Below are positions 1 through 35,727 of a stretch of DNA of 35,727 nucleotides, in pieces. Each line of letters opens with the position of its first letter. The first letter of the stretch is position 1. A program made the translations under genes and the position numbers. The DNA is from Alistipes sp. GTDB taxonomy: Bacteria > Bacteroidota > Bacteroidia > Bacteroidales > Rikenellaceae. The stretch lies in contig JAGBIC010000038.1 in NCBI GenBank assembly GCA_017935185.1, positions 1 through 35,727 on the forward strand. Reading direction: 5' to 3'. Below the pieces are notes generated by a model that worked only from the letters and a program-made list of their open reading frames with translations, did not search any database and had not been told where the DNA came from.

Positions 1-13
1 AAGAGATTAAGAA

Positions 14-1276
14 ATGGATATTTTAACAATTGTTGTTGCGATAGTTGCCTTTCTGGTGGTAACACTGCTTTTGGTGGCGTTGCTTCTCTTTGCAAAGGCT
101 AAACTTACATCTTCAGGAGATGTTACTATCGATATAAATGATGGAAACAAAGTCTTGACCGTAGAGGCAGGTTCAACCCTCTTGAACACTCTTACAGCCC
201 AGGGCATCTTCCTGCCTTCGGCTTGTGGTGGTAAGGGTGCTTGCGGTCAGTGCAAGTGTCAGGTGCTTGAAGGCGGTGGCGAGATTCTTCCTACCGAGAC
301 AGGCTTCTTCAACCGCAAGCAGATTCAGCAGAAGTGGCGTTTGGGCTGCCAGGTGAAGGTTAAGGAGAATATGAAAATTGCCGTTCCCGCATCTGTTCTC
401 TCAATCAAGAAGTGGGAGTGCGAGGTGGTGTCGAATCACAATGTTGCTACCTTTATCAAGGAGTTCGTTGTTAAGTTGCCCGAGGGTGAGGATTTGAACT
501 TCCGCAGTGGTGGCTACATTCAGATTGATGTGCCCGCAATCACTGTAAACTATAAGGATATCGACGTTGATCCCGAGTACCGCGAGGATTGGGAGAAGAT
601 GCACGTATTCGATCTTCAGATGGTTAACCCCGAGCCGCAGGTGCGCGCCTACTCATGCGCTACATATCCTGCCGAGGGTAACGTAATCAAGTTGAATGTT
701 CGTATTGCTACTCCTCCGTTTGATCGTGCGACAGGTGGCTTTATGAAGGTTAATCCTGGTGTTTGCTCGTCATACATCTACTCACTCAAGCCGGGTGACA
801 AGATTACTATCTCGGGCCCTTATGGTGAGTTCTTCTTGCCCGATAACTTGCCCGATACCCAGGAGTTGGTATTTATCGGCGGTGGTGCAGGTATGGCTCC
901 TATGCGTAGCCACTTGATGCACCTCTTCAAGACCGAGAAGACCAAGCGTCCCGTTACCTTCTGGTATGGTGCCCGCTCACTCAAGGAGGCATTCTACTTG
1001 GAGGATTTTGCCGCTATCGAGAAGGAATTCCCCAACTTCAAGTTCCACTTGGCTTTGGACCGTCCCGACCCCGCAGCAGATGCCGCAGGTGTTGAGTATA
1101 AGGTAGGTTTCGTTCACAATGTATTGTATGAGAACTATCTTAAGAATCACGACGAGCCCGAGGGTTGCATCTATCTGATGTGTGGACCTCCGATGATGGC
1201 TTCGGCTGTTGTGAATATGCTCGACAGCCTTGGAGTTCCCGCAGAGAATATCCTCTTCGATAACTTCGGCGCATAA
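14..1276 (+). CDS. nqrF: Na+-translocating NADH:quinone reductase subunit F
   Basis: This is the NADH-oxidising entry subunit of the Na+-NQR complex. Electrons pass from NADH to FAD and then to a 2Fe-2S centre, feeding the sodium-pumping membrane subunits. One N-terminal membrane helix is visible (about residues 3-27). A plant-type ferredoxin domain follows, with cluster ligands Cys71, Cys77, Cys80 and Cys112. A ferredoxin-reductase module comes next, with an FAD-binding RAYS motif (RAYSCATYP), an NAD-binding GGGAGMAP motif and a C-terminal MCGPPMM motif. The 420-residue length is normal for the family. The gene starts at the window edge and a terminator follows at once, so it is very likely the last gene of an nqrABCDEF operon whose other members lie to the left. 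The identification is firm. Confidence 0.97.
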   Translation: MDILTIVVAIVAFLVVTLLLVALLLFAKAKLTSSGDVTIDINDGNKVLTVEAGSTLLNTLTAQGIFLPSACGGKGACGQCKCQVLEGGGEILPTETGFFNRKQIQQKWRLGCQVKVKENMKIAVPASVLSIKKWECEVVSNHNVATFIKEFVVKLPEGEDLNFRSGGYIQIDVPAITVNYKDIDVDPEYREDWEKMHVFDLQMVNPEPQVRAYSCATYPAEGNVIKLNVRIATPPFDRATGGFMKVNPGVCSSYIYSLKPGDKITISGPYGEFFLPDNLPDTQELVFIGGGAGMAPMRSHLMHLFKTEKTKRPVTFWYGARSLKEAFYLEDFAAIEKEFPNFKFHLALDRPDPAADAAGVEYKVGFVHNVLYENYLKNHDEPEGCIYLMCGPPMMASAVVNMLDSLGVPAENILFDNFGA

Positions 1277-1291
1277 TAGCATAAAGCATGT

Positions 1292-1326
1292 AAAAGCCCG
1301 CTTAATTCTTTTAGGCGGGCTTTTTT
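1292..1326 (+). terminator. Rho-independent terminator after nqrF
   Basis: A 10-bp stem (AAAAGCCCGC at 1292-1301, GCGGGCTTTT at 1315-1324) is followed by a T run. It lies 15 nt after the nqrF stop codon and should end the nqr transcript. Confidence 0.92.
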
Positions 1327-1421
1327 GTGTTTATAGGGCAGAGGTGGAGATAATTGGGTAGATTGGGTAGATTTTGATTGGATTGGCTACTTCGTAAGCC
1401 CATATTTTGCTCTCTATGCCA
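1327..1421. other. Non-coding spacer with short tandem repeat
   Basis: No gene is supported here. A 9-bp tandem (ATTGGGTAG twice, near 1352-1372) runs into a degenerate echo of the repeat edge found at 1511-1523. The spacer looks like decayed duplicated DNA between nqrF and the tRNA pair. Confidence 0.5.
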
Positions 1422-1516
1422 TTGGTTTGCAAGTAAACTTGCACCAAGGCATAAAAAACAAAAAGATGTCTTTCGACATCTTCTTGCTCCACTTGGTTAG
1501 TCGGGATGACTGGATT
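1422..1516. repeat. Direct repeat, copy 1, carrying a tRNA-Pro 3' fragment and terminator
   Basis: These 95 bp match 1640-1734 essentially base for base at an offset of 218. The copy contains a hairpin (1422-1447), the terminator-like hairpin at 1463-1482, and at 1501-1516 the last 16 nt of the tRNA-Pro 3' side without the rest of the tRNA. It is therefore a truncated duplicate of the tRNA tail plus its terminator. A weaker third echo of the edge (GATTGGATTGGCTACT) lies near 1375-1391. Confidence 0.9.
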
Positions 1517-1639
1517 GGCTACTACGCAGATTAAAATCTGCTCCGCTTAACGCCTTTCCAGTCCCGCTTGCCGCGGGGGCACTTAAAACCCACCTCTGCA
1601 AGAAGATTGCTTCGCAACCTACTTTCGTTTTCCACGCCT
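1517..1639. other. Spacer between the two direct repeats
   Basis: These 123 bp separate the two 95-bp repeat copies. They hold a small hairpin (GCAGATT, AA, AATCTGC at 1526-1541) and a GC-rich patch near 1560-1580. No coding potential is convincing. Confidence 0.5.
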
Positions 1640-1734
1640 TTGGTTTGCAAGTAAACTTGCACCAAGGCATAAAAAACAAAAAGATGTCTTTCGACATCTT
1701 CTTGCTCCACTTGGTTAGTCGGGATGACTGGATT
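1640..1734. repeat. Direct repeat, copy 2, overlapping the intact tRNA-Pro
   Basis: This copy ends inside the functional tRNA-Pro gene (1719-1793, minus strand) and includes its terminator hairpin. It is probably the parental copy, because here the tRNA is complete. Identity to copy 1 stops exactly inside the T-arm. Confidence 0.9.
1671..1700 (-). terminator. Terminator of the tRNA-Met/tRNA-Pro transcript
   Basis: Read on the minus strand, AAGATGTC, a GAAA tetraloop and GACATCTT (1700-1681) are followed by a T-rich run (TTTGTTTTTT, 1680-1671). It begins 18 nt beyond the 3' end of tRNA-Pro. A second copy lies at 1453-1482 in the duplicated segment. Confidence 0.85.
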
Positions 1735-1793
1735 CGAACCAGCGACACCACGCCCCCCAGACGTGTACTCTAACCGGGCTGAGCTACATCCCG
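1719..1793 (-). tRNA. tRNA-Pro (GGG)
   Basis: A full cloverleaf reads on the minus strand. The acceptor stem is CGGGATG/CATCCCG with discriminator A. The anticodon stem CACGT/GCGTG closes a CTGGGGG loop, giving anticodon GGG, and the T-arm contains GGTTCGAATCC. CCA is not encoded. It is co-oriented with tRNA-Met 44 bp upstream, so the two are probably one transcript. Its 3' end lies in a 95-bp direct repeat. Confidence 0.95.
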
Positions 1794-1837
1794 AGATACA
1801 TTTTCAACACTTTCAGCGGGCGGGTCTTCCGCGAAAG

Positions 1838-1911
1838 TAGCGAGAGAGAGACTTGAACTCTCGACCTCATGATTATGAATCATGCGCTCTAACCAGCTGA
1901 GCTATCTCGCC
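1838..1911 (-). tRNA. tRNA-Met (CAT)
   Basis: On the minus strand the anticodon stem CATGA/TCATG closes the loop TTCATAA with anticodon CAT. The acceptor is GGCGAGA/TCTCGCT with discriminator A, and CCA is not encoded. The weak G1-U72 pair and the absence of three G-C pairs in the anticodon stem favour an elongator Met (or tRNA-Ile with lysidine-modified CAT) over the initiator. It is first in a two-tRNA transcript with tRNA-Pro. Confidence 0.93.
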
Positions 1912-1928
1912 ATTGCCTAAATGCGAGT

Positions 1929-1960
1929 GCAAAGATAAGCTATTTTTTTTATGGTGCAAA
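1929..1960 (-). promoter_or_regulatory. Promoter for the tRNA-Met/tRNA-Pro transcript
   Basis: On the minus strand TTTG (1960-1957) is followed after 19 nt by TATCTTTGC (1937-1929), an exact match to the Bacteroidetes sigma-ABfr -33/-7 consensus. The expected start point lies just upstream of the tRNA-Met 5' end at 1911. Confidence 0.85.
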
Positions 1961-1970
1961 ATATTTTGCA
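1955..1970. promoter_or_regulatory. 16-bp perfect palindrome
   Basis: TGCAAAATATTTTGCA is a perfect palindrome. It overlaps the -33 element of the minus-strand tRNA promoter and lies about 70 bp before the channel gene on the plus strand. It could be an operator or a chance product of AT richness. Confidence 0.45.
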
Positions 1971-2037
1971 AAAAAATGCACTCAAAAATGAATTTCTTCG
2001 GCACATATTTTGTCATAGCCATACAAAACAAAATTCT

Positions 2038-2700
2038 ATGAATAGTGTAAATACTTCGGCACGAATGGTTAACATGTTGGCAGGCATTGCTTTGCTGATA
2101 GGAATCTCGGTGGAGGTGCTGACGGGCAACCACGACACCTACTCCGAGTGGTATATGTGGCTACAACTTATCGTATGCCTTATTTTTATGGTTGATTTCG
2201 CTGCGGCGCTCACCCGAAGCGACAGCGACCATCGCCATTACATGCTAAATATCCTGTTATTCCTTATTTCAATCCCATATCTGAATATCCTGCATTGGCT
2301 GGGTGTGACACCCGAGCGCGGGGTGGCGTTGTCGGTTGGCGCGCTGCCGCTTTTGCGCTCGTTTGTGGCTATGGGTGTGGTTGTGCAGTGGTTTATAACC
2401 GAAGGGGCGGGGCGCATCTTCGGAGCTTATATATTTACGGTGGTATGCTTTACCTACCTTGCAGCACTGATATTCTATGACTATGAGGTGACCGTAAATC
2501 CCCATCTGCATGGCTTTGGCAACGCCCTATGGTGGGCATGGATGGGTGTTACGACCGTCGGCGCAGCCATCTTCCCCGTCACGACAATAGGAAAGGTATT
2601 GGCTGTGCTGCTGCCGGCGCTGGGCATGATGTTTTTCCCGATTTTTACCATATATGTCACCAATATATATGATATAAAAGGTAATGACGGCAAAGAATGA
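2038..2700 (+). CDS. Potassium-channel-like membrane protein
   Basis: A 220-residue integral membrane protein of the voltage-gated-like ion channel superfamily. About six hydrophobic segments are visible (near 12-29, 40-59, 69-88, 98-119, 127-147, 186-209). A pore helix and selectivity-filter-like TTVGA (172-176) sit between the last two, and the following helix has a typical GMMFFPIFTIY inner-helix run. The canonical K+ filter is TVGYG; here it is TVGAA, a variant I associate with Bacteroidetes channel homologues, so ion selectivity is uncertain. The reading frame extends upstream to 1951, but I start at 2038 because the extra 29 residues are polar, lie in the tRNA promoter region and do not resemble the family N-terminus. 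It is followed by an independently promoted hydrolase gene. Confidence 0.82.
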   Translation: MNSVNTSARMVNMLAGIALLIGISVEVLTGNHDTYSEWYMWLQLIVCLIFMVDFAAALTRSDSDHRHYMLNILLFLISIPYLNILHWLGVTPERGVALSVGALPLLRSFVAMGVVVQWFITEGAGRIFGAYIFTVVCFTYLAALIFYDYEVTVNPHLHGFGNALWWAWMGVTTVGAAIFPVTTIGKVLAVLLPALGMMFFPIFTIYVTNIYDIKGNDGKE

Positions 2701-2730
2701 TTTGTGTTTCGGCTTTTTATGCTAATTTTG
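2701..2730 (+). promoter_or_regulatory. Promoter for the CocE-like hydrolase gene
   Basis: TTTG (2701-2704), an 18-nt spacer and TAATTTTG (2723-2730) fit the Bacteroidetes promoter pattern. The predicted start point is about 40 nt upstream of the 2779 start codon. The element begins directly after the channel stop codon. Confidence 0.7.
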
Positions 2731-2778
2731 TGAAACGGTTTGCATGGGCAGGCTGTTCGATAGTTAATTTCAAGCCGA

Positions 2779-4428
2779 ATGAGAAGGATATTTTTACTCT
2801 TAGTATTTACATTTATTATATCAGCCGTATCTGCCGACCACGACAATGCTGCCGAGGTTATCGACGGACGATGGATGAAGTCCCACTACACCAAAGCGGA
2901 GTATATGATACCAATGCGCGACGGTGTCAAACTTTATACTGCCGTATATGCCCCAAAAGACAAAAAGCGCCTGCACCCCATTCTCATGCAACGCACACCC
3001 AATGGCTGCCAACCTTATGGCAAGAAGAATGTTACCCTGTGGGAGAGGGTGGAATATCATAAATATCTGCGCAACGGTTATATTCTTATCTTTCAGGATG
3101 TGCGTGGCAAAGGAATGAGCGAGGGTGAGTTCGTCTTCATGCGTCCATACATCGAAAATAAGCAAGGTTCTGCCCATACAGACGAGAGCAGTGACACCTA
3201 CGACACCATTGAGTGGTTGATGCGTAAAATAAAGAAAAACAACGGGTATGTCGGCCTCTATGGTTGCATGGAGGAGGGATTCTATGCAATCATGGGAGCT
3301 GCATGTGCTCACCCTGCAATAAAGGCTGTTTCGCCACAAGCTCCGATAGTCGGATGGAATGATGGCTATGTGCGCCGCAACGGAGCATTGGCGCTCAAAG
3401 ACTCCATATCGGAGGATGTTATAGCTCACGCCGCCTACGACGAGTGGTGGCAGGCCAGAGATATTAAAAAAGCCGCCAAGCGACTCTCTGCACCGATAAT
3501 GCTTGCGGGTAGTAGCTATGACACCGCAAACCCCTATGGGACATGGCTGGCATATCAGGCTGTGCGCAGCGAGAATCCAACGCTTGATTGTCGTTTGGTG
3601 ATTGGCCCATGGAGTTGGGATGCATGGCATAATGCAGGCAGCTCCGATAGTCAAACTTCTGACGAAGATTTTTCACCACAACAGTTCCGAGACGAGATGG
3701 AATTTCCATTTTTTGAGCGTCATTTGCGAGGTGTCGAGGATGGCGAAATGCCGACAAAATCGCTTATATACTTCACGGGCGAGGAGTGCTGGCGCGAGAT
3801 GGATTATTGGGATTTGGCAAAATCTGACACCATGAAACTCTTCTTTCATGAGGATGGGGCACTGCGACAAGATCAATCCGCCGAGATAAATTCATACAGC
3901 TCGTATTTATCCGACCCCGTAAATCCCGTCCCCTACACCGTCGGCTCCACTGATGCTGCAAATTCAGAGCCAAGGAGCGATGTGGTGACGTTTATCTCGT
4001 CGGTCTTGGAAGAGGATATTACGCTTGTAGGCAATATTGCAACAGAGCTATATGCCGCACTATCGCAGAGCGATGCCGATTTTATTGTGAAGGTGATAGA
4101 TGTAGGCCCAAATTGCGAATACGAACGACTTGTTTGCAGCGATATCATGCGTGGCAGGTATCGTAAATCGGCGACAGCGCCCGAGCCGTTCAGCGCAGGG
4201 CAAATCGAGAAGATTGTCCTAACAACCCCTGCGACACCCCACACTTTTATGGCGGGACACCGCATAAAGATAGAGGTGCAGAGCTCGTGGTTTCCGCTTT
4301 ACGAGCGCAACCCGCAACAATATATCGACATCGACAAGGCTGCGGCAGATGATTACAAGCCTTGCGAGGTGAAGATTTATCACGACAAGGCGCACGCGTC
4401 AAGCATTACTTTTTCCATAATGCGATAA
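2779..4428 (+). CDS. CocE/NonD-type alpha/beta hydrolase, catalytic residues degenerate
   Basis: This 549-residue protein has the layout of the CocE/X-Pro dipeptidyl-peptidase family. A signal peptide (1-19) is followed by an alpha/beta-hydrolase domain (about 40-300, with RDGVKLYTAVYAP and FQDVRGKGMSEG) and a C-terminal jelly-roll domain (about 340-549). In active relatives the nucleophile elbow is GxSYxG and the catalytic His sits in GPWxHG. Here the elbow reads YGCMEEGFY (161-169), with Met164 where Ser should be, and the His motif reads GPWSW (276-280), with Trp280 instead of His. The acid position appears kept (Asp248 in YDTANPYG). The frame is intact and the rest of the fold is well conserved, so this is a probable secreted pseudoenzyme or an enzyme with altered chemistry, not a decayed gene. 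Start chosen for the signal peptide. Confidence 0.85.
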   Translation: MRRIFLLLVFTFIISAVSADHDNAAEVIDGRWMKSHYTKAEYMIPMRDGVKLYTAVYAPKDKKRLHPILMQRTPNGCQPYGKKNVTLWERVEYHKYLRNGYILIFQDVRGKGMSEGEFVFMRPYIENKQGSAHTDESSDTYDTIEWLMRKIKKNNGYVGLYGCMEEGFYAIMGAACAHPAIKAVSPQAPIVGWNDGYVRRNGALALKDSISEDVIAHAAYDEWWQARDIKKAAKRLSAPIMLAGSSYDTANPYGTWLAYQAVRSENPTLDCRLVIGPWSWDAWHNAGSSDSQTSDEDFSPQQFRDEMEFPFFERHLRGVEDGEMPTKSLIYFTGEECWREMDYWDLAKSDTMKLFFHEDGALRQDQSAEINSYSSYLSDPVNPVPYTVGSTDAANSEPRSDVVTFISSVLEEDITLVGNIATELYAALSQSDADFIVKVIDVGPNCEYERLVCSDIMRGRYRKSATAPEPFSAGQIEKIVLTTPATPHTFMAGHRIKIEVQSSWFPLYERNPQQYIDIDKAAADDYKPCEVKIYHDKAHASSITFSIMR

Positions 4429-4463
4429 TGTGCCATTCGCAGCAAAATAACTTTTCCTAAAAA

Positions 4464-4497
4464 ATAAGGGCTGTCAACTACAATATTGACAGCCCTT
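4464..4497 (-). terminator. Terminator between convergent genes (after pycB)
   Basis: A 12-bp perfect stem (AAGGGCTGTCAA at 4466-4477, TTGACAGCCCTT at 4486-4497) with an 8-nt loop. The T-rich side lies on the minus strand (TTATTTTTTAGG), so it mainly ends the pycB transcript. It may also stop the hydrolase gene. Confidence 0.88.
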
Positions 4498-4516
4498 CTG
4501 CTATTTATAAATCAGA

Positions 4517-6403
4517 TTATTCAATCTCTGCAAGTATTGCATTTGCGGCAACCGCATCGCCCACATTTACAATCACCTGCTTCACTGTGCCTGCATAGTT
4601 GGTGGTGATATTGTTCTCCATCTTCATGGCTTCAAGCACAACGATGGTCTGACCACGCTTCACCACATCACCAACCTTTACACATACATCGATGATACGA
4701 CCCGGCAGGGGAGCCTCCACAGTCTTGCCTGTGATTGGCTGAACCTGTGCAGCAGCAATAGCAGCCTTCTCCTCGGCCTCCTTCTTTGCCAATGTAGCAG
4801 CCTTGGCATCCTCGGCAGCCTGTGCAGCAGCAGCGGCCTGCTCGGCCTCATACTCCTTCTTCTTCTCGTTTGTGAGGAAGTTTTTGGCTACCAGCGGGAA
4901 CAACTCAAGCAAAAGAACCTCTTTCTCGTTTGCTGCAAGCAACTTGCCACCGGCCTCGGGTACTTCGGGATTGGGTTGCATCTTGTATTTTGTGGTATCG
5001 TAGGGAATCTCCTCGCGGAAACCGCAAATCTTAAAGCGGAACTCGGGGGCAATCTTCACGGGAGTGTGGCCATAATCACCCTTCACCAAACCGATAAACT
5101 GCGAGCTCTTGTTGGTATACATCTCGCGGCCTGCCTTCTCGTCCATAGCGCAGTTTACAGCCTGTGCGCCAACGATTTGAGAGGTGGGAGTTACCAACGG
5201 CGGCAAACCTGCCGACAGACGTACCGAAGGAATCAGCTCCATGGCACGAGGCAGAATATCCTCCGACTTAAGTTGCTTGAGCTGTGCAACCATGTTTGAG
5301 TACATACCGCCTGGGATCTCGGCCTTCTGAACCAACTCGTTGGGAGCGGGGAATCCGAAATAGGCCTCAATCTTCTGGCTTGCCTCAAGCAATGCATCGA
5401 AATTCTCGGCCTTGGCAGCCGCAACAGCCGCATCGAAATATTTGTCGGCAGTATCCGAGAATGCGAAACGGTTGGGGCGGGGTTTCTCGGCACCGAATAC
5501 CGAAAGCTCAAGCTCCTTGCGGATAACCTTCAACTCCTTGTTGATCTTATCGACAGCCTCCATATTTACACCGAGCTCGATGCCCATCTTCTGACAGAAG
5601 ACATACACAAGCTCAAGCGCAGGGGCTCCTGTGCCACCGGCAAACCACCAACAGTTGGTGTCAACAACATCCACACCGGCTGCAATGGCTGCAAATACCG
5701 AAGCCAAACCGTAACCCGGGGTAGAGTGGGTGTGGAAATCGATAGGCACATCAATATGCTGCTTGAAGAGCTTTACAAGACGGCTGATACGTGCAGGGGG
5801 AATAAGACCCGACATATCCTTGATTGTAATCATATCGGCTCCCAACGCTGCCATCTGCTTGGCCTTATTGAGGAAATATTCGTCAGTAAATACGGGCTCG
5901 GGGTTCTTTTTGCCCATCAGACGCTGCCAGAAGCTCAGTTGGGGGTATTTGGGATCGACAGTATAACATACGGCACAATCTGCAATACCGCCATACTGCT
6001 TGACATATTTGATGGTAGACTTGACATTATCTACATCGTTCAATGCATCAAAGATACGCATGATACCCAAACCGCTCTGAATGGCGTTACGGCAGAAGCC
6101 GTCGATAATCTCGTCGGTATATGGCGCATAACCGAAAAGGTTACGACCGCGAGAAAGAGCCGTCAATTTTGAAATATCACCAATCTCATTATGTATGCTT
6201 TCGAGTCGTGTCCAGGGATTTTCGCCCAAATAACGCATTACCGAATCGGGCACAGCACCGCCCCAAACCTCCATTGCAAAGAATCCTGCATCCTTATAAT
6301 AGGGTAGACAACGATTGATTTGCTCCTGCGTCATACGGGTCGCAAAAGACGACTGCTGGCCGTCACGCAGCGTAAGATCTCTAATTTTAAGTGTTTTAGA
6401 CAT
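4517..6403 (-). CDS. pycB: Pyruvate carboxylase subunit B / oxaloacetate decarboxylase alpha subunit
   Basis: A 628-residue biotin-dependent carboxyltransferase. The N-terminal HMGL-like TIM barrel carries the metal-binding RDGQQS motif (Asp14), the lysine of ITIKDMSG (Lys195, the carbamylated metal-bridging residue in this family) and His224/His226 in DFHTHSTPG. A PYC/OADA central domain follows. A long Ala/Glu/Lys-rich linker (about 515-560) leads to a biotinyl domain with the biotin-accepting AMKMEN motif (Lys594). It interconverts pyruvate and oxaloacetate through carboxybiotin. With beta/gamma membrane subunits it would be a Na+-pumping oxaloacetate decarboxylase; with a biotin carboxylase subunit it would be pyruvate carboxylase. 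Neither partner is in the window, so the exact complex is open (alternative symbol oadA). It has its own promoter, a 5' hairpin and a terminator, so it is monocistronic here. Confidence 0.93.
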   Translation of the reverse strand: MSKTLKIRDLTLRDGQQSSFATRMTQEQINRCLPYYKDAGFFAMEVWGGAVPDSVMRYLGENPWTRLESIHNEIGDISKLTALSRGRNLFGYAPYTDEIIDGFCRNAIQSGLGIMRIFDALNDVDNVKSTIKYVKQYGGIADCAVCYTVDPKYPQLSFWQRLMGKKNPEPVFTDEYFLNKAKQMAALGADMITIKDMSGLIPPARISRLVKLFKQHIDVPIDFHTHSTPGYGLASVFAAIAAGVDVVDTNCWWFAGGTGAPALELVYVFCQKMGIELGVNMEAVDKINKELKVIRKELELSVFGAEKPRPNRFAFSDTADKYFDAAVAAAKAENFDALLEASQKIEAYFGFPAPNELVQKAEIPGGMYSNMVAQLKQLKSEDILPRAMELIPSVRLSAGLPPLVTPTSQIVGAQAVNCAMDEKAGREMYTNKSSQFIGLVKGDYGHTPVKIAPEFRFKICGFREEIPYDTTKYKMQPNPEVPEAGGKLLAANEKEVLLLELFPLVAKNFLTNEKKKEYEAEQAAAAAQAAEDAKAATLAKKEAEEKAAIAAAQVQPITGKTVEAPLPGRIIDVCVKVGDVVKRGQTIVVLEAMKMENNITTNYAGTVKQVIVNVGDAVAANAILAEIE

Positions 6404-6462
6404 AGGATAAATATTTATGTATTAAAACGTAATAATTTATGTTTGCCAACTAACCTTTTTTA

Positions 6463-6478
6463 TGGAGCCCTTTTGCTC
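6463..6478 (-). other. Small hairpin at the 5' end of the pycB leader
   Basis: GGAGC, a 6-nt loop and GCTCC fall at the very start of the predicted pycB mRNA, about 60 nt before the start codon. It could stabilise the transcript; no riboswitch class is recognised. Confidence 0.4.
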
Positions 6479-6482
6479 CACA

Positions 6483-6512
6483 CAAATATATAAAATTTAT
6501 TCGAGTCTGCAA
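6483..6512 (-). promoter_or_regulatory. Promoter for pycB
   Basis: On the minus strand ATTG (ending at 6510) is followed after 19 nt by TATATTTG (6490-6483), a good Bacteroidetes -33/-7 pair. The predicted start point is near 6476 and the leader is about 70 nt. Confidence 0.7.
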
Positions 6513-6531
6513 TTTTTTTGTGGCTAATTCG

Positions 6532-6540
6532 TATCTTTGC
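6532..6540 (+). promoter_or_regulatory. -7 element for the symporter-amidase cluster
   Basis: TATCTTTGC is a perfect match to the Bacteroidetes -7 box (TAnnTTTGC). I see no good -33 box 19-21 nt upstream, so the promoter may need an activator or be weak. The leader would be about 70 nt to the start codon at 6617. Confidence 0.55.
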
Positions 6541-6616
6541 ACGACAATAAATGATGAAAATGTGGCAAAATTGACCTAAAAAAGGCAAAATTGCAGTCAA
6601 TAACACTATAAATATA

Positions 6617-8074
6617 ATGTCACCCTACCTTATATTGGTTATAATTTTAGCTTATATGTCTCTGCTCTTCGTCGTCGGATATATTTCGGGACGAAACGCC
6701 AATAACGAGGGATTCTTCATCGGCAACCGCAAAACATCGTGGCATATGGCCACTCTGGCAATGATTGGAGCTGCCATGTCGGGCGTTACATTCATCTCTG
6801 TCCCGGGCTCGGTTGCTGCCGACAGCTTCTCGTATATGCAAATGGTGGTGGGGTTTACCATTGGTCAATTTGTAGTTGCTTTTATACTCATTCCTGTCTT
6901 TTACAAGAGTAAAGTCACCTCGCTATACGAATATCTTGATAACCGTTTCGACCAAATCACACACCGAACAGGTGCGTGGAGTTTTCTGGTTGCGAAGATA
7001 ATTGGAGCAGCCCTGAAGATATATATAGTTTGCGCTGTGATGCAGACTATTGTATTTGATTACTTCAATCTACCATTTACATTAAACGTGGCGATTGTCA
7101 TCGGTCTGATATGGCTCTACACCCACTCGGGCGGAGTGCGCTCGCTAATCGTTACCGACACACTGCAATCGGTATGCCTTGTTACAAGTGTATTGTTGTG
7201 CATTTGGTTTATTTGTAGACAAATGGGACTCGATTATGCAGGTTGCATCAACCTTGTGAAAGAGTCGGGGGAGTCGCAAATGTGGTTCTTCGACAACCCT
7301 TCGTCACCACGATATTTCTGGAAAATGGTTGCGGGCGGCGCATTGTCTCTCGTTGCAATGACAGGCCTCGATCAAGATATGATGCAGCGCAACATGAGTT
7401 GCCGTACCATGAGGGAGTCACAGATAAATATTGTCCTTACGGCAATATGCCAGATATTTGTAATCCTCCTGCTGCTGGTTTTGGGATTGGTTATTTATCG
7501 GTATATCGACTACGCCGGACTGGAAATGCCCTCACGCGGCGACGACGCTTTTGCACTTGTGGCTATTCAAGGAGAAGTTTCGATAATAGTTGCTATTGCA
7601 TTCATTATAGGAATGATATCATCCACCTATTCGGCGGCAGGCTCGGCCTTGACATCCCTAACAACGTCCTACACAATAGATGTGTTGCGTGCCTCCGAGA
7701 TGGATGAGCAGTCGCTCACAAAACTCCGCAAAAAAGTGCATATTGTCATGGCGCTGATATTGGCAGTTGCGGTAATCGTTCTAAATCTAATCAGCAGCGA
7801 CAGCGTGATAAACCTGCTTTTCAAGGTGGCCAGCTACACATATGGGCCAATCTTGGGCTTGTTTGTATTCGGACTCTCATGCCGCCGCCGCTTGCGCTCG
7901 AAGTTCCTGCCTGTAATCGTAATTCTGTCACCCATCGTAAGTTTTGCCATGCAGCATGCCACCAAAGCAATATTTGAATACCATATAGGTTTTGAGCTGT
8001 TGGGCTATAATGCATTATTTACTATCTTTGGACTCTGGTTAATATCGTATAAGAATGAAAAGGAGATTAAATAA
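6617..8074 (+). CDS. Sodium:solute symporter (SSS family)
   Basis: A 485-residue polytopic membrane protein with about 13 hydrophobic segments. It carries the SSS-family signature GGVRSLIVTDTLQ (172-184) and an N-terminal GRNANNEGFFIGNRKTSW region typical of these Na+-coupled transporters. The substrate cannot be read from sequence; family members carry sugars, sialic acid, amino acids and vitamins. Its 3' end overlaps the next gene by 20 bp, a secreted amidase-fold protein. It is therefore translationally linked to it and may import a product released in the periplasm. It is the first gene of a four-gene cluster. Confidence 0.9.
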   Translation: MSPYLILVIILAYMSLLFVVGYISGRNANNEGFFIGNRKTSWHMATLAMIGAAMSGVTFISVPGSVAADSFSYMQMVVGFTIGQFVVAFILIPVFYKSKVTSLYEYLDNRFDQITHRTGAWSFLVAKIIGAALKIYIVCAVMQTIVFDYFNLPFTLNVAIVIGLIWLYTHSGGVRSLIVTDTLQSVCLVTSVLLCIWFICRQMGLDYAGCINLVKESGESQMWFFDNPSSPRYFWKMVAGGALSLVAMTGLDQDMMQRNMSCRTMRESQINIVLTAICQIFVILLLLVLGLVIYRYIDYAGLEMPSRGDDAFALVAIQGEVSIIVAIAFIIGMISSTYSAAGSALTSLTTSYTIDVLRASEMDEQSLTKLRKKVHIVMALILAVAVIVLNLISSDSVINLLFKVASYTYGPILGLFVFGLSCRRRLRSKFLPVIVILSPIVSFAMQHATKAIFEYHIGFELLGYNALFTIFGLWLISYKNEKEIK

Positions 8075-11060
8075 CATACTACTCATTGTACTACTGCTGT
8101 TTGCAGCGTTCAATTCAACAAATACTTTAGCGCAAACACTCTCTACCAATACCCGTCTTGAAATCTCCGACATGCTCACGCGCATAGTCAGTCGTGAAAT
8201 TCTGGGTGGCTCGGCAAAGGTCGACAGGGTGAAAATTTCGGGTGATAGAATCGACATAAACGCCTCGATAGGATTGTCGTACTATCCTTTCCGCGAAGAT
8301 AATGTCGAGGCTATATATGACTCTGTGCGCATGCTCCTGCCTGAGAAGTATGCATCGTATCGCCTGACAATCATCACCGACAACCATAAGATTGAGGAGT
8401 TGATACCCCTATATTATCGCACCAAGGCCGACAAGAGCATTCGGTTCAAGAACGAGACCACACAACCGCTGGTCAGCAAACTCTCTTCGCTAAACCGACC
8501 GACAGAGGGCCTTTCGGGGCGTCATATCGCCATGTGGCAGAGCCATGGTCGCTATTTTGAGCAAGATGAGAATTTGTGGCGCTGGCAACGCTCAAGATTG
8601 TGGGAGACGGTGGAAGACCTCTTTACGCAGAGTTTTGTACTTCCATATCTTGTTCCCATGCTCGAGAATGCGGGTGCAAATGTGCTGCTGCCGCGCGAAC
8701 GAGATACGCAGCTCAACGAGGTGATAATCGACAACGACGAAGGTATTGACGACAGCCGATATGCCGAGAGCAACGGCTCGCAAAAATGGCAGGCAGGAGG
8801 CAAAGGATTTGCCCACAAGAGAGAGGTATATGTAACGGGGCAAAATCCTTTCCATGATGGAACTACGAGAATTACCGAAACAATAGCTTCAGGTAGTGAG
8901 TCGGTTGCTCAGTGGCATGCAACACTGCCCGAGGCGGGCCGCTACGCGGTATATGTTTCGTATGAGAGTTTTGGCAACGAGAGTTCGCAGGATGCCGAAT
9001 ATACTGTTCATCATCTGGGTGGCGAGAGTCGCTTTGCCGTAAATCAGACCATGGGTGGCGGTATGTGGATCTATCTCGGCCATTTCGATTTTAAGGCGGG
9101 CAAAGAGCAGGTGGTCGTTTCGCTAAGCAACAATTCAGCCGTAGCAGGCAAGAAGATATCGGCTGACGCTGTAAAAATTGGCGGTGGCTACGGCAATATA
9201 GCACGTATCCCGTCGGCACATCTTCAGCAGGATGACATCATCTACGAGGCTACAACAAGCGAGTATCCCCGATTTTGCGAGGGGTCACGCTATTGGCTGC
9301 AGTGGTCGGGCTTTGAGGAGGATGTCTACACGCCGAAAGAGAACAAGGACGACTATCGTGACGACTATATGTCGCGCGCCCACTGGGTGAATGCCGTTAT
9401 GGGTGGCTCGGAGCGTCTGCCAAAGGAAAAGGGCAAGGGTATTCCGCTTGACATGGCGCTGGCGTTCCACTCTGATGCGGGCGTAAGGCTCAACGACGAT
9501 ATTATAGGTACACTCGGAATCTACTACACCAAAGACAACAAAGGAAAGTTCGAGGGTGGGGCAGACCGATATCTGTCACGCGACCTCACTGACATGGTTA
9601 TGACACAGATGGTCAGCGATATACGCTCAACCATGGAGCCCAACTGGAGTCGCCGCGGAATGTGGAATCGCTCATACTACGAAGCCCGAGTTCCGTGCGT
9701 GCCGACAATGTTGCTGGAGTCGATGTCGCACCAGAATTTTGCAGATATGCGCTATGGCAACGACCCTCAATTCAAATTTCTGGTGAGCCGAGCAATATAT
9801 AAAGGTATTTTACGCTATCTCTCAAGCCAATATAATGTGCAATACACCGTGCAGCCGCTGCCTGTCGAGGCTTTCAGCATAAAGTGGGCCGACAAGAGTT
9901 CGGCAGATGTCATTCTCGAATGGAAGGCTGTCGAGGATGAGCTGGAGGTGACGGCCGATGCCGAATATTATATCGTCTACACCCGCATGGATGACGGTTC
10001 GTTCGACAATGGTAAAAAGGTGAACGGCACCTCAATCAAAATGACGCAAAAGGTTGGCCACACATACAGCTATCGTGTGACAGCGGTCAACAAGGGTGGC
10101 GAGAGTTTCCCCAGCGAGACCCTCTCGGCACACAAAGTGGCAAACCACAAAGGCAACGTGTTGGTGGCGAACGGCTTTGACAGGGTGGGTGCGCCGCTAA
10201 ATATTCAGGGTGATTCGCTGGCTGGATTCTACAACCACTACGATGCGGGAGTGGCTTATCTCGAGGATATCTCCTTCATCGGCGAGCAACGTGTTTTCGA
10301 CCGCTTGCTATCCCGCTCCGAGAATGATAATATCGCCCTCGGCTCAAGTTACAGCGACTACGAGACACAAGTCATCGCCGGCAACAGCTTCGACTACACC
10401 ACGGTGCATGGCAGTCCCATCGTAAAAGCGGGATTCTCATATTGTTCGACAAGCGTTAAGGCCATCGAGCAGGGTGGTGTCGATTTGTCGGATTTTGATA
10501 TTATCGACCTTATTTTGGGCAAGCAACGCTCGACAACCATCGGCCGTGGCACATCGGGAGTGAAGTTCAAGGCCTTCACCAGCCAGCTGCAAGATGCGTT
10601 GCGCAACTTTACCAAACAAGGTGGTTCACTCTTTGCATCAGGATGTTACGTTGCAAGCGACTTGTGGAATGGCGCAGAGTCCGACTATCAGGAGAAGGAG
10701 TTTGCCCGTCAGGTGTTGCACATCTCGCACAATGGCGATATGGCCACACGCCGAGCTATCGCCCGCATAGTAGCATCACCCATGCACATGGCTCGTGCCG
10801 ATGTGGAGTTCAACCGCGAGCCCTCGCGCAAGATATACTCGGTGGAGTCGCCCGGATGCATAATTCCATATGGCCGTGAGGCATTTATTGCGATGCGATA
10901 CCCGACCAACAACCAGTCGGCGGCTGTCGGCTACAAAGGCAAGGAGTATCGTTCGATGGTTATGGGCTTCCCGTTTGAGACAATCCTCGACCAAGCGGAT
11001 CGCGACATGCTCATGCAGGGCGTTCTGAACTTCCTCTACAACAACGAAAGCGAGAAGTAA
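8055..11060 (+). CDS. Secreted N-acetylmuramoyl-L-alanine amidase-fold protein with golvesin/Xly-like and FN3 domains
   Basis: A 1001-residue exported protein (signal peptide about 1-26), of the type often annotated in Bacteroidetes as xanthan lyase or golvesin-domain protein. An Amidase_3-like fold is split by an insertion. The first half holds QSHGRYFEQ (His164), LWETVEDL (Glu184) and NVLLPRERD. The second half holds AFHSDAG (His472) and PTMLLESMSH (Glu555). These four positions fit the zinc ligands and catalytic Glu of the amidase. The insert (about 262-377) looks like a golvesin/Xly carbohydrate-binding beta-sandwich. A fibronectin-III-like domain (about 603-700) follows, then a C-terminal region (about 703-1001, beginning GNVLVANGFDRV) that resembles a class-I glutamine-amidotransferase-like fold. 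A likely role is peptidoglycan remodelling in the periplasm, possibly with salvage through the neighbouring transporters. The polysaccharide-lyase name is not supported by the motifs. Confidence 0.78.
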   Translation: MKRRLNNILLIVLLLFAAFNSTNTLAQTLSTNTRLEISDMLTRIVSREILGGSAKVDRVKISGDRIDINASIGLSYYPFREDNVEAIYDSVRMLLPEKYASYRLTIITDNHKIEELIPLYYRTKADKSIRFKNETTQPLVSKLSSLNRPTEGLSGRHIAMWQSHGRYFEQDENLWRWQRSRLWETVEDLFTQSFVLPYLVPMLENAGANVLLPRERDTQLNEVIIDNDEGIDDSRYAESNGSQKWQAGGKGFAHKREVYVTGQNPFHDGTTRITETIASGSESVAQWHATLPEAGRYAVYVSYESFGNESSQDAEYTVHHLGGESRFAVNQTMGGGMWIYLGHFDFKAGKEQVVVSLSNNSAVAGKKISADAVKIGGGYGNIARIPSAHLQQDDIIYEATTSEYPRFCEGSRYWLQWSGFEEDVYTPKENKDDYRDDYMSRAHWVNAVMGGSERLPKEKGKGIPLDMALAFHSDAGVRLNDDIIGTLGIYYTKDNKGKFEGGADRYLSRDLTDMVMTQMVSDIRSTMEPNWSRRGMWNRSYYEARVPCVPTMLLESMSHQNFADMRYGNDPQFKFLVSRAIYKGILRYLSSQYNVQYTVQPLPVEAFSIKWADKSSADVILEWKAVEDELEVTADAEYYIVYTRMDDGSFDNGKKVNGTSIKMTQKVGHTYSYRVTAVNKGGESFPSETLSAHKVANHKGNVLVANGFDRVGAPLNIQGDSLAGFYNHYDAGVAYLEDISFIGEQRVFDRLLSRSENDNIALGSSYSDYETQVIAGNSFDYTTVHGSPIVKAGFSYCSTSVKAIEQGGVDLSDFDIIDLILGKQRSTTIGRGTSGVKFKAFTSQLQDALRNFTKQGGSLFASGCYVASDLWNGAESDYQEKEFARQVLHISHNGDMATRRAIARIVASPMHMARADVEFNREPSRKIYSVESPGCIIPYGREAFIAMRYPTNNQSAAVGYKGKEYRSMVMGFPFETILDQADRDMLMQGVLNFLYNNESEK

Positions 11061-11061
11061 C

Positions 11062-11979
11062 ATGGCCACTATATCACAAAAAGTCCGCACATGGTCAATG
11101 CCTTTCGGCATGGCGGCAGGACTGCTTTTTTGCAGACCGATAGCGTGGGTTGACGATATTACGTGGGGTATAATGACCCCCATATTTATCGCCACAATGC
11201 TGTTTTTCACATTCTGCCGAGTGGATGTGCGAAACATCCGCCTATCGATGATGCACCTCTGGCTGCTGATTTTTCAGGCGGTGTGCAGCATAGCCATCTA
11301 TTATATTTTGGCAGGGTGGAACGATGTGATAGCGCAGGGAGCTATGATATGCGTTCTTGCTCCCGTAGCTATGGCGGCGGTGGTTATCGGCGGCATGCTC
11401 GGCGCAAACCTCGAAACGATGGCGGCCTACAGCCTGCTGTGCAACCTCTTTATAGCACTCTTTGCACCTTTTGTGCTACACACGTTTGGCAATGGCGAGT
11501 GTACTATGATGCAGATTCTTCACAAGGTAGCGCCTATGCTTATCGCGCCCTTCGTTGTGGCGCAGCTGTGCCGATTGTGGCTGCCGAAGGTGAGTGGCTG
11601 GGTGGCAAGCAACAGCCATATCTCGTTCTATATATGGCTGGCATCACTTACGGTCATCGTCGGCCGCACAACCTGCTTTCTGCTTGACCATCAGGAGGCC
11701 GACCGCCTCACCGAGATAATTCTGGCCGCCACAGCCTTTGTAATTTGTGTGACGCAGTTCCTCGTTGGCCGCCGCATAGGCCGCCGCTATGGTGACACGG
11801 TGGCAGGAGGGCAGTCGCTCGGACAGAAAAATACGGTTCTGGCGGTGTGGATGGCGCAGTCGTTCCTCGACCCGATATCGTCGGTAGCCCCCACAGCATA
11901 CATCGTATGGCAAAACCTTGTAAACTCCTACCAGCTCTACCGCAAGGGCAAAAGCGAGGAGCGCACAGCAAAACAGTGA
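11062..11979 (+). CDS. BASS-type (bile acid:sodium symporter-like) transporter
   Basis: A 305-residue protein with about nine to ten membrane helices and the C-terminal pattern GQKNTVLAVWMAQSFLDP, common in BASS-family members from Bacteroidetes. The family couples Na+ to uptake of organic anions such as bile acids, pantoate or keto acids; the substrate here is unknown. The start codon lies one base after the stop of the amidase gene and ybaK follows after 6 bp, so all are probably co-transcribed. An alternative family such as AEC is less likely given the conserved tail. Confidence 0.82.
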   Translation: MATISQKVRTWSMPFGMAAGLLFCRPIAWVDDITWGIMTPIFIATMLFFTFCRVDVRNIRLSMMHLWLLIFQAVCSIAIYYILAGWNDVIAQGAMICVLAPVAMAAVVIGGMLGANLETMAAYSLLCNLFIALFAPFVLHTFGNGECTMMQILHKVAPMLIAPFVVAQLCRLWLPKVSGWVASNSHISFYIWLASLTVIVGRTTCFLLDHQEADRLTEIILAATAFVICVTQFLVGRRIGRRYGDTVAGGQSLGQKNTVLAVWMAQSFLDPISSVAPTAYIVWQNLVNSYQLYRKGKSEERTAKQ

Positions 11980-11985
11980 CAAGTC

Positions 11986-12480
11986 ATGGCAAAACAAAAG
12001 ATTGAAAAGACCAACGCCGCCCGCCTGCTCGACAGGGCAAAGATAAAATATGAGTTGATACCCTATATGGTTGACGAGCAGAACCTTGCAGCCACCCACG
12101 TAGCCGAGCAGCTGGGTGAGGATATAGCCACCGTTTTCAAGACGCTGGTGCTCGTGGGCGACAAGACAGGGCATATAGTGTGTGTTGTGCCGGGCAACCA
12201 CGAGGTAGACCTTAAGGCTGCCGCGCGGGTGTCGGGCAACAAGTGGGTGGAGATAATTCCGATGAAGGAGCTGCTCGCCACAACGGGATATATTCGTGGC
12301 GGCTGCACACCTATTGGCATGAAAAAACGTTTTCCGACCTATATCCACTCGACATGCTTGGAACACGATGCAATTTATATCAGCGCGGGCGTGCGCGGCC
12401 TGCAAATCCGCATCGCCCCTGCCGACCTGATTAAGTTTGTCGGCGCAACCGTGGGCGAGATAAGCCAGATGATGGGGTAG
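11986..12480 (+). CDS. ybaK: Cys-tRNA(Pro)/Cys-tRNA(Cys) deacylase
   Basis: A 164-residue YbaK/EbsC-type editing enzyme that hydrolyses Cys mischarged on tRNA-Pro. It shows the family landmarks AxxVFKTLVLVGD with the catalytic-site lysine (Lys52), CVVPGNHEVDLKAAA (66-80), GYIRGGCTPIGMKK (101-114, the substrate loop) and a C-terminal LQIRIAPADLIK. The full-length protein is cytoplasmic. It is last in the symporter-amidase-BASS cluster, and its role there is probably unrelated housekeeping. Only the co-orientation and 6-bp spacing argue for shared transcription. Confidence 0.94.
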   Translation: MAKQKIEKTNAARLLDRAKIKYELIPYMVDEQNLAATHVAEQLGEDIATVFKTLVLVGDKTGHIVCVVPGNHEVDLKAAARVSGNKWVEIIPMKELLATTGYIRGGCTPIGMKKRFPTYIHSTCLEHDAIYISAGVRGLQIRIAPADLIKFVGATVGEISQMMG

Positions 12481-12571
12481 CGGATTTCGATACGATTGCG
12501 ATATGATGGCGTAGTGACAAAGATATTATACCAGCGAAAAGGGTAGTTTTTTATAGTAAGAATGCGAAAAA

Positions 12572-12604
12572 TTTGGTTAAACGAAAAATTATCCCTACAT
12601 TTGC
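12572..12604 (+). promoter_or_regulatory. Promoter for tRNA-Lys
   Basis: TTTG (12572-12575), a 20-nt spacer and TACATTTGC (12596-12604) match the Bacteroidetes consensus exactly. The predicted start point is about 45 nt before the tRNA. Confidence 0.88.
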
Positions 12605-12655
12605 ACCACCAAAAACGAAACGGATAGTATTATCCGCTGCAATTTGGCAAGCGTT

Positions 12656-12728
12656 GATCCTGTAGCTCAGTCGGTAGAGCACAACACTTTTAATGTTGGG
12701 GTCCCGGGTTCGAGCCCCGGCGGGATCA
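12656..12728 (+). tRNA. tRNA-Lys (TTT)
   Basis: The acceptor stem is GATCCTG/CGGGATC with discriminator A. The anticodon stem CAACA/TGTTG closes the loop CTTTTAA (anticodon TTT), and the T-arm carries GGGTTCGAGCCC. CCA is not encoded. Confidence 0.97.
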
Positions 12729-12737
12729 CGGAAGAGA

Positions 12738-12760
12738 GGAGCAGAAATGCTCCTTTTTTT
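12738..12760 (+). terminator. Terminator of tRNA-Lys
   Basis: GGAGCA, a GAAA loop and TGCTCC are followed by seven T. The hairpin starts 10 nt after the tRNA end. Confidence 0.88.
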
Positions 12761-13324
12761 ATTTCGACGGGATAGTGAGAGGATGGATGTGCCTCACTCA
12801 ACCTAATGGCAACGACGGGAGCCCCGCAGGTCGAGCAGCCGCTTTTGCAAAAATTGGCTTAACGGTCAAAAATTACGTTTTCACCAAATTTATATTTCCG
12901 AATTTATATAGTCTTATGATAAACCTATTTTGTCAATCGGTGCAAAAAATCGCACAAAAATAAGATTATTGTTTCCGTATTTTACCCATTTTTACTTTTT
13001 TTATTTTTCCATAAAACCCAAATTTACCAAATCGAGAAATTATCTGGTCAAATAGTTTCACAGCCATAATTTGCATTTTTCATCAATTTTTATGTACCAT
13101 GCAAAAATACATCAATAGTGACGCTAATCTTATTTTTGCAACTTCGCATATTTTGTTTGCAATTCGGCCCGATATATTCAATTTTCTAAAATACCCCCCC
13201 CCGTATTACAAGAAAATAATAATGAATATTTATTTGTTTATTAAAAAATTATAATAAATTCGCCAATACTGCACAAAATTACTTTTCAACTAAATATTTT
13301 GATATAAATATATTATCGAGTGTG
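12761..13324. other. AT-rich gene-free region with a C9 tract
   Basis: No convincing gene is present. A 62-codon frame at 12775-12963 has no family resemblance and poor composition. The DNA becomes very AT-rich from about 12880, with many T and A runs, and holds a run of nine C at 13194-13202. With the next 400 bp it forms the 0.97-kb leader between tRNA-Lys and susC. Confidence 0.6.
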
Positions 13325-13340
13325 TCAAACTGTTGTTTGA
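13325..13340. promoter_or_regulatory. Inverted repeat over the susC -33 region
   Basis: TCAAAC, TGTT, GTTTGA is a 6-bp inverted repeat that overlaps the predicted -33 element. This position suits a regulator-binding site for the susCD operon. Confidence 0.4.
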
Positions 13341-13362
13341 AAAACAAAAAATACTAATTTTG
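13332..13362 (+). promoter_or_regulatory. Promoter for the susCD operon
   Basis: A TTG core (13333-13335), a 19-nt spacer and TAATTTTG (13355-13362) fit the Bacteroidetes pattern. The predicted leader to susC at 13727 is about 355 nt, unusually long. Confidence 0.6.
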
Positions 13363-13448
13363 TGATGATAGGAATAGAAAATAATTATTTGGTGAAAGTG
13401 GTTCGATGTGCATAAATGTGTAAAATTGGTCTATTTTTCCATGACCTT

Positions 13449-13465
13449 ATCGTGTACGACACGAT
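13449..13465. promoter_or_regulatory. 17-bp perfect palindrome in the susC leader
   Basis: ATCGTGT, ACG, ACACGAT is a perfect 7-bp inverted repeat with a 3-bp centre in otherwise AT-rich DNA. It lies about 85 bp downstream of the predicted susC start point. It is a candidate operator or RNA hairpin; no regulator gene is in the window. Confidence 0.5.
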
Positions 13466-13726
13466 TAAAACAACCTAATTCCATGAATGCCACATATCGA
13501 ATGGCCCCACACTTTCCTGATTTACTAACCCAACATTGCCAGAGGGTCGCATGTTAAAAACGCTATTGCCTATGGAGTAACCAACCGTAAAACAATCGCA
13601 AGTGGTTGTCAACAGCAACCGCACTTAAAACTTTTAACGAGCCGGCATAAGAACTTTGCTAACATTACCTAAATACCTTATATATTATGTCGGCAAACAC
13701 AATTATTAACCACTAATACTTTTAGT

Positions 13727-16700
13727 ATGTTACGTTTAGACAGATATGTACTAGCGCATATTTTCGCTGCTTTAGCAATAGTCACCATGCTATGCTTCCC
13801 AATGTCAGCACAAGCGCAGAATAGGACTGTCAGAGTATCAGGTCAGGTGTTAGACGAAGCAGATCAGCCGTTGGCTGGTGTTGCCGTTACGATATCTGGC
13901 GGTACTCGAGGCGTCACAACCGACCTGGATGGTTCGTTCACAATTTCGGTAAACATCGGCCAGCAATTGGACTTCAGCTATTTGGGCTACTCGGATTATT
14001 CAGTCAAAATCAACGATGACAAGCGTGTTGTAGTTAAGATGCAGCCTCAGGCCAACGAGATGGACGAGGTTACAATCGTCGCCTTCTCAAAGCAGAAGAA
14101 GGAGTCGGTGATTGGATCTATCGCAACCGTTAAGCCCGCCGAGTTGAAAGTTCCGTCAAGCAACCTTACAACTGCATTGGCAGGTCGTGTGGCAGGTATG
14201 ATCTCATATCAGCGAAGCGGTGAGCCGGGCATGGATAATGCCGACTTCTTTATCCGTGGTGTTACCACCTTTGGATATAAGGTAGACCCCCTTATCTTGA
14301 TCGATAACGTCGAGATGACCTCTACCGATTTGGCCCGTTTGCAGGTGGATGATATCGCCAGCTTCTCAATCATGAAGGATGCTACCGCAACAGCTCTTTA
14401 CGGTGCGCGTGGTGCGAATGGTGTTATCCTTGTTACCACAAAGCAGGGTAGCGAGGGCCCCGCAAAGCTCAGCTTCCGTTATGAGACTTCAATCTCTACT
14501 CCCACACAGGATGTAGATTTGGCTGATCCTATCACCTACATGCGTTTGGCGAATGAGGCCGTTCTTACCCGTGACCCGTTGGGCATGACACTCTATTCAG
14601 AGGGTAAGATCGACAACACAATCGCAGGTACCAACCCCTATGCTTATCCCGCAACCGATTGGAAGGATGCACTTCTTTCAAATCTGTCAACCAGCCACCG
14701 TGCCAACCTCAGTATCCGTGGTGGTGGTAAGGTTGCCCAGTACTATGTTGCAGCAGGTTTCACACAGGAGAACGGTATCTTGAAGGTAGACAAGCAGAAC
14801 AACTTCAACAACAACATCGACCTTAAGAACTATTCACTGCGTTCGAATGTTAATATCAACATCACAAAGACCACCGAGCTTATCGTTCGTATGACAGGTC
14901 AGTTCGCAGACTACAATGGTCCTATCGATGGTGGTACAGCTCTTTATAACAAGATTATGAAGACCAACCCCGTGTTGTTCCCCGCCTTCTATCCCAAAAC
15001 CGAGGATTATCAGTATGTAAACCACATCCTCTTCGGTAACTACGACGAGGGTCAGTACATCAACCCCTATGCCGACATGGTTCGCGGTTACAAGGAGTAC
15101 TCACGTACTATGTTGAGCTCACAGTTCGAGCTTAAGCAGAATTTCAACTTCATCACCGAGGGTTTGTCAGCACGTGTTTTGTTCAACGCCAAGCGTAACT
15201 CATATTATGAGGTGTCACGCGCCTACAATCCTTTCTACTATACAGCCGACACCTACGACAAGAACACAGGCAAGTATACTCTCCGCGCAATCAATCCCGA
15301 TGGCGGTACAGAGTATTTGAACTATAGCCCTGGTTCAAAAACTGTTAGTGCCGATATGTATATCGAGGCATCACTCAACTACGACCGCACATTTGCCGAG
15401 AAGCATGCCGTCAGCGGTTTGTTGGTATTCCAGGCCAAGCATAACGTAACAGGTAATGCCGACACATTGCAGGAGTCACTGCCTTACCGTAACCTCGGCC
15501 TCTCGGGTCGTGCCACTTACGGTTACGACAGCCGCTACTTCCTCGAGCTTAACTTCGGTTACAACGGTTCAGAGCGTTTCTCAGCCAACCACCGTTGGGG
15601 ATTCTTCCCATCAGCAGGTTTCGGTTGGATGGTATCTAACGAGCCTTTCTGGGGCGAGAACCTCAAGAATGTTATCTCGAAGTTGAAGATTAAGGGTACT
15701 TATGGTTTGGTAGGTAACGACGCCATCGGTAGTTCACGCTTCCTCTATCTTTCAGAGGTTAACATGAACAACTCTGACCGTGGCGCTGCCTTCGGTACCG
15801 ACGGCTCTTACAGCAAGGACGGTATCTCACTGAATCGTTACGAGAACAAGTCGATCACATGGGAGGTTGCCAAGAAGGGTAACGTTGGCTTCGAGTTGAG
15901 CCTCTTCGACGCTATCGAGCTTCAGGCCGAGTACTACAAGGAGCGCCGTGACAACATCCTTATGACACGTGCCAACACATCTTCTACCATGGGTCTTTCA
16001 GCACAGCCCGTTGCCAACATCGGTAAGGCCGAGGGTGAGGGTATCGATATGTCACTCGACGTAAACAAGGCCTTCGGTAAGAACTGGTGGATTCAGGCTC
16101 GTATGAACTTCACATACGCCACATCGAAGTATTTGGTATACGAGGAGCCCAACTACGCCGACGCTCCGTGGAAGAGCCGCGTAGGTTACTCTCTCGGTCA
16201 GCAGTGGGGTTATCTTGCCGAGCGTCTGTTTGTTGACGACGCCGAGGTGAAGAACTCTCCTTACCAGAACTTTGGTGAGTATGCAGGTGGTGATATCAAG
16301 TATCACGATGTGAACGGTGACGGTCAGATTACAGCTCTCGACCAGGTTCCCATCGGTTGGCCTACCACTCCCGAGATTGTTTACGGTTTTGGTGTTTCAG
16401 TAGGTTGGAAGAACCTCGACTTCTCTTGCTTCTTCCAGGGTATGGCACGCGAGTCATTCTGGATCGACCCCGCAGCTACTGCGCCTTTCTATCAGGAGCA
16501 TCAGCTTTTGCAGGCCTATGCCGACAGCCACTGGTCAGAGGACAATCGTGACCTCTACGCTTTGTGGCCTCGTTTGGGTACTACTCTCAGCAGCAACAAC
16601 AACCAGAGAAGTACATGGTTCATGCGTGACGGTTCGTTCCTGCGACTCAAGTCGTTGGAGATTGGATACACATTCCGCGTGAAGAAGTGGAAGGATACAG

Positions 16701-16837
16701 GCTTCCGTCTCTACCTGAGCGGCACAAACCTGCTCACCTTCAGCAACTTCAAATTGTGGGATCCCGAGATGGCCGGAAACGGTCTGGGTTACCCCGTACA
16801 GCGAGTATTCAATATTGGTCTTAACGTAAATCTATAA
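13727..16837 (+). CDS. SusC/RagA-family TonB-dependent outer-membrane transporter
   Basis: A 1036-residue TonB-dependent receptor. The signal peptide ends near AQAQ (28-31). A carboxypeptidase-regulatory-like beta-sandwich follows (about 36-110), then a TonB-box/plug region with the SusC hallmarks FIRGVTTFG, DPLILIDNVEM and DATATALYGARGANGVILVTTK, and then a beta-barrel ending in the typical FNIGLNVNL. It would import oligosaccharides or peptides across the outer membrane with the SusD lid encoded 12 bp downstream. Length and domain order are typical. The ligand cannot be inferred because no CAZyme or peptidase of a classic utilisation locus is adjacent. Confidence 0.95.
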   Translation: MLRLDRYVLAHIFAALAIVTMLCFPMSAQAQNRTVRVSGQVLDEADQPLAGVAVTISGGTRGVTTDLDGSFTISVNIGQQLDFSYLGYSDYSVKINDDKRVVVKMQPQANEMDEVTIVAFSKQKKESVIGSIATVKPAELKVPSSNLTTALAGRVAGMISYQRSGEPGMDNADFFIRGVTTFGYKVDPLILIDNVEMTSTDLARLQVDDIASFSIMKDATATALYGARGANGVILVTTKQGSEGPAKLSFRYETSISTPTQDVDLADPITYMRLANEAVLTRDPLGMTLYSEGKIDNTIAGTNPYAYPATDWKDALLSNLSTSHRANLSIRGGGKVAQYYVAAGFTQENGILKVDKQNNFNNNIDLKNYSLRSNVNINITKTTELIVRMTGQFADYNGPIDGGTALYNKIMKTNPVLFPAFYPKTEDYQYVNHILFGNYDEGQYINPYADMVRGYKEYSRTMLSSQFELKQNFNFITEGLSARVLFNAKRNSYYEVSRAYNPFYYTADTYDKNTGKYTLRAINPDGGTEYLNYSPGSKTVSADMYIEASLNYDRTFAEKHAVSGLLVFQAKHNVTGNADTLQESLPYRNLGLSGRATYGYDSRYFLELNFGYNGSERFSANHRWGFFPSAGFGWMVSNEPFWGENLKNVISKLKIKGTYGLVGNDAIGSSRFLYLSEVNMNNSDRGAAFGTDGSYSKDGISLNRYENKSITWEVAKKGNVGFELSLFDAIELQAEYYKERRDNILMTRANTSSTMGLSAQPVANIGKAEGEGIDMSLDVNKAFGKNWWIQARMNFTYATSKYLVYEEPNYADAPWKSRVGYSLGQQWGYLAERLFVDDAEVKNSPYQNFGEYAGGDIKYHDVNGDGQITALDQVPIGWPTTPEIVYGFGVSVGWKNLDFSCFFQGMARESFWIDPAATAPFYQEHQLLQAYADSHWSEDNRDLYALWPRLGTTLSSNNNQRSTWFMRDGSFLRLKSLEIGYTFRVKKWKDTGFRLYLSGTNLLTFSNFKLWDPEMAGNGLGYPVQRVFNIGLNVNL

Positions 16838-16849
16838 AAAGCTACTCGT

Positions 16850-18751
16850 ATGAAAAGACTACTTAATAATATAATAGCATTAGCGATGGCGTTAACAACC
16901 GTTGGTTGCGGCAGCTGGCTCGACATCGTCCCCGACAATGTCGCTACGCTCGACAACGCCTTTGCACTACGCACAACGGCAGAGCGTTATCTGTTTACGT
17001 GCTACTCGTATCTTCCCAACGACGCATCGTTTGCTTCTGCCACCACATTGGCTGCTGGCGACGAGTTCTGGTTGCCTAATACTCGCAGCGAGAATGCATG
17101 GCAGATTGCCAAGGGTTTCCAGCGAGTTATCAATCCCTATATGAACCACTGGCAGGGTCTGAATGGCGGTATGGACCTCTATGAGGGTATCCGCTGCTGT
17201 AACATCTTCCTTGAGAATATTCACAAGGTACCTGACATGCAGGAGTACGAGAAGTTGCGCTGGGCTGCCGAGGCCAAGTTCCTCAAGGCTTTCTACCACT
17301 TCTATCTGGTTCGTTTGTATGGCCCTATCTGCGTGATTCGCGAGAACCTTCCCGTGGATGCTCCCGTTGAGAAGAGCCACCCGCACCGCAACACCATCGA
17401 CCAGTGCTTCGAGTATATCAACGAGCTTATCGACGAGGCTATGCCTTATCTTCCCGAGATTATCGAGAACGAGGCTACCGAGGCAGGTCGTTTCACCAAG
17501 ATTGGTGCTTACTGTTTCAAGGCTCTTGTGGCTATCAACGCTGCCAGCCCCTTCTATAATGGTAACACCGACTACGCCGGCATGACCAATATTTTGGGCG
17601 AGGAGATGTTCAATCAGGAGTATGATCCCCAGAAGTGGGTTGACGCTGCCGAGGCTTGCCGCATCGCTATCGAGGCTGCTCACGAGCAGAAGTATGAGTT
17701 GTATCACTTCCGTCCCAACTTCTTCCAGTATGAGCTCTCTGACGAGATTCAGACCCAGATGGATATCCGCAACTCGCTTTGCGATCCGTGGAACAGCGAG
17801 ACTATATGGGTATTGCCGGGCCGTATGGTAGGTGGTTTGCAGCAGGGTGGTACTCCCCGTGGTCTTGACCCGCAGTTCTCATCTCAAACCGGTACTCAGG
17901 GCTATATCGCTCCTACTATGAAGATTGCCGAGATGTTCTACTCAAAGAACGGTGTGCCCATCGAGGAGGATGTTACCTACGACTACGCCAACCGTTGGGG
18001 TACTTCAAAGGGTGACGAGGCTCACAAGTACTATATCAAGAAGGACTACGAGACCTCTAACCTTCACTTCAACCGCGAGCCTCGCTTCTATGCCAACATC
18101 GGTTTCGACGGTGGTTTGTGGTATGGTCAGGGTAAGCTCGACGATGATGGCGATTTGCTCTATATCGAGGCAAAGAAGGGTCAGGCTTGTGCCCCCATCA
18201 ACTTATCCACATACTCTGTAACAGGCTATTGGGCAAAGAAGTATGTGAACTACGAGAATATCATCTCTTCTTCGGCTTACACCATTAAGAAGTATCCGTG
18301 GTCTATCATGCGTCTTTCTGACCTCTACCTGCTCTATGCCGAGGCATTGAACGAGTCGAAGGATGCTCCCGATGACGATGTTTACTACTGGATTGATCAG
18401 GTTCGTGCTCGTGCAGGTCTGCCTTCGGTTAAGGATGCATGGGAGAACTACTCAAACAATCCCCAGAAGTATAAGAGCAAGGAGGGTATGCGTGAGATTA
18501 TCCACCGCGAGCGTCTTATCGAGCTTTGCTTCGAGGGTGTACGTTTCTACGACTTGCGCCGCTGGAAGAAGGCTATGACCGAGTTCAATAAGCCCATAAT
18601 CGGTTGGGATATCGATCAGGAGGATGCTCCCTCATACTACCGTCAGAAGGTGCTCTACAACCCCTCGTTCTCACAGCGCGACTATCTCTGGCCCATCAGT
18701 GAGGCTGAGTTGCTCGTAAACAAGAACATCAAACAGAACCCTGGCTGGTAA
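16850..18751 (+). CDS. SusD/RagB-family surface lipoprotein
   Basis: A 633-residue outer-membrane lipoprotein that caps the SusC pore and captures substrate. A lipoprotein signal ends at Cys20 (TTVGC). The TPR-rich SusD fold shows in the RTTAERYLFTCYSYL start, AEAKFLKAFYHFYLVRLYG, YLLYAEALNES and the conserved RERLIELCFEGVRFYDLRRW near the end. The size is in the upper range for the family. It is 12 bp after susC and 19 bp before the next lipoprotein gene, so one operon. Confidence 0.95.
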   Translation: MKRLLNNIIALAMALTTVGCGSWLDIVPDNVATLDNAFALRTTAERYLFTCYSYLPNDASFASATTLAAGDEFWLPNTRSENAWQIAKGFQRVINPYMNHWQGLNGGMDLYEGIRCCNIFLENIHKVPDMQEYEKLRWAAEAKFLKAFYHFYLVRLYGPICVIRENLPVDAPVEKSHPHRNTIDQCFEYINELIDEAMPYLPEIIENEATEAGRFTKIGAYCFKALVAINAASPFYNGNTDYAGMTNILGEEMFNQEYDPQKWVDAAEACRIAIEAAHEQKYELYHFRPNFFQYELSDEIQTQMDIRNSLCDPWNSETIWVLPGRMVGGLQQGGTPRGLDPQFSSQTGTQGYIAPTMKIAEMFYSKNGVPIEEDVTYDYANRWGTSKGDEAHKYYIKKDYETSNLHFNREPRFYANIGFDGGLWYGQGKLDDDGDLLYIEAKKGQACAPINLSTYSVTGYWAKKYVNYENIISSSAYTIKKYPWSIMRLSDLYLLYAEALNESKDAPDDDVYYWIDQVRARAGLPSVKDAWENYSNNPQKYKSKEGMREIIHRERLIELCFEGVRFYDLRRWKKAMTEFNKPIIGWDIDQEDAPSYYRQKVLYNPSFSQRDYLWPISEAELLVNKNIKQNPGW

Positions 18752-18770
18752 GCCATAATAGATTTGAATT

Positions 18771-20039
18771 ATGAAAAAGAGTATATTATTGATATTATCA
18801 GCGGCTTGCATGTTGGCACAGAGTTGTACCGACGTGAAAAACGAGCCCATTACCCCGGGAGATGCTATTCCCAAGCAGGTAAGCGATATCACTTGGGTTG
18901 CCACCCCCGGTGGTGCCGAGATTAGCTACACTCTTCCTAACGACCCATCACTTCTCTATGTGGAGGCTGTCTACACTCTGAAGTCAGGTGAGATTAGAAA
19001 TGCAAAGGCATCTTTCTATCAGAACAAGCTCGAGATTGAGGGTTTGGCAGATGTTGCTCCTTGTAAGGTTGAGATCTACTCGGTAGGCCGCAACGCAAAG
19101 CGCAGCGAGCCCAAAAAGCTCGAGATTACTCCTCTGGAGGCTCCCGTTTGGACCACTTTCTACTCTGTAAGCATGGAGCCGACCTTTGGTGGTGTTCGCG
19201 TTCAGTTCACCAACGAGACCGAGGCCAGCCTTGCCGTTACCGTTTTGACTACCGATGATGCAGGTGAGTTGTATGCCACCGAGACTTTCTATTCAGAGAG
19301 TGCAAAGGGTGACTATGCAGCACGTGGTTTCGATACTACCGAGCGCACTTTCGGCGTTTGCGTTCGTGACCAGTGGCAGAATAAGTCGGATACATTGTTC
19401 GTGTCGCTCACGCCCAAGTTCGAGATGGAGCTCGACAAGAAGAAGTGGAAGCGAATTGACCTCCCTGGCTCTACTCACGACGGCCACATAGACACCAAAC
19501 TTGAGGGTATGTGGGACGGTCTTGCAAGCAGTGCCACAGCAAGTTTCTTCCACACCAAGCCCAACACAGGCTTCCCCCAGTGGTTTAACTTCGATATGGG
19601 CGTAGAGGCTACCTTGAGCCGCCATGTATTCCACCACCGTGTCAGCAACAAGACCGACGGCGTTTACACCGCTGGTGCGCCGAAGAAGTGGTCGATTTGG
19701 GGTAGTACCGATCCCGATCCCGATGGTGGCTGGAACAACTGGATTCTGCTCGGCACATTCAACTCTATCAAGCCTTCAGGCCTGCCCGGATCAGAGAAGA
19801 CCGACGAGGATTATCAGTATGCAGCAGTTATCGGCGAGAGCTTCGACTTCCCGATGGGATTGCCTCCCGTACGCTACATCCGCTTCGTTACAGAGGCTCC
19901 GTGGGGTAACGTAACCTACATGTATGCATCAGAACTTACCCTCTTTGGTGATGACGGCTCTCACACCCCCGAAGTTCCCTCTGAGGGCGAAGGTGAAGGC
20001 GAAGGTGCCGGCGAGGGCGAAGAGAATAGTAACAACTAA
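18771..20039 (+). CDS. Surface lipoprotein with DUF4959/DUF5126/DUF5000-type domains
   Basis: A 422-residue lipoprotein (Cys19 in LAQSC) in the SusE/surface-glycan-binding position of the operon. The first two thirds look like tandem beta-sandwich domains: DITWVATPGGAEISYTLP resembles DUF4959 and the middle resembles DUF5126. The last part (about 225-397, from KKWKRIDLPGS to YMYASELTLFG) is a discoidin-like DUF5000 domain with conserved Trp. A strikingly acidic Glu-Gly tail follows (EGEGEGEGAGEGEE, near 405-418). It probably binds ligand at the cell surface for SusCD. The domain names are from memory of the architecture, not a search. Confidence 0.82.
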   Translation: MKKSILLILSAACMLAQSCTDVKNEPITPGDAIPKQVSDITWVATPGGAEISYTLPNDPSLLYVEAVYTLKSGEIRNAKASFYQNKLEIEGLADVAPCKVEIYSVGRNAKRSEPKKLEITPLEAPVWTTFYSVSMEPTFGGVRVQFTNETEASLAVTVLTTDDAGELYATETFYSESAKGDYAARGFDTTERTFGVCVRDQWQNKSDTLFVSLTPKFEMELDKKKWKRIDLPGSTHDGHIDTKLEGMWDGLASSATASFFHTKPNTGFPQWFNFDMGVEATLSRHVFHHRVSNKTDGVYTAGAPKKWSIWGSTDPDPDGGWNNWILLGTFNSIKPSGLPGSEKTDEDYQYAAVIGESFDFPMGLPPVRYIRFVTEAPWGNVTYMYASELTLFGDDGSHTPEVPSEGEGEGEGAGEGEENSNN

Positions 20040-20051
20040 TAATGTGACGCT

Positions 20052-21173
20052 ATGAAAATGAGAAAAATTTATATGATGGTTCTCACTGCCATAACCGCAG
20101 TTTCATTATGTGGTTGTGGTGACATGGATGAGACCTACAAAGAGTTTTGGCAGGATGGCGAGATTGTCTATGCAGGTGTTGTAGACTCGCTCACATTCCA
20201 CCCGGGCCGAAACAGGGCACAGATAAGTTTCAAGATTACCGACCCCAGCGTTGATAAGGTACGTATCTTCTGGAACAACAAGCAGCAGAATGTTGAGACA
20301 CCCGTTGATCCCGTAAACAATCAGGGGCCCTATGTTGTTGACCTTCCCGATATGAAGGAGTCAATCTACTCATTCGAGGCTTACTCTTACAACAAGAAGG
20401 AAGACCCATCGATGGCCGTTAGCTTGGTTGGTCGAGTATACGGCTCGGAGTACGAGAAGACCTTGCTTATCACCCCGATGAAGACAGCCGAGCAGGACGA
20501 GCAGAAGCCCGAGAACTTCACCATCACTTGGGGTACTCCCGATGCAACTGCCATCTATTCGGAGGTTATCTATACCGACATCAACGACGAGGTACAGACT
20601 ATCGAGGTTCCATCTTCAGAGAAGAGTACCCTGATTGAGGGTTACAAGGATGGTACAGGTTTCTCTTACAGAACTGTATTTATGCCCGACACATTGGCTA
20701 TCGACAAGTTCTACACAGCCTACAAGGAGTGTGTGGTACGCGGTACTCCCAAGAAGATCGACCGTACAGGCTGGACTTCAACAAGTACCCACGACGAGAG
20801 CAAAGTTCGTCCCGCAACTAACGCTATTGATACCAATGGTTCAAACGAGTGGGTAACAAGCCGTAATAACACTCTGCCCGCAAACGAGCAGTATGCTATT
20901 ATTGACATGAAACAGAAGCACAGAATCTCTGGATTCTATGTCAAGGGCCGTAACAACAAGGATAGTATGCCCAAGGATGGAGAGTTCCTCGTAAGTAACG
21001 ACGGCGAGAATTGGACATCAGTTCTTACTTTCACCCTTCTGAAAGCTGCCGGCGAACAGCTCTTCGATTTGGAGAAGGATGTTGAGGCACGCTACTTCAA
21101 ATATGTGATTAAGTCAAGCCACGACAACAAGACAATGGTTGCCGTATTGGAGCTTGGTGCATATTACCGTTAG
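20052..21173 (+). CDS. Surface lipoprotein with DUF4998 and F5/8-type C (discoidin) domain
   Basis: A 373-residue lipoprotein (lipobox LCGC, Cys22; the residues after it, GDMDE, are acidic as expected for surface export in Bacteroidetes). The N-terminal half resembles DUF4998 (YAGVVDSLTFHPGRNRAQI onward). The C-terminal part (about 236-372) is a discoidin/F5-8 type C carbohydrate-binding fold with STHDESKVRPATNAID, EWVTSRN, QYAIIDM and GFYVKGRNN. It is the last gene of the susCD operon, 12 bp after the previous gene and before a strong terminator. It is probably a second surface ligand-binding protein. Confidence 0.85.
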   Translation: MKMRKIYMMVLTAITAVSLCGCGDMDETYKEFWQDGEIVYAGVVDSLTFHPGRNRAQISFKITDPSVDKVRIFWNNKQQNVETPVDPVNNQGPYVVDLPDMKESIYSFEAYSYNKKEDPSMAVSLVGRVYGSEYEKTLLITPMKTAEQDEQKPENFTITWGTPDATAIYSEVIYTDINDEVQTIEVPSSEKSTLIEGYKDGTGFSYRTVFMPDTLAIDKFYTAYKECVVRGTPKKIDRTGWTSTSTHDESKVRPATNAIDTNGSNEWVTSRNNTLPANEQYAIIDMKQKHRISGFYVKGRNNKDSMPKDGEFLVSNDGENWTSVLTFTLLKAAGEQLFDLEKDVEARYFKYVIKSSHDNKTMVAVLELGAYYR

Positions 21174-21192
21174 GATAATATGGGTTTAAGGG

Positions 21193-21228
21193 CAATAGGC
21201 TGACCTTCGGGTCGGCCTATTGTTTTTT
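21193..21228 (+). terminator. Terminator of the susCD operon
   Basis: A 13-bp stem (one G-T pair) closes a TTCG tetraloop (21206-21209) and is followed by six T. It lies 20 nt after the last stop codon. Confidence 0.93.
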
Positions 21229-21257
21229 GATGTTGTAACATTTCCGACTATGTTTTT

Positions 21258-21622
21258 CAGTACGTCATTCCACCGAAAGCCTTTAGGCTTGAGGAATTCA
21301 AAATTCACAATTCAAAATTCAAAAGTGATTTTTTAGTACGTCATTCCACATTTTGGAGCGTAGCGAGAAAATGATTGGAATCTCTCGGGGAAAAGCCGAC
21401 TTTAGTCGGGTTAATCTCTAATGTATCGCAGGCGAGGAAAAAACGTCATGCCACCGAAAGCCTTTAGGCTTGAGGAATGGAATCTCTCGGGGAAAGACAG
21501 TGTATTGAGTAATCTTCGTTAGAGATGCCAATCCTCGCCTGCGCTCGTTGGCATGACAAAAGGGGTCACACATAACATGACGCACTAAAGAAACTATTGC
21601 GTACAAGAAAAAACCTCATTCC
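21258..21622. repeat. Mosaic of intergenic repeat modules, array A
   Basis: The array is non-coding and built of reused modules. CGTCATTCCAC-type boxes lie near 21263, 21338, 21443 (CATGCC variant) and 21614 (CCTCATTCC variant). A hairpin module, AAGCCT TT AGGCTT, lies near 21277 and 21459. AATCTCTCGGGGAAA is at 21379 and 21481. Heptamer ATTCAAA runs lie at 21295-21324. A stem-loop ATGCCAA/TTGGCAT is at 21525-21555. Part of it (21327-21437) recurs at 35538-35614. Confidence 0.85.
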
Positions 21623-21643
21623 ACAAAACGATTAAAAAGAGAA

Positions 21644-21676
21644 GTTGGAAATAAGCAATAAAATAAGTAATTTTGC
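21644..21676 (+). promoter_or_regulatory. Promoter for the serine hydrolase gene
   Basis: GTTG (21644-21647), a 20-nt spacer and TAATTTTGC (21668-21676) match the Bacteroidetes consensus well. The leader is about 65 nt. Confidence 0.75.
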
Positions 21677-21746
21677 GTTGCATAACTATATTTTATAAAG
21701 TTTTTGCATTTTCGCAATTTTCAAAGATAATTTCGGCAAGCGCAAG

Positions 21747-23078
21747 ATGAGGAGATTTGCAGCGATGATATTAACCGTTTTGGCGATAGGTGGAGTGATT
21801 TACCTCCATCGTATCATCACCTCTGCACCTTCAATCGATGCCGACCCCGAGGAGATACGTTACAGCCTGAACGACTCGCTGTCGAATGCACTCTCCGACA
21901 TGCCCGAAACAAAGAGCATGGAGCAATATATCAAACGCTGGATGGCCCGTCACAACATCCGTGGCGCATCGCTGGCGATAATGGATGGCGAGCAGCTGAT
22001 ATATTGCAAAGGCTTCGGCTGGGCCGACGAGGAGATGGAGCGCGCCGCCGAAGCGGGCGACATCTACCGCATTGCCTCGGCCTCGAAACTTATCACAGCC
22101 ATCGGAGTGATGAAGCTATGCGATCAGGGTAAGCTCTCGCTCGACAGCAAAGTCTTTGGAGAGCAAGGCATTTTAAGTCATTTCACCGAGTTTCGCGACA
22201 AACGTACCGAAAATATCACCGTGCGTCATCTGCTCAACCACACGTCGGGATTCAGCCGCAGGATGGGCGATTTGATGTTCCGCATCCACGACGTGATGGA
22301 TTGGATGGAGCTTTCGACAACGCCCACCTCCGACCAGATTATCGCCTACCAGCTGGGGTTGCGCCTGCGTGACAACCCGGGTGGCTCGGCACAATACTCG
22401 AATGTGGGATATCTGGTGCTTTCGCGAGTAATTGAGCAGGCCTCGGGCATGAGCTACGAGGAGTATCTTCAGACCAACGTGCTGTGGCCCGCAGGGTGCT
22501 ACGACATGCACATCGCCGAGAACTATTATCAAGACCGCTTCCCCCACGAGGTTAAATACTACGGCCACGACGACGAGCATATCGAGTCGTATGACGGCTC
22601 GGGCGCAATGCGCCTGCGCGAGTATGGCGGCAACAACATTAAGGGTTTGCAGGGAGCAGGAGCATGGGTGGCCTCATCGGTGGAACTCATGCGCCTTGTG
22701 GCATCGATTGACGGCAAGCCCGACATCCCCGATGTTATCTCGCCCGAAAGCGTTGCCGAGATGAAGAACATACGCCGTAAAGGTGACTACGCCCTCGGCT
22801 GGGCACGTTACAGCGGAGGGTCGCTGGTGCGCACAGGAACAATGTCGGGAACATGTGCCTACATCGAGAATCGCGAGAACGGCCTATCATACGCTTTCCT
22901 GACCAACACAAGCAGCTACCGCGGCGCAACATTCACAAACTCCATAGGCCGCATGGTACGTGACGCCATGGCACGAGTGAAGGAGTGGCCGCAGGGTAGG
23001 GATCTATTCGTGAGCCTACCGGCAACAGAACAGGAGAACCCCACCGACAGCGTGGCAAAGGTTGACGAAGTGTCGTAA
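21747..23078 (+). CDS. Serine hydrolase, beta-lactamase class C / penicillin-binding-protein fold
   Basis: A 443-residue protein with an N-terminal membrane anchor or uncleaved signal (about 5-20). The catalytic domain runs from about 58 to 430. It has the SxxK motif SASK (Ser111, Lys114), a HTSG motif after HLLN (165-168), the YxN motif YSN (217-219) and a third-strand motif RTGTMSG in place of KTG. The family includes AmpC-like beta-lactamases, DD-peptidases and esterases. The lack of a KTG motif and the general resemblance to periplasmic serine hydrolases make a peptidase or esterase more likely than antibiotic resistance. It has its own promoter and sits between two repeat-bearing intergenic stretches. 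Confidence 0.88.
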   Translation: MRRFAAMILTVLAIGGVIYLHRIITSAPSIDADPEEIRYSLNDSLSNALSDMPETKSMEQYIKRWMARHNIRGASLAIMDGEQLIYCKGFGWADEEMERAAEAGDIYRIASASKLITAIGVMKLCDQGKLSLDSKVFGEQGILSHFTEFRDKRTENITVRHLLNHTSGFSRRMGDLMFRIHDVMDWMELSTTPTSDQIIAYQLGLRLRDNPGGSAQYSNVGYLVLSRVIEQASGMSYEEYLQTNVLWPAGCYDMHIAENYYQDRFPHEVKYYGHDDEHIESYDGSGAMRLREYGGNNIKGLQGAGAWVASSVELMRLVASIDGKPDIPDVISPESVAEMKNIRRKGDYALGWARYSGGSLVRTGTMSGTCAYIENRENGLSYAFLTNTSSYRGATFTNSIGRMVRDAMARVKEWPQGRDLFVSLPATEQENPTDSVAKVDEVS

Positions 23079-23087
23079 GGGTTTTAA

Positions 23088-23128
23088 CCTAGAGATACCA
23101 ACCCTCACTTGCGCTAGGTGGCATGATT
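23088..23128 (+). repeat. Degenerate copy of an intergenic repeat module
   Basis: This 41-bp stretch matches 21518-21557 with scattered changes (AGAGATACCAACCCTCACTTG here, AGAGATGCCAATCCTCGCCTG there). It carries a terminal ACCTAG/CTAGGT inverted repeat. Confidence 0.65.
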
Positions 23129-23225
23129 AAACTATTACAGACGAGACAACAAGTGCGTCAAACAGACAAACAATCATAACAAATACAACCAACTAAACAA
23201 GTATAAACACTTCTTCTATGAATAA

Positions 23226-23254
23226 AAAAAATGCGGGACATAATCCCGCATTTT
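23226..23254 (-). terminator. Terminator of the cytochrome/chorismatase operon
   Basis: An 11-bp stem (AAAATGCGGGA, 5-nt loop, TCCCGCATTTT) is followed on the minus strand by more T, 18 nt after the stop at 23273. It probably also stops the convergent serine hydrolase transcript. Confidence 0.9.
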
Positions 23255-23272
23255 CTATTTGTCTGTAGACTA

Positions 23273-26200
23273 CTACTCTTCGATAATCACACGGAAGCCG
23301 ACATTGTTGGCGGGCTGCCATGCCAGATACGAGTTACGCACATATGCCGCAGCATTCTTGGGATGGCTATCCCACGCGCCGCCACGCACAACCTTGTTGT
23401 CGCTCGCTGCCGCCTCGCCCTTGTAGGGATAGGGTACAAAGCTGCTGCGGGTGAACTCGGCAACGTTTCCGTGCATATCGTGCAAGCCCCATGCATTGGG
23501 AGCATACTTTGCAACATCGGCAATGGTCATAGTGCCATCGTTTACATTATCCTCACGCTTCATGAAGGTGTAGTATTTGTAAACCCAACTTGTCTCTGCC
23601 ACGGGCTGGGGGTCAACACCCGATACCGCCATCTTGCGCAATGACTGGTCAGCCATATTCTCCTGCTTCGAGAAGTCGCTATTCAGGTCGCCATACCAGA
23701 AATCTGTATCGCTACCAGCACGACATGCCCACTCCCACTGCGCCTCGGTAGGCAGTGTTACGCTCTTACCGCTCTTCTGGCTGATAGCCTTACAGAACTC
23801 CATAGCCTGATTCCAGCTGATGCGGGTAACAGGCTGCTCGGGGCGGTTTGCGGCGTAACCCGGGCCCACGTGGTCCTTCCAGAACTGCGCTGTAAAGCGG
23901 CTGTCATGCTCGGGGAATACAACATTATACTGCTTGTTGGTAACCTCGGTTGCTGACATCCAGAAAGGCTTTGAAATCTTCACCAAGCTCGCAGGGGCAT
24001 TGTGACGGCCACGGTTGTTGTTTCCCATCACGAATGTTCCGGCAGGAATACGCACGAATGTCATCTTCACACCCGGGGCAATCTCAAGTTCCATCTTCTG
24101 GTCGCCATACTTCTCAATCATCTGCTTGGCGACAGCCTCATCGAAGGGGAACTTCTTGGTCTTGACATCTTTGTAATTTGGCTTCTCAACCTCTACACGA
24201 ACAGCCTCGGGCTGGGGGTTGTTCTTCTGCCACTCGGCAAACTCCTCCAACTCCTTCTTCCACTCGACACCTGCGCCGTTGGCATACTTGTTGGCCAACT
24301 CGATACGGCGGCTGTATTGGTCGGTGGGGCAGTATGATACCTTGTTGTATACAAACTTACCGTGGTGGGGAGCGTTGAAGTCAATCCAATTATAGAGCGT
24401 ACGCCACTCCTTGTCGGTGAGCTGAACGCCATGGTGGCCGGCCTTCAAGATACGCACCAGCTCGCTGGTAGAGGCATGGTACTCATATGGTTTCATCACA
24501 TATATATCGGCCTCGGGGCCCTGACGATTTACATAGGGGTGCAGATTCAGATAGCTCTGGGTGAGGAACAACTCGCCAGAGTGGGCACGACGTGAGGTGC
24601 GAGAATATACATCTTTATTTTCGCTATCGTTCTTAACCTGAATACCGCCTGTAAAGTCGGGCTTGGCGCCCTTGGCATTGTGGCAAGACACACAATTACG
24701 ATCGAGGATAGGCTGCACCTCCAACTCGTAGGTGAATGAACGCACGCCACCCTCGGGAGTCTGCAACTTGGCAGGAGCTTTTGTAGAGGCCATCACACGC
24801 TTGGGGATAGGCATAGAGTTCTGATCCTCGTGGCAACCCACGCATGAAAGCACCTCGCCAGGCATACCTGTAACCCAGCTGCGCATCCACTGAATTGCGC
24901 GACCCTCCTCGTCCAACGGCTGGAACGATACGGGGGTATTTGCGGGAATCTTGAATATTGCCGATCCGTCGGGCTCAACATCCACCTCGCCGAGGTTACG
25001 CTTGATATCCCAACCACTCTGGATACCCTGTGCAATATGGTCTGACTCCGACTTGACATAGGTATACTCATAGGCGAAAACACGCAACTTCTTAACTGTA
25101 CCAACGGGCACACCTGGAAGACCCTCGCCCTGATAGATATCCTGAATAAATACCGTTGCCTCCTTGTCGCCGGGCTTGATGCGGTCGGGGATGATGGGAG
25201 GTGTGGGGCGTTTCTTCACGATGATGGGGTTGATAAGGCCTTCGCCCTCATACTCGGCAATAAGGGTCATATTGTCGTATACATCGACCAAATAGATACC
25301 CCACAATGATTCGGGAGTAAGTTTGGCCGACACAAGGAAATATTTGTCGCTGATGGGGTAGGGCTTGATAAACTGCGGCCACACGCCATTCACCAGCTCG
25401 TCCTTAATCAAAGGAATAATCTCACGTTTGCTGAAGGGCATCTCCTGAATCATACCCTTGGTCTCCTTGCGGCCCATCGAGGGGTCGAACAGAATCAGAC
25501 GACCCGAACGAGCCACACCGTGGTGACCCGAGATAATACCAACAAAGGTGTTGTTACCTCCGGGTAGGGGCTGCACGTCAAAAATAGAGTTGGGGAACCA
25601 GCCGCCGCTACCATACAGAGCCTTGGTCTCGGTGCCATCGGGGTTGGCGTGCATAACGAAACGAGAGTAGTAGTGGGTAAGGTCGGTATACTCCCAGCGC
25701 ACATACATCAATCGGCCGTTATTCATCACACGGGGATGCCAATTGGCATCCTGATCGAATGTCATACGGCGCATCTCGCCTGTGGCGGGCTCATACGAAA
25801 TCATATTACCCACCTGATCGCTACCATTCACACAAGGAACACCCTGATAACCGATGTTACTCATGGCAATAATGCGGCCGCTGGGCATATAGGCTGCATC
25901 GAAGAACTCCAAATCCTTCTCCTCGGAGTTAATCACCTTATGCAGACCCGAGCCGTCACGCTTGACCTCATATACATTCCAACGCTTCTCCTCGTCGGCA
26001 GCGGTGAATAGGATACGCTCGCCATCCCAATGCAGCAACAAATCGGTTACCGATGTAGAGTGTGCGGGCTTGTAGATTGTGCGGCTCTGCACCTCGCCAC
26101 GCAGGTTGCTCAACTCGGCAATCTCGGCATTGAATCCAGAACGTGAAGATGATGACTGGTTCGACCAGTTGTTGTTCTGTGTACCGAGCGAAGGAGCCAT

Positions 26201-26539
26201 AACCTTACGGGCCTTCTCGCCGATGTTATAACGGCCGACAATAACTTTTGCATTGTCGAGCAAGGGGTTAGAGAGCAGAATCTCACGCTTTAGTTTAATA
26301 ATCTGCTCCTTCGCGCCACTCTTGACAGCCTGCTCCAAAGCCTGCAACTTCTCACCATAGAGCTTGGCGTCGTAGGTTGAACTCTTGCAGAAATCATTGT
26401 AGGCACTACGCACCGACTCAATGCTGAAATAAGTCATCTCGGCATCGGTCTTGAGTTGCGCCGCCTGTTCAGGTGTTACCTGCGCCCATGTTGCAGTGGC
26501 AAAAAGCACCGCAACGATGGTAGATAGCTTAAGTTTCAT
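23273..26539 (-). CDS. Multidomain c-type cytochrome with C-terminal FGE/SUMF1 domain (hydrazine-synthase-alpha-like middle)
   Basis: A 1088-residue exported protein (signal peptide 1-19, ATWAQ). After a helical segment (about 20-115), residues 155-440 form a beta-propeller-like region with repeated WDGERILFTA / PSGRIIAMSN / NNGRLMYVRW strands. The next part resembles the middle domain of hydrazine synthase alpha and related planctomycete proteins. Two haem c motifs follow, CVGCH (566-570) and CVSCH (616-620), the second in a planctomycete-cytochrome-like EVQPILDRNCVSCH. Residues 815-1088 are an FGE/SUMF1 domain (IPAGTFVMGN, TLPTEAQWEWACRAG, MHGNVAEF, RGGAW). The Cys pair that makes true formylglycine generators active is missing (Ser1058 and Ala1063 instead), so sulfatase maturation is unlikely. 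It is last of a three-gene operon, 59 bp after the chorismatase-like gene, and is probably a periplasmic redox protein. Confidence 0.82.
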   Translation of the reverse strand: MKLKLSTIVAVLFATATWAQVTPEQAAQLKTDAEMTYFSIESVRSAYNDFCKSSTYDAKLYGEKLQALEQAVKSGAKEQIIKLKREILLSNPLLDNAKVIVGRYNIGEKARKVMAPSLGTQNNNWSNQSSSSRSGFNAEIAELSNLRGEVQSRTIYKPAHSTSVTDLLLHWDGERILFTAADEEKRWNVYEVKRDGSGLHKVINSEEKDLEFFDAAYMPSGRIIAMSNIGYQGVPCVNGSDQVGNMISYEPATGEMRRMTFDQDANWHPRVMNNGRLMYVRWEYTDLTHYYSRFVMHANPDGTETKALYGSGGWFPNSIFDVQPLPGGNNTFVGIISGHHGVARSGRLILFDPSMGRKETKGMIQEMPFSKREIIPLIKDELVNGVWPQFIKPYPISDKYFLVSAKLTPESLWGIYLVDVYDNMTLIAEYEGEGLINPIIVKKRPTPPIIPDRIKPGDKEATVFIQDIYQGEGLPGVPVGTVKKLRVFAYEYTYVKSESDHIAQGIQSGWDIKRNLGEVDVEPDGSAIFKIPANTPVSFQPLDEEGRAIQWMRSWVTGMPGEVLSCVGCHEDQNSMPIPKRVMASTKAPAKLQTPEGGVRSFTYELEVQPILDRNCVSCHNAKGAKPDFTGGIQVKNDSENKDVYSRTSRRAHSGELFLTQSYLNLHPYVNRQGPEADIYVMKPYEYHASTSELVRILKAGHHGVQLTDKEWRTLYNWIDFNAPHHGKFVYNKVSYCPTDQYSRRIELANKYANGAGVEWKKELEEFAEWQKNNPQPEAVRVEVEKPNYKDVKTKKFPFDEAVAKQMIEKYGDQKMELEIAPGVKMTFVRIPAGTFVMGNNNRGRHNAPASLVKISKPFWMSATEVTNKQYNVVFPEHDSRFTAQFWKDHVGPGYAANRPEQPVTRISWNQAMEFCKAISQKSGKSVTLPTEAQWEWACRAGSDTDFWYGDLNSDFSKQENMADQSLRKMAVSGVDPQPVAETSWVYKYYTFMKREDNVNDGTMTIADVAKYAPNAWGLHDMHGNVAEFTRSSFVPYPYKGEAAASDNKVVRGGAWDSHPKNAAAYVRNSYLAWQPANNVGFRVIIEE

Positions 26540-26598
26540 TTTGTTTATGTTTTATGTTTAGTTAAATATTTTTCAATCCTCCTTGGGTAAACTGCAAA

Positions 26599-27681
26599 TC
26601 ATACGGCAAAGCCCTCAATCTCGATAAGTAGCTCCTCGCGGCAAATGTCGGCCCAAAGGTACAACATATCGACTGCGGGGTAGCTCTCTTTAAGCCACGC
26701 TTTGGCCTCGCTCCAACTCTTATTATCCTTCAGATAGGCTCGCATGGCACAATACTCCAGCCTTTGGGCATCCGCCACGCCACTCTGCTTGAGGTTCTCG
26801 ACACCTGTCAGATGGTCGATATTCTCCATCGTGAGGCGAGCCTGCTCGGCCAGACCCTCGCGGCAACTCTCCTCGCCACGGATGGCCGCCGTGCCCGAAA
26901 TATATACCATAGGCTTATGGCCACACATATATCTCGCACGCTCGAACTTGGGGGTTGTCTTATGCTTCTCTATGCTGTTTATAAGCACCTTCTGCGAATA
27001 GCTGTGGGCCGAAATCTGCAACGGATTATCAACCGGACGGCTATATGCCGAACTATTGCGAAGCGCATCAAAGATAACAACAACGCCTCCCCACTGTGCG
27101 CCTATGCCTGTGGCGGCGGGGTAGCCGTTCGACCACTTGCAGCCGGCATAAAATGCGCTTCGGGCATCGTTAAAGAGCTGATAGTGCTGACCCTGCGGCG
27201 ACAAGGCTGTGATGCGTTCGATATAATTCCATTGGCGCACGATATCGTCCACCGCAATATCTTCGGCAGCAAGAATCTCGCTCATACGATTAAAAATCTG
27301 CTCGGCCTGCCCGCCTATGTCGAGCATGGGATCAGACTGAATTGCCGCCGAGAGAATCTCGCAGCCATCAAGCAGCGCATAATCGCCCTTAAACTCAACC
27401 TGCACATCCTCGGCCACATAGCTAACCTCGGCCGCCAGCGAGCAACACAAAGGCTGTTGCGCAACGTAGGCTGTGAGCAAATCACCACAACGGGTAGCGG
27501 CACACGCCTTTATTATATTGTTCTGCTCGATATACTCCGAATTATCCTTCGGAGCGCCAAAAAAGACCATACGCACCATCTTGCCGCAACCGGCACCCAT
27601 TGCCGACTCAAGCAGATGGCTGACAGCCGCCTGAAAAGCAGATTCTTGTGAACGAAAAATATAATATTGCTTTGTTGTCAT
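26599..27681 (-). CDS. Chorismatase-like protein (FkbO/Hyg5/XanB2 type, RidA fold)
   Basis: A 360-residue cytoplasmic protein with no signal peptide. The C-terminal part has a YjgF/RidA-type fold with chorismatase landmarks: GYPAATGIGAQ (187-197), NPLQISAHSY (219-228), PKFERARYM (244-252), ISGTAAIRGEE (261-271), EQARLTMENI (279-288) and a final CREELLIEIEG (347-357). In that last motif Cys347 and Glu354 have the same spacing as Cys327 and Glu334 of Hyg5. These mark the 3-hydroxybenzoate-forming subtype as I remember the literature. Chorismatases release pyruvate from chorismate. The start lies 4 bp after the stop of the cytochrome gene, so translation is coupled. Activity is inferred; a plain RidA-like deaminase is less likely given the long N-terminal domain and the LLIEIEG ending. 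Confidence 0.75.
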   Translation of the reverse strand: MTTKQYYIFRSQESAFQAAVSHLLESAMGAGCGKMVRMVFFGAPKDNSEYIEQNNIIKACAATRCGDLLTAYVAQQPLCCSLAAEVSYVAEDVQVEFKGDYALLDGCEILSAAIQSDPMLDIGGQAEQIFNRMSEILAAEDIAVDDIVRQWNYIERITALSPQGQHYQLFNDARSAFYAGCKWSNGYPAATGIGAQWGGVVVIFDALRNSSAYSRPVDNPLQISAHSYSQKVLINSIEKHKTTPKFERARYMCGHKPMVYISGTAAIRGEESCREGLAEQARLTMENIDHLTGVENLKQSGVADAQRLEYCAMRAYLKDNKSWSEAKAWLKESYPAVDMLYLWADICREELLIEIEGFAV

Positions 27682-27685
27682 CTAC

Positions 27686-29455
27686 TTACAGTGAATTTAC
27701 ATATTCGGTAAGGGCCTCGGCATCCTTGCGTGATATTTTGCCGTCGATACCGTGTTTATGCACAGTGAAGACCTCCTCGAGTGTGGCAGCACGGCCATCG
27801 AACAGATATGGTGCAGTGCGCCATACCTCGACAAGGGTGGGGGTGTCCCAGCCCTGCTCGAACTCTATATCCTCACCAATGCGATGCATCTGCATATCGG
27901 TGTAATATGGGCCTGAGTGACACTCGGCGCAACCATACTTCTCATACACCTTGCGACCCTCGACAGCCTTTGCCGACAACTCGCCATCAACCAGATAGGG
28001 GCTGGGCAGGGGTTTGAGCGACTTGATGTATTCATCGACATTAACCGCCATATCTTCGGGAATATCACAGAATTGGATAAACTTATATCCTGCCCTTACC
28101 GCCAGACCTGCATGGTCGCGGATACCCGAAATCATACACTTCGGAGTCTCGAAACTATATAGCATGCTCTTGCAGTTCTTCGAGTTGCCGATGCCGTCAT
28201 TCATCAAATCCCAATTCATGCCATCGGTACGCCCATCACCCGGGTGACAACCGTTGCACGACTGCCAATTCTGGTAACACAACACAGCATCGTTGAACGC
28301 ACGCTCACCTGCATCGGCGGGAGACTCTACACGATGTGGATTGTATGCCACAAAATCGACCTTCTGCGAGGCTACATCCACCACATTCAGTGTATCTGAA
28401 AAATATGTGGGCACATACAGCTTGCCATCCTTGAGCGAGATATTGCGCGGGCCGTTGCCATTCAGGGGCAGGCGGGCGCGGATGTTGCGCATGAAATAGA
28501 GGTCGTAATCCATCTTCGAGTAGTCGCCATAGGCGAGCAGACGCTCAATCATGGGCTGATACTCAACAATACTCACCTCGTGAGTGCCCGAGTGGGCAGC
28601 AACAAGATAGTTGCCATCGCAAGCGATATCCCATATTCCGCCGGCACCACGGTCGGGCTCATCCATCGACATCGAGCCAATGAGCGAGAGATTCTCAACA
28701 TCAATCACACTCACAGCGTTGGTATTCATCCAACCCTGCTGCAACTGCGATGTGGGGACTTGAAAACGACCAAGATTATGCGACACAAAGATATATTTTC
28801 CATCGGGCGAACAGGTAACGCCACGCAAAGCATTACTTCCGTTGCTCAGCTTTATATCCTTGATTTTCTCGAAACTTGCCACATCAATCACCGACACATC
28901 TGCCGCCACATAATCAAGGTCGGCACGTTGTGCGGGCAGATAGTTGTTTACAAAGAGATACTTTCCGTCGGGAGTGACGGTGATTGCACAGGGCTCACGC
29001 AATACGGCCACCTCACGCAGCACCTCGCCACTTGCAGCATCCACCTCGCTCACCGTAGCTTTGTAGCGGTTGCAGACATAAATGCGCTTGCCATCGCTGC
29101 TGCATAGTGGGGCACAAGCACCCATGCCTGTTTTTACCTCAAACTTAACGCTGTTGTCGCTCAAATCGACAGCAGTAAGGCTTCCTATAGAATAGCTGCT
29201 GGTGACATAGGCCACATTACCATAGACCGCAACGCCCGTTGCAGGCTCTTTCAATGCCCACGACTGTTTCACCGCACCATCCGAAGCCAACAGCTTCAAC
29301 TCGGAAGTTCCCTTGTTGGCCAACAGAATATCGCCATTATCGGCCACGGCGATATCGGCCGTATACATCGGTTTGACATTGTGGTGAATATCGGCTGACG
29401 AGAGTAGAATCACAGCCGAGAGAATTATCGGAATTACGAAAGATAATTTTTTCAT
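27686..29455 (-). CDS. Beta-propeller / MauG-like di-haem cytochrome c peroxidase family protein
   Basis: A 589-residue exported protein (signal peptide about 1-21). Residues 28-375 are a YVTN/NHL-type beta-propeller with repeated CSPDGKYIFVSHN and TPDGKYLFVNNYL strands. The C-terminal part is a cytochrome c peroxidase/MauG-type domain with two haem motifs, CNGCH (400-404) and CAECH (509-513), and the family motif TPTLVEVWRTAPYLFDG (538-554). MauG proteins use two haems and peroxide to oxidise or modify a partner. An upstream TTG at 29539 would add 28 residues, but the ATG at 29455 gives a clean signal peptide and lies 75 nt after the predicted start point, so I use it. It is the first gene of the operon. 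Confidence 0.87.
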   Translation of the reverse strand: MKKLSFVIPIILSAVILLSSADIHHNVKPMYTADIAVADNGDILLANKGTSELKLLASDGAVKQSWALKEPATGVAVYGNVAYVTSSYSIGSLTAVDLSDNSVKFEVKTGMGACAPLCSSDGKRIYVCNRYKATVSEVDAASGEVLREVAVLREPCAITVTPDGKYLFVNNYLPAQRADLDYVAADVSVIDVASFEKIKDIKLSNGSNALRGVTCSPDGKYIFVSHNLGRFQVPTSQLQQGWMNTNAVSVIDVENLSLIGSMSMDEPDRGAGGIWDIACDGNYLVAAHSGTHEVSIVEYQPMIERLLAYGDYSKMDYDLYFMRNIRARLPLNGNGPRNISLKDGKLYVPTYFSDTLNVVDVASQKVDFVAYNPHRVESPADAGERAFNDAVLCYQNWQSCNGCHPGDGRTDGMNWDLMNDGIGNSKNCKSMLYSFETPKCMISGIRDHAGLAVRAGYKFIQFCDIPEDMAVNVDEYIKSLKPLPSPYLVDGELSAKAVEGRKVYEKYGCAECHSGPYYTDMQMHRIGEDIEFEQGWDTPTLVEVWRTAPYLFDGRAATLEEVFTVHKHGIDGKISRKDAEALTEYVNSL

Positions 29456-29536
29456 AACAACGAAAATGCGGTATTTAAGTAATAAATTCAGGTTTAGTTT
29501 TGGCCTATCATACATATATAATATGTATAATTCACG

Positions 29537-29567
29537 CAAATATAAAGAATATATTTTTATTTATCAA
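29537..29567 (-). promoter_or_regulatory. Promoter for the cytochrome/chorismatase operon
   Basis: On the minus strand TTG (29567-29565), a 20-nt spacer and TATATTTG (29544-29537) match the Bacteroidetes consensus. This position overlaps the upstream TTG codon and supports the ATG at 29455 as the real start. Confidence 0.75.
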
Positions 29568-29720
29568 TAGTTTTTACCTTATTCCACCCGACACATACGC
29601 CAATTGCCGCAAAGCCGTTTGTTTGAGCCGAATTTTGACGATTTCTATCGCACAGGGGAATATTATCCCAAAAACATTAAAAAAAATTATACAAACAGTC
29701 CAAATATTAAATTTTTTGTA

Positions 29721-29728
29721 TATTTTTG
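29721..29728 (+). promoter_or_regulatory. -7 element for the porin-potABCD operon
   Basis: TATTTTTG fits TAnnTTTG, but no -33 box is seen at the usual distance. If used, the leader would be about 170 nt and would include a GC-rich potential stem (29741-29780) and the short repeats at 29791-29860. Confidence 0.45.
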
Positions 29729-29790
29729 TCATAATGATTTGCGGTTGTAGGCCCGCTTGGCGGTGGGTCGTGTAGCCGCAAATTTATTTA

Positions 29791-29860
29791 CTTGAAAGGC
29801 TGCACCACTCAAAAGGGTACAAACTGCCCAAAAGGCTGCAAGCTGCTCGAAAGACTAAAA
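29791..29860 (+). repeat. Imperfect tandem repeats in the porin-pot leader
   Basis: Four imperfect units with GAAAGGC/AAAAGGG/AAAAGGC/GAAAGAC cores start at 29794, 29811, 29830 and 29849, spaced 17-19 nt. AAGGCTGCA occurs twice (29796 and 29832). They lie 50-115 bp before the porin start codon and could be a regulatory or RNA element. Confidence 0.5.
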
Positions 29861-29908
29861 GTGAAATACTAAAACATACTCTTATGTAATTTAATTGTTT
29901 ACTGCTTA

Positions 29909-31042
29909 ATGAAAAGACGATTTGCCTTTTTGGGGGCCATATTGTTCATGGCCGGCTCTGTGGTAAGTGCGCAGGAAGTTGACAGTAGTGCGCCGCAACA
30001 GATGTCATCCTGGGAGGATGCGAACCAGACTGATGTTGTTGATTATGTTCCCGCGATTTCGCTCGATGCTCGCTTTGGATACAATCGCAACGTCTCCGAT
30101 AAGACCGGCGGCTTTGGGGGCGACGGTTTATATCTGAACATTGACGGTAAAATAAGTAAAAATTTCACCTATAGTCTATGCCAACGACTCTTCTCGTCGC
30201 ATGGCGAAGACTCCTCAGTTTTTGATGCTACCGACTGGCTTAACCTCACCTATGAGGTGGGCTCTTTCAGCTTTACCGCAGGTAAGGATGTGGTTGCTGT
30301 CGGCAGCTATGAATACGATGCGTATGATATTGATTCATACTTCGATATGAACTCTATCTTCTACAATAGCTTTAGCTGCTACCAGTGGGGCGTGAAGGCC
30401 ATGTGGTCACCCTCCGACAGCAGCTCGCTGGCCTTTCAGGTTACCACCTCACCATTCTCATACGCTCCGCTGGAGGATAATATTTACGCCTACAATCTGG
30501 CATGGTACGGCGAGTGGGAGAGCTACACTTCAATATGGTCGGCCAACCTCTTCGAGTATGAGCCGGGCAAGTTCGTAAAGACCCTCGCTTTGGGCAACAT
30601 GTTCTACGCCGGCAACCTCTCGCTCGGGCTGGATGTTATCATGCGCGGCGAGAAGGTCAAGAACCTGGGCAGGGATATTACCATAAACTTTATGCCCTCA
30701 TACGAATTTGCCGACTGCATACGTCTTTTCGGCAAGGCAGGTTTTGAGCGTGTGGGCGAGCAGCCCTATGACTTTTGGGGCGAATATCTCACTGTGGATG
30801 AAATGGTTGCCGCCAACGAGGAGAACACAGCTATTCTCCCCGCCTTTGCCATTCCCAACCAAAATTATTGGTTCTACGGAGCAGGCATAGAGTACTTCCC
30901 GCTGAAAGAGAACAAGGATATTCGTCTGCATGCCATGTGGGCCTCAAACAACTACACAAAACGCCATGTCGTGAATGTCGGCCTTACATGGAAATTCGAC
31001 ATCGTAAGTGCCATAAAACATATAGCCCGCAAGGCTAAATAA
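29909..31042 (+). CDS. Outer-membrane beta-barrel porin
   Basis: A 377-residue protein with a signal peptide ending at VVSAQ (about 21). Alternating hydrophobic/aromatic strands run through the protein, typical of a phosphate-selective (OprO/OprP-like) or related Bacteroidetes porin (for example FSFTAGKDVVAVGSYEYD, LSLGLDVIMRG, HVVNVGLTWKFD). It is not SusC-like: there is no plug domain or TonB box. It ends 35 bp before potA in the same direction with no terminator between, so it is probably the outer-membrane entry for the polyamine transporter. The substrate is inferred from that context. The exact Pfam porin family is uncertain. Confidence 0.75.
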   Translation: MKRRFAFLGAILFMAGSVVSAQEVDSSAPQQMSSWEDANQTDVVDYVPAISLDARFGYNRNVSDKTGGFGGDGLYLNIDGKISKNFTYSLCQRLFSSHGEDSSVFDATDWLNLTYEVGSFSFTAGKDVVAVGSYEYDAYDIDSYFDMNSIFYNSFSCYQWGVKAMWSPSDSSSLAFQVTTSPFSYAPLEDNIYAYNLAWYGEWESYTSIWSANLFEYEPGKFVKTLALGNMFYAGNLSLGLDVIMRGEKVKNLGRDITINFMPSYEFADCIRLFGKAGFERVGEQPYDFWGEYLTVDEMVAANEENTAILPAFAIPNQNYWFYGAGIEYFPLKENKDIRLHAMWASNNYTKRHVVNVGLTWKFDIVSAIKHIARKAK

Positions 31043-31077
31043 CATAATTTTTCATACCTATTTTTAATTGTCAAAAA

Positions 31078-32460
31078 ATGAAAAATTCCAATTACATCAT
31101 CGAGTTAAGTAACCTCTCGAAATCCTTTGGCGATAAGAAAGTTCTGGATGACGTGAGCCTATATATCAAGAAGGGTGAATTTGTAACAATTTTGGGCCCT
31201 TCGGGATGTGGTAAAACCACACTTCTGCGTATTCTGGCAGGATTCAGCAAAGCCGACGAGGGTGAAATTCACATTGCGGGCGAGAGCATTACCGACGTGC
31301 CGCCGCACGAGCGCCCCGTAAACACTGTTTTTCAGCGATATGCGCTCTTTCCCCATCTGAATGTGTTTGACAATATAGCATTCGGTTTGAAGCTTAAGAA
31401 GGTCAAGCAGGATGAAATAGATTTGCGTGTCCGCAAGGCGCTTAAGATGGTGGGCATGACCGACTACGAGTGGCGTGATGTAAATTCTCTCTCGGGAGGT
31501 CAGCAGCAGCGTGTGGCCATCGCACGCGCCATCGTCAACCGTCCGCAGGTGCTTCTACTCGACGAGCCGCTGGCAGCGCTCGACCTGAAGATGCGCAAGG
31601 ATATGCAGATGGAGCTTAAGGATATGCACAAAACGCTGGGTATCACCTTCGTATACGTTACCCACGACCAAGAGGAGGCGCTCACTCTGAGCGACACCAT
31701 CGTTGTGATGAGCGAGGGCCGCGTGCAGCAGATAGGCACCCCCACCGACATATATAACGAGCCTTCAAACTCGTTTGTGGCCGACTTTATCGGCGAGAGC
31801 AACATCCTGAACGGCACGATGATACGCGACAAGGTGGTGAAGTTCATGAACCGCGAATTCGACTGCGTCGACGTGGGCTTTGGCGAGCAGATACCTGTGG
31901 ATGTTGTCATCCGCCCCGAGGATGTATATATCATGGCGAAGAGTGATTCGGGAATGTTTGACGGCGTGGTGCAGTCATGCATATTCAAGGGCGTACACTA
32001 CGAGATGACGGTTCTCACACCCGACGGCTATGAGATTATGATTCAAGACTATAACGCCTTTGAGGTGGGGCAGGAGGTGAGCATGATTGTCAAGCCTTCC
32101 GATATTCACGTCATGCAAAAGGAGCGCATCTGCAACACCTTCGAGGGTGTGATGAGCGACGCCACCCACATAAAAATGCTGGGTTCGGAGTTCCTCTGCA
32201 ACGAGCAGAAGGATATTGTCGGCGGCGAGAAGGTCATCGTTGAGGTAAACTTCGACAAAATCGACCTGCTGGACAACAAGGAGGATGGTCAGACCGTTGG
32301 TGATGTGCGATTTATCCTCTACAAGGGCGACCACTACCACCTGACGGTGCGCACAGAGGAGGGCGACAACCTCTATGTTGACACTCACGATGTGTGGGAC
32401 GACAGAGATATTGTGGGCATCCGCATCATGCCCGAAGACATGAGAATAACTCGAGTATAA
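31078..32460 (+). CDS. potA: Spermidine/putrescine ABC transporter ATPase with duplicated C-terminal domain
   Basis: This is the ATPase of the polyamine importer. It has Walker [10 protein letters not shown] (40-48), Q-loop Gln86, signature LSGGQ (138-142), Walker B LLLDEP (159-164) and switch His196. At 460 residues it is about 80-90 longer than E. coli PotA. The extra length is a second TOBE-like regulatory segment: about 275-347 ([20 protein letters not shown]) and about 385-459 ([20 protein letters not shown]) align as an internal duplication. The C-terminal domain modulates transport, so the duplication may change regulation by polyamines. It is followed by potB, potC and potD in one operon. 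Confidence 0.93.
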
Positions 32461-32480
32461 ACTGCCAAAAGAGATTGAAA

Positions 32481-33278
32481 ATGAAATGGTTATCAAGACT
32501 CTTCATGAAGCGTCATAACTGGAGTATTCCCTATTTTATATTCCTGCTCATATTTGTGGTGCTGCCGCTGGTGCTGATCTTCATATATGCTTTTCAGGAT
32601 GCCGAGGGCAATTTCACCTTGCGCAATTTCACCAAGTTTATCACCCATGCCGAGGCGGCCAACACCTTTGTATATTCAATAGGCGTGGCAATCATCACCA
32701 CGATACTATGCATCCTGCTGGGTTATCCTGCGGCATACATCCTGAGCAATAACGAGTTATGCCGTTCAAAGGTGATGGTTGTACTCTTCATCCTGCCCAT
32801 GTGGATCAACATTCTCGTCCGCACGCTGGCCACGGTGGCGCTCTTCGACTTTATGCGTCTGCCGCTGGGCGAGGGAGCTCTGATTTTCGGTATGGTATAC
32901 AACTTCCTGCCGTTTATGATTTATCCCATCTACAACACCATGCAGAAGATGGACCACAGCTACATCGAGGCGGCACAGGATTTGGGTGCCAGCCCCATGA
33001 AGGTCTTTACGAAGGTCATGCTGCCGCTATCTATGCCGGGTGTGATGAGTGGAATCATGATGGTATTCATGCCGACAATATCGACATTCGCCATTGCCGA
33101 GCTGCTGACGATGAACAACATCAAACTCTTTGGTACTACCATACAAGAGAACATAAACAACGGAATGTGGAACTATGGCGCAGCCTTGTCGCTCATCATG
33201 TTGGTGATAATTTTTGCCACCGACCTGTTCAGCGACAGCGACGAGGAGCGTGCATCTAACGAGGGAGGAATAATCTGA
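32481..33278 (+). CDS. potB: Spermidine/putrescine ABC transporter permease
   Basis: A 265-residue membrane protein with six helices and the EAA loop that contacts the ATPase (IEAAQDLGASPMKVF). I start at 32481, 20 nt after the potA stop. The open frame continues upstream to 32394, but that would overlap potA and add a charged, non-membrane leader. Its stop overlaps the potC start by one base (TGATG), so translation is coupled. It forms the channel with PotC. Confidence 0.94.
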   Translation: MKWLSRLFMKRHNWSIPYFIFLLIFVVLPLVLIFIYAFQDAEGNFTLRNFTKFITHAEAANTFVYSIGVAIITTILCILLGYPAAYILSNNELCRSKVMVVLFILPMWINILVRTLATVALFDFMRLPLGEGALIFGMVYNFLPFMIYPIYNTMQKMDHSYIEAAQDLGASPMKVFTKVMLPLSMPGVMSGIMMVFMPTISTFAIAELLTMNNIKLFGTTIQENINNGMWNYGAALSLIMLVIIFATDLFSDSDEERASNEGGII

Positions 33279-34081
33279 TGAAACGTTTTTTTGCACAGGC
33301 ATATCTATGGCTTCTGCTGGCGATGTTGTATGCGCCAATACTCATCATAGCCATATTCTCGTTCACCGAAGCGAAGGTGTTGGGCAACTGGACAGGTTTC
33401 TCGACCAAGCTCTACACGTCGCTCTTCTCGGGCGGAGTGCATCACTCGCTGCTCAGTGCCATCGAGAACACCTTTATTATAGCCATCATCGCCGCTACGC
33501 TCTCAACAATATTGGGTAGTGTGGCTGCCATAGGCATATACAATCTGCGTGCCCACAAGAAGATGGTGATGAACACGCTGAACAACATCCCGATGCTCAA
33601 CCCCGACATCATCACAGGTATATCGCTCTTCCTGCTCTTCGTCAGTCTGGGTATCACGCAGGGCTACACCACGGTAATTCTGGCGCATGTGACATTCTGC
33701 ACGCCATATGTTGTGTTGTGTGTTATTACCCGCCTGCAACAGATGAATCCCAACATCTATGAGGCTGCGCTGGATTTGGGTGCAACACCGTATCAGGCGC
33801 TGCGCAAGGTTATCATCCCCGAGATCAAGCCGGGCATGATTAGTGGATTTATCCTCGCTTTTACGCTCTCGATCGACGACTTTGCCGTTACGATTTTCAC
33901 CATCGGCACAGGCGGCCTTGAGACCCTCTCGACCTACATCTACGCCGATGCACGCAAGGGCGGACTCACACCCGAGCTGCGCCCGCTGTCAACGATAATT
34001 TTTGTTACAGTGCTTGTGCTGCTCATCATCATCAATGTGCGCTCGGCACGTGCCAAGAAGAGAAAGGAGGCAACGCTATGA
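33278..34081 (+). CDS. potC: Spermidine/putrescine ABC transporter permease
   Basis: A 267-residue partner permease with six helices and the EAA loop YEAALDLGATPYQALRKV. A purine-rich GAGGGAGGAA near 33261 inside potB can serve as ribosome binding site, uncommon in this phylum. Its end overlaps potD by 4 bp (ATGA). Length and order match standard potABCD. Confidence 0.94.
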   Translation: MKRFFAQAYLWLLLAMLYAPILIIAIFSFTEAKVLGNWTGFSTKLYTSLFSGGVHHSLLSAIENTFIIAIIAATLSTILGSVAAIGIYNLRAHKKMVMNTLNNIPMLNPDIITGISLFLLFVSLGITQGYTTVILAHVTFCTPYVVLCVITRLQQMNPNIYEAALDLGATPYQALRKVIIPEIKPGMISGFILAFTLSIDDFAVTIFTIGTGGLETLSTYIYADARKGGLTPELRPLSTIIFVTVLVLLIIINVRSARAKKRKEATL

Positions 34082-35397
34082 AACAGTTTATAAATATCTT
34101 TTTTGCCCTGCTCACCGCCATCGCCTGCATGGGCTGCGGAACAAGTGACGCGCGCCAATCAATCCTGAAGGTCTATAATTGGGCCGACTATATCGACGAG
34201 GCGCTGCTGTCGGAGTTTGAGGAGTGGTACGAGGAGCAGACTGGCGAGAAGGTTGAAGTTGTATACCAACTATTTGATATTAACGAGATTATGCTCGCCA
34301 AAATCGAGCGCGGCAAGGAGGATTTCGATGTGGCTTGCCCCTCGGAGTATATCATCGAGCGCATGCTCAAGAACGATTTGCTGCTGCCCATAAACAAGGA
34401 TTTCGGTTCTACACCCAACTACCTCGACAACGTGTCGCCCTACATCCAAAAGGTCTTCTCCGACATCGACGGCAACGGCAAAGACCCCCACGACTATGCT
34501 GTGGGATACATGTGGGGTACAACAGGATTTCTCTACAACACAAAATATGTCGCACCCGAGGAGGTGAGTTCGTGGAGCGCTTTGTGGAATCCCAAATTCG
34601 AGAAGAAGCTCTTTGTGAAGGACGCTTTCCGTGACGTTTACAGCCCGCTGCTGATATATGCCAAGCAGGAGGAGATCAAGCGTGGTGAGGTAACCATACA
34701 GGAGTTGATGCACGACTCGTCGGATGAGTCGATAGCCATCGTCGAGGCTCTGCTGAAAAAGACCAAGCAGAATGTGGCCGGCTGGGAGGCCGACTTCGGC
34801 AAGGAGATGATGACCAAAGAGAAGGCGTTGCTTAACCTCACATGGAGTGGTGACGCTGTGTGGGCCATCGAGGAGGCTGCCGATGTGGATGTCGAGCTCG
34901 ACTATCTCGTTCCCGACGAGGGTAGCATCGTGTGGTTTGACGGCTGGGTAATCCCCAAATATGCCAAGAACACCAAGGCGGCTGCCTATTTCATCAACTT
35001 TATGTGCAAGTCCGAGAATGCCATCCGCAACATGGAAGAGATTGGCTATGTGAGCGTTATCGGCACACCCGAGGTTATGGAGTATATGTCGGAGTCGGCT
35101 GTTGAGGCGGGTTTTGAGGAGGCTCTCGACCTGAGTTACTTCTTCGGTGACGAGGCCGACAGCGTGGTTGTAAACCCCGTTTTATACCCCGACAAAAGCG
35201 TTATGGAGCGTTGTGCCATGATGCACGACAGCGGCCCGAGAACCGAGGCTCTGCTGGAGATGTGGTCACGAGTGAAGGGCGACAACCTGAACAATTGGAT
35301 GGTAATATTTATCCTCTGCGTCTTTGGTGTACTGCTTGCCGTAGGTATCATGCGCAAAATCAAGCAACGCCGCCAGCGCACAATCAAGTGGAGGTAA
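34078..35397 (+). CDS. potD: Spermidine/putrescine-binding lipoprotein with C-terminal membrane helix
   Basis: A 439-residue periplasmic binding protein that captures polyamine for PotABC. A lipoprotein signal ends at Cys20 (ACMGC). The mature domain starts LKVYNWADYIDEALL, the hallmark start of PotD/PotF, and includes DFDVACPSEYI, YMWGTTGFLYNT, NLTWSGDAVWAI and WFDGWVIPK, whose Trp and Asp residues form the polyamine pocket in relatives. Unusually, about 35 extra residues follow at the end: a hydrophobic helix (about 407-425, MVIFILCVFGVLLAVGIM) and a basic tail (KIKQRRQRTIKWR). E. coli PotD is soluble, about 348 residues, with no such helix. Membrane tethering at both ends is implied. Confidence 0.92.
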   Translation: MKQFINIFFALLTAIACMGCGTSDARQSILKVYNWADYIDEALLSEFEEWYEEQTGEKVEVVYQLFDINEIMLAKIERGKEDFDVACPSEYIIERMLKNDLLLPINKDFGSTPNYLDNVSPYIQKVFSDIDGNGKDPHDYAVGYMWGTTGFLYNTKYVAPEEVSSWSALWNPKFEKKLFVKDAFRDVYSPLLIYAKQEEIKRGEVTIQELMHDSSDESIAIVEALLKKTKQNVAGWEADFGKEMMTKEKALLNLTWSGDAVWAIEEAADVDVELDYLVPDEGSIVWFDGWVIPKYAKNTKAAAYFINFMCKSENAIRNMEEIGYVSVIGTPEVMEYMSESAVEAGFEEALDLSYFFGDEADSVVVNPVLYPDKSVMERCAMMHDSGPRTEALLEMWSRVKGDNLNNWMVIFILCVFGVLLAVGIMRKIKQRRQRTIKWR

Positions 35398-35420
35398 ACA
35401 GCCTCTCGCTAACATAAAAG

Positions 35421-35455
35421 CTCCCGAAGGCCGATTGGTTTTCGGGAGTTTTTTT
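35421..35455 (+). terminator. Terminator of the porin-potABCD operon
   Basis: An 8-bp stem (CTCCCGAA at 35421-35428, TTCGGGAG at 35441-35448) is followed by seven T, 24 nt after the potD stop. Confidence 0.9.
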
Positions 35456-35480
35456 GCAACCTTCTTCCTCAAGAAAATCC

Positions 35481-35614
35481 GTTAGAGATGCCAATCCTCA
35501 AGAGAAATTCAAGATTCAAAATTCAAAATTCAAAATTGATTTTTCAGCACGTCATTCCACATTTTTGAGCATAGCGAGAAAATGATTGGAATCTCTAATG
35601 TATCGCAGGCGAGG
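35481..35614. repeat. Intergenic repeat, array B
   Basis: The array is non-coding. GTTAGAGATGCCAATCCTC (35481-35499) matches 21518-21536. ATTCAAA heptamers (35507-35535) and a core at 35538-35614 match array A at 21327-21437, but without the 34-bp block at 21386-21419. A potential stem pairs ATTCCA/ATTTT with AAAAT/TGGAAT. Confidence 0.85.
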
Positions 35615-35727
35615 AAAACCAATCGCATTGATGAATTTTCGGAAAAAGGGCAGACGGATAAATTTCCGTTAAAAAACGGAGACCTTTTCACGTAGTAAAA
35701 GTGCGTATGCATCCGTTTTAGGAAATT
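35615..35727. other. Window edge, non-coding
   Basis: I see no supported gene. Two small hairpins are present: TCCGTT AAAA AACGGA (35665-35680) and CTTTT/AAAAG around 35684-35701. They may belong to the control region of a gene beyond the window. Confidence 0.4.

Follow-up and report, generated by a model that had tools for sequence, protein, structure and literature searches.

A predicted operon of Alistipes sp. encodes homologues of all hydrazine synthase subunits together with a chorismatase-family protein

We analyzed a window of 35,727 nucleotides (the whole stretch of DNA under study) from Alistipes sp., in which three minus-strand genes form a predicted operon. It encodes a fused homologue of the beta and gamma subunits of hydrazine synthase (HZS), a chorismatase carrying type-II residues, and a homologue of HZS alpha that ends in an FGE-fold tail. 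HZS has long been regarded as unique to anammox. A report of December 2025 described homologues outside anammox. Related gene sets, found in many gut Bacteroidales next to genes for sugar handling, point to an undescribed metabolic pathway. The reading of the sequences that we favor, for which the balance is about even, is a periplasmic oxidoreductase with four haems that is linked to carbohydrates and which a cytoplasmic chorismatase serves, with the trio as core of a metabolic system.

Organization of the gene cluster

The trio occupies positions 23273-29455, with gaps of 4 bp between genes 1 and 2 and 59 bp between genes 2 and 3, and a terminator hairpin lies 3' of gene 3 (Table 1). The three-gene operon layout described in the first-pass annotation was therefore borne out. 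The ATG at 29455 was chosen as start of gene 1 (stop 27686) because it is consistent with the starts of close relatives; an alternative, longer ORF starts with TTG at 29539. Upstream of gene 1 we noted the motif TANNTTTG, a Bacteroidetes-type promoter consensus. As it is frequent in the window (37 copies counting both strands, or roughly 0.5 per kb on each, with a second one 331 nt before the ATG), the box is weak promoter evidence. The terminator scan after gene 3 gave two sites, one hairpin read on both strands, against 0.4 expected. Signal-peptide-like N-termini were recognized by eye in genes 1 and 3 only, so that these two products are probably exported and that of gene 2 is probably cytoplasmic. 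Four CxxCH motifs were found, two in gene 1 (from residues 400 and 509), two in gene 3 (from residues 566 and 616) and none in gene 2, in agreement with the four haem sites on two exported-looking proteins noted initially. Since the trio is conserved in related genomes (see below), we regard it as more than a chance association and as a predicted operon.

Table 1. Features of the predicted operon in the window.
Feature	Coordinates	Strand	Description
TANNTTTG promoter-like box	29537..29544	-	89 nt before gene 1 ATG; weak
Gene 1	27686..29455	-	fused HZS beta (YVTN propeller) and gamma (di-haem CCP/MauG-like) homologue; 589 aa; probably exported
CxxCH 400-404 (gene 1)	28244..28258	-	aligns with haem gamma-I motif of HZS; invariant 37/37
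CxxCH 509-513 (gene 1)	27917..27931	-	aligns with HZS haem gamma-II motif; partner ligand H568 aligns with HZS His332
Gene 2	26599..27681	-	FkbO/Hyg5-family chorismatase; 360 aa; probably cytoplasmic
Gene 3	23273..26539	-	HZS-alpha homologue with C-terminal FGE-fold domain; 1088 aa; probably exported
HZS_alpha middle domain, residues 480-571 (gene 3)	24827..25102	-	PF18582 E 5e-38
CxxCH 566-570 (gene 3)	24830..24844	-	aligns with HZS haem alpha-I motif; +4 not Tyr (E571 D572 Q573 N574)
CxxCH 616-620 (gene 3)	24680..24694	-	aligns with HZS haem alpha-II motif; invariant H702 aligns with HZS His772
FGE-sulfatase-fold domain, residues 827-1085 (gene 3)	23285..24061	-	141 bits
Intrinsic terminator hairpin 3' of gene 3	23226..23256	-	14-pair stem, then T run

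Genes 1 and 3 are related to hydrazine synthase

The family profile of gene 1 matched HZS beta (5c2v_B, E 2e-35) and HZS gamma (5c2v_C, E 5e-31) in the PDB. Its top match was a surface-layer YVTN propeller (1l0q, E 2e-39), which concerns the propeller part alone, and among di-haem proteins the closest match was HZS gamma. The best NCBIfam match was hydrazine_BC (E 6e-30), with 104 bits below the curated cut-off of 1250. C400/C403/H404, C509/C512/H513 and H568 are invariant in 37/37 aligned proteins. According to PMC12607021, haem gamma-II of HZS is bis-His-coordinated by His229 and His332. The gamma-I region is conserved as well (C400..H404, W415-D416, K426-N427). The position of HZS gamma Cys165, which provides a third thioether, corresponds to V453 by profile and to C463 by single-sequence alignment, the latter being Cys only in rows from the window's genus. 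No conserved counterpart of Cys165, or of the gamma-I active-site residues His144 and Asp168, was seen in the gene 1 alignments, which disagree locally. These comparisons identify gene 1 as a fusion homologous to HZS beta and gamma, and its initial description as MauG-like was revised.

With this revision a plain MauG partner system was dropped, as HZS gamma is the best match among di-haem proteins. A broader form, in which the exported pair would be a radical-forming MauG/MbnH-like maturase of a partner protein with an aromatic as electron donor, is very unlikely in our view. The gamma domain lies just above the Pfam CCP_MauG cut-off (28.8 versus 25.6; the family was absent from the results of a six-frame search of the window), and weak matches to MbnH and TTQ_mauG were obtained. 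Against it stand the better PDB match to HZS gamma, a TTQ_mauG score far from its cut-off (25.3 versus 443.85 bits), and the lack of a partner protein among recurrent neighbor families, which were built from frames of at least 110 aa, so that a small partner could escape.

For gene 3, a profile of the alpha core matched 5c2v_A (E 5.5e-34). When the full-length protein was searched, FGE-fold proteins ranked above HZS alpha (2.5e-11 versus 9.8e-6), and its hydrazine_alpha score of 38.9 bits is below the curated NCBIfam cut-off of 800. C566/C569/H570, C616/C619/H620 and H702 are invariant in 29/29 aligned proteins. The protein had been annotated as a c-type cytochrome with an FGE-like part; the c-type haem motifs held, and the identity was refined to that of an HZS-alpha homologue (PF18582, E 5e-38) with an FGE-fold tail. 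Catalytic FGEs carry a copper-binding Cys pair in a C-terminal GGxW..R stretch. Gene 3 has no Cys in the corresponding GGAWDS..VGFRV stretch and none after residue 939. The fold thus stood (141 bits), whereas an active FGE was rejected because these cysteines are missing, and the domain probably has a binding or scaffold function.

Judged from the alignments, the alpha, beta and gamma modules of HZS are all recognizable across genes 1 and 3, and the four haem-c motifs and the outer His of both bis-His haems (gamma-II, alpha-II) are conserved. HZS Tyr591, the alpha-I proximal ligand at +4 after the CxxCH His, has no equivalent: the window has N574 and none of 21 alignment rows has Tyr. Because this tyrosine is absent, hydrazine synthesis is unsupported. 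The conserved modules, haem motifs and gamma-I region would fit a functional HZS cousin that makes or handles reactive nitrogen species, acting on NO, hydroxylamine or ammonium in detoxification or in synthesis of N-N/N-O compounds. We consider this distinctly unlikely, given the alpha-I position without Tyr, the absence from the alignments of an evident conserved counterpart of gamma Cys165 or Asp168, and the sugar-type enzymes encoded by the partner genes; moreover, non-anammox homologues are argued to be unable to make hydrazine (PMC12758564).

Gene 2 encodes a chorismatase with type-II residues

The chorismatase fold proposed earlier for the middle gene was confirmed by Pfam (FkbO_Hyg5-like_N, 50.1 versus a gathering score of 27), and the NCBIfam model TIGR04444 scored 114.7, under its curated cut-off of 325. 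The N-terminal third is divergent, the PDB alignment beginning at residue 136. In Nat-hyg5, a chorismatase of the 3-hydroxybenzoate-forming type II, the catalytic residue is E325 and the subfamily residues are G164, G231 and C318 (PMC7170507); Hyg5 numbers are those of Nat-hyg5 plus 9. G192, G263, C347 and E354 of gene 2 correspond to Hyg5 G173, G240, C327 and E334 (counted by eye on the alignment) and are invariant in 32/32 aligned orthologues. The type-II residues do not single out gene 2, since they are also kept in 7/7 other chorismatase-like proteins, two of them weak relatives outside the operon. A sister group of the chorismatase also has them and adjoins a different, planctomycete-type gene set. 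From these residues gene 2 should encode a chorismatase that forms 3-hydroxybenzoate. The proposal in the first-pass annotation, an aromatic made from chorismate that would be used in the periplasm, is compatible with these observations.

Conservation and co-occurrence in related genomes

We scanned related genomes and kept the best 80 of 448 loci, which are not independent because the genomes are related. Of these 80 loci, 76 have at least 1 kb downstream; chorismatase is the next gene after gene 1 in 64 of the 76 and is missing in 12. Adjacency across genomes had been set beforehand as the check on the operon, and the genes proved not to be rarely adjacent. All 61 loci with at least 6.5 kb downstream contain the alpha gene; genes for a cupin, DhaK and CcsBA follow in 49, 39 and 32 of them, respectively. 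An IclR-family gene lies directly upstream in 49 of 76 loci. The fuller set in relatives comprises IclR, beta-gamma, chorismatase, cupin, alpha-FGE, CcsBA, a small VOC-like protein, DhaK, DhaL, LsrF and a propeller. The cupin is lyxose-isomerase-like and has no evident signal peptide in the two loci L172 and L176; CcsBA of locus L104 (PF01578 and PF05140) is a haem-c assembly protein; LsrF of the one relative tested scored 459.6, above the curated cut-off of 297. Another chorismatase-like ORF, located after LsrF in locus L143, was discarded as a stand-in for gene 2, as it has matches in 13 of 17 searched genomes and may be a general paralogue. Carriers include named isolates from the genera Bacteroides, Parabacteroides and Rikenella, and at the thresholds used the system appears to occur almost only in Bacteroidales.

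In a common sample of 150 genomes of the family, beta-gamma was found in 31. LsrF (E 1e-60) was present in 26 and the cupin (E 1e-10) in 27 of these 31 genomes, and these two unlinked partner genes were seen in 0/119 of the others. Chorismatase at E 1e-119 or better, a split chosen after the scores had been seen, occurred in 29/31 versus 0/119; at E 1e-15 matches were found in 47/150 genomes, of which 18 have only lower-scoring relatives, and 17 of these 18 lack gene 1. Operon-type CcsBA was not specific (23/31 versus 13/119). The genome from which the window comes has these partners outside the window's contig: DhaK, DhaL (recognized by eye), LsrF and RhaD on C17, and the cupin and VOC-like genes on C47. 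Operon-type CcsBA was not found there at E 1e-30; the only such protein found is a shorter CcsA-type one, which also occurs in 2/5 gene-1-negative congeners.

Chorismatase is not indispensable, being absent from the 12 loci and, in the form that scores high, from 2 of the 31 genomes. The missing copies could be taken to mean that the genes share a promoter and are functionally unrelated, which is extremely improbable: cupin, LsrF and high-scoring chorismatase are confined to gene-1 genomes in this sample at the thresholds used, and the distance matrices of beta-gamma and chorismatase are correlated (r 0.94, 51 loci; 0/2000 permutations), which shows descent as a unit.

Carbohydrate context

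The wider gene neighborhood in relatives points to carbohydrate catabolism as the likely setting. The long alpha protein of locus L104, the one tested, carries an NPCBM domain, and 4 of the 80 loci (L095, L097, L128, L143) are preceded on the same strand by SusC/SusD-type genes. A variant operon (L046) adjoins genes for KduI, a gluconate 5-dehydrogenase-type SDR, GH88 and a BT3233-family protein. The window itself has a SusC/SusD set at 13727-21173, and similar sets precede gene-1 homologues directly in L143 and, with an IclR gene and two other frames between, in L128. Its vicinity to the trio may be due to chance, because no such set was found in the 12 loci (L074-L085) from the window's closest relatives. 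The porin-like and ABC-transporter genes at 29909-35397 are divergent from the trio; a functional link, which was set aside, may exist. The porin-like family was seen in 10 of the 80 loci, all labelled Alistipes or Rikenellaceae. A possible 3-keto-glycoside pathway of Alistipes was also considered and abandoned, a first search having found nothing.

A carboxylated enol ether is common to chorismate and unsaturated uronates. Gene 2 might thus act not on chorismate and instead on such a group in the same carbohydrate, e.g., a 4,5-unsaturated uronate, making the operon a pure sugar/uronate oxidation pathway. The carbohydrate context, including the KduI, SDR and GH88 genes next to the variant operon, and the TIGR04444 score under the cut-off favor this. 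It is nevertheless unlikely, as the type-II residues and catalytic Glu are invariant and the sister group with the same residues adjoins a different gene set.

Discussion

If the favored reading of a carbohydrate-linked tetrahaem oxidoreductase is right, the exported products of genes 1 and 3 would assemble, by homology to HZS, into a periplasmic tetrahaem enzyme whose two catalytic haems would be joined through the propeller. The enzyme could act on a small substrate derived from a carbohydrate, by oxidation or rearrangement; the cupin would isomerize the product, DhaKL would phosphorylate it, and LsrF and RhaD would cleave it to dihydroxyacetone phosphate and an acyl or aldehyde fragment. 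In the cytoplasm, the chorismatase would convert chorismate to 3-hydroxybenzoate and pyruvate. 3-Hydroxybenzoate might be co-substrate or redox mediator of the exported complex; this is the least certain step and its role is guesswork, and no gene that consumes it is visible in the operon, none being read as ligase or oxygenase.

As a long shot, a two-site tetrahaem tunnel enzyme of gut Bacteroidales might couple 3-hydroxybenzoate made from chorismate to a small reactive intermediate (carbohydrate radical or nitrogen species) in the periplasm, anammox HZS being one specialized branch of a wider synthase family. We know of no such chemistry in any cultured gut bacterium.

No description of an HZS-like/chorismatase operon was found among the open-access PubMed Central papers listed by literature searches. 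Relatives of all HZS subunits in gut Bacteroidales isolates make the ancestral chemistry of the family testable in culturable anaerobes, and the operon is a candidate for a new, haem-dependent pathway of carbohydrate metabolism in gut bacteria.

An LsrF-type thiolase above the curated cut-off in one relative is shared with LsrK/LsrF autoinducer-2 degradation. That system has LsrK and LsrG, whereas here the kinase is of the DhaK/DhaL type and the remaining set differs. Gene 2 shares with the type-II chorismatases Hyg5 and Nat-hyg5 the fold, the Gly/Gly/Cys subfamily residues and the catalytic Glu, whereas FkbO has Ala at two of the three positions in the alignment. It differs from Hyg5 and Nat-hyg5 by its divergent N-terminal third, by an operon with haem proteins and by no NRPS/PKS genes seen beside it; to our knowledge, this places a chorismatase outside the known antibiotic and pigment clusters.

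The homologues of Planctomycetota and Desulfobacterota (clades I-IV; PMC12758564) share co-located alpha and fused beta-gamma genes and an atypical alpha-I site. Their reported neighbors include FG-GAP/CRTAC1 proteins and ABC transporters; chorismatase, kinase and aldolase neighbors, present here, are not mentioned in the sections consulted. According to that paper, clade I lacks His772, whereas here it aligns with the invariant H702. In comparison with anammox HZS (5c2v), the operon of gut bacteria lacks an equivalent of Tyr591, shows no evident conserved counterpart of Cys165 or Asp168 in the alignments, scores far under the curated cut-offs, carries an added FGE-fold tail and includes a chorismatase and sugar enzymes. 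Shared with it are the alpha, beta and gamma modules, four CxxCH motifs, the gamma-II His pair and the alpha-II distal His, and the beta-gamma fusion of gene 1 is common to HZS of Ca. Scalindua.

Organization of the operon

The three-gene operon proposed in the first-pass annotation was found where it had been placed. Its genes are separated by gaps of 4 bp (genes 1 and 2) and 59 bp (genes 2 and 3), the promoter box is weak and the terminator hairpin clear, and the four CxxCH motifs are distributed over genes 1 and 3.

Positions of the operon genes and of neighboring features in the window
Feature	Position	Strand	Description
Gene 1	29455-27686	minus	fused HZS beta and gamma homolog
Gene 2	27681-26599	minus	chorismatase
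Gene 3	26539-23273	minus	HZS alpha homolog with FGE-fold tail
Sus region	13727-21173		SusC, SusD, DUF4959/5126/5000 and DUF4998/F5_F8 genes
Beta-lactamase-like gene	21747-23078		convergent, PF00144 serine type
Divergent region	29909-35397		outer-membrane-like protein gene (divergent) and polyamine-type ABC transporter genes

Gene sets similar to the Sus region occur upstream of gene-1 homologs, on the same strand, in loci L128 and L143 of other genomes. The beta-lactamase-like gene is also found near the operon in five loci (L074, L085, L086, L087, L152). In the divergent region, the outer-membrane-like protein has no Pfam match, and the transporter genes were identified by reading the sequences. 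The outer-membrane-like family adjoins the operon in 10 of the 80 kept loci (best 80 of 448), all congeners by label. The strong match to CCP_MauG in this genome (192 bits; G000:C38:40657-41100, locus L001) is on a contig other than that of the window.

Identity of the three proteins

Used as a single sequence, the one chain encoded by gene 1 matched two subunits of Kuenenia hydrazine synthase (HZS), the enzyme of anammox bacteria: beta at E 6e-28 and gamma at E 1e-15. With a profile of 21 family members these values were 2e-35 and 5e-31. The top rank in the profile search was taken by the surface-layer YVTN propeller 1l0q (E 2e-39), whose best stretch covered positions 81-187 of the profile compared to 89-362 for HZS beta. 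The product of gene 3 combines two domains, HZS_alpha (E 5e-38) and one with the FGE fold. Searched as a whole against the PDB, it matched FGE-fold proteins best (E 2.5e-11) and HZS alpha at 9.8e-6; with a profile of 18 cores lacking the FGE tail, HZS alpha was the only match at E 1e-5 or better (E 5.5e-34). Gene 2 encodes a chorismatase of the FkbO/Hyg5 family. Since the operon proteins scored below the curated NCBIfam cut-offs for HZS and chorismatase, they are to be regarded as homologs outside the curated equivalogs.

Distribution and conserved gene order

Of 150 family genomes, 31 contained gene 1 (E 1e-20). In a sample of 393 genomes of the order the number was 20, including the genome of the window (E 1e-100), and among 395 genomes sampled across the phylum it was two, again the genome of the window and a second one from its order. 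When the named genome collection was scanned, 463 matches to the pattern were obtained; 448 of these code for relatives, and the 80 best were retained. Their labels are mostly Alistipes/Rikenellaceae, Bacteroides, Parabacteroides, Tannerellaceae and Dysgonamonadaceae, with single ones such as Chitinophaga, Tangfeifania and Paraprevotella.

The co-occurrence search proposed in the first-pass annotation showed that the adjacency of the trio is kept. Among these best 80 of 448, the chorismatase gene directly followed gene 1 in 64 of the 76 loci with at least 1 kb downstream, and an alpha gene was located downstream in 60, and within the locus in all, of the 61 loci with at least 6.5 kb downstream. 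An IclR-family gene was immediately upstream in 49 of 76 loci (two members checked by profile). In L096, L147, L150 and L151 a large gene, by reading a putative hybrid two-component regulator, replaces it directly upstream of gene 1. One congener (L054) has a tandem arrangement in the order beta-gamma, short alpha, second beta-gamma, chorismatase, alpha-FGE. Across 51 loci, divergence was correlated between beta-gamma and chorismatase (r 0.94), beta-gamma and alpha (0.87) and chorismatase and alpha (0.85), a value reached in 0 of 2000 permutations for each pair. The correlation shows that the three proteins descend together as a unit; it does not demonstrate a function.

In other genera the operon additionally contains genes for a cupin lipoprotein related to D-lyxose isomerase, CcsBA for heme c assembly, a small VOC-like protein (by reading; no Pfam match), DhaK, DhaL, an LsrF-type aldolase (above the curated cut-off) and a propeller protein. 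The window's genome carries DhaK, DhaL (by eye), LsrF and RhaD on contig C17 and the cupin and VOC-like genes on contig C47. Among the 150 family genomes, LsrF was present in 26, the cupin in 27 and a high-scoring chorismatase in 29 of the 31 gene-1-positive genomes, and each in none of the 119 negative ones (Fisher p about 2e-24 and below, relatedness ignored). "High-scoring" denotes E 1e-119 or better, a split chosen after the scores were known; at E 1e-15 the profile found relatives in 47 of the 150. Two of the genomes without LsrF and cupin (G028, G063) have the short-alpha variant described below. CcsBA was less specific (23 of 31 versus 13 of 119), and the operon-type CcsBA was not found in the window's genome at E 1e-30. 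A CcsA-type protein is present there, in 7 of 7 gene-1-positive congeners searched and in 2 of 5 negative ones, so that heme attachment in this organism is feasible.

Chorismatase residues and genomic context

The equivalents of the catalytic Glu and the three type-II residues named in PMC7170507 are invariant in all 32 gene 2 family proteins. They are also kept in seven other aligned chorismatase-like proteins (five of a sister group, two weak relatives) and therefore support general chorismatase activity more than an operon-special role. The sister chorismatase is present in eight gene-1-negative family genomes, and stretches from six of them (L179-L184) were inspected. Downstream of it, L181-L184 carry genes for a PSCyt2/PSD1 and a DUF1501 protein and a third large one (Pfam check on L182); L180 was resolved as far as the chorismatase, and in L179 the chorismatase was lost to the ORF filter. 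One chorismatase lineage thus occurs together with two gene sets that are unrelated to each other; this agrees with, but does not prove, a chorismate-derived aromatic serving such systems. In L143, where gene 2 is missing, a different ORF (21122-21742), chorismatase-like by reading, directly follows LsrF; it has no Pfam or NCBIfam match, and 13 of the 17 genomes searched contain matches to it.

Several associations concern carbohydrates. The long alpha protein of L104, the one tested, carries an NPCBM domain; SusC/SusD-type genes are encoded upstream of gene 1, in the same orientation, in L095, L097, L128 and L143, as is a PCMD lipoprotein in L139. A variant operon in L044 and L046 consists of short alpha, beta-gamma, chorismatase and an iron alcohol dehydrogenase. 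Profiles identified KduI (432.7 over 250) and a gluconate 5-dehydrogenase-type SDR (437 over 369) near that of L046, along with GH88, DUF2264 and a BT3233-family protein; L044 has, by eye, the same neighbors. Because of the NPCBM, SusC/SusD-type, KduI, SDR and GH88 context, a sugar or uronate derivative is more likely to be the substrate than a free aromatic.

Comparison with hydrazine synthase

The component families are known, and HZS homologs outside anammox bacteria, including fused beta-gamma homologs affiliated with Bacteroidota, are already in print (PMC12758564). In our searches of open-access papers we could not find the present arrangement, a gut operon with chorismatase, heme assembly, kinase and aldolase, described; any mechanism or substrate proposed for it is inferred.

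According to two papers, His229/His332 ligate heme gamma-II and Tyr591 heme alpha-I of HZS (PMC12607021), while His772 belongs to alpha-II and Cys165 to gamma-I (PMC12758564). By our own count on the profile alignment, Cys102/Cys105/His106, His229 and His332 are all accounted for if the numbering of chain 5c2v_C of the HZS structure differs from the full numbering by 39. H513 and H568 of gene 1 align with His229/His332 and are invariant in 37 of 37 family proteins; H620 and H702 of gene 3 align with the alpha-II pair and are invariant in 29 of 29. The alpha-I CxxCH of gene 3 is followed by E571 D572 Q573 N574, with no counterpart of Tyr591, and no conserved counterpart of Cys165 was seen in the gene 1 family alignments. 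As judged from these alignments, hydrazine synthesis is not supported, since the peculiar alpha-I site of HZS is not kept, whereas the electron-transfer hemes are common to HZS and the gut family and support an HZS-like tetraheme architecture.
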